From: Lolium rigidum
Lineage: Eukaryota; Streptophyta; Magnoliopsida; Poales; Poaceae
Assembly: GCF_022539505.1 (NCBI RefSeq)
Contig: NC_061508.1
Span: 268,776,736-268,840,735 of the forward strand
Direction: 5' to 3'
Length of the DNA stretch: 64,000 bases
Shown: piece by piece, positions 1 through 64,000 of the stretch
Position numbering within the stretch: position 1 is the first letter of the stretch
How the letters are laid out: each line of letters begins with the position of its first letter
Notes under the pieces: generated by a model
What the model was told of the DNA's origin: nothing
Seen by the model: the letters and a program-made list of their open reading frames with translations, nothing else
Database searches by the model: none
Made by a program: the position numbers and the translations under genes

Positions 1-900
1 CAATGTAGAGTATTATAATGCTTGCAATATGTTCTTATGTAAGTTTTGCTGTACCGGTTCATACTTGTGTTTTCTTCAAATAACCTTGCTAGCCCAAAGC
101 CTTGTACTGAGAGGAAATGCTTCTCGTGCATTCAAAACCTTGAGCCAAAACCTATGCCATTTGTGTCCACCATATCTACCTACTATGTGGTATTTCCTGC
201 CATTCCAAGTAAATACTTCATGTGCTACCTTTAAACCTTCAAAATGCTTCTCAATTTGTGTTGATGTTTTATAGCTCATGAGGAAGCATGTGGTGTTTTA
301 TCTTTCAACCTTGTCATTTACTCTTGACAGACTCTCATCAATGGACTAGTGGCTTCATCCGCTTATCCAATAATTTTGCAAAAAGAGCCGGCAATGGGGT
401 TCCCAGCCCCAATTAATTAACCTTCATTAATAATTCTCTTCACATGTTTTGCTCTGATTCATCAGTAAGCAACTTAATTTTGCAAATAGACACTCCTTCA
501 TGGTATGTGAATGTTGGAAGGCACCCGAGGATTCGGTTAGCCATGGCTTGTGTAAGCAAAAGGTTGGGAGGAGTGTCATCCATAAATAATGAAACTAAAA
601 TACATGTGTAAACAAAAGAGAAGAGGGATGATCTACCTTGCTCGGTAGAGATAACGTCCTTCATGGGAGCCGCTCTTGAAAGTCCGGTTGATGAGGTAGT
701 TAGAGTGCCCACTATCATTCGTTGACAACAACAAACACCTCTCAAAACTTTACTTTTATGCTCTCTATATGATTTCAAAACTTAAAAAGCTCTAGCACAT
801 GATTTAATCCCCGCTTCCTCTCGCGAAGGGCCTTTCTTTTACTTTATGTTAAGTCAGTTTACCTACTTCCTTCCATCTTAGAAGCAAACACTTGTGTCAA
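1..900. other. No gene recognised
   Basis: AT-rich sequence with short open frames on both strands, none of which resembles a family I know. It lies downstream of the minus-strand plant-mobile-domain gene and could hold its 3' untranslated region. Confidence 0.5.
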
Positions 901-944
901 CTGTGCATTGATTCTTACATACTTGCTTATTTGCATTCATCATA

Positions 945-3385
945 TTACTTTGTGTTGACCATCCTCTTCGTCCGCTCCCGTGGCTCTTGTTGCTGCTGCT
1001 CCTGCTGCTCCTCCTGCTCCTCCTCCTCTGAAGAGAACGGCTCGTCGTTCCTCATCCTCGACAAAGATAATCTCCGCGGTGGCCCCTCATCCTCCTCAAT
1101 GACAACCTTCTTTCCTCGGGTGACATAATCTTCCGGAGTGTACCGGTTTGGAGCCTTACCCCTTGGCTTCAACTGGTAAGCTGACCGTGGGGCTTGCTTG
1201 GAGGTATGCTTTGGAGGTATGCTTTGACTCAGAATCAACTCGTCGTCAGGAATCTTCACAAACATGAACACATGAGATTACAAAAGTTGAAATTAGTAAG
1301 AACATGTTTTACAGCAACAAAATAGTCCATACCTGCGCTTCTTCAGAAGAGGAGGATGTAGGGATTTCGCCTTCGCGGCAACCTAGCAAGTTGGCTAACC
1401 GCCGCATCTTTCGTGCAGTGTTCTGCGTCATGGAACTCATGGTTACAAAGCCACCAGAACATAATAGCGTACATTCAAAGTTGGTGATCATACCTTAATG
1501 AAATGCCGCAACGGTCCGACAGAGCTTTTCATCTCTCCCGCTCCGGTCCCACATAACCTCGCACTCGTCACCGTTATTTTGGATCTCCGACCGCTGTGAC
1601 AAACATAGCATACACAATTTAAGCGAGCACATGGCAATCTAGATGATGTACTAGTTAATGAGAGAATCCATTACCACGAAGTTCAGCTCGGAAGCAATAG
1701 AAGTCGATCTCCCTCTGTGAGCATAGGTGTCGTGCTGGCTTTGCGCAACCTCATCGAACTCGATGGGGTCGTCCAAGATGTGCTCAGCATACGCGTGTGC
1801 TTCACTAACTCGATACGCGTGTTTTCATGGAACCACTGGAGGTAGTTGTTGAAAGCGGCCAAGTCATGAGGCACAATCTCCACAGGGCCAGCAGTCCGTG
1901 TCGCTTCCAAACAGTGTTGGAACGCTGCGATGTGGCCGCTATGATGGACTCGGCCAATTTGTGATCTTCCTCTCGCCGCGCCTATCAAGCCTGCAAGAAT
2001 CAAGAAGTTAGATTGTACCTCTTCTATCAAGAATCTTTCATCGCATGAATCAAGAAGTTAGATTGTACCTATGAAGCACCTTGTCCGTGTCTTTCCACTG
2101 AGGTGGGCACTCCTGATACAGCCCAAACTGTCTCATCACTCTGTGCGGCTAGTGGTGTTCAAAAAGCCACATGCATATGAGCGGGCAGCGCATACGCCAG
2201 AACAGTGCCTCCTCCGTGCACTTGTGGTTGAGGTCAGGCATCCCCGCGCCAATACGGTAGTAGGTACCATATGGCTCCCATTCCACCTGCAGCATACAAA
2301 TATTTCAGAATTTAGAACATGCCAGTAGAATCAATGAAAACTAGGATTGCAAAAGAGTGATCGGTTACCTGCTCGCCGGTAAGAGTGTCCAACTCCGCAG
2401 TGTACTGCCTGTACATGATCCTTGGATCGCTCGTCATCTCCGAGACATTGTCCCAAAGGTATGCCCAAGTCGGCTCCCGATCAGGGTTGTTCGGGTGATG
2501 AGGCCAATGCCTCTCGGGGAGTGTCCTAGGCCGCCCAACTGATATGCGGTCCCAGCTCCATACGGAAAGTAGGAGCAAGCATCCACCAATACCGCCGCTC
2601 CCAGTCCTACTCCCAGTCCTGCGACAAGCTTCGTCCAACTGCGTACATAAGACATTTGGTTACTACTTTGTCTAGCACACTACTATAGGAAAATAGTACA
2701 TAGAACAAGTCATCACCTGCCGTTAGAGGTAGACAAGTGCCGTTGTTCCCCAACTCCACCGGTTGTCCAACACCGTAAGCGCCTTCAGCCAACACCAATG
2801 GGCCAGCTTCCCCCCACTGTCAGGAAAGAGAGTCCTCGAAATCATGTACCATAAGTACACGCAGGCGTACGTCCTCCGAGTGTCCTCGTTGGCCCCGTCC
2901 GGGAATTGTGCAAAGTTAGTCCTGATCCAAGAGAAAGACGCGCCGGCGGGAACTCTCTCTCCTTTGGATTTGCTGGCGCCGGAGGAGCCCTGCCAATAAG
3001 CGCCTCCATCTGCTGGCGCCACCCATCAGAAGCTGTGTTCATACACGAGTGGCTCGCCCCGAATAGGTAGTCCAAGGATCATGGAAACATCCTGGAGAGT
3101 AGGGGCCATCTCGCCGGCCCTCAAGTGGAAGGTGTGCGTCTCCGGCCTCCACCGGTCGACAAGAGCGGTGAGTGCCGCGGCGTTCATGTTCGGCCCCCCA
3201 CGGCTTACAAGGGATATGAACGGGAGAAGACCGGTAGGCTCGATGAACTCCGTGTACCTCTCGTCATACGGTATATCCACTGTGCCATGGTAACGAATCT
3301 TCAAAGGGTGAAGATCCGTTGTCCTCTCCGTCATATGAACAGCCCGGTGTTCCCTGTCATACTCTTGATCTAGGAGCCACACCAT
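945..3385 (-). pseudogene. Plant mobile domain (PMD) gene, frameshifted
   Basis: The reading starts near 3385 (MVWLLDQEYDRE), just after an acceptor-like TGTAG. In order it shows a stretch typical of PMD proteins (QDVSMILGLPIRGEPLV), then FSWIRTNFAQFPDG and RRTYACVYLWYMISRTLFPD (about 2750-2960), then LLSVWSWDRISVGRP (about 2550) and REPTWAYLWDNV (about 2470). The C-terminus is basic and acidic: RGKAPNRYTPEDYV followed by Glu/Gln runs (945-1200). PMD proteins (the MAIN/MAIL group, often annotated as 'phosphatase 7 long form homolog') act in gene silencing or are carried by transposons in grasses. The frame changes at least three times without a plausible splice site (around 3030, 2990 and 1790), so I call it a pseudogene. 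Introns near 2655-2700, 2290-2350 and 1270-1310 look plausible. The neighbouring GTGTGGCGCC cluster suggests transposon carriage; that is inference. Confidence 0.75.
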
Positions 3386-3399
3386 CCTACATGTTTACA

Positions 3400-3880
3400 C
3401 AAATACACCATATTATGAGCAATACATACATGAGAATATATCCAAATAAGCCATCACAAATACATCAAATACATACATATACATTCATATCTAGGGATAG
3501 AACACCATATGAGTTATTCCTACACATACACATTCATGAAATTTGATGCCTAGGGTTCCTCCACAAATCTAGGATACATACATATCTAGGGTTCCTACAC
3601 ATACACATTCAACACTTACATACCCATTTCAACACATACATAGCCATTTCAAACATCTTTGGTTCAAACACAACCAACATTTCAACACATACATACATAG
3701 GATTTCAACACATACATGTAAAATTTCATATCTAGGGTTCCAACAAATCTTTGGTTCAAACACATATACTACAATGTAGATTCCACCAACATTAATTTCC
3801 ATATCAATGGTTCATATCCAAATCCACCAACATAAATTTCCATGTCTAGGGTTCATACCCAAATCTACCAAATCCACCAA
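3400..3880. repeat. AT-rich spacer with recurring CATATCTAGGGTTC
   Basis: Upstream of the PMD gene. The motif catatctagggttc or close variants recurs near 3487, 3570, 3727 and 3840, mixed with acatacatac-like simple sequence. No gene is seen. It may contain the promoter or 5' untranslated region of the PMD gene. Confidence 0.5.
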
Positions 3881-4077
3881 CACTAGTGGATGAATCGGAG
3901 GGAATCGAAGGGGAATACCTTGAGGAATGGAGGAGGAAGGAGTTGGCCGGATAGATCCGACGAATCCTTGGTCGATTTGGTGGAGGGGGCGAAGGGGAGG
4001 CGGCGGCGGCGGCGGTTGGGGAGGAGAAACAGAGAAGAAGAGAGAAGAACTGGCTGGGTCGGGCTGGGGGCGGGCGC

Positions 4078-4352
4078 GGGCGCCACACTTAAGTGGATGT
4101 GTGGCGCCCGTGGCATCGGCGCCACACATAGAGGCTCGCCAAAACGGCTAAGTCCCAGACGAATAGTCTCACAGTATGTTTTGGGCAATTACAAGTGCAT
4201 GTGTGGTGCCGATGGGAGTGGCGCCACACATGCTGCCACGTCGGATGGGCGCACCAGCTCAGCGTCGAGGGCGCCACGTCGGCTGGGTTTGTGGCGCTGG
4301 CAGGAGAGGCGCCACACTGGCATGTGTGACGCCGATGTGAGGAGCGCCACAC
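4078..4352. repeat. Cluster of direct and inverted GTGTGGCGCC motifs
   Basis: About ten exact or near copies of GTGTGGCGCC or its complement GGCGCCACAC occur within 275 bases (for example near 4081, 4098, 4120, 4200, 4218, 4289, 4308, 4323 and 4342), alternating in orientation and separated by 10-60 bases. Such clustered short inverted motifs are typical of the subterminal regions of CACTA-like transposons, where the element's own protein binds. No terminal CACTA motif was found here, so the element type is unresolved. Confidence 0.6.
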
Positions 4353-4774
4353 AAAAGGGTTAGATTGATGAAATAGTTTCGCCGGAGAGTCAGTCTATGC
4401 TTTTCTTTAACTTTTGGGTTATTTTTGTGCAAATCGCCCAGCCTTTCCCGTCATATGTACGTCACTCGCTCTGACTGGCACCATCGTTGCTGGTGAGGTC
4501 AACGAAGTACCCGAGGCGGCGCGCGTTCGACTCCACTTTCTCAGACGAGTGCTGCTATACGTACGATAAATTACGTCCGATTTTTGTACGATATACTTAC
4601 CAAACGCGAGGCAACGGTTTGGCTTTGGCTGAAACTACAACTTGGGATCGGAAAGAAAAGGACGTGTGTAAACAAATTCCGAACGAAGGCAGGTTTTCTT
4701 TCTTCTCTAACTCATCCATTTCCACAGGCACCGCACACATGCACACATGTAGAGACGACAAGTACTGTTCATTA

Positions 4775-5346
4775 GAGCATCTCCACCGGCACGCTCAAAA
4801 TAGGCGCCGGCGCCGGTACCTCCGTTTGGAGGACGCCGGCACAACATCCTTCATTTAGGGGAGCTGCTCACACACCGGCGCCCCCAAATAGGCGGTCCCG
4901 ATAGATTTTGAAATTTAAATACAAATTTGCAACACGACATTCATACGTAGTTCGAACGAAATTTGTACAAATTTAACACGAATTCAAACTGGCGAGGTCG
5001 ACGAAATTGGCGCCGTGGTCCCTGGCGGACCATACCGTCGCCTGCCGCGGGTCGATCGTGATATGCCGACCATGTACTGTAGGGCGGGGAACTCCTCCTC
5101 GTTGCCATCGCCACGGAGGGCCGCCTGCGCCTCGGCCTCCTTCTCCCACCATTAATGAAGGGGAGTGCGCGCTGGTGTGGTTTTAAGGAAGGCCGCGGAC
5201 GCGCATTGAAGGTGCGTGGGCAAGGTAGGTGGACGCCGCGTGGCCAGTCGCCGCCCTCGCCATTTTGGTTTCCGTGCGAGCCCATTTTCGCCTCGGCCCC
5301 CAAATTACTATCGGGGCCGCTATCGGGGCCGCCGGTGGAGATGCTC
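4775..5346. mobile_element. PIF/Harbinger-type non-autonomous element
   Basis: The ends are a 15-base perfect inverted repeat, GAGCATCTCCACCGG at 4775 and CCGGTGGAGATGCTC ending at 5346. The flanking trinucleotides are identical (TTA at 4772-4774 and 5347-5349), the classic PIF/Harbinger target duplication. The 572-base interior is GC-rich near the ends, AT-rich in the middle, and has no transposase. Open frames within it are composition artefacts. Confidence 0.8.
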
Positions 5347-5716
5347 TTACATTGGTTGATGACCCTGCCCCATCGTTGTCTCCCACCCTCTTCTCCCCCG
5401 CTCCATCCGCTGCACGCTCGCCAGAGCTCGGTGGGCCGTCGCGGCCTCCAGTAGCCGCTACCATAGCGCCTTGTTGGCGTCATCCTAGGCCTTATTCAGC
5501 GTCTCGAAGGACACGACTAGGGCTATCAGCTCCGCTGCTTTCTCCTCTGGGTCAGCATGCTCTAGTCATCGTTGTCGTCGTCCGAATCCTCCTTTACGGT
5601 GCCGCCTCCCGATGGTGTTGCTGCTCCGCGCCAACGACGCGTGGGCCGCCCTCTCCTCCTCTGCCTCCTGCTCTGTGTCAGCTATGAACTTCACGTTCAT
5701 CACCAGGAGATGCCCT

Positions 5717-6142
5717 AAGAGCATCTTCATCAGGTTGGCACGGTTCAGGTTGTTTGTTTGGGCCCATGCGGATAAGAGGACACAAAATACCAATTTCAGC
5801 GATGTGACGCAAACGGACTGTACTTATCCGCGTGTCCTCCTGCTTTCACCACGGGCCGCATGTCGTTGATTCAATTTCTACGGTGGTTTTTATTAATATT
5901 TGGAGAAAAGTGATCCAACTTTATAGAAAATGTAAACATAAACTACGACGGCCATATCTACTCGTCGTCGGGTGTCCTGCCATGGTCGGTGCTATTTGCA
6001 GTCGAGCTTTCTTCTTTTCGTCGGCATGGCGTCCTCCCAGCGCGCTTGACCCGATTTTTTTTGGTCTGCGATCCGACCCACACAGACTAAAATGGAGACA
6101 TTTGATATGTAAAATGGGTCTAACCCTCTTGAGATGTCTTTA
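5717..6142. mobile_element. Possible degenerate Harbinger-like MITE
   Basis: The left end TAAGAGCATCTTCATCAGG and the right end, read on the other strand as TTAAAGACATCTCAAGAGGG, resemble each other and the ends of the element at 4775-5346. The match is imperfect and the flanking triplets (TAA/TTA) are not a clean duplication. No coding content is recognised. Confidence 0.4.
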
Positions 6143-6425
6143 ACGGTGAAGATATTTGCAGAAACAAAACAAGCTAAATCGAAAGGATTGAATTAGGAAA
6201 GCGTTTTTTCTTCCGTACGCACCCACCACAAACTCGCCAAACCGCGAAAACACGTGGACGGTTAGGATTCGGTCATACCGATTCGGGTCTGGGGGCATGA
6301 TCGTCATTTCCTGTGGACTTCGGGTTTGGCTGGGTTCGTATCAGCCCACGTACAAGCCCGTATGACCCATACCTCTATGTATTATACGCCTACGTGTCCA
6401 CGCGCGGCCACGACGGAACCGCCGA

Positions 6426-6435
6426 CATATAAATG
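6426..6435 (+). promoter_or_regulatory. TATA box of the zf-XS-like gene
   Basis: catataaatg lies 118 bases upstream of the ATG at 6553. It is followed by a C/T-rich stretch and a CA-rich leader ending in acagcagagctc, which fits a grass core promoter and 5' untranslated region. Confidence 0.6.
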
Positions 6436-6552
6436 TCTTTCTCCCTCGTCCTCTTCACCACATCTATCCAAAGCAAAAGCAATCCCCAAATCGGGCAAAA
6501 ACCCTAGGTCAAGAACAGCAGAGCTCGCTCTCGTGCTCGTTCGCGCTCGTCC

Positions 6553-8522
6553 ATGGAGAGGGGGAAGGGGAAGGAGGGGAAGGGCAAGGAGGCGGCGGTT
6601 GAGGAAACCCGGTTGGCCGCTTCATCGGCGGGCGGAGCTGCCCCGGATCCGAGCTCCGCTTGGGGCCGGAGGACGGTGGCTGCACCGGCGAGCAAGAAGC
6701 GTGCGCACGAGACGCAGGCGCGAAGCGGCGGCGCAAGAACAAGAATCGGAAGAACCGCGAGAGGCGGGAGAGGAAGGCGGCGGGGAAAAGATCAACAGCC
6801 CCGACGACGTGCCCACCTTCGACGAATCCGACTCCGCCGACCCGTCCGAGGTAAATTTCTCCGCCGACCCCGACGACATGCATGAATGCCTTGCTCGCTC
6901 GCAAGCTTGTACGAAATCCGTGGATTTGGCTAATCTATATGCTGTGAATTTGTTGTACTACCAAGCCATTTTGATATTTCTAGTAGTTCCGGAGATGAAT
7001 TTGAGCTTGCTCAAGTGTTCATCCGAGGTTCTTGCTTGGTTGGGTTCCCCGTAATCCCTATCTCGCTCATAAATAAGGCTATCTAGTTTGATTAGCTTGC
7101 TATTATGACTGGTTCCTAGCAATTATATGGATCTACGCACTGGATGATTCACTTATCACTTGTGCCTCGCTTGCAATTGATGTCTAGACAGGTTTTAGAT
7201 TAACTCGCTACTACATTGTATGGACAAAGAAGTTGATCATAAATGTGGCTCCAATACTAGCGAGATGTTGCCTGTTAATCATCTGCATGGAAGCCTTGAT
7301 TTCTTGACTGGAGCTTTGCCTTCACTAGAGTGTCATGTGCAAGTCATGCTACTCGTAAACTTGATCATTTGGTGTTGTTATTGTTAATAATTGAACTATG
7401 GTTGCTTGTCGTGTAAGGATATTCACTCGGAATTCTTTATTGATGAACTGTGTATTGGTAATGATTCAATTTGTTTGAGAAGAATGGATGGATGCCAACT
7501 ATTGTTGGATTAATATTCATCACAATCTAAATCTGTCCATATTATGATGATTGATGCTATGGTCGTGGCTTACTAGGTTTGATGTGACCTCGGTAGCTCT
7601 TGGTACCGCTACTCGGTTGCTCACCTTGATGGATAAACTGTTGGTTTTTATTAATAGAGATCCTCACAGTAGGGTATCATACATATGAATGCCACTATGA
7701 TTGTTTTATGAAGAAAATAAGGGTTTCTGATGGTTTAATAGCTAGGTGGTGCTAGGTGGTGTATGTGGCTGTCAAAGCTTTGTGTGTATCTGGTTTATAC
7801 TTGGATATGCTTGTATTTCATACTATTTTGCATATCTTCATCTACTGGGCACTCCAAGTTTTTGTTTGCCTCAAATATTGCTACCATCACTTGGTCTATA
7901 CGAAGTGATGACTAATACCTTTTGAGCATCTCGCTCATTGGTGTGATTTGAGCATGCATATTGATGGATTGGATCCTCTGGATCCTTTCCAGGTATCAAG
8001 TATACCTTTCTCCAAGCATCTAGACATATATAGTGTTTTTCTTCTCGTGATGGTATTGCCACTTGTTCCATTCCAAACACTAGTTTTTGTTTAAATTAGA
8101 TATGGTATGTATAGTTACTAACTAATGTGCATTTATACAAATAATTACTTTGCATTGTTTTCATTCCTTTTCTATTTATAGTCATTACATTGTTTATATG
8201 CAATAGCAGCTAATTAACCTAATTTACTTCATCTAACGGGAGGATCCTTCGGATGAAGTCGGTTCCGACCGGGAGGATAGGGACCGGAAGAGCGAGGCAT
8301 GTTCTCCGCGAGGCTTAGGTCCGGGGAGATTCGCTACCTTCTTGGCCCGGTAGGTTCAAGTGCCCCCGGTGCAGCTCGCAAGGAAATGCCGACGGACTTC
8401 CTCGGCATGTACCACAGCATGCCACCTACACTGGTGTTGGCAGCGGGCAGACACCCGCACACCTCAGGGCCAAGCATGCCGCCTACGGCCTGTTCCTCAA
8501 GAAGTACGCCCCCCGGCAGTAG
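6553..8522 (+). pseudogene. zf-XS-like zinc finger gene, two exons, frameshifted
   Basis: Exon 1 starts at ATG 6553 (MERGKGKEGKGKEAAVEE). After a frame change inside a GC-rich tract it reaches the acidic DVPTFDESDSADPSE, then a donor GTAAAT near 6850. A 1.4-kb AT-rich intron ends near 8240, and exon 2 continues DPSDEVGSDREDRDRK. It then changes frame to RLRSGEIRYL and again to RFKCPRCSSQGNADGLPRH, followed by spaced histidines (VPQHATYTG, RAKHAAYG, LFLKKYA) and TAG at about 8520. The C-x2-C plus downstream His pattern resembles the zf-XS finger found before XS domains in SGS3-type plant proteins; no XS domain follows. Three frame changes argue for a pseudogene. The promoter looks intact, so a transcript is possible. 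Confidence 0.55.
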
Positions 8523-8621
8523 GAGCATGCGGAGGATGGTGCCGACCTGCCTGCCTACCTGCCTGCCGACCTACCTGATGCCTCTTTCTTTAGTTGTGTG
8601 TTTATGTTAAACTCTGTCGTG

Positions 8622-8865
8622 CTTGTGGTGTTAAAACTTGGTTAATGCTGTTGTGAACTATGTTTCTATTTAAGTATGTGTGAACTATGTTTCTAATTAA
8701 GTATGCTTAGTGTTTAAGCATGTGTATGATGTGCTTACTACATATGCCGATGTGTTGTGCATGCTTGGCCGTGTTGTGTGCTTGGATGCTAGGTAAGCAT
8801 GTTCTATTTGCTGCATGTTGATCTAGCTCTGTTAGCATGATGTAGTGACAAAGATTTATTTTTTT
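8622..8865. other. AT-rich 3' flank, no gene seen
   Basis: Contains a near-duplicated phrase, gtgaactatgtttctatttaagtatg (8650-8705), but no open frame or structural feature I can name. Probably the 3' region of the zf-XS-like gene. Confidence 0.4.
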
Positions 8866-9000
8866 TAGATCAACACGGGTTGCCCCCCAGCCCCAATTTC
8901 ATTGAAAAAGAAGCCAAGTGTATTACAGGATTAAAACTAGACACCAACAAAATAAAAGGAAAACAGGGTTTACTGGGTAGATTGGCAGCCATCCCAACCA
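8860..9000 (-). mobile_element. LINE 3' tail fragment
   Basis: Read on the minus strand the segment contains TTCAATGAAATTGGGGCTGG, then GGGGCAACCC and an A-rich run at 8860-8872. This is the usual look of a grass LINE 3' untranslated region and poly(A) tail. No reverse transcriptase is present, so it is a 5'-truncated insertion. Confidence 0.55.
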
Positions 9001-9013
9001 ACTCCGATGTACC

Positions 9014-9187
9014 AGGTGATGACCCACAAGTATAGGGGGTGTATCGTAGTATCTTCGATAAGTAAGAATGTCGATCCCAACGAGGAGCAGAAGGTGTTGC
9101 AGGTGATGACCCACAAGTATAGGGGGTGTATCGTAGCATCTTCGATAAGTAAGAATGTCGATCCCAACGAGGAGCACAGGGTGTCGA
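9014..9187. repeat. 87-bp tandem duplication of a retroelement-like segment
   Basis: aggtgatgacccacaagtat begins at 9014 and again at 9101. The two copies run in parallel for about 80 bases with few substitutions. The sequence resembles a Triticeae repeat family I cannot name with certainty. It ends shortly before the assembly gap. Confidence 0.7.
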
Positions 9188-9273
9188 CAAGCAGCTTCGA
9201 TGATAGGTTTCACCGTAAATGCTCATGTACAAGTATTCAGTGGGGTTTTGATGTAGCGTATGAAATAAGTACG

Positions 9274-9373
9274 NNNNNNNNNNNNNNNNNNNNNNNNNNN
9301 NNNNNNNNNNNNNNNNNNNNNNNNNNNNNNNNNNNNNNNNNNNNNNNNNNNNNNNNNNNNNNNNNNNNNNNNN
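9274..9373. other. Assembly gap, 100 N
   Basis: Exactly 100 unknown bases, which normally marks a gap of unknown size. Satellite monomers begin on its right edge, so the array may extend into it and its true length is unknown. Confidence 0.98.
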
Positions 9374-12300
9374 AAACGGCTCTACCCGAGGCCACAAAGT
9401 GGGCCCGCAACCCCTTGGGTGACCCCATGTGGTGACGCTGGTGCACCATGTCACCCCGCCCCACTCCTAGCCATGGGTTTAGGGTTGTGCATGTGTGAAT
9501 GCCCATGTTCATGTGGTGTAGACCCACGGAAATACGGGGTTCTCGTCGGAACGAGGTGTCAAAGCGAGTGGATCGTACGGACAGGCGCGTGTGCATGGTG
9601 GTCCCATCTTTTGGGATCTGCTTCACCATGGCATCCAAACACCACTTACATCACCATCCATGGAAGAAATCATGTGCTCCTTGCCTAGCTACCTCACGGG
9701 AGCCCGCACACATGGTTTACGTGCAAAACGGCTCTACCCAGGCCACAAAGTGGGCCCACAACCATTGGGTGACCCCATGTGGTGGGCACTTTGGTGCACC
9801 ATGTCACCCCACCCACTCCCTAGCCATGGGTTTAGGGTTGTGCATGTGTGAATTCCCATGTTCATGTGGTGTAGACCCCTGAAATACGGGGGTTCTCGTC
9901 GAACGAGGTGTCAAAGCGAGTGGATCGTCGACGGCGCGTGGGCATGGTGGTCCCATCTTTTGGGATTCTGCTTCACCATGGCATCCAAACACCACTTACA
10001 TCACCATCCATGGAAGAAATCATGTGCTCCTTGCCTAGCTACCTCGCGGGAGCCCGCACACATGGTTTACGTGCAAAACGGCTCTACCCGAGGCCACAAA
10101 GTGGGCCCACAACCCTTGGGTGACCCCATGTGGTGGGCACTGGTGCACCATGTCACCCCACCCACTCCTAGCCATGGGTTTAGGGTTGTGCATGTGTGAA
10201 TGCCCATGTTCATGTGGTGTAGACCCACGAAATACGGGGGTTCTCGTCGGGAACGAGGTGTCAAAGCGGTGGATCGTCGGCGGCGCGTGGGCATGGTGGT
10301 CCCATCTTTTGGGATCTGCTTCACCATGGCATCCAAACACCACTTACATCACCATCCATGGAAGAAATCATGTGCTCCTTGCCTAGCTACCTCACGGGAG
10401 CCCGCACATGGTTTACGTGCAAAACGGCTCTACCGAGGCCACAAAGTGGGCCCACAACCCTTGGGTGACCCCATGTGGTGGGCACTGGTGCACCATGTCA
10501 CCCCACCCACTCCTAGCCATGGGTTTAGGGTTGTGCATGTGTGAATGCCCATGTTCATGTGGTGTAGACCCACGAAATACGGGGTTCTCGTCGGAACGAG
10601 GTGTCAAAGCCAGTGGATCGTCTGACGGCGCGTGTGCATGGTGGTCCCATCTTTTGGGATCTGCTTCACCATGGCATCCAAACACCACTTACATCACCAT
10701 CCATGGAAGAAATCATGTGCTCCTTGCGTAGCTACCTCACGGGAGCCCGCGCACATGGTTTACGTGCCAAACGGCTCTACCCAGGCCACAAAGTGGGCCC
10801 ACAACCCTTGGGTGACCCCATGTGGTGGGCACTGGTGCACCATGTCATCCCACCCACTCCTAGCCATGGGTTTAGGGTTGTGCATGTGTGAATGCCCATG
10901 TTCATGTGGTGTAGACCCACGAAATACGGGGGTTCTCGTCGAACGAGGTGTCAAAGCGGTGGATCGTCGGCGGCGCGTGGGCATGGTGGTCCCATCTTTT
11001 GGGATCTGCTTCACCATGGCATCCAAACACCACTACATCACCATCCATGGAAGAAATCATGTGCTCCTTGCCTAGCTACCTCACGGGAGCCCGCACACAT
11101 GGTTTACGTGCAAAACGGCTCTACCCGAGGCCACAAAGTGGGCCCACAACCCTTGGGTGACCCCATGTGGTGGGCCTTTGGTGCACCATGTCACCCCACC
11201 CACTCCTAGCCATGGGTTTAGGGTTGTGCATGTGTGAATGCCCATGTTCATGTGGTGTAGACCCCACGAAATACGGGGTTCTCGTCGAACGAGGTGTCAA
11301 AGCGGTGGATCGTCTGACGGCGCGTGGGCATGGTGGTCCCATCTTTTGGGATCTGCTTCACCATGGCATCCAAACACCACTTACATCACCATCCATGGAA
11401 GAAATCATGTGCTCCTTGCCTAGCTACCTCACGGGAGCCCGCACACATGGTTTACGTGCAAAACGGCTCTACCCGAGGCCACAAAGTGGGCCCACAACCC
11501 TTGGGTGACCCCATGTGGTGGGCACTGGTGCACCATGTCACCCCACCCACTCCTAGCCATGGGTTTAGGGTTGTGCATGTGTGAATGCCCATGTTCATGT
11601 GGTGTAGACCCCTGAAATACGGGGTTCTCGTCGGAACGAGGTGTCAAAAGCGAGTGGATCGTCGACGGCGCGTGGGCATGGTGGTCCCATCTTTTGGGAT
11701 GCTGCTTCACCATGGCATCCAAACACCACTTACATCACCATCCATGGAAGAAATCATGTGCTCCTTGCCTAGCTACCTCACGGGAGCCCGCGCACATGGT
11801 TTACGTGCAAAGCGGCTCTACCCGGGCCACAAAGTGGGCCCACAACCCTTGGGTGACCCCATGTGGTGGGCACTGGTGCACCATGTCACCCCACCCACTC
11901 CTAGCCATGGGTTTAGGGTTGTGCATGTGTGAATGCCCATGTTCATGTGGTGTAGACCCACGAAATACGGGGTTCTCGTCGGAACGAGGTGTCAAAACGA
12001 GTGGATCGTCGACGGCGCGTGTGCATGGTGGTCCCATCTTTTGGGATGCTGCTTCACCATGGCATCCAAACACCACTTACATCACCATCCATGGAAGAAA
12101 TCATGTGCTCCTTGCCTAGCTACCTCACGGGAGCCCGCGCACATGGTTTACGTGCAAAACGGCTCTACCCGAGGCCACAAAGTGGGCCCACAACCCTTGG
12201 GTGACCCCATGTGGTGGGCACTGGTGCACCATGTCACCCCACCCACTCCTAGCCATGGGTTTAGGGTTGTGCATGTGTGAATGCCCATGTTCATGTGGTG

Positions 12301-15300
12301 TAGACCCACGAAATACGGGGTTCTCGTCGGAACGAGGTGTCAAAACGAGTGGATCGTCGACGGCGCGTGGGCATGGTGGTCCCATCTTTTGGGATCTGCT
12401 TCACCATGGCATCCAAACACCACTTACATCACCATCCATGGAAGAAATCATGTGCTCCTTGCCTAGCTACCTCACGGGAGCCCGCGCACATGGTTTACGT
12501 GCAAAAGCGGCTCTACCCGGGCCACAAAGTGGGCCCACAACCCTTGGGTGACCCCATGTGGTGGGCACTGGTGCACCATGTCACCCCACCCACTCCTAGC
12601 CATGGGTTTAGGGTTGTGCATGTGTGAATGCCCATGTTCATGTGGTGTAGACCCCTGAAATACGGGGTTCTCGTCGGAACGAGGTGTCAAAACGAGTGGA
12701 TCGTCGACGGCGCGTGTGCATGGTGGTCCCATCTTTTGGGATCTGCTTCACCATGGCATCCAAACACCACTTACATCACCATCCATGGAAGAAATCATGT
12801 GCTCCTTGCCTAGCTACCTCACGGGAGCCCGCGCACATGGTTTACGTGCAAAACGGCTCTACCCGAGGCCACAAAGTGGGCCCACAACCCTTGGGTGACC
12901 CCATGTGGTGGGCACTTGGTGCACCATGTCACCCCACCCACTCCTAGCCATGGGTTTAGGGTTGTGCATGTGTGAATGCCCATGTTCATGTGGTGTAGAC
13001 CCACGAAATACGGGGTTCTCGTCGAACGAGGTGTCAAAACGGTGGATCGTCGACGGCGCGTGGGCATGGTGGTCCCATCTTTTGGGATCTGCTTCACCAT
13101 GGCATCCAAACACCACTTACATCACCATCCATGGAAGAAATCATGTGCTCCTTGCCTAGCTACCTCACGGGAGCCGCGCACATGGTTTACGTGCAAAACG
13201 GCTCTACCCGAGGCCACAAAGTGGGCCCACAACCCTTGGGTGACCCCATGTGGTGGGCACTGGTGCACCATGTCACCCCACCCACTCCTAGCCATGGGTT
13301 TAGGGTTGTGCATGTGTGAATGCCCATGTTCATGTGGTGTAGACCCCTGAAATACAGGGTTCTCGTCAGAACGAGGTGTCAAAACGGTGGATCGTCTGAC
13401 GGCGCGTGGGCATGGTGGTCCCATCTTTTGGGATCTGCTTCACCATGGCATCCAAACACCACTTACATCACCATCCATGGAAGAAATCATGTGCTCCTTG
13501 CCTAGCTACCTCACGGGAGCCCGCACACATGGTTTACGTGCAAAGCGGCTCTACCCGAGGCCACAAAGTGGGCCCACAACCCTTGGGTGACCCCATGTGG
13601 TGGGCACTGGTGCACCATGTCACCCCACCCACTCCTAGCCATGGGTTTAGGGTTGTGCATGTGTGAATGCCCATGTTCATGTGGTGTAGACCCACGAAAT
13701 ACGGGGTTCTCGTCGGAACGAGGTGTCAAAACGAGTGGATCGTCGACGGCGCGTGGGCATGGTGGTCCCATCTTTTGGGATCTGCTTCACCATGGCATCC
13801 AAACACCACTTACATCACCATCCATGGAAGAAATCATGTGCTCCTTGCCTAGCTACCTCACGGGAGCCCGCGCATGGTTTACGTGCAAAACGGCTCTACC
13901 CGAGGCCACAAAGTGGGCCCACAACCCTTGGGTGACCCCATGTGGTGGGCACTGGTGCACCATGTCACCCCACCCACTCCTAGCCATGGGTTTAGGGTTG
14001 TGCATGTGTGAATGCCCATGTTCATGTGGTGTAGACCCACTGAAATACGGGGTTCTCGTCGGAACGAGGTGTCAAAACGAGTGGATCGTACGACGGCGCG
14101 TGTGCATGGTGGTCCCATCTTTTGGGATCTGCTTCACCATGGCATCCAAACACCACTTACATCACCATCCATGGAAGAAATCATGTGCTCCTTGCCTAGC
14201 TACCTCACGGGAGCCCGCGCACATGGTTTACGTGCAAAACGGCTCTACCCGAGGCCACAAAGTGGGCCCACAATCCTTGGGTGACCCCATGTGGTGGGCA
14301 CTGGTGCACCATGTCACCCCACCCACTCCTAGCCATGGGTTTAGGGTTGTGCATGTGTGAATGCCCATGTTCATGTGGTGTAGACCCACGAAATACGGGG
14401 TTCTCGTCGAAACGAGGTGTCAAAACGAGTGGATCGTCGACGGCGCGTGGGCATGGTGGTCCCATCTTTTGGGATCTGCTTCACCATGGCATCCAAACAC
14501 CACTTACATCACCACCCATGGAAGAAATCATGTGCTCCTTGCCCTAGCTACCTCACGGGAGCCCGCACACATGGTTTACGTGCAAAACGGCTCTACCCGA
14601 GGCCACAAAGTGGGCCCACAACCCTTGGGTGACCCCATGTGGTGGGCACTGGTGCACCATGTCACCCCACCCACTCCTAGCCATGGGTTTAGGGTTGTGC
14701 ATGTGTGAATGCCCATGTTCATGTGGTGTAGACCCCGAAATACGGGGTTCTCGTCGGAACGAGGTGTCAAAACGGTGGATCGTCGACGGCGCGTGTGCAT
14801 GGTGGTCCCATCTTTTGGGATCTGCTTCACCATGGCATCCAAACACCACTTACATCACCATCCATGGAAGAAATCATGTGCTCCTTGCCTAGCTACCTCA
14901 CGGGAGCCCGCGCACATGGTTTACGTGCAAAACGGCTCTACCCGAGGCCACAAAGTGGGCCCACAATCCTTGGGTGACCCCATGTGGTGGGCACTGGTGC
15001 ACCATGTCACCCCACCCACTCCTAGCCATGGGTTTAGGGTTGTGCATGTGTGAATGCCCATGTTCATGTGGTGTAGACCCCGAAATACGGGGTTCTCGTC
15101 GGAACGAGGTGTCAAAACGAGTGGATCGTCTGACGGCGCGTGGGCATGGTGGTCCCATCTTTTGGGATCTGCTTCACCATGGCATCCAAACACCACTTAC
15201 ATCACCATCCATGGAATAAATCATGTGCTCCTTGCCTAGCTACCTCACGGGAGCCCGCACACATGGTTTACGTGCAAAACGGCTCTACCCGAGGCCACAA

Positions 15301-17414
15301 AGTGGGCCCACAACCCTTGGGTGACCCCATGTGGTGGGCAGCTGGTGCACCATGTCACCCCACCCACTCCTAGCCATGGGTTTAGGGTTGTGCATGTGTG
15401 AATGCCCATGTTCATGTGGTGTAGACCCACGAAATACGGGGGTTCTCGTCGAACGAGGTGTCAAAACGGTGGATCGTACGACGGCGCGTGGGCATGGTGG
15501 TCCCATCTTTTGGGATCTGCTTCACCATGGCATCCAAACACCACTTACATCACCATCCATGGAAGAAATCATGTGCTCCTTGCCTAGCTACCTCACGGGA
15601 GCCCGCACACATGGTTTACGTGCAAAGCGGCTCTACCCGGGCCACAAAGTGGGCCCACAACCCTTGGGTGACCCCATGTGGTGGGCACTGGTGCACCATG
15701 TCACCCCACCCACTCCTAGCCATGGGTTTAGGGTTGTGCATGTGTGAATGCCCATGTTCATGTGGTGTAGACCCCACGAAATACGGGGTTCTCGTCGAAC
15801 GAGGTGTCAAAACGGTGGATCGTCTGACGGCGCGTGGGCATGGTGGTCCCATCTTTTGGGATCTGCTTCACCATGGCATCCAAACACCACTTACATCACC
15901 ATCCATGGAAGAAATCATGTGCTCCTTGCCTAGCTACCTCACGGGAGCCCGCACACATGGTTTACGTGCAAAACGGCTCTACCCGGGCCACAAAGTGGCC
16001 CCACAACCCTGGGTGACCCCATGTGGTGGGCACTGGTGCACCATGTCACCCCACCCACTCCTAGCCATGGGTTTAGGGTTGTGCATGTGTGAATGCCCAT
16101 GTTCATGTGGTGTAGACCCACTGAAATACGGGGTTCTCGTCGGAACGAGGTGTCAAAACGGTGGATCGTACGACGGGCGCGTGTGCATGGTGGTCCCATC
16201 TTTTGGGATGCTGCTTCACCATGGCATCCAAACACCACTTACATCACCATCCATGGAAGAAATCATGTGCTCCTTGCCTAGCTACCTCACGGGAGCCCGC
16301 ACACATGGTTTATGTGCAAAACGGCTCTACCCGAGGCCACAAAGTGGGCCCACAACCCTTGGGTGACCCCATGTGGTGGGCACTGGTGCACCATGTCACC
16401 CCACCCACTCCTAGCCATGGGTTTAGGGTTGTGCATGTGTGAATGCCCATGTTCATGTGGTGTAGACCCACTGAAATACAGGGTTCTCGTCAGAACGAGG
16501 TGTCAAAACGGTGGATCGTGCGACGGCGCGTGGGCATGGTGGTCCCATCTTTTGGGATCTGCTTCACCATGGCATCCAAACACCACTTACATCACCATCC
16601 ATGGAAGAAATCATGTGCTCCTTGCCTAGCTACCTCACGGGAGCCCGCACACATGGTTTACGTGCAAAACGGCTCTACCCGGGCCACAAAGTGGGCCCAC
16701 AACCCTTGGGTGACCCCATGTGGTGGGCAACTGGTGCACCATGTCACCCCACCCACTCCTAGCCATGGGTTTAGGGTTGTGCATGTGTGAATGCCCATGT
16801 TCATGTGGTGTAGACCCCTGAAATACGGGGTTCTCGTCGAACGAGGTGTCAAAACGAGTGGATCGTGCGACGGCGCGTGGGCATGGTGGTCCCATCTTTT
16901 GGGATGCTGCTTCACCATGGCATCCAAACACCACTTACATCACCATCCATGGAAGAAATCATGTGCTCCTTGCCTAGATACCTCACGGGAGCCCGCACAC
17001 ATGGTTTACGTGCAAAACGGCTCTACCCGAGGCCACAAAGTGGGCCCACAACCCTTGGGTGACCCCATGTGGTGGGCCTTTGGTGCACCATGTCACCCCA
17101 CCCACTCCTAGCCATGGGTTTAGGGTTGTGCATGTGTGAATGCCCATGTTCATGTGGTGTAGACCCCTGAAATACGGGGTTCTCGTCGGAACGAGGTGTC
17201 AAGACGGTGGATCGTCGACGGCGCGTGGGCATGGTGGTCCCATCTTTTGGGATGCTGCTTCACCATGGCATCCAAACACCACTTACATCACCATCCATGG
17301 AAGAAATCATGTGCTCCTTGCCTAGCTACCTCACGGGAGCCCGCACACATGGTTTACGTGCAAAACGGCTCTACCCAGGCCACAAAGTGGGCCCACAACC
17401 CTTGGGTGACCCCA
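9374..17414. repeat. Tandem satellite array, ~347-bp monomer, about 23 copies
   Basis: Anchoring on the shared phrase agggttgtgcatg gives starts at 9481, 9834, 10182, 10527, 10874, 11220 and 11567, i.e. spacings of 353, 348, 345, 347, 346 and 347; the last is near 17122. Copies are nearly identical. Differences concentrate in one CpG-rich block between gtgtagaccc and ggcatggtgg, as 1-3 base indels. Each monomer carries GGGTTTAGGGTT (telomere-like), several CCATGG sites and GTGGGCCC. The array ends abruptly at about 17414, mid-monomer, after gggtgacccc. Because 348 is divisible by three, long open frames run through the array; they are not genes. I do not recognise the satellite family. Confidence 0.95.
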
Positions 17415-17481
17415 ACAAAAAATGACTACCAAAAACCTAACATAATCAACTGAAAACACTACTTTTTAAAAAAACTCCACG

Positions 17482-17552
17482 CATAGATCGGGTTCCCCAC
17501 TCCTCCCAGAGCACAGACGAAGCCGGCCGGAAGAGGGGGAACCCAATCTATG
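17482..17552. repeat. Short hairpin just outside the satellite
   Basis: CATAGATCGGGTTCCCC at 17482 pairs with GGGGGAACCCAATCTATG ending at 17552, leaving a loop of about 36 bases. It could be a small MITE remnant or a foldback transcript. No flanking duplication was identified. Confidence 0.55.
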
Positions 17553-18000
17553 GAGGAGACGAGGTGGAGGTGGCGGGCTGTACCTAGGAAAAAGTTTATG
17601 TTCTTCTTACTTTACGACTATTTTTAATTCGGACAATTGTTTGTAATTCGAGACTATTTCTAATGTCACATGGTTTTTAGGGCGTAATAGGTTGTTTAAT
17701 TTGAGAAAGGCGAGAGATAGAGATAGAACCGGCTGGGCCGCTCGCGCGTCAAAGCTTTGCCAAGCGGCCCGTCTAGGCACTGCCTCACTTCTGCTGCGGC
17801 CCTCGATCGAGGTCACCACCTTTACATGCATGCGCCATGCGGCACGCTATTAAATTACCCGCGCCACGCTCTCATGCATGCCAACCACCGTTTCGGCACC
17901 GTGACATCGTCTCGGAGGTTGCCCTCGTCTCGGCGTGCCATCGAGTTGGGCTGGCATCGGTATTAAAGTGAAATTTGTGTGCATTATTTAAGTGAATTTT
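17553..18000. other. Spacer between satellite and next gene
   Basis: No supported gene. The stretch 17640-17990 contains a GC-rich patch and probably upstream promoter sequence for the gene at 18134. Confidence 0.4.
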
Positions 18001-18014
18001 ACAAACTCCCCGTC

Positions 18015-18023
18015 TATATATAA
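18015..18023 (+). promoter_or_regulatory. TATA box
   Basis: TATATATAA, followed by a C/T-rich start region and a 5' leader, lies about 110 bases upstream of the ATG at 18134. A strong plant core promoter match. Confidence 0.65.
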
Positions 18024-18133
18024 GGGCACCTCTTCTTCCTCTTCTCTCACACATCTCACGCACTCTTACGCTTCATCCATCTACCACCGCATCCAGTGGA
18101 CTAGCCACGAAACACCAAACCCTAGCCGCCACC

Positions 18134-18571
18134 ATGGAGTTCTTTGGCCCAACTTACCGTCGCCGGCCACGCCGTGCGCGAGAGGAGTGGCCGGAGGGTG
18201 TCATCGTGGAGAACGAGGCTGCGCATGCGGGCGATATCGAGGTGGAGGAGCGACGGGGCGCTAGCGAGATCTTTCTCTCGCGGGGCTACCGCCACCTCAA
18301 CCTCCCTCTAGGCTCGCCGCCCATGTACACGATCGAGTCCCACTTCGACGGCAACGGCAACCATGAGATAGGCCTATTCGTCCACTTCGGGAACCCCTTC
18401 GACGCGCACCACCTCCTCGGGCGGGTGTTCGGTGTGGTTGTGAGTTTATCGCTTTCACTACCTACAATATCTTCACCAACTTCCACGTCATCTTTCCCGA
18501 CCGTTTCAACATGCACTTGCCTCCCATACCGCTACCACGTTGACGGCCCCGTCGGTGATGAGGAGGACTAA
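18134..18571 (+). CDS. Unrecognised small grass protein, probably frameshifted
   Basis: ATG at 18134 in excellent context (gccgccaccatggag) opens a 145-residue frame starting MEFFGPTYRRRPRRAREE. The middle contains GYRHLNLPLGSPPMYTIE, then HFGNPFDAHHLLGRVFGV. From about 18435 the in-frame translation becomes low-complexity Ser/Thr, while the adjacent frame gives a sensible EFIAFTTYNIFTNFHVIFPD and then RFNMHLPPIPLPR with a stop near 18542. I infer a one-base shift or a minor splice. I do not recognise the family; there is no signal peptide or membrane segment. The TATA box and leader are convincing, so it may be transcribed even if the end is damaged. Confidence 0.5.
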   Translation: MEFFGPTYRRRPRRAREEWPEGVIVENEAAHAGDIEVEERRGASEIFLSRGYRHLNLPLGSPPMYTIESHFDGNGNHEIGLFVHFGNPFDAHHLLGRVFGVVVSLSLSLPTISSPTSTSSFPTVSTCTCLPYRYHVDGPVGDEED

Positions 18572-18599
18572 AACGGCGAAGGAGGAGCAAGGGGAATGA

Positions 18600-18880
18600 A
18601 CATCCTAGGAGGGACGACGGCGTTGCCTCATCTTTATCGGTGTTTTTAGAGCTGTTTTATTATCTATGTCTTGTTGTCGTGTACTGTGGGCCCGGGATTT
18701 GTTGTGTGCATCGGTATCGTACGTGTGATGGAATTCCTATGTAAGGTTTGTACTATCTAGCTCTATATATCAATGTTTTTACGGTCCGGTGCTACAACAA
18801 CACACCATAAAAATTCAAAAGCTTAGAAATGAGGCCGTTTACTCTACCTTTAGAGCCTGTTTAAACCATAGTGAGAAGAA
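18600..18880. other. 3' flank of the 18134 gene
   Basis: AT-rich sequence with ctctatatatcaatg near 18760 and gagcctgtttaaacc near 18852, the latter resembling the end of a small DNA element. Nothing else supported. Confidence 0.35.
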
Positions 18881-18980
18881 AGTGCCACGGTGTGCGCCGC
18901 GCGGGCGGAGATTACCACGCGCCTCGTAACTAGAAACCGCGCGCGCACGACCCGAGCGTCGCGGCTCTTTAAACACCGGA

Positions 18981-19700
18981 ATGGCAACGGCCGCCCTCTA
19001 CCATTACCGCGTTGCCTTGCATACAAGTACGGTGCCAACGCTAGCGGTTCGCATATCTTCCGGACCCGCTCCCCGCCGTCGTCAACCACCCGCGGCGCGA
19101 CCACGAGTGACGTTTCCTGGCCGTCCGACTCCGGCGGCGACGGAAAGCCGCACAGGTGGCGCCCTCTGGTGGGAAAGGGAACCACCGCGGAGCGCCGATC
19201 AGTCGGACGGTGCTGACGAGGAGGAGGATGCCGCGGACGGCTCGGAGCCCGACGGCTCGGAGCCCGACGACTCGGAGCCGGCGACGCCGGCGAGGCGGAC
19301 GAGGAGGAGGGCGCCGCCGGCGACGCGGACGAGGAGGAGGGCGCCGCCGGCGAGCGCGGACGCGGAGGAACATGCCGTGGACGACGCGGAAGAGGACGAG
19401 GACTCCGACGCGAAGTGGGCGCGGGCTCGGAGGAGGCCTTGGCCGCCGATGAGAAGGCGGCCGCAAAAAGAAGGCTCGCGCGAAGAAGGCAGCCGTGGCG
19501 CGGGCGCGGGCGCGGGCCGAGGTGACGGACGAGGAGGAGGAGTACAACGGCTCTTCGGAGTACTCCTCGTCAGAAGATGACTCGTCGGAGTCCACCTCGT
19601 CGGACGACGGCTCCTCGTCGGAGAAGGCTTCTCGCAAGCGGGGGCGCCGGACGACGACGAGGCGAGTCGTCGTACAAACGTTCCAAGTAGACGACGAGGC
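18981..19700 (+). CDS. Low-complexity acidic/basic protein, hypothetical
   Basis: ATG at 18981 opens a 199-residue frame. It is rich in Arg/Pro, then has repeated DGSEPDGSEPDDSEP, then two copies of a TRTRRRAPPA-like repeat and an acidic EEDEDSDAKWARA. From about 19450 the neighbouring frame is better: KKAAVARARARAEVTDEEEE, then a Ser/Glu run (SSEYSSSEDDSSES) and a basic RKRGRRTTTRR close to 19670. This suggests one frame change in the middle. Composition suggests a disordered, nuclear-type protein; no domain is recognised. A random GC-rich open frame is a real alternative. Confidence 0.35.
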
Positions 19701-19902
19701 ATGTCCTCTATATTTTTATCTGCATTTTTATACTGCATTTGTAGTATTGTGTGCGGACCTTATATTTTCTGCATTTTAATTATTGTAAGAGGTAATTATG
19801 CTATGTACTTCTCCTCATCGGCTTTTCACTTTGTCGAAAAAGAAATTTTTATTTACGGACATGATCACATTACTGAATTGATCTGTTGCCCAACCATAAC
19901 AT

Positions 19903-20593
19903 CTAGGCCGAGCATTTTAAAAGCCACGACATCGCGATTATAACAGCTACTAGAATAATTATAGCACACAAGGCGTACTGAAGAAACAATTCCCGTTGGA
20001 GAGCATATTTTTTGACCTTATTTATCTTCAACCTTGTTGTCGCCTTTGTTTCGTTTTTACTAATGTTGTGTTCATCGATGATATCAGCCATCATCAACTC
20101 GATTCGGCCTTTCTCTTCCAGAAGTGTTTCTATTTTTTTGTTGGTAGTCATCAATGCTTGTTCCATCTTCCGAATTGTCTCATGAGCCACCCAGAGCTTC
20201 TCTTTGACAATCCTCAATTCTTCATCAATCTTCATTTTCTCCTCTCTTTTAAAATTTAGTTCTTCTAGGAGAACAATTTTTGCTTGTAGACAATGTTGAA
20301 GCTGGGCACAGACCATCCCGAATACCACACTCACATATTGATTCCTACAATAAAACGTGAAAACATATTAAATTCGACATAACTTATGAAGCTGCACATA
20401 CCGATGACTCTTCAAGATATTTAGAATCCCATGAGATGAAGACGTTAACTTAGAATCATACCTCATCCGATGAGTTGTGCATGGGTTCGACGCGGTCGAT
20501 CTCGTCCATAGCCGAAATCACCATGGCGGCGGCGACTCTGTAGGTGGAGGCGAGGATGGAGATGCTGATGAGATAACGGGCCGAGGGATCCAT
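19903..20593 (-). CDS. Coiled-coil, C-terminally tail-anchored protein, three exons
   Basis: Exon 1 20593-20462 (44 codons, MDPSARYLISISILASTYRV...), exon 2 20448-20402 (47 nt) and exon 3 20344-19903 give 206 residues without a frameshift. Donors are GAG|GTATGA and CATCG|GTATGT; acceptors are CTAAG|TTAAC and TTGTAG|GAATC. Skipping the 47-nt exon would break the frame. The N-terminus has a short hydrophobic stretch. Residues about 75-160 form a coiled coil rich in Glu/Lys/Leu (AKIVLLEELNFKREEKMKID onwards). Near the end ALCAIIILVAVIIAMSWLL is one membrane segment followed by KCSA and the stop. The architecture suggests a tail-anchored protein facing the cytosol. I recall similar unannotated grass proteins; no function is assigned. 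Confidence 0.8.
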
Positions 20594-20816
20594 CTTTTCG
20601 TTTGTGGTATGCTTCTTTATGCTCCTCGTGGGCCGCAATTGAGGCCCATCCTGGCCCAGCCTTTTATTTAGGTATTTAAGCTGCCGTACTAATTAATCCT
20701 CAAATCTAATTACCAAACGATCTATCCTCCTCCTCAACGCCTCCTACGATCTACGGCCGGGACGCCGATTGCGTCCTCGAAGACGTTGGTTACGAGCTGA
20801 CTCGGATCTCATCGCC
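20594..20816. promoter_or_regulatory. Short intergenic region between divergent genes
   Basis: 223 bases separate the minus-strand start at 20593 from the ATG at 20817. The stretch has ttatttaggtatttaagctg near 20670 and could serve both genes. No single element is certain. Confidence 0.4.
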
Positions 20817-21762
20817 ATGGATGTAAGTATAGTTCGCTCACCTCGTGCCATGCACCTAATTTTTTTTATGAACTCTTGCACGACAACATATGTAGACGCG
20901 GTAGATCGTCTTTACTTTGATCTGCCCAAGTTAGATACTGGTCGTCTAATCTTACTTCCCTTGGTTGGTTCGCTTGGGAAAAAAATATCGGCCGACTTAA
21001 TTAGATCTAGTGGTTAATTTGATCGTACGTATATGACATATGAGAACATTGACATTGATCAGCCATTCCTTGCTACGCACTGCCTGACTTCGTGCTTTAC
21101 CGAATTGGAGGAAAAGGCCTATTATAAGGGGTAAGTACTGTTTATGGCACTCAATGAGAACACGGTGTTATGAACAACTTAATTTAGAATTAATTGATGT
21201 CCCTTATGTTTTTTAATATTACATGTAGGTCCTGGAGAAGAGGAAGAGTATGATTTTGAAGCTTTCATAGAGTATGCAAATCGAGTTAAGATGAATTATG
21301 ACGATTTTGATGCACTCGAACGACTAGTTGCGAAAACCCTACCGAGTAATTCCATTGTACGTGTGCACCATCAAGAAATCACACATCGTGAAGAATAAAG
21401 CAAAGATGGTAATTAATTTTGATTTCCATCATTTCTTACTACTAACCAAGATATGCCTAGATAATTGATTCGTCAAATTTATGTGTAGTACTTCTCAAGG
21501 AGGTTCACCCTCAAGCACATTACTGCCCAATATTCAGCTACCGGCAACCATAAAGCTTTACTCTCCAGTGCCAATGTTACGAAGTTACGATGGTGATGAA
21601 CATGTCAACGGTGAAAGGAGTACCAAAAGGAGGTGCCATGATAACATCACACTTTGGATGGATGTGGTGAGGAAGAATGGCATGAAGAAAAATCAGAAAT
21701 ACGTGTTCTGGTTCCGTAAGCAAGGAGAAGGTGGTCTGAAGATTATGCTTGACTGTGTGTGA
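20817..21762 (+). pseudogene. Decayed multi-exon gene, family not identified
   Basis: ATGGAT followed by GTAAGTATAG at 20823 looks like a very short first coding exon. Later pieces read NIDIDQPFLATHCLTSCFTE with ELEEKAYYKG before GTAAGTAC (about 21043-21130), then PGEEEEYDFEAFIEYANRVK with LERLVAKTLPSN (about 21230-21390). The last is RRCHDNITLWMDVVRKNGMK followed by YVFWFRKQGEGGLKIMLDCV and TGA at 21760. These do not join in one frame and a stop (REE*) interrupts the third piece. The last motif recurs in grass proteins I remember only as uncharacterised. Probably a pseudogene. Confidence 0.5.
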
Positions 21763-22630
21763 GAGCAGCCCGGTTCAGACTTCGCTCGTGAAGACTACTG
21801 TAGCTATCTAAATTTTTTTGTTTATGTCATGTCCGTTGGTACACTTTTAGTATGGTGCAAATTTATGTCATTTTTAATGGTTTCTCACTTTTATGACAAT
21901 GTGTGAAGAGTTCGATCGTGAATGCTTATTAATTATATCCAGCTTATTTCTCTACAAGTGTTGTATGAGGGTTGTAGCATTGTGAAATTTGTTGATGCCC
22001 CACTCGACGGTGGCACTATAGATATGTCAATTATGTGCATTGCAGATCTAGTAATGTGCAAAAAAGACCATATTTTTTAAAAATTCTTCGTTACAAACAA
22101 TTGAAATCGTAATTAAAAAATATTTTGCACCGTCGTACTAGCTACAAGCCATTGTTGTGTGGTGCCATGCGGAACCATGGTATGCTTGTAGGTGATCAGC
22201 ACCTTTGAACATGTATATATTGTTGCTCCAAAAGAGAGGGAGAAGTAAGTTATCGATTCGTCTGCCGAATGCAAAGCGAGTGTCTTATCACATGCATAGA
22301 GTGGCCTCCGTGTATGGGCTGGGTACTAACGGGCTGGCCCGAGATATCCATCGAGAGCTTGCCTAATTATAGTATTAACAGCGAGATGCCCTAGTTAGCG
22401 GCACGTCCGACGCACAACGTGTAACTACCCACGATTTCTTCTTCAAGTCAACGTCGCCTTCCATCGCCGTCTGGAGAAGATAGGAGTCCTTTCGTCGGCG
22501 GAGCCTACAGCTCAATCTAACGACGGCAACATCCGTGTTCCGGCCTTCCGGTGCGCGCGTTTGCAATCTCGTTTATCATCGATCCTTTCGCCCACTTGAT
22601 CTAGAGTGCGCTTGATCTAAACCTTCATTC
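21763..22630. other. Spacer, no gene seen
   Basis: AT-rich up to about 22370, then a GC-richer stretch (22380-22600) that could be the 5' end of the ULP1-type gene. No terminal inverted repeat was identified. Confidence 0.35.
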
Positions 22631-22639
22631 TTTGCCGGA

Positions 22640-25600
22640 CGTGTAAGTTTTAGGTTGACATTTACGCTGTAGATGGTTATTAGGAGATTTTCTATGTCGG
22701 CAATAATTGTTGTTTGTATATGTTATTTGCGAGAATGGATGAATTAGATGGCCCGGTCTATTGTGACCACACATTGTGGACGAATCTCGTAGCCACTTTC
22801 TCGGGACCTCAACGTGCGAGGTTTAGCTCTACTAGTTTGCGGACGATGTTGCAAGCTGCCGGCCTTCGCCACGCGCACAAATATGATTAGATTTATGATA
22901 GAGCTATATGATACTAAAGCTGAGACATTCGTCGTACAAGACAAGGCAGGAGCGATAAGCTGCAACCTCTGTAGACATAGAATGCATTTATGGTTTACGT
23001 AATGAGGGTTTTCCGCTTTTGATATAATTGATCAAGAATGTCTAACAAGTAGAAGGAAAATACCGCCTAGTTATCTCAGCAAGTCTAGTGGAAATCTAGT
23101 TATTTCCGACTTGATTGCTCGACATACGAGAGAGAAAGCTTCCGATGATGACTTTGTGCGGAAAGCGGTGCTTGTGCTAATTGGCTAGGTTACGGCGCCA
23201 TCGGCCCAAAAACGAGTCGATAGAGATCACTATTGTTTAGTGGAGGATGTTCCTAGAATATTTCAAATTAACTGGAATCACTTCACATTGCGCTACCTCC
23301 TCGATAATTTGTCCGCTTACACAAGATCAGCAGCAAAAGGTAGGGGATGGCCGGTTGGAAATCTTTGTCTCACTCGGGTATGCAAACATGATTAGCACTA
23401 TATTTGATGTATGTGACAATTTGAAACTTATTTCATTTAAAATGTGTTGTTTGTAGCTACTATACTGGGAAAAGGTGGTAGTCGTGGATGATCCTACGTA
23501 TATTCCACACAAGTCTATTAGGCCACTAATGAAAAAGCTGGGCTGAAGCGGAAGCGAAAGGAGGTCGCGAGTACGACTATGCAAATGGTCGTGGGAGAGG
23601 CAAAGTGAAGGTTTTGTTTTTTATCACTACTTCTAGCTACATTATATCATAGTCGATGTTGTGTTGTTATATTAATTTATGCCATTTGTTTTCTAATTTG
23701 ACATGCAGATTATTAATGATCTTACACCTCAAGCCAATGCCGGTGCGCAAACAAAGCGAGAACACATCGCGAGAATGGTGAACAGTCACGTTCGACACGT
23801 TCGAGACGGAGGCGTAGTAACAAGGACATACTATTGGAAAGTTTGAAGAAGGAACCGACGGATCACATTGACACACAATTAGCACTTGTACCAAAGAGAT
23901 GTGCGGAGGTGAGGAGCCATACATTTTACGAACACGAAAGTTTTACATTATCGGTAATGAATAATTATGGTACTACTTGTTTTGCGGGAAGTTCTAAAAA
24001 TGCTAAATAAGAATGGTGTCATGTACAAACCGGTTGAAGGATCGGAGTCGAGATAAAGGAGGAGATGAGGAAGAAGACACTTCTATTCACATCGATGATT
24101 CATCTAAGAAAGAATTCATGTACAAGAACAGTTCGACGAGTTAGATGCTTTAATTAGCAATGTAACAAAGACTTCGGTAAGTTTGTCACACCTCCTAAGC
24201 ATAATGGGGTGCCGGAGCGGGAGATAATGTGTACGTCACACCAGGAAACCTCGGTAACACGGAGGGTACACAAGATAATCCTTTTATCTTAAATGATACC
24301 ACAAAACCGGCATCATCCTCGGATATACGTATACCGGATGACATTTTCGCAAGATCTACCACCAAGGTGAATGTTGGACAGAAGGATGATGACCTACATG
24401 ACGGTGAACATGAAGTTATGAGTACTCATAGTGTTGAAACAATGGGACGAGAGGCTAGTAGGAAGAAGGGCAATATAGCAAAGTGTGCAAATAGTAATGG
24501 TAGAAGGAGAAACGCAGCGGCGGTACAAGTTGGAGGGAAAAGGAAACGGACGACGAATCAAAAATATGGATCACCATATGTGGTCGCGAAACCTAGAGCA
24601 AAACGTCAAAGCCGTGTAAAGAAAGGTAACACCATTTATTCGTTATTTCTTTGTTGGCAAATAAATGATGCTGCAACTTGTAACACATATGTTATTACTA
24701 TTATGTGCATCGGGGTTGTTTGCGGAACATGAAGTTGGGGTATCTTCGGCGGTACCAACACATCGGGAAATAGAAGTCTGCCACTTTATATGTTAAAACA
24801 ATATCCAAGCTACCAAAAGAAGCATCTAAAGGAGTGTACAAGAATGAATATGGCGCCAGCTTGTCTTCGAGAAAAGCTTAACGTCGTTCTTGCGCACGAA
24901 TGGCTATCTGATAATGTAAGTCTTCAAAACCAAAAGTTTGCGTTATACTCGTAATTAAACTATTTGAATTTGAAAATATTGTTGTTGCTATCAGATTATT
25001 GATGCTGCTATTGGGTATTTGTCTCTCCGTGTTGGGTCTGATCGAATGTTATGTCCTGCGTGGAGGACAAACTATCTCCTTGAACAAGCAGAAAAACAAT
25101 ACAGAAAAAAATACACTATTAGAAATATAGATGAGGTAGTTACAAGACCAGGAGCCTTAGGTAGGGTTATGGATGAATATTTCAAGCGTGAGAAGGTAAC
25201 ATCACTTTCTTTCAATGTTTCATGCGAAATTAGAATAAAATAATATGATAATTGACAAAGTTTTTTCCTTCTCTTGTAGACATTTTTCGCACTCGAACAT
25301 ACGGAAAACTCATTACGTAACTGTTGTCATGCATACAAAGAAGAAGGAATTCCAGGTCCTTGATCCTCTTGTTTGGTTTAGGGGTGTCAAAATCAGTTGT
25401 GGAAGACTTGGTATTACACTCTCTACACACATGTCTTTGTGTACTTTCTCATGTACGTGACGATAATATATTTGTTGTTTCGTAGATTGGGCAAATTTCA
25501 CGAGGACATACAAGAAGCAAACAATACTTGTGACACAGAATATCCGGATGTCGAAGAATGGCCTATTAAAAGATATGACATCCCTAAGCAAACCGATGAG

Positions 25601-25790
25601 TAAGTACCTATATTGCATTACACATAAAGAAAGTCGGTTTTGTATATGCGGACACTTTTAAATTTTGTCACATTATATACCAGCAATTCATGCGGATTAT
25701 GGGTATTGCAATGTATGGAGCACTGGGACGGAGATCAGATGACTTGCCCGGTTTCTCGGGTTGGCTATACTATGTGCCATGCACTCGGTT
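22640..25790 (+). pseudogene. ULP1-type cysteine protease gene of a Mutator-like element
   Basis: N-terminal pieces read DTKAETFVVQDKAGAISC (about 22912), NWNHFTLRYLLDNLSAYT-like sequence around 23270-23330 and GRGWPVGNLC (23345). A charged linker follows (24229-24630, KRKRTTNQKYGSPYVV). The protease part comprises AAIGYLSLRVGSDRMLCPAW (25010), ENSLRN and THYVTVVMHTKKKEFQVLDP (25310-25370), RYDIPKQTDE (25575-25601) and, after an intron, NSCGLWVLQCMEHWDGDQMT (25683-25742). The expected C48 catalytic His (HYV), Asp (LDP), Gln (KQ) and Cys (SCGLW) can all be read. Several frame changes between pieces indicate decay. Such ULP1 genes accompany FAR1-type MULE transposases in grasses; here the transposase faces it from the right. 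Confidence 0.7.
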
Positions 25791-26462
25791 AATTTTAACA
25801 ATGTTAACAACCCATGTGTATAACACCTTATAATGTTTTGGCAGGCCACGATCGATGAATCGAGAGAAAGTACGAGTTGCAAACATTGTTTTATCACCAC
25901 ACAACATTCTTGAGAAGGTGAAAAACAAAGTGAGATTGCTAGCAAAGACCAAGAAAATATAAATTTGATAGTGTGATTTGTTCGGTTTGCTCCCGCAGAA
26001 GGTTTCCGGACACATGTAATATTGAATTTTTAATTGTCTTCGGTTGTAAACAATATTTATTCGGTTAAGATTATCTACAAAATTTTGTAACATTGATTTT
26101 ATTTCCCATTATCGAAAGTATGCAATTATTTTTATCTTTGTACATGCATGCTATGATGATTATAAGGAAATGCCTACTTCACAATATATAATGTCTTTTG
26201 CCATTTTTACAAAAGAACACCAGAGAATTAAGAACATCAGTACAAAATAAAAACATCAGTACGTTGCAAACATTAACAACTCCATCAAATACAAAGCTAT
26301 AGTCGTCCCATTCATAATTAAGGAAATTTACTACCCTTTAGATAACTATGAAAGAACTACCCTTCCTGCTGCAGCACATTCCTGCACATGTTCACAGACA
26401 TAAAATTACACAACAACTCATATGAATCTTTTAAAGTATATGAAACAAAATGGCAGAAAAAC

Positions 26463-29296
26463 TTACTTCGGATGAAATATGCATATTGGGTTTCTTCTGT
26501 TATGCCCTTCTCCTTGGCATGCCCCGCACACTTGCACCCTGCGTTCCTTGTGTCCTAGTGGTCTTCCATTTTTAGTCATTGGAGATTTCTGCGCTTCTTG
26601 CCTAGGTGCACCCTTAGTGGACACTTTCAAAGGATCACCAACAACAATATCGCATGGTCCACTAGCATCTTCATTTTCATGCACCGACCTGAGGGGACCA
26701 TATGCTTTACCTTTAGCATACCCCTCTCTTCTAGAAATTATGCCATCAATGGTACTTGTTCAGCGAGATCATATTCCTCTGAATTGTTTAATGCAATATG
26801 CATAGCCTGTGATACCTTAATATTCATCCTGCTGTATTTCATCCGCTCCTCGCGCCTGGACCAACCCCACCCAAACATGTCGCCGGTGCGTTTAGATGGC
26901 AACCCTAACCTCGGCATTTTTTGTGAATCGTCGTAGAGCACAACATTGTGGAATTTCAGTAAATTTCAAGAAATGCAGCACATGCAGTATGTGCTTGCAA
27001 GGGATCCCCTTTCTAATCATCCTTTGACAAGCTGCACCTTATAATTTCGCCTCCTTGGGTCTATATTCCACGTAGAACCTGGTCCTTACATGATTCCTCC
27101 ATGCCACAATGAAGATGTTTGAGTCTCCCGCTCTGCATTTTTTCTAAGATCTCTATGCCGCCAATCTTTGAAAGCTCACCTTGAATAATATAGAACACAG
27201 CAGGAGTGAAGATTTTTGCAGCGGCAACCTCTAGTTCTCTCGAAATTAGTAATTGCCACTGGTGTAGTACGTCGAAGCCGTGCGGTCGTCGTGGGCTTCG
27301 TTCTCACGGAGACGGACAATTGCGTTGTCGTAGTGCATAATCATATCAACAATTGTCATTTCCCCATCTAGGTGCGAGGTGCGGACAAGAGTTTAAACTT
27401 TCACTCCGCTGGTTACTTTTCATACCCAGCCAGAATCCTTGAGAGAGATACGCTGCAGCCCAAAGTTTCCTCTTGGTGTACATCCTCTTCATCCATGTTC
27501 GAGGTTTTGGGGATTGCCATTTTCACGTAAAATGCATGCCATCGCTCCTCAAATACTTGCTCCGAGGTGGTGTAATACAAAAGAGTCCTGAACTCGTTCG
27601 GTGACTTGTTAGGTAGATGCATCTCCATATTTTTTTCAATGTGGAAGGCTGCGGATGCGATGCGGCACACCGAGAAAATACTTCGCCGATTGCGGCGATC
27701 ATCGCGGCATCTCGCATCCGTGATTACTGCCTTTGGCTTCGTTGACACATCGCTTTGAGGAAAGTCTTTAGAAGCCAAACATATGTTTGTTCATTCTCAC
27801 TTGAAAGGATGGCACACCCAAAAACCGTTGTCCTACGGTGGTTGTTCAAGCCCACAAAAGGAACAAATGGCATCTTATATTTATTCATCTTGTATGTGCT
27901 ATCAAACACCAAGCACATCTCCGTAGTCCCGGTAATCCCTACGTGATCGGGAATCACACCAGAACATGTGCTTCGGACGGCCTTTTTCATCAACGTCATA
28001 TTCAAAGAAAAATTCAGGGTCCCTCTTTTTCCTCTTTGACATAATGCGGATGGCCGTGGTAGCGTCACCGTCGAAAAGCAGCCTCCTCCTCTCCCTAGAG
28101 CACATGTTGTACAAATCCTTTCTTGTGAATCCAACACCGGCAAATGAACCGGAGCTCGCAATGAATTTTCTCATAATGAGGTGCTTCCTGATTCCCATGG
28201 ATCCCATTGATAATATCTCGGATCTCGCGCGCGTCGTTGATCGTCCTATGGGACCGAAGAAACGGAGTCCGACATGGTTCAGCTGGGTCATGGTTATGTT
28301 TGTCACGAAAATCTTCAACAACCCGGAAACCAGTTCTTCCATCAAACTTGACCACCAAACGTGCCTTGCGGCCGCAGCGAGACTCGAGTCCGTGCCTATA
28401 TACACGGCCTTCCGTGGTCGGTTGGTTTTTGGGACGTACGCCTGTCGCGGAACACACAAAACGCCTTAACCGAATTACTCCATCATCAAACCGCTTAACC
28501 TGGTCAAGCCGGACGCTGAACCCATAATCTTTAGCATATCTCGTTGTAGAAAGAATATGCTCTCTGCTTGAAATAAAAGTCATCTCTTTTATCATCCAGT
28601 ATAAATCCCGATCACTATCGGGATATTCATTGCCATTGCTACCTTTGTGTGGTTTCTCGAGTCGACTAGCGCCTGGCGTCGCTCGCAAGTAGAAAACGTA
28701 GGCATTAATTAAAACTATAAATTTATGTGTTCCAGCTATATAAGGCCGATAAAAAAGAGATAACAACCTGGCTCATGTCAACAGAATCCTCGGGAACCGA
28801 TGCACCTTCCACATCATCGGTGTGGCCCGTGTCCAAGTCGGATTCACCGTAATAGTCGTACTCAAGCTGCGTGTCAAATTGTGCCTGAAATTTATTAATG
28901 CATTTCGAAATTTAGTAACCGTAAATTTTACAGTTGCCATCATTTCATGCATCATTTTATGTCACTGTATGAGTCACTACACATACCTCACTAGTATTTA
29001 GACTGTCTGTGTGTTCACCATGGTTCTCATCATTTTGATCGTCTGTGTGTTCGCCATGGTTGTCAACATTATCAAATTCATCGTACGCAATCTGCATAAA
29101 TTATGACATGAGGAACCATATATAATTTGATTATGCTGGACTGCTGGTAATCGAAATGAAAAATAGTGGCTCACATCAAACTCGTCTTCGCTCCAGCCGG
29201 CTTCGTGCTGCAAATTTTCCTCCATTTCGAGTCATCGGAATTATAGCCGACGTACTCGTTTTGTTCCTCAATCATACCAGATATAGAGTTCTCCAT
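26463..29296 (-). pseudogene. FAR1-type MULE transposase, decayed
   Basis: Start MENSISGMIEEQNEYVG at 29296, then acidic exons (GWSEDEFD; DNVDNHGEHTDDQ; EYDYYGESDLDTGHTDD). Next is a FAR1 DNA-binding domain (about 28540-28210: KDYGFSVRLDQVKRFDDGVI, RRFVCSATG, RVVEDFRDKHNHDP), with the Cys and HNH pattern expected of this WRKY-GCM1-like finger. The catalytic region follows: FFFEYDVDEKGRPKHMFWCD (about 28000), then VFDSTYKMNKYKMPFVPFVG and NNHRRTTVFGCAIL (27900-27800), then AVITDARCRDD (27730). The C-terminal part has VGDPLKVSTKGAPRQ and a zinc knuckle, VCGACQGEGHNRRNPIC (about 26500). Frames change near 27960, 27740 and elsewhere. In FAR1/FHY3 relatives this enzyme or its domesticated descendants bind DNA; here it is most likely an inactive transposase. 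Confidence 0.8.
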
Positions 29297-29299
29297 ATT

Positions 29300-30690
29300 C
29301 TGTAGTATTGGACCATAATTACAATTGAAAAACCGGCAGAATCGCGTCCTCTTACTATGCTACAAGATGAAGTCATGGTACCTGTAATTTTAAACCCTGG
29401 CGGGGAAGATGCCGAGCCGGTGGCGCGCCTTTCCAAGGTCGTCGATCTGCGGGGGGGCTTCGCGCGCGGTCGGCGGCGTCGACATGCGAAACAACCACCG
29501 GCGGCGACGGACGTGCCGGCAACAACCGCCGACGGCCGGGCCGGCAACAACCGCTTGCGTTCAACGTAGCGACGGCGTGGAACAGCTCGATCAGATCTCC
29601 AGTGCCGATGAAAACGATGCATGCAATGGGAGCTAATCACGGTGATTAGCTTAGCACGTGGGACCCACCCACGTGGGGTCGTCCGTATAGATACGCCCAG
29701 GCCCTGTATACCCATACGAGTCTTGCACTGGGCTTGGATATGGGTTTCGGCGGGCAGCACAAAAAAAACAAAATCGGGACCACCGTACCCCTTCGGCGAT
29801 AAGTCGCGAGTTTGGAGAGGGTGCGCACCGAAGCACACCTCTTAGGAAAGGCCTTGACTAGTATACATTTCTTAGCCGAGTCTTGGCAGTACTACAGGTT
29901 TGTGTCTGAGTTGGACTTGCACTTGGGAGAGAAATAATTAGCACCAGATGAAAAGACCATCGTACACGGATCGGACAGGTATTGTTCGTGTGTGAAGCAT
30001 TTTCGTTCTCGGACCTCGACCAAGCCTCGGTGAACTCATCTGTCGCCGTCCGGATTTCGTTCAAGGAGAGGAGCACTCGGCCATCCGCTGGCTCGCTCTG
30101 GGCCGTCAACGGCCTGGAACTGTAGCTGGCCGGCGGCGTACTACGGCGGCGAGTGCCAAGCCACCACCACCTACTTGGGCTTCTTCGCACACAGAGAGCG
30201 AGGAGAGCTCGGCTTTTTCTACGACCTGGCGAGGCAGAGCCTTCCACACGACGCGGATGGCGCCCACGAAGCTTGCGCCTCAGTGATGAAGAGAACGCCG
30301 CTGCTAGGAGTCCCCGGTTTCGCCCCCGTGGTCACGATGAGGAAGAAACGGTGGCGTGGTGCCCAGTTACGCGGGGGCGGCGGGGTAGGTGAGCCGTGAC
30401 TCGTTTCCCTCCACGATGTGAGCGAACCCTAGCCCACCCTCCCACCTCCCTTCCCCTCCTAACCCCGCTGCCGCCGACGAGCGCCGCGCCTGCGCACTGC
30501 CGGCGGCGGCGGGTTTCTCCCTTACCCGCTCGCTTCGGGTGGCTATGTGGGGTAGCCACAGCAGGCGGTGGTACACCTTGGTGCTCATGGATCTCGATCC
30601 GATGACGACTGTAAGGTATGAGTGGCAAACGAGGGAGACTGCTGGTGGCATGGTCCAGTTTGGGGCCAGACGGCCCCAGTCCAGGTCATG
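29300..30690. other. GC-rich region without a supported gene
   Basis: Holds GC-rich open frames on both strands with no domain I recognise. A near-perfect 21-base palindrome, agctaatcacggtgattagct, lies at about 29630. The segment 29640-29860 is unlike its flanks and may contain the end of the neighbouring transposon. Confidence 0.4.
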
Positions 30691-30692
30691 TG

Positions 30693-30926
30693 GAGTGTGT
30701 TTGGTTTGGTTCCTCTAGTAGCCGCGTCAAAAAATTGGCTGCCCATCAAGTATTGCTCATTGTTTTGTTTGTAGCCAATATTTTGGCTGCCAATAGATGT
30801 CTAGCCCTTCCACTCACAGATTATTGCCAAATAATTGGCCAACAAGAATTTCTTGACCAAAATATTGGCAGCCAACTCTTGCTAAATATTTGGTAGGGCT
30901 AGTGTGGGCACCAACCAAACACACCC
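30693..30926. mobile_element. MITE, probably PIF/Harbinger (Tourist-like)
   Basis: Left end GAGTGTGTTTGGTTTGG at 30693. The right end, read on the other strand, is GGGTGTGTTTGGTTGG, ending at 30926. The 234-base element is AT-rich with repeated ttggctgcc motifs. The flanking triplet GTG occurs on both sides (30690-30692 and 30927-30929). The TIR style and 3-bp duplication point to Harbinger; a hAT relative is less likely. Confidence 0.7.
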
Positions 30927-30929
30927 GTG

Positions 30930-33900
30930 GTCTTCTGCAGGTGGCTCGGATTTCTCTCCAGGTTGCATCACCGTTGGTACCAAATCTGGGCCAGGCTCTG
31001 CCCCTCACTTCCTCGTTTCGGGAGGATCGTTGTTGTGTTTTTGCTATCGTGTTGAGGCGAGTCTTTGGATGTCAAGAAAGAGACTGGCTTGACCGGCGAT
31101 GGTGTGGCGTTGGTAAGGACACGGATTTGTTCTCGGGTATCGTGGTGGTGGATCTCCTTTTGCAGCGGTGTGCGGTCTCGGCTGGGGCTGACTTTGCGAG
31201 ATTAGGGCAGCGATGACATGCTGGAACATGGCGGGTTCGGTCGGTGGTAACAGGGGATTGTTCGACACAGAGCTGTAGATGGACGGCGGCGACCTGGGCA
31301 CAACAACGTGGCGACAAGGATAATAGAGCCTGGTCGAGGCATGGTAGGTGGCAATGCCTGATTTCGGCCTAATGGGCCCTGCTACTACGTTCAAACATCA
31401 AACATCTCTGGTAGTGGAGGGTGGATCCCCTCCCTTGGGGCCGTGTGTCCTGATGGTTTATGGCTATGGTGTTCTCTTACCTTGTCCAATCAGCTGACGC
31501 CTTTGCGGTGTGTTGGTCAAGTCATGGGCTCGAATTCGTGGATGTCTGGGCGGCGTCCCAGGAAGGTAGACTGCGTGGGCGGCTCTACGATGAGCAACAT
31601 GGCGGCGGTGGTGGTCTCTCTCTCTCCGATCATGGGGATGGCGTGGAGCGGACGGTGGGGGATCCTGGTATTGGTGGCGCTTCGGCTTTGGGAGCTCCCA
31701 GTGGTGTCATGATGTTTCCAGGAAAAATATCCACGCCTTTGTGCCAACGGCGGTGCTGCGCGCCGTAACCCTCTTGAGTGGCGTTGTTATGGTCATCCTC
31801 CCCGCGGGGTACGGCTTCGTGTGAAAACCCTCGACCTCGCACTCTATACAGCAGCAGTACGTGGTTACCCTTTTGAGGGCATCGTTGTGGAGTCCTGATT
31901 ACACGCAGTCTCGTTTCGATGTCTTCGGTGGCAAGTTTTAGCTTACCTTGTTTTTATTTGTTTTTTCTTTGATTGTCCTCATAAGAGGTTCTCATCAAAC
32001 ACGTTTAGAGTAAGGCGGAAAGCCTATTTTAAGGATGGCATTGACATATTATCTAGCTGTAGATTAAACACCCCGGGCTTAGAGCAAAGCATCCACATGT
32101 TTTTTTTTTCAAAAGCATGGAAAGTATAGAATATATTTAACAAAAAAAAGGACATGTTGCTCCGATTCTGGCCCCCCACACAACTTAACGACCTTGGGGT
32201 TACAGGCCCTTGGGGAGGGGCCCAGCCAGAAGGTATGTCGCAACAGCCTTTGCCTCGACAGTGGCTCGGAGTACGAGCATGCTTTCCTCGGCGAAGTTCT
32301 GGTTCATACCGTGGTATTTAAGCTGGAGCTGCCCGTACAAATCTGCCGAGGTGGTACTAAATTACGACGTGGTGCAGTTCGTTCTCTTGCTGGGCTGCTT
32401 TCGGCCCGGGATATCCGGCCCGCCTACCGATTCCCGGAGATGCTTCGACCGCAATAACCTCTGCTCGGTAACATGCCTGGCCAGCTGCCCCTTCTCAAGA
32501 AAAAACAGCTTCACGGGGCCTGTCGCTCGCTCACATGTCGGCCCTGGGTTGGTTTGTGCTCAATGCAGATGTTTTGGAGTACCAAGACCAAACACTAGGG
32601 AGTACCCTGAATTGAAGGGTCAAATCGTAATCATTGATAAAAGAGCCAAGCGGTTAATTTTCCCTGATCGTATCGCATTGCTTGCAACCTGCCGCTGCTC
32701 GATCTTCTTCCTCATGTGCCGCTGCCAAGGGTTAGGGTTACTGCAGCCTCTGTACTCGCTGCCGCCATTGACACAAGGTTGGAGTTGTGGCCGCCGTGTG
32801 CTGTCGTCCCTGCTCCTTGCCCCAGCTCGTCATTGCATTATTGGCGAGACAATACCTGGATCTTAGTGCTTCCTTATTAGCTATATCCTGATAAATAAGC
32901 ACACTATACCTAATAGCAACAACAATATCAACATCAAAGCGTTTTGTCCTAAGTAAGTTGAAGTAGGTTAGATATGAAACCAACATAGACATTGAATTGC
33001 TGAAGTTTCTTCCAGTAATATATGAGTGTCATTTACAGATGATACAAAAGATAAAGCTGGTGCAACTTCATATTTATTCTGATACACAGTTATCATCACG
33101 TGATAACTCAAAACATAGAAGTACGTATACGAAACTAGACCATTTAGGTCTTTTCGAGCTGAAGGATCTTTTAAATGTCATTTTGGAGATTTCAACCCTA
33201 GGAACATTTCCAGTTGAGACCTTCAATATCAACCGAATGAAGGCCTTAGAAGCTAGGCTAGCTTGGTTAGTGCCAACCAAATGGCTAGCCAAGACAGGTG
33301 TCGCAAGGTGGCGTGGGCTAGCTGAGCTATGGCCCATCTTAGCAAAGAACAAACGCACCCGAGGTCACCCCATTGTCAACCATTCTTCGGAGAATTAGTG
33401 GGATCCAATGCCAATTGCAGACTCTTTCTCTCTCTCTCAGAAAAACAATACCCAATACAGACGGAGATATACGCTTCTTTTGTAAATGGTACTATAACAA
33501 TGTACCAAGATGATAGTACAAATTACATGATATGCGACAAGAAAAAATATGATCAATGGTTTTTGGCACCATATTGCCCCTCCGGTGTGGGTGTCTTCTC
33601 CTAGAGAACCTAATTTCTACCCAGGAAGATCAAACGATGCTAGGTTGCATCCTGGAATCCTCGATAGAGAGATCTAACAGGACGGACCTTGAAAGAAACG
33701 ACACGCAACACATCAACTGTTGCTGCATCTTACACGGTGAGAACTTAAATGAACCAGCAGTGGTCCTGTGAAAAACCTCGTGACCCTCAAGGGTGAGGTT
33801 TTTGCAAGTTGAACAGCTAGGTGTCCTGACAAGAAGCGTCTTACCATACATCTTTAACACAAGTTTGGGGTGGAAATAAAGAAGACAAAAAAGATACAAA

Positions 33901-34000
33901 CAATCAGATATTGCACTACGGATTATCGATTTTTAGAATAAAACAAAGGCATGTGGTACGTACATGATATATGCACAGCGGAGATCTGCAATTTCTAAGG
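30930..34000. other. No recognisable gene; repeat-like GC-rich sequence
   Basis: 30.93-32.0 kb reads like a non-coding dispersed repeat (gtgaaaaccctcgacctcg near 31820). 32.17-32.87 kb is a distinct GC-rich block with a 218-residue open frame I cannot relate to anything. 33.0-33.9 kb is AT-rich, with ggctagc-rich inverted phrases at 33240-33350. The last few hundred bases probably include the 3' untranslated region of the gene ending at 34011. Confidence 0.4.
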
Positions 34001-34010
34001 ACCGGTCATG

Positions 34011-37000
34011 TCAGCCCTTTCCTTGGTGCAGGAAGTTGAAACAAGGATTCTTCCGGATCAGAGGTGGCATATCGACATCTGTGAACTCGAATTCTGTCAT
34101 CGGCTTCAGGATGTCGTTCACCGTGAATGGAATGCTGCAGTTACAAATGCCATGAACAACGGTTCAGAGGGAAGCCATTAAGAAAACTCTAGTTATCTAT
34201 ATTGAACTCTTACTGGAGAACTAACCTTGCTGAGTCATTATCCAACAACAAAGAATAGTCCACTGGATCATTCACAGCGTCCGTCATTAGATTTTCCATA
34301 CTCGAGAGGACCTACATTCACGTTTTTACTCATCAAGAACCAAAATTTAGTGATAAATAAATATGGACACCGTGGCTGATGCTGCATAAATCTCACTGCC
34401 AGTGGGGATTAGAACGAGCTTACATCAGTAAGGGGTGAATCGTCACTGGAGCCATTCTCATCCCGATAAATCGTACAGATGCGGTATAGCTGAGGTATGC
34501 TAAGCACCTGAAACCTTACAACATTAGTGACATGTCACATCCAACAGACGTGATAATGAGCACTTAACATAGTTCAGATACCACTTACAGGGCACACAAT
34601 GCAGGTGATTTCTTTCAATGTTTTCTTTTGCTTTCGACGCATAGTCTAATAATACAATTTGTTACATTATATCCACTCTGCAACTTGCATACCAAAGACC
34701 AGTCAGTATAGAGCACTTACCAGGAATATAGCAGCCTTCCTAATGTGCTTCATTTCTTCCCAGGAAGATCCTGCATACTATGTGCACCATATATCATTAG
34801 CCTACAAATTACAGAAGATCGAAAATGTGGAGGGATAGACAATTCATCCAGACCTCTTCAGTCTCATAAGTGCACCATTGTTCTAACTTAGCTAATCCAG
34901 CTTTGATATATTCTCCGGTGCGGAACGAACAGCACTCAGATAGGAGCAGACTACAAGATAAGGAGCATCATAAGTTGATAACTATCTTTCATTTTTTCAG
35001 TCCAAAGTATCTTAATAGTTAAGAATCTTATTTGAAAGTGTATAATGATGTACAGGCACTCAGGAATAGATATATCTTACCTATTGAACAACTGGACATC
35101 AATAAATGAGAAGACTTGAGTGAACATCTTGCTGATTAAGGATGATGGGACCTGCATATATAGTAATAAAAGGCATGTCAATGTGCGCAGTTACTTAAAA
35201 AATGGTGTGTGAATAAATCAGACTTTTGTTACATACATAATTGGATTTCAAAACACCCAAGTACTCTGTTAATATATTCACAATGCTCTGCCAATGGTCA
35301 AACAGTGCTTGGCATATTATTGTAGGTGCCTGCATAAAAAGTGTCAGCAAAAGGAAAGCCTGATGTTGATCTCTTTATAAAAGGAAATGCATTATAGTTC
35401 ATTATCCATGCCTCGATGCAACACCCAAGCAATGGAGATATCTCTTTCACCAAAGTGTCTCTTATCATTCCATAAACCTTCTCAAGGAAACCTGTAAGGT
35501 GTCCCTTGAAAACCAGAGCAGGACGTTTGGCTTCAACTTGCTGAAGATCACCCTTTCTACCAATCAATTGGATACCACCAGAAGATCGAGTTCTCTATTG
35601 TTTTAACAAGCAATGAATTAAAAAAATTTCATACTATAAATCTAGAGCACCAAAAGTAAAAAAACTGGAGAGAAGATGTTTTACCGTGATTATCATATCA
35701 ACTATTCCTCTCCGAGAATTGAATCTACCTTCTGTAGCTGTTTTCAATGTTCGTTGTATAAGCAGAAGTAATGTTGATGAATTGGAGAGCCAGTATGCTA
35801 GCATATCATTGACCTGGGCCTGTGGAATGGAAAGGAAGAAGTTGAGCTTACCTACGTACATAGAATTGCAACAAAACGAAAAATCTATGTTATTTCTGCA
35901 TGTATTTTTTTGTTCTAACTCGGAGAGGGAGTATTTATCTACCGCTTTCCATGAGTTTCTCTCCTCCGAGGCTACTCTTCCTCAACTTTCATGTCCTAGT
36001 GATCATGCTAAGAATGATGGTGTTTCTGAGTGCATCATATCGATCATAAAGAGAGAGCTCGTACCCTTGTTGTTTCCTCCTTTGTCCTTGCTCCTTTTTG
36101 GGACGAAGTTATATTTTTCTATGTCATCAATCTTCAGCCTCCACTCCACCACGTCTTTAGAATAAGTGTGGTGAGGTTTAGTTTGGTGTCTTGCCATATA
36201 TGTCACACTCTCCTGCGCAAGATCCAGATGATTTTCCTTTTCATTGCAGTTGTCGTTCCACAGTTTCATCTAATACTCAGTCATCCTTCTAACCATCATG
36301 TAGGCTCTTCGTGATCACTTCTCTCTTGAGCTTCCAAAAATATACAGGAATGATTTTTGTGTTGGTGACTGGCAGCTAAATGTGCCTTTACCTCCTAAAC
36401 CAGTCTGTGTCACTTGCAAATGGATATACAAAGAAACCAAGCCAGATGGCTTTGTGGAACGCTATAAAGCTCGCCTGTTGCAAAAAGTTTTCAACAGGCT
36501 CAACGGAGATATTATCATTACTGGAGATGACAAGGTGGTGATTTCAAGACTAAAAAGGTGCCTAAGCCAAGCCTTTGAGGTGAAAGACCTTGGAAAACTT
36601 AAAACTTTCTTGGAATAGAAGTGCCTAGATCGAAAAAGGGCATAGCATTGTCTCAAAGAAAGTATATGTTGGATCTTCTGAGTGAGACATGTTAGGATGT
36701 CACACAACATCAGCTTCCATTGGTCACAATCATAAGCTAACAGCTCAGTCTGGTGCTGCAGTGGACAAGGAGAAATATCAGAGCCTTGTTGGGTGATTGA
36801 TATACTTTGTGCGACCCAAGATCAGATATTGCCTATGCAGTAAGTACAGTACGCAGATATATGCATGAACCCAGAAGTGGACAACTCGAGGTTGTTCATC
36901 AAATCGTAAGGTATCTAAAGGGTACTCCAAGGAAAGTTCTTATGTCCGGAAGTAATGGACACCTTAAAGTGGATGTTACTCTGATGCATATTGGGCAAGC

Positions 37001-38047
37001 AGCTTCGATGACTGCGGATCAACCTTTGGCAATTGTGTGTTTGTTGGAGGGAATTTGGTGTCATGGAGAAACAAGAATCGTCCTGTGGTCTCAAAATGAA
37101 CTGCAGAAACTGAGTATAGAGCCATGTCACAAGGGCTAAGTAAAATGCTATGGGTAAGCAGATTGAAAGTGTTAACATAAGGAAGTCTGAATGTGTAGTG
37201 TGATAACAAGTATGCCAAAAGTACAGCAAACAGCCCAGTTCAGTAAGACAGAACAAAGCATGTGGAAATAGATAGGTTATCAAGGAAACTAGATGCTGGC
37301 ATCATAGCTAAAGCATTTGAGTTCTGGACAACAGATTACTTGACACAAGGATTAGGGACTAAGGAATGCAAATTTGCTTGTGACGAGATGGGAATGATAG
37401 ACATATATCACCCATCTTGAGGGCGGAGTGTTGGATACCCTACTGGGTGTATGCCTGCACAGCCCACAAACGTCATAACCTTCTTTAGGAGCAGCTTAGC
37501 AAGGTGAGGTTTATGACTCCAGAGTTGACGATCAGAGCAGGAACTGCGCCCATGGCGGCTCAGGTCAGTCCCCTCCTTGAAGCCAACAAAAGTTTTGTTG
37601 TCCAGATATAGCATTTCGTTTTGAATTTATATCATACAGGTAAACAAAGGCGGGTTACACTTTTTTTTTTGAACTGAGGCGGGTTGCACTTACTTGAACT
37701 ATATGCGTAGGAAGCCAAATCAGGAATCATCCCATACACATGTATACAAGTGCTAGAACTAATTGGTTGAGCGTGGACCCCAGTGTCGTAAAGCCATGAG
37801 TTTTTTGTGAGTCGTGTATAGAGAAACTACTTAATTAAAACTGTAATATCAAATGGTAGGTGATTTTTACCTTTACAGTACTGAACATGGTCGCAATAAT
37901 ACGCTCGAAAACATTAGTCTTTCCAGCTTGAAATGATTTCCAGTGTAAAAGGCACATGTAGATAAGACAGGCTGCAATAGGCCTGCCTTTCGAGAATCCA
38001 AGATCTTGACATATGCACATATTCAATGTGTCCACATTTTCTTGGTC
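34011..38047 (-). other. Myosin XI globular tail (dilute domain), exons 7-17
   Basis: Reads [20 protein letters not shown] and [19 protein letters not shown], then [138 protein letters not shown] and [20 protein letters not shown]. This is the whole cargo-binding tail of a plant class XI myosin in the normal order and exon style; head, IQ motifs and coiled coil are absent. Myosin XI tails bind MyoB-type receptors and vesicle cargo. The segment between LCIE and DHWQ is shorter than in ordinary myosin XI (the usual PRTSR-like loop is reduced). No stop or frameshift interrupts it. Confidence 0.92.
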
Positions 38048-41000
38048 CTGGGGCATAAAGTTTAAACATGATCAAAGTAGAGTGAGGATCAAAGTAGCTG
38101 GACAGAGTTAGCTTTCCATAAGCAGGGAAAGAGGAACAGAAAACTACTTAAGGTATCAGTTGAACTGCACTTCCATTGAGTACCCTGATTAGAATAGATT
38201 GAAATTTTTGTTGGAAGGAACTTACCGAAAAGCTTTTTAATCGTTGTGGATGTGATGATTTTACTACATATAATGCGTTTGGCGATTGGGCTGGTGGCAG
38301 ATAAACAACCGTCAGCTTTTCCGTGTGCATCACATTGCTTGACATGTTGAAACTATCATCCATGACATGCTTAGGTGTGAATCTATTTCCCCTTACTACG
38401 ATGGTCTGTACAAGGAATTCATCGTTGCAATCCATGTACTCACGCACCTTTTCCAGTGTAACAAAGACAGTAAATGTGGATTGTGGGCAGAGAAAGCCAC
38501 TAGTCGGTTCAATGCTGTAGCTGTTTCTCGCCCTCTTCACCCCAAACGAAAACGCAACATGCTCCACTGTATTGTTAGTTAGGTGTACAGGGCAACGCCC
38601 CTGTTTGTTAAACACCAAACGAAACTGGAGCTCACGGGGATTGATCACAAGTATCTCTCTTGGGTCAGACGTAATCTGCGTAAAAAGAGCTCCAAGTATT
38701 AGCAAGGAATAACATATGGACAAATTTCCTCCAGCGTTGAATTCGATTTGAATGTTCAACACTAGATCTGTTGTCTTACTGGTGTATTGAGTAAAAGGTC
38801 TCATAGAAAATTTGTATCTTCTTTGGTGATGTGAAATTCGTTCCACACTAGCTAGTTTCCTTAAAAGAAAAAATAAAGAGCTAGCAAATACAATATATTC
38901 TACAGTGCATTATCATTAAATGGTCACACCTGAAGTGTTGATGATTTTTCATCACTGCCGACATGAAAATTGGTGCTTCCCCATCCAATAAGCCTCTCAA
39001 TAATTTCTGTTGTCGCCGGCCTTTTCTTTGGGTCAGTTTCCAAGCAGCTTAGACCCATTTCCAAGCAACTTCTTATTTGTTGGTAGTCTGTTTCTACTGA
39101 TGCTGCTTCTGACCTTTTTCTCCAATTTTTAAGCACCTTCAAATTAGCACAGAGAGATAAAATCAAACTATGCAAAGATAAAACATACCATTGTCTCTGT
39201 CACAAACAACCTCCATCTTGAGTGTTGAAACACAGTTGCTTACAAGCTCAATGAAGTCATGATACGACGTTCCGGTAGAAGAAGGCCAAGGGTAGTTCCT
39301 CTGCCCTGTTATTATCTCTATGATTATCACACCCAAACTAAATATGTCTGACTTAGTTGTTATTATGCCTCTGTTTATGTATTCTGGTGCCATGTAACCA
39401 CTGCACCGCAGCATACAAAATGAAACTTTGAAGCGTTAAGAGAACTTGAAAGAAAAGGCTTGTAACTGCAACTAAAAAACAACCGATTATCAAGGGGCAT
39501 TTAACTTACAATGTTCCATCAAGACTTTTAGTGCAAGCTCGAGTTTGTTGTTCACCAAAAAGTCGTGACACACCAAAATCCGCAATCTTTGGTAGCATAT
39601 TGTCACCAAGTAATATGTTTGCTGGTTTTAGGTCCATGTGAATTATAGGAGTATTAACTTGCCACTCCTTATGAATGTAATGTAAACCATAACAAATCCC
39701 ACTAATTATTTTGTAGCGCTTGTGCCAATCAAGTCCACATGATTCATCTGCATGTGTAACCAAAAGAGGGGTGTTCAACAAAAAAGTATTTGAAAATATA
39801 TATTGTTGTGCTGATATTTTATATTAATGGCCAGGCTGCAAAGTTCTAGTGTTCTACAAATATTATCAGCATCAGCATCATATATTAATTGATCTGTATA
39901 TCATTTAACGGAACTGCCTCATTTAGCTCTACAAAATAACTTATGCACAGAATCAAGACGAACAAGGCAAACGAAGTTCAAATATTGCTTAATGGAATCA
40001 AACTACGGTTACTAGTACAGTTAAAATGACATTAGCTATAATTCCCATGTGCTGCTACGGAATTTTCTTTCATTGCTTGAGTTGTTCAAATCTTTGTGTC
40101 ATCGTAATCCCTAACTTCATGCAAAATAAATAAATAAACTATGTAAAACTATATAAAATATAAAATTAATCGAAACTTAACATACATATATCTACTACAT
40201 AAAATATATGATAATTGCGGTAATTAATATCTTGGTAACTTAAAAAAGATCTTTATAAGAGTAAAGATACTACACCCACTCAACCTCCAATAGTAGTACT
40301 CCAAGAATTTGCTAAACTACACTCTGATTGTCTTAATGAAGAACAAGTATCCTAGAGCAATGAATTCCAAGAAAGGTATTTCCAGAAAAATAAAATGTAT
40401 TTTCTAAAGGAGAGTGCACATGTGAACAAATAGGTAATCTTAATGGCGTTTGCTCCGGTACAACCCCCTCCACTAAACTCAAAGCAAACTTAAATACAAG
40501 AACGGCTGAGATCGCTTGATACCCCTGTGAAGATACCTCGTTAGATTTGGGTGGAATCGATGCCCTTTGTCTCGGGCTCGGGTTCGTGTTTATATAGGCC
40601 GACAACGGCAAGATAGGTACATGGTTGTTGTTCACGTGTGAGAGAAGCTAGGGAACGATCTGATCTTTATACAACAGATCAGATCGGTTACAAGGATACT
40701 TATCAAACTAAACTAACATATCTCCACACGTGACAAGGATGTTACAACGAAATATATGTAGCGCTAACACCCTCCTCAATCACAACCCTTTCTAAGGTTG
40801 AGATTGTGCTTGAACTCTTCAAGTTGCCGTGCTTGGTAAGGCCTTTGTAAAACCATCTCGCCACCCGATCCCCCGAGGGAATAAATCTGATCTCAAGCAA
40901 TTTGTTTGCTACTCTTTCTCTTACAAAATGAAAGTCAATTTCAATGTGCTTTGTCCTTGCATGAAAAACAGGATTAGCGGAAAGATAGGTTGCTCCCATA

Positions 41001-44000
41001 TTATCACACCATAAACAGGATACTCGTTTCCTTTGAACACCAAGTTCTCCAAGTAGAGACTCAATCCAAATTACTTCAGCTGTGGCATTGGCCAAAGCTT
41101 TGTACTCGCTTCGTGCTTGATCTAGAAACTGTGGCCTGTTTTCACGGCACTCCAAGAGATTAAGTTAGGACCAAAATAAACGAGCAAAACCACCTGTAGA
41201 TCTTCTGTCATCTACACAACCTGCCCGATCAGCATCCGAGAAAGCACTCACTAATGTGGAAGAAGACTTTCTAAATGTCAAACCAAGGCTTGTAGTCCCT
41301 TTGATGTATCTCAATATTCTTTTCACAGACTGTCCAATGAACAGTGGTTGGTGCATGTAAATATTGGCATACCTTGTTGACTGAAAAAGCAATGTCCGGC
41401 CGGGTAAGAGTTAAGTACTTGAAGTCCTCCAACTATGCTTCGTACCTTGTGCCGTCTTCCGGTCCAAGTGCATCACCTTCAAAGGCCGACAATTTTTCGA
41501 TGATGAAAGAGGCGTGGGTGCTATCTTAGCATCCTTCATTCCCACTCTAGCCAATAAATCGGATGCATACTTTTCTTGGGTTAGTACAACACCATCACTT
41601 AATTTTCTAACTTCAACGCCAAGAAAATAATGCAAGTCACCTAAATCCTTGAGTGCAAAAGCTGAACTCAAGTCCTTGAGAAGTGAAGTAATTGCTTTGT
41701 TTGAGGAGCTTGTGACAATAATGTCATCAACATATACTAGCACAAAGATGATGATACCTGACTTATTGTAAATGAACGAGTGACGTGTCAGCCTTAGATG
41801 CTAGGAAACCAAGCTCTTGTAACTTTGAACTTAGCTTGGCAAACCATGCTCTTGGAGCTTGCTTGAGACCATACGAGAGATTTATCAAGTTTGCACACAT
41901 GAAATGGTGCACGGGGATCTTCATAGCTCGGTGGCTGCTTCATATACACTTCCTCTTCCAGAACACCGTGAAGAAACGCGTTCTTTACATCCAATTGCAC
42001 GAGACTCCATCCTCTAGAAAGCTGAAATAGCTAGAACAAGTCTAATAGTAGCAACTTTAACAACAGGACTAAAAGTATCCTCATAATCTAAGCCATATCG
42101 TTGTTTAAAACCTTTAGCTACTAATCCGGCCTTATATCTATCTATTGTTCCATCGGCATTTCTTTTGACCCTATATACCCATTTACAATCTATAAGATTG
42201 ATGCCTTGCTTATGTGGTACTAGATGCCAAGTTTTGTTTTCTACAAGTGCATGATATTCATCATTCATAGCATTTTTCCAATTCTTATCAGCTAGTGCAA
42301 TTTGTAACGTAGCGGGTTCTTCGAAAATGCAAGAGAGACCGTAGCGAACTGTACCGTCCGTATACCTCTTTGGCTTGCGTTTTCCAGTTTGTTGCCTGGT
42401 GCGATACACAGGCTCGGCTACAGGAGCATCATTCGCAGAAGATCCTGGCCCTGGCTCCCCCTGCTGCTGCGCCTGTGCAGAGGATCGTGGTGGAGAAGCG
42501 CGCCCCTCCTGGCGACATGATGGCCCAATGATTGGCCTGTCACGGGCGGGAGAGCCACCGATTGGCCCGCTTCGCGCGCGAAACGATGCCGGTTGGTCGA
42601 CCGGATGCTCGGCGTGGGTCGCGTGAGCCCGGGCGGTGGAGCTGGGGCGCGACGCGTGTAGACACGGACGGAGGCGCCGTTTGGGTCACCGCGGGAGGCG
42701 TCGACGTGGACGACGTGGGTTCGCCTGCGTGAGATCGAGGCGGATCGCCTGTCCGACGCGCGGATCCCGACGCGAGAGCCGATCCGCGGGCGGAATCTTC
42801 GGAGATCGCGAGAGGAATCATCATCGGGATCTGTCCCGGAGGCTGTCGTTTTGCCCCATATCACTATTTTCACCGTTTGAGCTCGAATCGAGCCATTTTG
42901 CTCCAAATTTGCTCCCGCATCTTGTCGGTGCACTCCGCGGAGACACTATGGGAACAAAAGGTGAAACATCGAGTGTTAGATCGGTACATTGTTGCTCCCC
43001 GGGAAGTTGTTCCGATGAATTCCGAAGAGATTCCGGAAGTAGAAGAATGGCTTGGCGAAGGAGAGCTCCGGCGTTGGGATGAAGTTTGGAGAATGGGAAA
43101 AGCTGTTTCATCAAACACAACGTCTCGGGAGATATACACTCGGCCAGAGGCGACGTCTAAGCACTTCACACCTTTGTGCATATTACTATAACCAAGGAAT
43201 ACGCATTGCTTAGATCGAAAGGCTAATTTGCGTTGGTTATAGGGTCTAAGGTTGGGCCGGCGAGGCACACCCAAAGACACGAAGAGATGCATAGTCGGGT
43301 TTTTGGTGGAGTAGACGTTCCATAGGTGTTTCATAGTTGATGACTTTGGAGGGGAGCATATTAATGAGATGAGTGGCGGTAGAAAAAGCTTCATCCCAAA
43401 ATTTTAATGGCATGGATGCATTGGCAAGAAGAGCAAGCCCAACTTCTACAATGTGGCGATGTTTCCGTTCTGCGGAGCCATTTTGTTGGTGGGCATGAGG
43501 GCATGAGAGATGATGAGAAATGCCGATGCTTTGAAAGAAGGGAGTTAGTTTTTCATATTCACCGCCCCCATCGGTTTGTATGGCAATGATCTTTTTACCA
43601 AATTGACGTTCAACAAGATTCGGAAATTCTTGAAAACCCGAAATACTTCAGATTTTTTCTTGAGAAGAAATATCCATAAAAATTTACTAAAGTCATCTAT
43701 AAAGCTTACATAGTATGAAAACCGACCTACGAGAGGATGGTGCAGGTCCCCAAACATCCGAGAATACAAGTTCTAGAGGGGAGGTTGACACACTAGTGGA
43801 CCTTGTGTAAGGTAGTTGATGACTTTTTGCTCTTTGACATGAATCACAAACCGACTCAATGCTAGAATTGCTAGAAAAAGGGAGATCATATTTCCTAAGA
43901 ATCTTTTGAACGACTTTGAACGAAGGATGTCCTAAACGATCATGCCACCCGGTAGCCGAAGGCTTGGTGGCGCTAAGAGCTTGTTTATTCGTGCTTGATG

Positions 44001-46811
44001 ATGATGATACCAACGGGTAGAGACCTCGGATGCATCGGCCTTTAAACGGAATTTTCTTCGTGACCCGATCCTTGACATAGAAGAACCACGGGTGAAATTC
44101 AACAAAGACACCGTTATCCAAAGTAAAGCGATGGACGAAAACAAGATTTTTTGAGGCACATGGAACATGAAGAACATTGTATAGATGGAATTTTTTGGAT
44201 GGGGAATCAACGAATGCATGACCAACATGGTCGATGTTCATACCTGTTCCATTGGCCGCTTGTATCTTGTCGTGGCCGTTGTACTTCTCCTTCATGGTGA
44301 GCTTATCAAGCTCCCCAGTGATGTGGTCGGTGGCGCCGGTGTCTGAGTACCAGTTGGTGTCGATACCGTAGGCGGCGTTGACACCCTTCTCCCGATCTTC
44401 TTCTTCATCATCGGAGTAGCGGTGCCAACACTTCCGAGCGGGATGGCTCTGCCTTGCCGCAGATTTGGCGAGACGATGAGTTCGCGGTCGTTGCCGCCGC
44501 CGCTGCCTTGATGACGTCCGCCGCCGCCACCGCGGCGTCCACCATTGCCGCCTCCTTGCCGGCGGCCTCGACCACGGCCATAGCCACGGCCTCCTCCACC
44601 ACGTCCACGGGGCGCTCCTTGGCCACCCCGGCGTGGTCCACCGCGTCCTCGCGCGGCGGCGTTGGCGAGCCACCGTGAGTGGGGACACCGAGCATCTCCA
44701 TGTGATTGTCGTAGGAGGTCACCCGGGAGTACAGCTCTCCCACGGTTAGCTTGATGTCGGGGTTGGCTCCAATGGCTGCGAAGAGCGGATTATAGGGATC
44801 ATCGAGACCGGCGAGCGGATACTCAACCGGCTCGTCCTCCTCTATCCTCCGCCCCGCGGCTGCCGGCTCATCGGCAATCGCCTTCATCCGGGCGAAGTAT
44901 TGGGAGGTGGTTTTCCCTTCCTTCTTGGTGTTGGCGAGTTTGACCCGGAGGTTGGCGATGCGGGTCCTCGGCCGGGTGGCGAACATGGACCTTATTGCAG
45001 TCCATACGGCGAGACGATGTCTTCATGCCGATCACGGACAAGCATGATCTCCCCGGACGGAGAATTCACCAGGTAGGAAAGGACGTTCGGTCCGTCTCGC
45101 ATCCACGCCTCGTAGGCGGGGTTGGCCACCTCGCTCTTCTCGCCATCCTTGTCGACGGAGAGGGTGGCCGGCGGTGCTTTGGTGGTTCCATCTAGGTACC
45201 CCATCGGGCGAGCACCACGGATCGCCGGGAGAGCTTGTGTCTCCCACGGGAGGAAGTTGTCCCTCGTGAGCTTCTCGGCCGTTCCTCGGCTTGGCGAGAG
45301 GATTGGCCATGGCGATGGATGAGGATGGAAGGCTCATAGATTGGTTTTGTGGAAGAGTGGCTCGATACCATGTGAAGATACCTCGTTAGATTTGGGTGGA
45401 ATCGATGCCCTTTGTCTCGGGCTCGGGTTCGTGTTTATATAGGCCGACAACGGCAAGATAGGTACATGGTTGTTGTTCACGTGTGAGAGAAGCTAGGGAA
45501 CGATCTGATCTTTATACAACAGATCAGATCGGTTACAAGGATACTTATCAAACTAAACTAACATATCTCCACACGTGACAAGGATGTTACAACAGAAATA
45601 TATGTAGCGCTAACAACCCCTTCGTTTAATATTAAACGGGTATACGTAGCCCTGCCGTATGACTCAACTAAATTGTATGAATATGCCACATACATATGTA
45701 TATAATTATGTATGTACGTGGATTATTGGTGGCGATTCGTCCGCGCGGTGGCGGTCGTGGCCGCCGGGCAGGAGGGGCGACAAGGTGGTGATGGGCGGCC
45801 ACGAGGCACTGTGAGGCGACGTTGGGCGACACGAGCCTCGGCAATGCCTCGTAGGTCCGTACCGGTATGGTTGGGGCGGCGTGCAGGCTAGACGGCGGCG
45901 TGAACGGCCAGACAGTCCGCCATAGGCAGTCCGGTGCAATTCGGCCAGACTGTCCATCGCGTTGGAAACGAGACTAGCCGGACTATCTTGCATGCCGGAC
46001 TGTCGTGTGGTGTTCGCGCCGGACTGTCGTGTGGTGTTTGCACAGGACTGTCTTGCGGTGCCCGCCGAACTGTCTTGCGACGACTGTATACCTATACGTG
46101 GACATATTGAGTTTTGGATTTCGGTTTAGACATGGGCCTAAACAATACCGGTTGGGTTTTGTTGAGTTCGGGGAGGGGGCTGTACGAGCAAGCCTCAATC
46201 TTAATTTAGTAAGAGCTATGCTTACAAACCACACAAATTGCAATATCGAAAAAAAAGATTTCTTTTTAATTTTGGAAACAACATATGCTATATCATTAAC
46301 TGTCATACCTGCAAGATGCTTATCGAGGCTTCCGTTAGGCATATATTCCAAGCAAAGCAACCTCTCAGCCGTCTCAGCAAAAATGGGTATTCCATCGTAT
46401 TTTAAAAATAAATTCTGTGTTTCATAGCAATAGCCTGTACATCGCACTATATTTGGGTGGTTAAGACTCATAAGATGATTAACCTCGTTCTCAAATTGCT
46501 TCTGAGAGCCCGGCATTAACACCTTAAGCCTCTTCACAGCCATCAGTCCTCCATTTGGTAGCTCTCCCTGTTTCGAGTCTCTTGTTAGTATGGATACAGT
46601 TTTCTGGTCAATTACATATTGAGAAGACGAAAACTATATGCTTTACTCTTACCTTATATACCACACCAAAACCACCTACACCAAGTATTTGCTGAGCAGA
46701 GAAGCTGTTTGTGATGTCATTTAAATATTGCAATGTTAGCTTGCGTGGTCCTGCAACTTTTTCTTGTAGTGTGATCTCCTGGTTATCGTGCCTGCTAGAT
46801 TCACCGTCCAT
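34011..46811 (-). CDS. Kinase-MSP-myosin XI globular tail fusion gene, 17 exons
   Basis: Predicted exons: 46811-46653, 46567-46309, 39747-39510, 39400-39244, 39136-38930 (kinase); 38675-38226 (MSP); 38047-37871, 35819-35729, 35593-35412, 35329-35237, 35151-35081, 34950-34854, 34777-34721, 34645-34589, 34507-34424, 34311-34226, 34134-34011 (myosin tail). All junctions keep frame and give about 862 residues ending FNFLHQGKG and TGA. Donors are GT except after exon 9 (GC at 35411-35410). Exon 8 has two possible donors; only the one after 35729, with the acceptor before 35593, keeps frame. The MSP exon ends TCG|GTAAGT and the myosin part begins CCCCAG|GAC, both phase 0, with only 178 bases between. 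No start codon or promoter-like sequence is evident for a separate myosin gene. Kinase-MSP proteins are known in wheat relatives (Snn3-D1 type); the myosin extension is, as far as I know, undescribed. Two adjacent genes remain possible. Confidence 0.7.
35880..37440 (+). mobile_element. Old Ty1/copia remnant in intron 7
   Basis: Opposite strand to the host gene. Recognisable pieces: integrase-like [20 protein letters not shown] (about 35930), [16 protein letters not shown] (36070), reverse transcriptase [20 protein letters not shown] (36415), [16 protein letters not shown] (36570), [12 protein letters not shown] (36830) and an RNase H tail with TKHVEIDR (37255). Stops and frameshifts are everywhere. 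No LTR was found, so it is a fragment. Confidence 0.75.
38226..38675 (-). other. MSP/VAP domain exon of the fusion gene
   Basis: A single 150-codon exon with both junctions in phase 0. It contains [37 protein letters not shown] and [20 protein letters not shown], then [13 protein letters not shown]. This is the immunoglobulin-like MSP fold as found in VAP27 proteins, which sit at ER-plasma membrane contacts. In grass kinase-MSP proteins the domain directly follows the kinase, as here. It ends [12 protein letters not shown] before a strong donor (GTAAGT). Confidence 0.9.
40526..40769 (-). repeat. Copia1 3' LTR
   Basis: On the plus strand runs from TGTGAAGATACC to GTAGCGCTAACA. On the minus strand it contains a TATATAAA box (complement of about 40590) and an inverted repeat around ATCTGATC/GATCAGAT. 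Confidence 0.97.
40790..45320 (-). pseudogene. Copia1 gag-pol, frameshifted
   Basis: The order is copia-type. Gag has [35 protein letters not shown] and [16 protein letters not shown]. Protease is [12 protein letters not shown] (about 44340). Integrase has [12 protein letters not shown] with [11 protein letters not shown] (43850-43950). Reverse transcriptase has [20 protein letters not shown] (42180) and [10 protein letters not shown] (41735). RNase H has [17 protein letters not shown] (41230) and [20 protein letters not shown] (41010). The frame is broken many times: near the gag start, at about 45000, in the glycine-rich nucleocapsid part, at 43700, across integrase and between reverse transcriptase pieces. 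The element cannot encode its own proteins, yet its LTRs are nearly identical. Confidence 0.85.
45371..45615 (-). repeat. Copia1 5' LTR
   Basis: Same sequence as the LTR at 40526-40769 except for acaacagaaa in place of acaacgaaa near the TG end. Followed (minus direction) by the primer-binding site. Confidence 0.97.
45992..46085. repeat. Short tandem repeat of ~24 bp in intron 2
   Basis: Four degenerate units around ccggactgtcgtgtggtgtt and ccgaactgtcttgcg lie beside each other. The motif ccggac/ccagac-tgtc also occurs singly upstream (45910-45990). Position is intronic, to the right of Copia1. Confidence 0.6.
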
Positions 46812-48900
46812 TTTTAAGTTTCTAATTACGCAAACACTCTCAAATGATGGAAATCATTTTCCGCCTTCTGCTGAGTGCATGGTTCCCTAAACAAGTTGTG
46901 GTGTGGCAACTTATCAGTGAGCGATTTAACCGAAGTGATAAGCTGATAACTATATGAAACTGAAAAAACTAGCTGTCAGTTGTATTGCACCCATTCTGAA
47001 AAGGAATGCCTGTTAGGAATCGCAAGTTTTCTACCGAGCCGTCGAACGGGGAAGATACTCTGTTTGCATTTTATCTGTTCATAGGACTCCAAAACAATAG
47101 CGATATACTAGCATACAGGATACAGGCATATATGTTTCCGCAAAAAAAAAAAGGATACAGGCATATATGCAACCATATATTGTCTGAACCATCATATGTT
47201 TTCTACTTTGCATTTCGTCTGAAGTCTGAACCATCAAATGTCAATGGTTATTGCCAAACTTAAGTCCGCTAACGCCTATCGGAATACCAATTGGTGGCAT
47301 AATCCACTGGGCTACATGTTACCAGTGATGCACCAGTGACCTCAAAAGATGAAACCATCGCATTGAGCTTCCCAAGCGGTAGCCAACAGAAATCAAGTTT
47401 CCACGAAACTGAATACATGCATTAACTTATACATACCATATACCCGCAAAAAAAAAACACTTATACATACCATAAGGATTAGCGTTGTAAAGAAAGAAAG
47501 AAAACGGAAGCAATACTTCAAGAAATAAGTTGGGCATCAAGACTCCATACTCCTTACTCTAGTCATGCCCACTAATTCTTAAAACGTTATTCTTGAAGAT
47601 TAGTACTCGATTTCAGCATGATGGACATTGGTCTGAAAAACTAGGAAGCGCGACTAACTTTTAGATCTCAAGAAATAGGAGGGGAATCTAAAAGAATAAA
47701 CGGATCGCAGGAGAGCAGGTTGATGAACCACATCTTGGAGAAAAGATTAAAACGAACCTACAGAAGACCTGCAGTTTCCCGGAGATGCTGAAAGTGGAGG
47801 GTGGAGTAGACGAGCTGCAAACTAAGCTAGTCAGCTGCGAAGCAAGCAAGGAGATCTGAACATTACGACTAGGCTCGTTTTCTTTCTTCAGGTAGAGTAG
47901 GCTCGTTGACTGTAGAGGGGCGGAGAGAAATAACGAATGGTTGTCGTTCCCTTTCTCTGGACATGTGCTGAACATGTCACTCTGAGTGGATAAGCAAGCA
48001 CTCTTACAGCAACACTACCGAATTTTCATAAACTGGTACTGAAGAAGTCGTATCTGAACATTGAAAAACCGATTATAGATAGTACAGAAGTTTGATCGGA
48101 CAGAAAATATCCCGGAAATCAGGTGGACCCAGTGGTTACCTTTTTTTTTCTTCTTTTATCTTTACGCCCCGGCCGTATCTAGCAGGCGCCACCCGCCCCC
48201 GTGCGCTCTGCTCGCCTGCGCTGCGGGCTGCGCGTGACCGCAAGCCCCTGCCCCCTCCAAGTCTCCGCGAGCCTGCGCTGCAAGCCGAGCTCTCCTTCCG
48301 AGACGCTCGCATGCTCCTCCTTCTCCCACCAGGACCGGCCAGCCTCCATCGGCAACGGCAGTGGCGGCTTCAGGGAGGCGCGGATGGCCAGGCGTTGGCC
48401 TGGAAACCATTCGGGTCGCTGGGGCACCTAAAGTCGTTGGCGACCATGGCGTACTCCTCTGGCGTCTTCCACTCCGGTGAGATGTGTGAGAGAGAAATCT
48501 GTAGAACTAGGGTATGAGATTGGCCCTTCCATCACTTCCCGCCTTCATATAGCAGCAACAAAGAGGGAAGCGGCAGAAAGGGCGGGAAGATGTAGGCGAG
48601 GAACTGGCGGGAAGATGTAGGCACATCATGCTGCCAAGGCTGGCCCGCGGCGATTTTCCAGCCGTCCGGCGCCCCTGCTAGCCTCTCTTTCTATTGGGTT
48701 CGGCCTTGGGTGCCGGATGATAAGTTGCGCCGCGTCGACGCGGAAAACAAATTGGAGGTTGTGGCTGGGCTACAGCTAACTAGATATCATTGCACATGCC
48801 CTAATAGTAAATGTTCATTTTGGTCCGTTTAAGTCGGTCATGGACACAAAAAACGGTTGTCTGGCTATATGTGTTCGTTTGGGTGGCTCGCTCGCGTCCC
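46812..48900. promoter_or_regulatory. Upstream region of the fusion gene
   Basis: Expected to contain the promoter and any untranslated exons of the minus-strand gene. 47.0-48.1 kb is AT-rich with A-runs and no open frame of note. 48.17-48.45 kb is a GC-rich block with overlapping open frames that match nothing I know and may be a first non-coding exon or CpG-rich promoter. No TATA box can be assigned with confidence. Confidence 0.35.
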
Positions 48901-49970
48901 TCTAGGGGCGACTCAGGCGATCCAGATCCCACTTGCTGCCCCCACCACTCCCACCTCGCCCACTAGGCAAAGCCTACACGATTGATGGCGGCGGCAGGAC
49001 TTCATCTCCTTACACAACGGGTGGCAGCATAGGCCTTTCATCCCCACACAACAGGATCTACTGCTGTTGCTGCAGATCGGTGGCACTGGACGGCGAGGTG
49101 CACGTGGCGGAGTCGGATGCCAGGGTGGCGGCCCTGGTCTTCTTTGGCGTCGTTGTGGCTGCGAGGGCGGCACGGTGCCTAGTTCGGAGGGCTCTGCGTG
49201 GCTAAGCCCCTCATCTCTATGTGGTGCGGGTGGTGGTGAGATCTTCTACATGATCTTGGAAGTCGGCGGGCGATGGCGTGGGGGCGTCGTTTTGCCTAAT
49301 AAAGGCAGCGGTCCTAGGGTTCCTCTCATTACAAGACGAAGATCCGATGGATGCTTTGTCCTTTTTGATCTGGCCAGAGTGTCGAGTTCCGAAAGGCTCC
49401 ACCGGCGAACTTTCTTGGACGCCTCATGCCTGAAGATTGCTGGATCGAATGGGATTCGGTTGTACGCGCCAATGTTTCTTTCGATCGTTTGGTGTGAGGG
49501 CGGCGCGAAGCTGTGGTATATGTTTCCATCATGGGACATGTCTTTTTCGTTCAATGGTGAAGTCAGAGATGGACAATAGAATGGAAGCCGAGACACGATG
49601 ACAAGTAATGGTGTTTCGAGTCTTTGCAACGATGAGGACTTTCTTGGTGGTTTGGGCTTCGTAGTAACGGCTTGCAAATGAGGGCGACAACACAAGAGAA
49701 GTTCAAAGTCTTACCTTTCAGAATGAAAATCTAAGCTTTGATCTTAATTGGTTGTGTCTATCAATGACTTTACTGAAGGCATTGTTTTGATAGCGAGGAC
49801 TTTCTTCACGAAACTTTCTTCACTTGCAAATGGGGCATATAAGGTTAAAACTAAATCGGATGGTTCAGTGAAATGCTATAAGGCTGGACTAATTGCAAGA
49901 GGTTTTCCCTTGACTGATGCAAGGATTGATTGGCCTGTTCAGGATTTCAGTAGATAGAGTGAACTAAAAG
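48900..49970 (+). repeat. Dispersed repeat, left copy, with copia RT scrap
   Basis: Shares phrases with 56.2-56.9 kb in the same order: agtgtcgagttccgaaaggc, gattgctggatcgaatggg, tcttacctttcagaatgaaa and tgaaggcattgttttga. It is diverged and has no coding capacity I recognise. At about 49835-49905 a scrap reads KVKTKSDGSVKCYKAGLIAR, the DG-x-RYKA motif of copia reverse transcriptase. Confidence 0.55.
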
Positions 49971-50294
49971 GCAAAAGTACTGGCATCAAAAGTCATTACA
50001 AAGCTGAATTTTGTAGTCCCTTGATTGATGCAAAACTGAATTCACATTATATTTTCATGTTGGATTTTCATTACACCTTCTGCAATTCCACTGATTTTAA
50101 CATCACGACGATTGCCGATCTGAACAATCTCTAGGCTTCCACTTCCCGTGGCGGAACAGCTGAAAAATGGCAGCTTTTGTTGACTTACGGGAGATGATAT
50201 TTGCACCCGCTCATAGTGATATTTTTATTTTTTACTCTGCTTCACTCTGATCCTCTTTCTACTTGCATATGTACGGCTATACGGCAGGCATGTG

Positions 50295-50449
50295 TGTTAG
50301 ATGTAATAGCTGATAAGTACGTATAGGAATACGTTGTAGTACACCGATTCCTATACGAGCCTATATTGCCACGCTAGGGGCTTTCCCCGGTCTATATCAA
50401 CATGCAGCCCGTACCGCACGAGGGTACGGTTCCACCCAAAACATCGACA
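50295..50449 (+). repeat. Copia2 5' LTR
   Basis: Runs TGTTAGATGTAATAGC to AAAACATCGACA. It keeps the 15 bases (ataggaatacgttgt) missing from the other LTR. A weak TATA-like tctatatcaac lies near 50390. Confidence 0.95.
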
Positions 50450-50722
50450 TGGCATCAGAGCGACTCTTCCTCGATGCCTAGCTGCCCACGTACGACACCC
50501 AAAACCGCCGCCGCCGCTCATTGAGCCTCCGCCGCCCACAACCTTGCCGCGCCGCTCCTTGAGCCTCTGCCGCCGACATCAACGACCTCAAGACTCCGGC
50601 CAGATCAATTCCTGATCGCCGCTCCCCAAACAATCTACAACCGATCGTGCTCGCCGCCGATCTAACGACAAAACCCTACAACCGATCGTGCTCGTTGCCG
50701 ATCCGACGACAACATCCACGCC

Positions 50723-53700
50723 ATGTCCTCATCCTCAGCCGCTCTGCCTCCGTCACCTACAGCTCTGGCCTCTACCCTTGGCGCACCCCCTGCCCAAACC
50801 CTAACCCGTGGCAACTTCTTGCTATGGAAAGTGTTGGTGCTGCCTGCGTTCCGCGGTGCTCACTTGATGGGGCTGCTGGACGGCACTGATGTCGCACCCC
50901 CTGACAAGATCGACTCTGAAGATGAGAACAAGAGGAAGATCACCATTTATAACCCCGCCTACATCTCCTGGATTGCACCGGATCAGCAAGTGTTGCGGTT
51001 CCTGCTCAACTCCCTCTCCCCGGACATCCTATCGCATGTCCTTGGGATGAACACTACAACTGAAGCCTATCAATGCCATGTTTGCATCAGCCTCTCGGTC
51101 CAAGGTTCAGCATCTCCGGACCAAGCTTCAGGAGACGAAGAAGCTCACCAAATCTGTAGATCAATACTTCCCGTTGATGAGAGGTTTTGCCTCTAAACTC
51201 ACTGCTCTTGGCAAGACTATCGAGGACAATGAGGTTCTCAGCTACATTCTGCAAGGCCTCGACAAGGATCACTACAATGCGCTTATCACCTTTGTCAATG
51301 GCAACCCGGGTACCTTTCTGGATGAACTGTATGATCAGTTGTATGCATATGATGTGCGCAATGCTCCTTCCGAAGATACTGGATCCTTCTCCTCCTCTGT
51401 CAACATTGCTGGTCGTGACTATGACTCCCGTTCACGTGCCCGCGCTCCAGACCGTGGTTGCCAAGACTATCAAGGAGGGGGCGGCGGTTGTAGTGGTGGT
51501 AGCTACCGCCGCGACCGCCGTGATGATGACTGCAGAGATCGCCGCGACCGCCGTGATGATGATCGCCGGGACGAGAACTGGCGCCGATATGACTGTCTTG
51601 ATGATGATGGTGGTGGCTATCGCCGAGACCGCCGTGATGATGACCGATGTGATGGCAATTGGCGCCGGGATGAGTGTCGTGGAGATGACAGGCGTGATCG
51701 TCGTTCTGATGATGGTGGCTACATGTGCCAAGGGCGTCGCCAGGATCATGCCCCCACTCCCTATGTCAACACTGAATGCCAAATATGCAAGATTCATGGC
51801 CACCCTGCGAGTGACTGCTGGTGGCGTTATTCTAATGACAAGAATGATGATGGCGATCGTGGCCATAAAAGTGCACACATTGCGTCTTATGGTGTTGACA
51901 CCAACTGGTACACTGACACGGGTGTCACTGATCACATCACCAGCGAGATTAGCAAGCTCTCCCCCCATGACAAGTGCAATGGGCATGATCGTGTCCGCAA
52001 TGCTGAGGGTACAGGTATGAATATTAGTCATATTGGTCATTCAATGTTGCGCACCCCTCATGGTTCATTTGATCTCAACAAAATTCTTCACGTTTCTAGT
52101 GCATCTAAAAATCTGTTATCTATTCATCTATTTACACTTGATAATCATGGCTTTATTGAGTTTAATCATTTTTTCTTTCTCATTAAGGACACAAAGACTC
52201 GAAGAGTTATGTTTAGGGGCCCCTTCTATGGTGGTCTCTACCCTTTGGTGCTCATGTTCCATGAGACCGCCAAGCATGCATTCATCACAATAAAGCCGTC
52301 ATCCTCTACATGGCATCGTCGTTTAGGCCATCCGTCTTCATTTGTCATTCAACAAGTTCTTCGCAAGAATAAAATAGCTTACACCCCAGAAAGTACTCCA
52401 TATGTTTGTGACTCTTGTCAGTTGGCCAAGAGCCATCAGTTACCATATCCCATATCTACCAGTGTATCCACTGCTCCTTTGGAGCAAAAAATTTCTGATG
52501 TATGGGGTCATGCCCCTCTTTTTGTTGGGAAACATGCATACTATGTAAGATTTACAGATGATTTTAGCAAATTCACATGGATATATTTGCTCAAAAAGTG
52601 TTCTAATGTTTTATCCAACGTTTCTTAATTATCAGCAGTATGTTCAACGCAAGTTTGATAGGAAAAATATTACTATGCAAACTGATTGGGGGCGAATATG
52701 AGAAACTCAATAGCTTTTTCCAGAAAGTTGGTATTACACATCATGTCTCATGTCCACATGCACATCAACAAAATGGCTATGTTGAACAAAAACATCGTCA
52801 TATCGTTGAAGTTGGTCTTGCATTACTTGCAAATACATCCATGCCCCTCAAGTTTTTGGATGAGGCTTTTCTTACTGCCACTTTTCTCATCAATATTCTT
52901 CCTTGCAAGGTTCTTGATTTTACAACTCCTACTGAGCGCCTCCTTCATGTCACACTCAATTACGATGCTCTTAGAATTTTTGGCTGCGCTTATTGGCCCA
53001 ATATTCGTCCCTATAATAAACAAAAACTTGCTTTCCGCTCTAAACAATGTGTTTTCCTTGGTTACAGTCATCTCCATAAAGGTGTCAAATGTTTTGATGT
53101 CTCGACGTGTCTATATCTCTCGTGATGTTGTTTTTTATGAGAATGTGTTCCCCTTTGTCTCTCTTCATCCTAATGTCGGTGCCCTTCTTAAACAGCAAAT
53201 TCTTCTTCTACCATCATCTACTTCTCCTGAGGGTGCTCACATTATTGATGATCATATGCCTAATATTGTTCATGTTACTGATGTGTACCAAGTTTCCGCA
53301 GTTGCAGGTGAAAATTCATCTCAAATGATGCACAAATGAGCTCACAATCGCATGTTGAAATGGAGCAAGAAACAACCAAAACTGGCTCCGAACAAGAGGA
53401 GGATCCCGAGGCTGATCTCTAGGCTGATCCGGGGAGCTTTGCCCCGCCTTGCGTCACGCCACGACGTGGTCATCCTACCGCCAACCCGTCCTCGCCACGT
53501 GTCGACGAGACCTCCACTGCCCGCATGCATGCGCACGCACATGCGCATGTCCCCCTGCTCTGCTCCTGCCTGGCGTGCTGAACCAGGCCCCGCCTGCCTA
53601 GGAATCTCCATCCCTGGCGGCTGCCCAGGAATCTCCTAGGGGATCTTCTGTGGCCAGCGAGGTTGCAGATGATTCTGCTGCTTCTTCCGCTGAAGAACAC

Positions 53701-55345
53701 CCACCTTCTCATGTTGTTTCACCGCCTGCGTCTCCACCTCATCTTCGTACTTGGATTCAGCGAGGTATACGAAAACCCAAACAATATACCGATGGTACTG
53801 TTCGCTATGGCATGCTCCCCTCTACAGGCGAACCTATCAAACTAGCTGAGGCTCTTAGTGATCCAAACTGGCGTCAAGCAATGGAGGATGAATATAGAGC
53901 ACTGCTTGATAATAAGATGTGGCACCTAGTTCCTCCTAGCAGCAACAAGAATATTACTGATTGCAAATGGGTATACCGCATCAAGAGAAAGTCAGATGGC
54001 TCCATTGATCGCTATAAAGCAAAACTAGTTGCCAAAGGTTTGAAAAAAAGGTATGACATTGATTATGAAGATACATTTAGTCCTGTGGTTAAAATGGCTA
54101 CTATCAGAACTGTTTTATCTCTCTCTGTCTCTCGTGGATGAAGTCTACGGCAGCTAGATGTCAAGAACACGTTTTTACATGGTGTTCTGGAAGAAGAAGT
54201 CTATATGAAGCATCCACCAGGTTTTGAGGATCTCCAGTCTCCGTGTTATATCTGGAAACTTGACCAAGCTCTCTCTATGGACTGAAACAGACACCACGGG
54301 CATGGTATTCCCGGCTGAGTTGCAAGCTGTGTGATCTTGGTTTCTCCCCATCCAAGGCTAATACTTCACTGTTTTTTTTTTTGACAAGTTAAGTATCACT
54401 ATGTTTGTTCTCATTTATGTTGATGACATCATTGTCACAAGCTCCTCTGATCATGCTAGCACTTCTTCGCAATCTCAATAAGAATTTTGCAATCAAAGAC
54501 CTTGGTGATTTAATTTTTTTCCATGGTATTGAGGTAAAACGGTTGGGAAATGGCTTGCTTCTGACTCAGAAAAAATATGCTACAGAGTTACTTGACAAAG
54601 TTGGTATGCGCAATTGCAAATCTGCTCCCACACCTTTATCCTCTACAGAGCATCTCACTCTTACACAAGGCACTGCCCTCGGTCCCGATGACATCACAAA
54701 GCATTGTTGGAGCCTTGCAATACTTGACTCTTACTCGTCCTGACTTGTCCTTCTCCGTCAACAAGGTTTGTCAGTATCTTCATGCTCCTACTACAGAACA
54801 TTGGACAGTTGTAAGACGCATTCTCAGATATGTGAAGGACACACGGAATCTTGGAATCACTTTTACAAAGTCCTCATCTACCTTTCTTAGCGCATTTTCC
54901 GATGCAGATTGGGCAGGTTCCCTTGATGATCGTCGCTCCACAAGTGGTTTTGCTATATTTGTTGGGCCAAATCCGGTCTCTTGGAGTGCTCGAAAACAAG
55001 CTACAGCGTCTCGCTCCAGTACTGAGGCTGAACATAAAGCTTTAGCTATTGCTACAGCTGAGCTCATATGGATTGAAGCTCTTCTCTTGAAACTTGGAGT
55101 CAAATTAAAGGAAAAAACAAGTCTATAGTGTGACAACTTAGGTGCTACCTATCTGTCTGTCAATCCTGTTTTTCATGCTCGCACCAAACATATCGAGAAT
55201 GATTTTCATTTTGCTCGTGAACGTTTTGCTAGTAACTTGGCTATTAGGTTTGTTTCTAGTAAAGATCAAGTTGCAGATAGATTTACAAAGGCAAGTTGCT
55301 TGATGAATTCAAAGCGTAATCTCAATCTTTCTATAGGCTGAGATT
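50723..55345 (+). pseudogene. Copia2 gag-pol, partly open
   Basis: Gag starts MSSSSAALPPSPTALAST at 50723 and shifts frame near 51070. A 516-codon frame (51078-52628) then holds the rest of gag, a long Arg/Asp-rich tract (about 51500-51720), the zinc knuckle CQICKIHGHPASDC (51777), protease WYTDTGVTDHIT (51906) and integrase HRRLGHPSSFVI with CDSCQLAKSH. A stop at 52626 is followed by more integrase ([20 protein letters not shown], 52724). Reverse transcriptase resumes at 53740 ([36 protein letters not shown] after a T-run insertion near 54371). RNase H is at about 54890-55270 ([18 protein letters not shown]). Five or more breaks make it inactive. Confidence 0.9.
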
Positions 55346-55352
55346 AGGGGGG

Positions 55353-55492
55353 TGTTAGATGTAATAGCTGATAAGTACGTAGTACACCGATTCCTATACG
55401 AACCTGTATTGCCACGTCAGGGGCTTTTCTTGGTCTATATCAACATGCAACCCGTACCGGATGAGGGTACAGTTCCAGCCAAAACATCGACA
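55353..55492 (+). repeat. Copia2 3' LTR
   Basis: Same ends as the 5' LTR, 140 bp, with the 15-bp deletion next to a tacgt repeat and scattered C-to-T and G-to-A changes. Confidence 0.95.
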
Positions 55493-55497
55493 ATGTG

Positions 55498-56020
55498 GTA
55501 ATGGTACAAAGGTTATGAGGATGTGTCCGTGGAGAGGACTAAATGTAAGAGCTATGTTTTCCTGTTTCTTTACTGTATGCATTTGTCTCAGCAGCATGGT
55601 TCCGCACTCAATGATCGATTTTATTTGTGTTATAGTTACTATGTCGGAGGCGCTGCTTCTTGCAAGTAAGCATCGAACAGAGGCAATTGGATGTGCCAGA
55701 GTCGCAAAGTTCATCTTTTTGAGAGGTACTGGATTTGCTAAGCGGTAGCAATACATTTACCCTTCAACATGCGTTTGTCCCCACGAAGCAAAAAAAGAAA
55801 GTCTTACGTACAACCTATCAAACATGTTTTTTCTAACATTAAGAAAAAGGTAACATTGTTATAATTTTTGTTACACGCATCAAAGTAATATACCTAATAC
55901 ATGGAAACCCTCCCGTCCTCCTCCCGAGCCGCCCCGCGTGGTGGCCGGGGGGAATTCTACCCCACCATCGCCACCTCCCCCTCTCTCCCTCCCCTCCCTC
56001 GCCACCGCCAGGGGGCGCGG
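55498..56020. other. Right flank of Copia2
   Basis: About 400 bases of AT-rich sequence with no recognisable gene, then GC-rich sequence that starts the second dispersed repeat copy. Confidence 0.4.
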
Positions 56021-56950
56021 TCTAGCAAAGGCCAGCCGGCGCTAGCACCGGCGGGGATTCTTCGTCATCTCGGGAGAGGAGGTCGGGTGTGGGTCGTCTT
56101 CCTTGAGCCGGAGCGCGGCCCTTTCGTCGAGGACCTCGATGGCGGCGCCTGGCCTTGGCTCGGGGACGCCATGACGGACGACGAGGTGGTCGAGTGCCCT
56201 GTCGGCGGCGGAGGAAGGGGTGGGGGCTGGCTACAAGGGGAAACCCTAGGTCCCCTTCTCCTCGTCTCTCGGCGGTCGACGACGGAGGGCTGGCTTTCGG
56301 CTGCGGCGGTGCCCAGGCGTGTGCGGTGTCTTCGGAGTACGCGATCTGCTTGGTGTCTCCTGCGGCAACCATAGCCAACCTGGGATAGTCGCCGGCGTGG
56401 GGGCTCGACCTGAATAAAGGCGGCGGTCCTAGGGTCTCTCTTGGGTGAAGATGAAGACCTGTCGGAAGCCTGCCCTTCATAATCTGGCCGAAGTGTTGAG
56501 TTCCGGAAGGCGCCACCGGCGACTGTAATAGTGCTTCTATTGCCTGGAGTTTGCTGGATCTATGGTATTCGGCCGTGCGCGCCCATGTTTATTCCGACCG
56601 TTTGGTTTTGGAGGGTGCTGCGCGAAAATATTTTCTGTGATGACACCAAGTGACAGCTGATCCATGGTGAAGTCAGAAGAAGAGAATATCATGAAGGCCG
56701 GATTTGGAGGACTAGCCAATGGAGGTTCAAGTCTTTGCGCTGTTGAGGGGCTTGCTTGGTGTTTCGGACTTCGCAACAGTGGTATGCAAGTGGGAGCGGC
56801 AGCACATGTGAAGTTTGAAGTCTTACCTTTCAGGGTGAAAATCCAAGGTCTGGCCTTAACTGGTTGTGCATGACAATGTCCTTGTTGAAGGCATTATTTT
56901 GAGAGCGGAGACTATCTTCAGGTTGAAAACCTAATATCTTTGATCGGGAG
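56020..56950 (+). repeat. Dispersed repeat, right copy
   Basis: Matches 49.3-49.8 kb in order and orientation: gaagtgttgagttccggaag, tttgctggatctatggtatt, tcttacctttcagggtgaaa and tgaaggcattattttgag. GC-rich open frames at its left end are not supported as genes. The two copies could be one family inserted twice, or a segmental duplication. Confidence 0.55.
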
Positions 56951-57114
56951 ACGACGGCGCTGGTGCAATGTTCCCTTCTTGGAGGCGTTTCTTTTGAAGA
57001 GACTGAATTTCAGGTGTTGTCTTGGTGGTGGATGTATTACTATTGCTAGGGCTAGGATACTGTAGCGGGATTTTTATTTTTTAGTTTTATTTTCTCTTTT
57101 TTGGCTGTGTGCAT

Positions 57115-58504
57115 TGATACGTTGCAAACGTATCTATAATTTTTGATGCTCCATGCTTGTTTACATCAATTTCTATATGTTTTGTTCATACTTTGTGGCG
57201 TTTTTATGCATTTTCGGGAACTAACCTATTAACAAGATGCCACAGTGCCAATTTCTGTTTTCTGCTGTTTTTGTATTTCAGAAAAGTTGTGCAGGAAATA
57301 TTCTCAGAATTGGACGAAACGAAAGCGAAACCTCCTATTTTTCTCGACCCAAAGATGGAGTCCAGAGCAAAGACGGAGAAGATCCAGGAGGCGGCCACAC
57401 CATGCCTAGGCGCGGGCCCCTCCCTAGCCACGCCTAGGGGTGGTGTGGGCCCCTCAGGCGTCCACCGACCTCGCCCTTCCGCCTATAAGTTCACATCATC
57501 TGGAAAACCCTAAACACCCGAGCCTCCATCCACGAAAAGTTCTGTAGCCGCTGCCATCTTCGACCCTAGCTCGGGAGGGTTCTGAAGCTCTTCCCAGCAC
57601 CCTGCCGGAGGGGGAGATCATCACCGGAGGCCTCTTCATCACCATGCTCACCTCCGAAGTGATGTGTGAGTAGCTCATCTCTGGACTACGGGTCCATAGC
57701 AGTAGCTAGATGGTTGTCTTCTCCACTTTATGCTTCATGTTTAGATCTTGTGAGCTACCTATCATGATCAAGATCATCTTTATGTAATGCTACATGTTGT
57801 TTTTGCTGGGATCCGATGAATATTGAATACTATGGTTGAGATTGATTATATACATGTGCAATATGTTATTTGTGATCTTGAATGCTCTCTGTTGCTAGTA
57901 GATACTCTGGTCAAGTATGTGCTTGTGACTCCAAGAGGGAGTATTTATGCTCGATAGTGGGTTCATGCCTCTAGTAATCTGGAAGAGTGACAATAACTTC
58001 TAAGGTTGTAGATGTGTTGTTGCTACTAGGGAGAAACCAACAATGCTTTATCCAAGATAATTCTATTTTTTACTTTACACAGTTTACTTAATGCAATAAT
58101 CTGTTGCTTGTAACTTAATACTGAAAAGGGTGTGGATGCTAACCGGAAGGTGGATTATTCGTCATAGATGCAGTTGGATTACGGTCTATGAATCTTGTTG
58201 TAATGCTTAAATAAATCTCATAGTAATCATCTTGTCATGTGTGGTCTTTATCCTGTCAATTGCCCAGCTGTAATTTGTTTACCCAACATGTTATTTATCT
58301 TTATGGAGAGACACCTCTAGTGAACTGTGGACCCGGGTTCTTTTCTTTACACTGATAAAACCATCTACTGCAAAGCATTGTTCTCTTTATTTCACTGCAA
58401 ACAAACATCTCTTTCCACACTATACGTTTAATCCTTTGTTTTCAGCAAAATCGGTGAGATTGACAACCTCATTCTAAGTTGGGGCAAAGTATTTTGGTTG
58501 TGTT
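57115..58504 (+). mobile_element. Gypsy-type LTR, truncated by a CACTA element
   Basis: Begins TGATACGTTGCAAACGTATC and proceeds through phrases I know from long Triticeae gypsy LTRs: ggaactaacctattaacaag, ccatagcagtagctagatgg, gagggagtatttatgctcga, gagagacacctctagtgaac and ggtgagattgacaacctc. It stops at ggttgtgtt, where CACTACTAGG begins. In the families I remember the LTR continues beyond this point, so the right part was displaced by the insertion. No internal gag or pol is seen. Confidence 0.75.
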
Positions 58505-58696
58505 CACTACTAGGAAAAAGCCTATAGGTGGAGGCAAGTGGTGTCGGCGCACCACCTTGGACGTGCGCCGGTGGAAATAGTTGCCGGCGCACCACTTTGC
58601 AGCCGCGCCGGTGATGCAGGACTACTGCCGGCGCACCTCCAGAAAAGACGCGCCAGGGAAAAATCCTGGCATGGCCGCGGCCGATTCGGGCCAGGA

Positions 58697-58795
58697 CCAA
58701 GAATCATTGCCGGCGCACCAGCCCAGGGGTGCGCCGGCGGAAAATGCGCTATTGCCGGCGCACCCCTGGGCTGGTGCGCCGGCAATGATTCTTGG
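58697..58795. repeat. Perfect 42-bp inverted repeat in the CACTA subterminal region
   Basis: 58697-58738 and 58754-58795 are exact reverse complements around a 15-base spacer, each arm holding two GGCGCACC-type motifs. Transcripts would form a strong hairpin. Confidence 0.9.
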
Positions 58796-59475
58796 GCCTG
58801 GCCGGGGGTGATATAGCCGAAAGGGCTATGTGCTGCCGAGCGCACCCATGCCCCGGTGCGCCGGCAGTAACTCGGGCGGTTATTTCTGCTCAACAACCAC
58901 TCCCCTCACTACTACCACTCCACTCCTCCACACAAACCCGAGCCTTCTCCCAACCCAGCTCATTTTTGCCCATTTCTATCCCCAATTTCACCAATTTGAC
59001 CAAACAAAATCATATTTTTTGAGCAAATCTTCCCTTCCTACATGCATCTCCCACATCCCCTATGTAGATCTAGATCTACTATCCCGCATTGACCGCTCAA
59101 TCTAGATCTAGATCTAGAAAGTCGGCTTCCATACGCCGTGGTAGCGGCGCGACGTCTCGATCTCGTTGACGAATATATCAAACAAATAGGTGATTAATGA
59201 ACAAATTGAGGAATGAAATCGACGTATGTTGGACATTTGAAGCAAAGCTCTCGTGTGTGGCATATATATATGTTGTGCTTGTGCTAGTGTGTGTTGGCGT
59301 TGAAAACGAGTTGCCAACGTTGCGCCGAAATGTTGATTCTTTAAGTTTCCGTTTCGGCACATTTCTGGCGCTCCTATGTCCTACCGTGTAGGAAGGTCAT
59401 GCCGAAATTTTCCGTGAAAACTACCGACGGATGCATGGTTCTAATCAATTATGTAATCTTACCATGCAGGCGATA

Positions 59476-61190
59476 ATGGTTATCGAGATGAGTGAAAGCA
59501 TCGTGATGAGATATCTGAAACACGCGATCATCGACATGTATGAAAATAACCGCACGGAGGTATTGTGTCCGTGCCGGAGATGCAAACGAGGGAAATGGTT
59601 TGACCCGTATTCAGGCAAATTGCAGGGGCACCTGCTCACTAATGGTTTCATGCATGGACACACTCAATGGATGAGTGATGATGGCGCGGAGGTCAATGGG
59701 GCGACGGCGGCAGGTGGTAAAAATGGCCGGCAAGAAGGAGAACATCATGATATTGATGACGATGAAGAGTTTGTCGCACAGGACGATAACCTTGACGACG
59801 ACAATAACCTTGACGACGACGAAGAGGTGCCGCTAGCTTCAGTCGTGCGGGACCCTCATCTTCAAGATCTGCTTCTCGAAAAGACGAAAGGCGCCAAGCG
59901 GAAATCAAAGCTTGAGCAACTCGAGATAGACTCGAATACTCCGTTGTACGACTCAGGTCGCGGCTTGGGGGAGTCTCGCTTGAGAGTAGCTCTCGATGTG
60001 CTGCAGATGAAGGCGAAACACGGATGGACGGACAAAAGCGTCGACGAAATCCTGGAATACGTGAAAGATCTCCTTCCTGCCGGGAACACGTGTCCTGGTA
60101 GTCTAGCCGAGGCCAAGAGAATCACGTGCCCTCTCTACTTACCCCACGAAAAGTATCACGCCTGCATCAACGATCGTATCATGTATCGCAAGGAGCACAT
60201 GGACAAGACCAAATGTCCCGTGTGTGAAGCTGAACGGTACAAGAAAGGGAAGAAGAAAGCTCCTCGGAAAGTTGTGTGGTACTTCCCGCTCGCCCCCGGC
60301 TTCAACGGTTCTACGCGGACCGCAAGGAAGCAAAGCTCATGCGTGCGGCACGCGAGAAAGAAAGGAGGCGGTGTTGAATGATGAAGAGCGGATTGAGCAC
60401 CCAGGTGCTGACGCACCCTTCGGATGCAAGCCGGTGGAAAGCATTAGACAATGAATTCGGAAGTTTTGGGGCAGATCCCGAAACATCAGGTTGGGTGCGA
60501 GCACGGACGGATTCAATCCGTTCGGAAACCAGAGCAGCACACATAGCACATGGCCCGTGTTTGTATGGATCTACAACCTCCCGCCCGGCTGTGCATGAAG
60601 AGGAAGTACATACAGATGAGTATGCTAATTCAAGGGCCGACACAGCCAGGAAACGATATCAACATGTATCTCGAACTATTAAAGGAGGAGCTTGAAACGT
60701 TGTGGGCGGAGGAAGGGGTAGATACATGGGACGCCATCGCGGAAGAATATTTCCCTTTGAGAGCCGCGTTAATCACGACGGTGCAGGACTACCTCGGATA
60801 CGGCTACATTTCGTGCCAGGTGTGCCATGGACACAAGGCATGTGTCAGGTGCATGGAAGAGACGATGTTTTTGCAGCTTGGTAAGGATCCCGGCTCTTCG
60901 AAAACAGTTTACATGGGGCATCGAAGGTGGCTACGGAAGACCGACCCGTGGAGAAAGCGTGGAGATCCGTTCGATGGTACAAATGAACCCCGAGGACCTC
61001 CACGTAAGAAGAGCGGCGAAGAGATCGATACATTACCGAAAGGTTGGAAGGAGTGCCTCGCGCCGGAAAGATTCGTCAAAAGCCTGGAGAGAAGAAGAAG
61101 AAAAAGGAAACGACGCCGCTCATTGGTGTATGGAAAAGGAGGTCCGTGTTTTGGGACTTGCCGTACTGGAAAATTCTCGATACACCTCAC
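59476..61190 (+). pseudogene. CACTA transposase (Transpos_assoc plus tnp2), broken
   Basis: MVIEMSESIVMRYLKHAIID at 59476, just after an acceptor-like ccatgcag, begins the transposase-associated domain; CPCRRCKRGKWFDPYSGKLQ gives its Cys motif. Acidic linker 59740-59840 (DDDEEFVAQDDN). The tnp2 region has HGWTDKSVDEILEYVKDLLP, KCPVCEAERYKKGKKKAPRK and VVWYFPLAPGF (60276). After frame changes at about 60310-60550 it has QGPTQPGNDINMYLELLKEE (60640), LGYGYISCQVCHGHKACVRC (60800) and TVYMGHRRWLRKTDPWR (60907). It ends at PYWKILDTPH where the gypsy LTR starts. In En/Spm elements this protein cuts the ends; here both the frameshifts and the truncation inactivate it. Confidence 0.88.
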
Positions 61191-62248
61191 TGTTGCGGTC
61201 AGAAACCCACCGGCGAGCAGTGACGGGCGGGAGGCCCCCAGGACTGCGGCTAGCCCTGGTCCCTCCGAGCGACGGCCCGCAAAGACTCGGCACGCACGTC
61301 CGATGCTGGTGCAAGGGCGTGCCACCTGACCTATACCGGTCGGGAAGGTGTTGGATTTGCCTCGCTTAGTTTCCTGCATGGCATACACGTAAACATTAAA
61401 TACGAGCCTCGATCGGCTCTCAGGTTGTCCTGTGAATCGGCTCAAGGAGCCGATTCACCCATGATTCGTACGAGGTGTATGATCATATGGTGGTCCTGCT
61501 TGATCAAAATAAAGCTAAAACGACCTACTACGATTTAGGGTTTTCACCACATAATCGGAACATCCTACGTGTGATTGAGCCTGGCGGCCACGCACGGTGA
61601 TCGTAAACTGTCCCTAGACAAGGCCTAAAAACCAACATGAAGTTGATCCCCGGAACATCCTGTCTAGGGCTAGCAAACTACACCCTACGCGCCACTGGAT
61701 CCTTCAACCCATTTGTAAGGCCTAAATATGCAGATATTAAACTAATCCTTGAAGAACAAGGAGCAATCATAACGGATCGGATCTACTAAATAATGATCAA
61801 GCGGGGTGCCGCCCTTACACCTAAGATAGGTGTAAGGGCGGCTAGACGTCTAAGGGTTGCACGGACGAAAGCATAAGATACGATGAAACAATGCTAACCC
61901 TAACACATCTATGATAACTACGTTGCTCGCCATCAACAAGGCTTCAGCACGAGCAACGCATGAACAGCGAATAAACGTGTCTGCCCTAGATCGCAAGATG
62001 CGATCTAGACAGACATGATGCTTACCCGGAAGAAAACCCTCGAGACAAGGGAGTTGGTGATGCGCCTAGATTGGTTTGTGGTAAACGTGATTGTTGTTTA
62101 TTTCATAAACCCTAGATACATATTTATAGTCCGTAGACTTTCTAACGTGGGAATAATCCCAACCGTGCACGAGACAAATTCTATCTAACCGACACGTATC
62201 CTACTATATTACAGATACACGGGCAAACTAGCCCAAACTTTGCATACA
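61191..62248 (-). repeat. LTR of a minus-strand gypsy element
   Basis: Plus-strand start TGTTGCGGTCAGAAACC at 61191, right after ctcac (candidate target duplication). The inner edge is placed at CATACA, 62248, with modest certainty. On the minus strand it contains a TATA box (ctataaatatg, complement of about 62125) and an AATAAA-like aataaac downstream. This is the 3' LTR of an element whose 5' end is beyond 64000. Confidence 0.75.
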
Positions 62249-62256
62249 AGGCCGAT

Positions 62257-64000
62257 TCATGTATTTCTTCCATGTATATTCTTCAAGCCCATCTTTAATC
62301 GCGGCCCACCTCTGATCCGGTCAAATCCTGGAGCACTAAACTCCGTCGGAAGGATGAACACCATGTTTGTGCCAGCCGATGTCTCATCATCGGCTTTCTT
62401 TTGTCTGGGGCGCCACTCTTTCCTTTGTGGCCGACCTTCTTCGTCCAGGGTTCGCTGAATTTTCGCGGCCAGATCAGGCCGCGCCTTCCTTAACGTGTGC
62501 AAGTATAACCTTTCGGCTTCCTCCAAACCACGTAGTCGCTGAACCCTACGCTTTTGGGAACGGCTGAGTCCATCAGGGCACCACCTTAGCCGGTGGTACT
62601 TATCTTCTTCTTCTTCATCATCGTCCTCTAGTTCCTCGAGGTCTTCTACCTGAGAGGACTCAGCGTGCTTGTTCCGAGGCGGGAGAGGCCCTAGACGTTT
62701 GAACACGGACACGTTAGCTGCATCCTTCTTCTTCTGTCTACATTCTGCGCGGTTGCCGATTGTAGGCAATCGGCTCATTCCTGAATCCCAGCAGTGTCTG
62801 AAGAAGGGACAGTCCCAGTGTCTATCCACGTCGTCTTGCTCTCTCGACCTTTCCTTGGCGTGGCGCTCATATCTCTCCTCGTCGCGATCATGCCGACGAT
62901 GTCTCCTGGCGTCCCTAGCCAGACGATCTCTTTCGTCATCGTTGTTGTATCGTCGGCGTTGGTCGTATTGACTCACATATTTGTTGAGGAGGTGATCAGA
63001 GAGAGGTCGCTGATATCGCACATTCCTCACTTCTCCCTCTGTGATGTAGCGCTTGCCATCGTGCCGGAGCCGATCGCGTGGAACGGCTTCCTCTTTGTCG
63101 TTGTCATGAGAGCAGCTGCCCTCGTCTCTGTCCTTACCGGAGTGGTGCCCGAGGTCCTACCATGTTGATGTTGAACGAGAATCCTGGCTGGCACCCTCCA
63201 GGGTAAGTGCACTCCACCATGTTAACGGCGGGGAAGGGGTGTGTGTCGACCTTCATGGCGTACTGGCTGAAAATTAGACGCCCTTGTTCTATCGCCATTT
63301 GGACCTGCTGCCGCCACACCCTGCAGTCGTTGATGGCATGGGTGAACGTGTTATGCCACTTGCAGTATAGCTTTCCGTTCAGCTCCTGCGCCGTGGGGAT
63401 CTTGTGGCCTTCGGGTACCTTTAGCTGCTTCTCCTTAAGTAAGAGGTCGAAAATTTGCTCAGCCTTGGTGACGTCGAAGTCAAACCCTCTTGGAGGACCT
63501 TGTGGCTTAACCCACTTGCGGGACACGGGGCTTGCCCCCCGAGTCCATTCAGCCACTGCTACCTCTTGATCTCCCGCAGAGCCTTCATCTTCGTCTGCCT
63601 CAACCAGGACCACCGCACGCTTGAATTTATCCTGGTATACATCTGGGTGGCGTTGTTCATATAATGACAGCTTCTGCACCATGTGCGCCAGTGAAGGGTA
63701 GTCTGCTTGGGAGGCCACATCCTTGATCGGTGATGCGAGACCCACCACCGCCAACTCGACTGCTTCTTTTTCAGTCACACGAGCCGAATAGCATCGGTTC
63801 CTAACGGTTCTGAAACGTTGGATGTATTCTGACACTGTTTCTCCGCGCTTATGTCGTACTTGTGCTAGATCGGCAATGCCAGTCTCGGAAGCCTCTGAGT
63901 GATACTGCATGTGGAACTGCTCCTCCAACTGCTTCCAAGTCCGGATTGAGTCTGGTGGCAGCGATGTGTACCACCCGAAAGCCGATCCTGTGAGGGACTG
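62257..64000 (-). pseudogene. Gypsy gag region, partial at window edge
   Basis: The right part (63928-63134) is a retrotransposon gag domain: FHMQYHSEASETGIADLAQV, KRGETVSEYIQRFRTVRNRC, ADYPSLAHMVQKLSLYEQRH and CKWHNTFTHAINDCRVWRQQ. After a frame change near 63130 it continues VRNVRYQRPLSDHLLNKY, a charged stretch, DCPFFRHCWDSGMSRLP and RRVQRLRGLEEAERLYLHTL, ending MVFILPTEFSAPGFDRIRGG. That last motif normally sits just before the protease. Here the LTR follows within about 50 bases, so protease, reverse transcriptase and integrase are missing. Either an internal deletion or a non-autonomous gag-only family. Confidence 0.8.

What the first reader, a model, noticed from the sequence alone, without database searches (positions are those of the whole stretch)
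34011..46811. A kinase-MSP-myosin XI tail triple fusion with an intact reading
Seen: 17 exons keep one frame from a non-RD kinase through an MSP domain into a complete myosin XI globular tail. The MSP exon ends at a strong phase-0 donor (38226|GTAAGT) and the first myosin exon starts at a phase-0 acceptor 178 bases on, with no start codon context or promoter-like sequence between. Known: kinase-MSP proteins exist in wheat relatives and one (Snn3-D1) controls response to a fungal toxin; VAP/MSP proteins act at ER contacts with the actin system; myosin XI tails bind cargo receptors. Inference: the myosin tail may be an integrated bait, or couple a kinase to myosin cargo adaptors. The tail exons show no decay, so they are under selection or very recent.
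Basis: partly seen in the sequence, partly recalled or inferred. Interest (0 to 1): 0.88.

Follow-up and report, generated by a model that had tools for sequence, protein, structure and literature searches.

The report
Grass kinase–MSP–myosin tail fusion gene
A grass gene joins a protein kinase, an MSP domain and the cargo-binding tail of a myosin motor into one protein; relatives carry and transcribe the same fusion, and it most likely works as an intracellular immune kinase that uses the myosin tail as bait, which is untested.

Summary
The fusion is real, transcribed in relatives and old. A 17-exon, 877-codon frame runs from 46811 to 34011 (minus strand): non-RD kinase, MSP, myosin XI globular tail (GTD), without motor, IQ or coiled coil. 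Relative P0001 (94% identical) lies on contigs of at most 2,956 nt, too short for the introns, so it is spliced RNA crossing the MSP–myosin junction. The architecture recurs in Festuca, barley, Brachypodium, Aegilops, Miscanthus, Eragrostis and, on another kinase branch, wheat. Native grass GTDs stay 97% identical; the fused tail is 73% (Brachypodium) to 81% (barley) identical yet constrained. Two predicted Miscanthus paralogues share 96% identical kinase–MSP parts but carry different C-terminal modules from the same junction. Cereal kinase fusions are known immune receptors, and a review mentions PK-MSP genes with uncharacterised integrated domains; my searches showed no report of a myosin tail. 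Best reading: a kinase-fusion immune receptor with an exchangeable bait slot. Bait, scaffold and dominant-negative roles are all untested.

The parts
46653..46811 (-). exon 1, start codon and kinase N-lobe (glycine loop GVGGFGVV)
46309..46567 (-). exon 2, kinase (AVK lysine)
39510..39747 (-). exon 3, kinase catalytic loop HMDLKPAN (non-RD) and DFG
39244..39400 (-). exon 4, kinase APE region; 3' end corrected by comparison with relatives
38930..39136 (-). exon 5, kinase C-lobe; 5' end corrected by comparison with relatives
38226..38675 (-). exon 6, MSP domain, phase-0 donor at 38226
38048..38225 (-). intron 6, the 178-base junction intron; its retention would end the protein 25 residues after the MSP exon (kinase-MSP form)
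37871..38047 (-). exon 7, start of the myosin XI globular tail (DQENVDTL...)
35685..35819 (-). exon 8, globular tail
35412..35594 (-). exon 9, globular tail; GC donor
35237..35329 (-). exon 10, globular tail; lacks the RTSRASLIKG... loop of Sorghum myosin
35081..35151 (-). exon 11, globular tail, DIL region
34854..34950 (-). exon 12, DIL
34721..34777 (-). exon 13, DIL
34589..34645 (-). exon 14, DIL
34424..34507 (-). exon 15, DIL and globular tail
34226..34311 (-). exon 16, globular tail
34011..34134 (-). exon 17, globular tail end and stop codon
40514..45621 (-). Copia-like LTR retrotransposon inside intron 2 (LTR-like repeats 45621-45360 and 40776-40514, 97.7% identical over 264 columns)
   Evidence: named Copia by eye, not searched

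Best explanation
One protein-coding gene of the cereal kinase-fusion kind. Shown: a non-RD kinase with its catalytic motifs is joined in frame to an MSP domain and a myosin XI globular tail, and relatives carry and transcribe the same architecture. Inferred: the globular tail is an integrated bait (decoy). A pathogen molecule that acts on the myosin XI cargo-binding domain, to disturb actin-based delivery of defence material, would bind the fused copy; the kinase would then phosphorylate the ligand, the tail or a partner and start cell death, probably through a helper NLR as reported for Sr62 and RWT4. The MSP may take part in recognition or place the protein at ER membranes. The position after the MSP exon behaves as a slot in which C-terminal modules are exchanged.
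For: Gene and domains. Kinase motifs: a pattern search found glycine loop, AVK, HxDLKP, DFG and APE together in 7 of 11 proteins (window, P0001, P0003, P0005, P0007, P0010, P0169). RNA of relatives: P0001 (876 aa), P0002 (611 aa, MSP+GTD) and P0129 (kinase-MSP, then exon 7 out of frame) lie on contigs of at most 2,956, 2,498 and 2,355 nt, while here the CDS is 2,634 nt and the 14 shortest introns add 1,555. Conserved fusion: of 285 fetched proteins 11 hold kinase (whole or fragment)+MSP+GTD and 3 more kinase+GTD. Fast but constrained tail: window-Brachypodium 72.8% and window-barley 81.1%, against 96.6-97.2% in five pairs of native grass GTDs; of 235 myosin-invariant columns 117 are kept in all eight Pooideae fusions compared and 43 replaced in every one; variation concentrates at sites that vary in myosins (0 of 10,000 permutations as extreme); about 5.4 stops expected on the window lineage if neutral, P(0)=0.005. 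Slot: Miscanthus P0122 (GTD) and P0169 (IG_AIR9+DUF7046), 456 of 475 aligned positions identical up to the junction. GTD hosts fall on at least three kinase branches. Family context: Sr43 and Pm4 papers (passages); Snn3 in a review (passages). Myosin XI in callose deposition (passages).
Against: No effector, resistance phenotype or RNA of this plant was examined. No DNA of relatives, so no dN/dS; the P(0) figure ignores indels and that the gene was picked for being intact. Half of the myosin-invariant columns are kept, as a working adaptor binder would also show. P0129 has lost the tail by frame, so the tail is dispensable in that copy. Three models skip tail exons (P0003, P0008, P0133). In 4 of 11 proteins the motif search missed something: P0122 and P0133 start late, P0155 lacks the catalytic-loop region, P0129 lacks the AVK pattern and reads KPAD. 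P0122 and P0169 are gene predictions.
Confidence: 0.5

Rival explanations
1. Scaffold: the fused tail binds normal myosin XI cargo adaptors (MyoB and the like) or vesicle proteins and brings the kinase to them, so that it phosphorylates trafficking components.
For: The model of relative P0002 keeps the GTD fold (7kfl, TM 0.84 by target) and 117 of 235 myosin-invariant columns are unchanged. GTDs bind MyoB, MadA/B, WIT and DCP1 (PMC8153422, passages).
Against: 43 of 235 invariant columns are replaced in every Pooideae fusion compared, and the tail diverges far faster than native GTD. The module is replaced by an unrelated one in Miscanthus.
Confidence: 0.22
2. Dominant-negative regulator: the motor-less tail competes with native myosin XI for cargo adaptors and slows transport, perhaps as a defence response; the kinase only controls it.
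For: Over-expressed GTDs block P-body movement, by competition for cargo sites in the authors' view (PMC8153422, passages). Headless XI-K variants are reported for Arabidopsis and Brachypodium (PMC3935558, passages).
Against: Same divergence of invariant sites. In maize the headless protein was not detected. Does not explain different modules on one chassis.
Confidence: 0.12
3. Neutral passenger or incipient pseudogene: the kinase-MSP part is the working protein (Snn3-like) and the tail is tolerated baggage.
For: P0129 reads exon 7 out of frame; three models skip tail exons; one GC donor; a retrotransposon sits in intron 2.
Against: No stop or frameshift in the window tail where about 5.4 stops are expected if neutral; change avoids myosin-invariant sites; the tail is more conserved than the MSP in 26 of 28 pairs.
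Confidence: 0.12
4. Two adjacent genes (a kinase-MSP gene and a headless myosin) read together by annotation.
For: An in-frame Met lies at codon 10 of exon 7; headless myosins exist.
Against: Short contigs of relatives span the junction; the fused architecture recurs in several grasses; only 178 bases separate the exons.
Confidence: 0.04

Closest known systems
Snn3 (Snn3-D1), wheat protein kinase-MSP protein (Zhang et al. 2021, not held; seen through passages in PMC9528087 and PMC10260397)
   Same: Intracellular kinase followed by MSP; the review says PK-MSP genes are specific to monocots, with uncharacterised integrated domains present
   Different: As described there Snn3 has a C-terminal MSP; here a 387-residue myosin XI globular tail follows. 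No Snn3 sequence was on hand to compare
Cereal kinase fusion proteins with a proposed integrated decoy (Sr43, Lr9, Pm4)
   Same: Kinase joined to a non-kinase domain in grasses; repeated fusion events; in Sr43 and Lr9 the extra part is proposed as decoy
   Different: Those have proven resistance phenotypes; 'myosin' does not occur in the Sr43 and Lr9 papers. This fusion is older than the Triticeae, whereas the Sr43 paper calls resistance-type fusions apparently unique to Triticeae
Myosin XI (Sorghum myosin-17-like P0012; Arabidopsis XI-K, 7kfl)
   Same: The globular tail with the DIL domain; fold kept in the modelled relative
   Different: No motor, IQ motifs or coiled coil; a loop lost; 43 of 235 invariant columns changed in every Pooideae fusion compared
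Headless myosin XI (HDK; maize O1 short transcript)
   Same: Myosin tail without motor
   Different: Tail is joined to kinase and MSP, and lacks the coiled coil kept in the maize headless form

Membership tests
Kinase fusion protein (KFP) | At least one kinase domain fused to another domain in one polypeptide | tested here: met
   junction-spanning contigs of relatives
Kinase fusion protein (KFP) | One kinase with apparently functional catalytic residues | tested here: met
   motifs in the window protein; activity not assayed
Kinase fusion protein (KFP) | Confers race-specific response to a pathogen | not testable with these tools
   no phenotype data
PK-MSP (Snn3-type) | Kinase directly followed by an MSP domain | tested here: met
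   Pkinase 39-327, MSP 358-460 in the 886-aa first model
PK-MSP (Snn3-type) | Sequence kinship with Snn3-D1 | not tested
   no Snn3-D1 sequence was on hand
Myosin XI | Motor domain, IQ motifs, coiled coil, globular tail | tested here: not met
   only the globular tail matches
Myosin XI globular tail domain | Sequence and fold of the GTD including DIL | tested here: met
   sequence; fold only on relative P0002, 7kfl TM 0.84 by target
Integrated decoy | Domain kin to a host pathogen target, exchanged between receptors | tested here: inconclusive
   exchange seen between two predicted Miscanthus models; target status untested

The most novel reading that the evidence does not exclude
A grass-wide class of intracellular kinase receptors, tens of millions of years old (age of the grass splits recalled, not computed), whose sensor is a captured myosin XI cargo-binding domain placed in an exchangeable slot after the MSP. 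It would imply that pathogens act on the myosin XI cargo domain (and, from the Miscanthus sister gene, on an AIR9-like protein), and that grasses have captured this tail more than once.
Probability: 0.4. Interest if true: 0.86.

Novelty: new variant of a known kind. Interest (0 to 1): 0.72.

Why it matters
Integrated domains in plant immune receptors point to host proteins that pathogens attack. A myosin XI cargo domain in this role would name the organelle-transport machinery as a direct target and give a natural reagent to fish for the ligand. A kinase-MSP protein controls the wheat response to a fungal toxin, so an enlarged family with swappable tails bears on cereal disease. A kinase fusion shared by Brachypodium and Poeae (and possibly Miscanthus and Eragrostis) would also widen the statement that such genes seem confined to Triticeae. 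Brachypodium, a model grass, holds a relative of the same architecture (BRADI_1g37626v3), so the question can be tested at once.

Tried and rejected
Rejected: two adjacent genes (junction-spanning contigs in relatives); very recent fusion (shared across Pooideae); full motor protein (residues 1-1112 of Sorghum myosin gave no match); one single origin for every kinase-GTD protein (AU p 0.022 on the tail tree with Urochloa P0023; the kinase tree puts Triticum P0133 and Urochloa P0023 on other branches). One origin of the Pooideae, Triticum, Miscanthus and Eragrostis tails is not rejected on the tail tree (p 0.226), but holding the Triticum kinase with the eight Pooideae hosts as one clade is rejected (p 7e-05). 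Urochloa P0023 is annotated 'partial' and may be an annotation join.

Led nowhere: dN/dS (no DNA of grass relatives within reach); the first structure model, of P0001, was poor (mean pLDDT 50) and not used; the second (P0002, MSP+GTD, mean pLDDT 61) is good mainly in the tail helices. The species of the window was not identified beyond closeness to Festuca glaucescens (Loliinae) among the proteins seen. In one search I wrongly labelled P0006 and P0009 (models of fusion genes) as tail-less, so its one-clade test is void; one search replaces it. In one search the first test (Pooideae+Miscanthus+Eragrostis, p 8.9e-06) left out three Urochloa tandem kinases that the tree puts inside that group, so it does not bear on the tails.

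Literature: (10 searches of the held open-access library, of which I saw the listings of 5 to 20 papers each) showed no paper on a kinase-MSP-myosin fusion. 'Myosin' occurs 0 times in the main text of the Sr43 and Lr9 papers and once, in a reference, in the wheat integrated-domain paper. Zhang 2021 (Snn3-D1) and Reveguk 2025 (tandem kinases) were not held, so either may mention it.

Full report
What was checked. The minus strand of 46811..34011 was rebuilt exon by exon. All 17 exons keep one frame. Comparison with relatives moved the end of exon 4 to 39244 and the start of exon 5 to 39136, giving 877 codons; what I had first taken as the end of exon 4 is intron. Of 16 introns 15 are GT-AG and intron 9 is GC-AG; in the relatives' proteins the residues on both sides of that intron are joined in the same way (CIE/AP). 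Pfam finds Pkinase, MSP and DIL. The tail is a myosin XI globular tail (7kfl, E 2.7e-115). Sorghum myosin matches from residue 1113 on, beginning within one codon of the exon 7 acceptor.

Is it one gene? The protein database holds the same architecture. P0001, 876 aa and 94% identical to the window protein, comes from contigs of at most 2,956 nt. The gene here has 2,634 nt of CDS, and even its 14 shortest introns add 1,555 nt, so P0001 can only be spliced RNA (or a processed copy). P0002 (611 aa, 8 member sequences, contig at most 2,498 nt) spans MSP to tail. P0129 (534 aa, 6 members, contig at most 2,355 nt) runs through kinase and MSP, then reads exon 7 in another frame: 43 of its last 48 residues align to the window's exon 7 read in the third frame, E 2.8e-15, 70% identical. 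P0129 therefore also spans the junction, and is at the same time a natural tail-loss form. That these 'lgn' contigs are assembled public RNA reads is my inference from their length; their species are not given.

How widespread? The three searches reported 2,124, 6,040 and 1,952 proteins under the cut-off and listed the best 120 each, 285 different ones. Of these 285, 11 hold kinase (whole or fragment), MSP and GTD, and 3 more hold kinase and GTD without MSP; unlisted rows were not seen. Named sources of the 14 are Festuca glaucescens, Hordeum vulgare, Brachypodium distachyon, Aegilops geniculata, Miscanthus floridulus, Eragrostis curvula, Triticum aestivum and Urochloa humidicola. Some are two models of one gene (P0006/P0007).

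Where did the tail come from, and how often? In a tree of 32 tails (13 fused, 19 native, chosen by hand; P0006 and P0009 left out as second models; one odd Linum row dropped) the 13 fused and 7 native grass tails form one clade (100/99). The nine Pooideae tails form one clade (100/100). Triticum P0133 is their sister (87/95), Miscanthus and Eragrostis pair off (98/92) outside the native grass tails, and Urochloa P0023 sits on a zero-length branch beside the Urochloa myosin (93/0). A single origin is not rejected for all but Urochloa (p 0.226), and is rejected with Urochloa (p 0.022). On the kinase tree of 43 rows the window's group plus Miscanthus, Eragrostis and three Urochloa tandem kinases form one group (90/89), while Triticum P0133 and Urochloa P0023 lie elsewhere. 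So GTDs sit on at least three kinase branches. Four rows of the tail tree and five of the kinase tree have long branches, so deeper joins are unsure.

Is the tail kept by selection? Among eight Pooideae proteins the tail is more conserved than the MSP in 26 of 28 pairs; against the kinase, in the 15 pairs with whole kinases, the kinase is more conserved in 12 and the tail in 3. With Brachypodium: kinase 76.9%, MSP 61.3%, GTD 72.6%; with barley 80.3, 67.3 and 81.1%. Five pairs of native grass GTDs are 96.6-97.2% identical, so fused tails change far faster than native ones. Change is not random: 40% of 238 myosin-invariant sites vary among the eight Pooideae fusions, against 63% of 143 myosin-variable sites, and none of 10,000 permutations reached this difference. 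Of 235 invariant columns 117 are kept in all eight, 43 are replaced in every one with a residue there, the rest are mixed, and a loop of about 16 residues after CIQAP is gone. A model of the close relative P0002 matches the myosin XI-K cargo domain at TM 0.84 by target.

The exchangeable slot. Miscanthus P0122 and P0169 share 456 of 475 aligned positions through kinase and MSP (13 mismatches, so they are not isoforms of one gene), then part at the same point (RLEDFP): P0122 continues with the GTD, P0169 with IG_AIR9 and DUF7046. Other relatives of this kinase are fused to a second kinase, to MSP and a second kinase, or sit in kinase-kinase-MSP-WD40 proteins. This is the behaviour expected of a receptor chassis with variable sensor modules. 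Caveat: both Miscanthus proteins are gene predictions, and P0122 lacks the kinase start.

How it most likely works. The Sr43 paper proposes that kinase fusion proteins carry an integrated decoy while the kinase signals (PMC10260397, passages). Pm4 binds and phosphorylates its effector, and Sr62 and RWT4 need a helper NLR (PMC12830362, passages); the same paper finds that phosphorylation of the effector alone is not enough. Snn3, a kinase-MSP protein, mediates the response to Tox3, and PK-MSP genes are described as monocot-specific with uncharacterised integrated domains (PMC9528087, passages). Myosin XI is needed for callose deposition (PMC9779068, passages), and a cited title ties it to penetration resistance. 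I therefore favour a kinase-fusion immune receptor with the myosin tail as bait (0.5). A scaffold that brings the kinase to cargo adaptors (0.22), a dominant-negative brake on transport (0.12) and a tolerated passenger (0.12) remain. Shown: gene, fusion, transcription in relatives, conservation, constraint. Inferred: bait role, helper NLR, ER placement by MSP.

Against this reading. No phenotype, ligand or RNA of this plant was examined. Retention of half of the invariant columns suits a scaffold equally well. P0129 shows the tail can be lost, and models P0003, P0008 and P0133 skip tail exons (seen by eye), which may be splicing or prediction error. In 4 of 11 proteins the kinase motif search missed a motif (P0122, P0129, P0133, P0155), in part because models start late or are broken.

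Other features. Intron 2 holds a Copia-like element whose LTR-like ends are 97.7% identical, so its insertion is probably much younger than the fusion. Retention of intron 6 would end the protein 25 residues after the MSP exon, a possible kinase-MSP isoform; Pm4 is reported to act through splice variants (title in a reference list).

Noticed in passing
window 9374-17414: Tandem array of a 347-bp unit, 23.2 copies, 97% matches: a satellite-like block.
   Followed up: no
window 40514-45621: Copia-like retrotransposon with near-identical LTR-like ends inside intron 2 of the fusion gene; the gene stays open around it.
   Followed up: partly
window 36304-37139: Stretch resembling Copia reverse transcriptase on the plus strand inside intron 7, judged by eye from the ORF list.
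   Followed up: no
window 50563-55128 and 59392-61329: Second Copia-like element, and a CACTA-type transposase-like ORF, both judged by eye from the ORF list.
   Followed up: no
P0169 (Miscanthus floridulus): Near-copy of the same kinase-MSP chassis carrying an AIR9-type Ig and DUF7046 module instead of the myosin tail.
   Followed up: partly
P0177, P0178, P0188, P0193, P0197, P0198: Sorghum and panicoid relatives join the same type of kinase to a second, MAPKKK-like kinase (names and sequences).
   Followed up: no
P0200 (Festuca glaucescens): Predicted protein joining a proteasome RPN5-like part to kinases of this family; may be an annotation join.
   Followed up: no
P0023 (Urochloa humidicola): Another kinase branch joined to an almost native myosin tail, without MSP; a recent independent capture or an annotation join.
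   Followed up: partly
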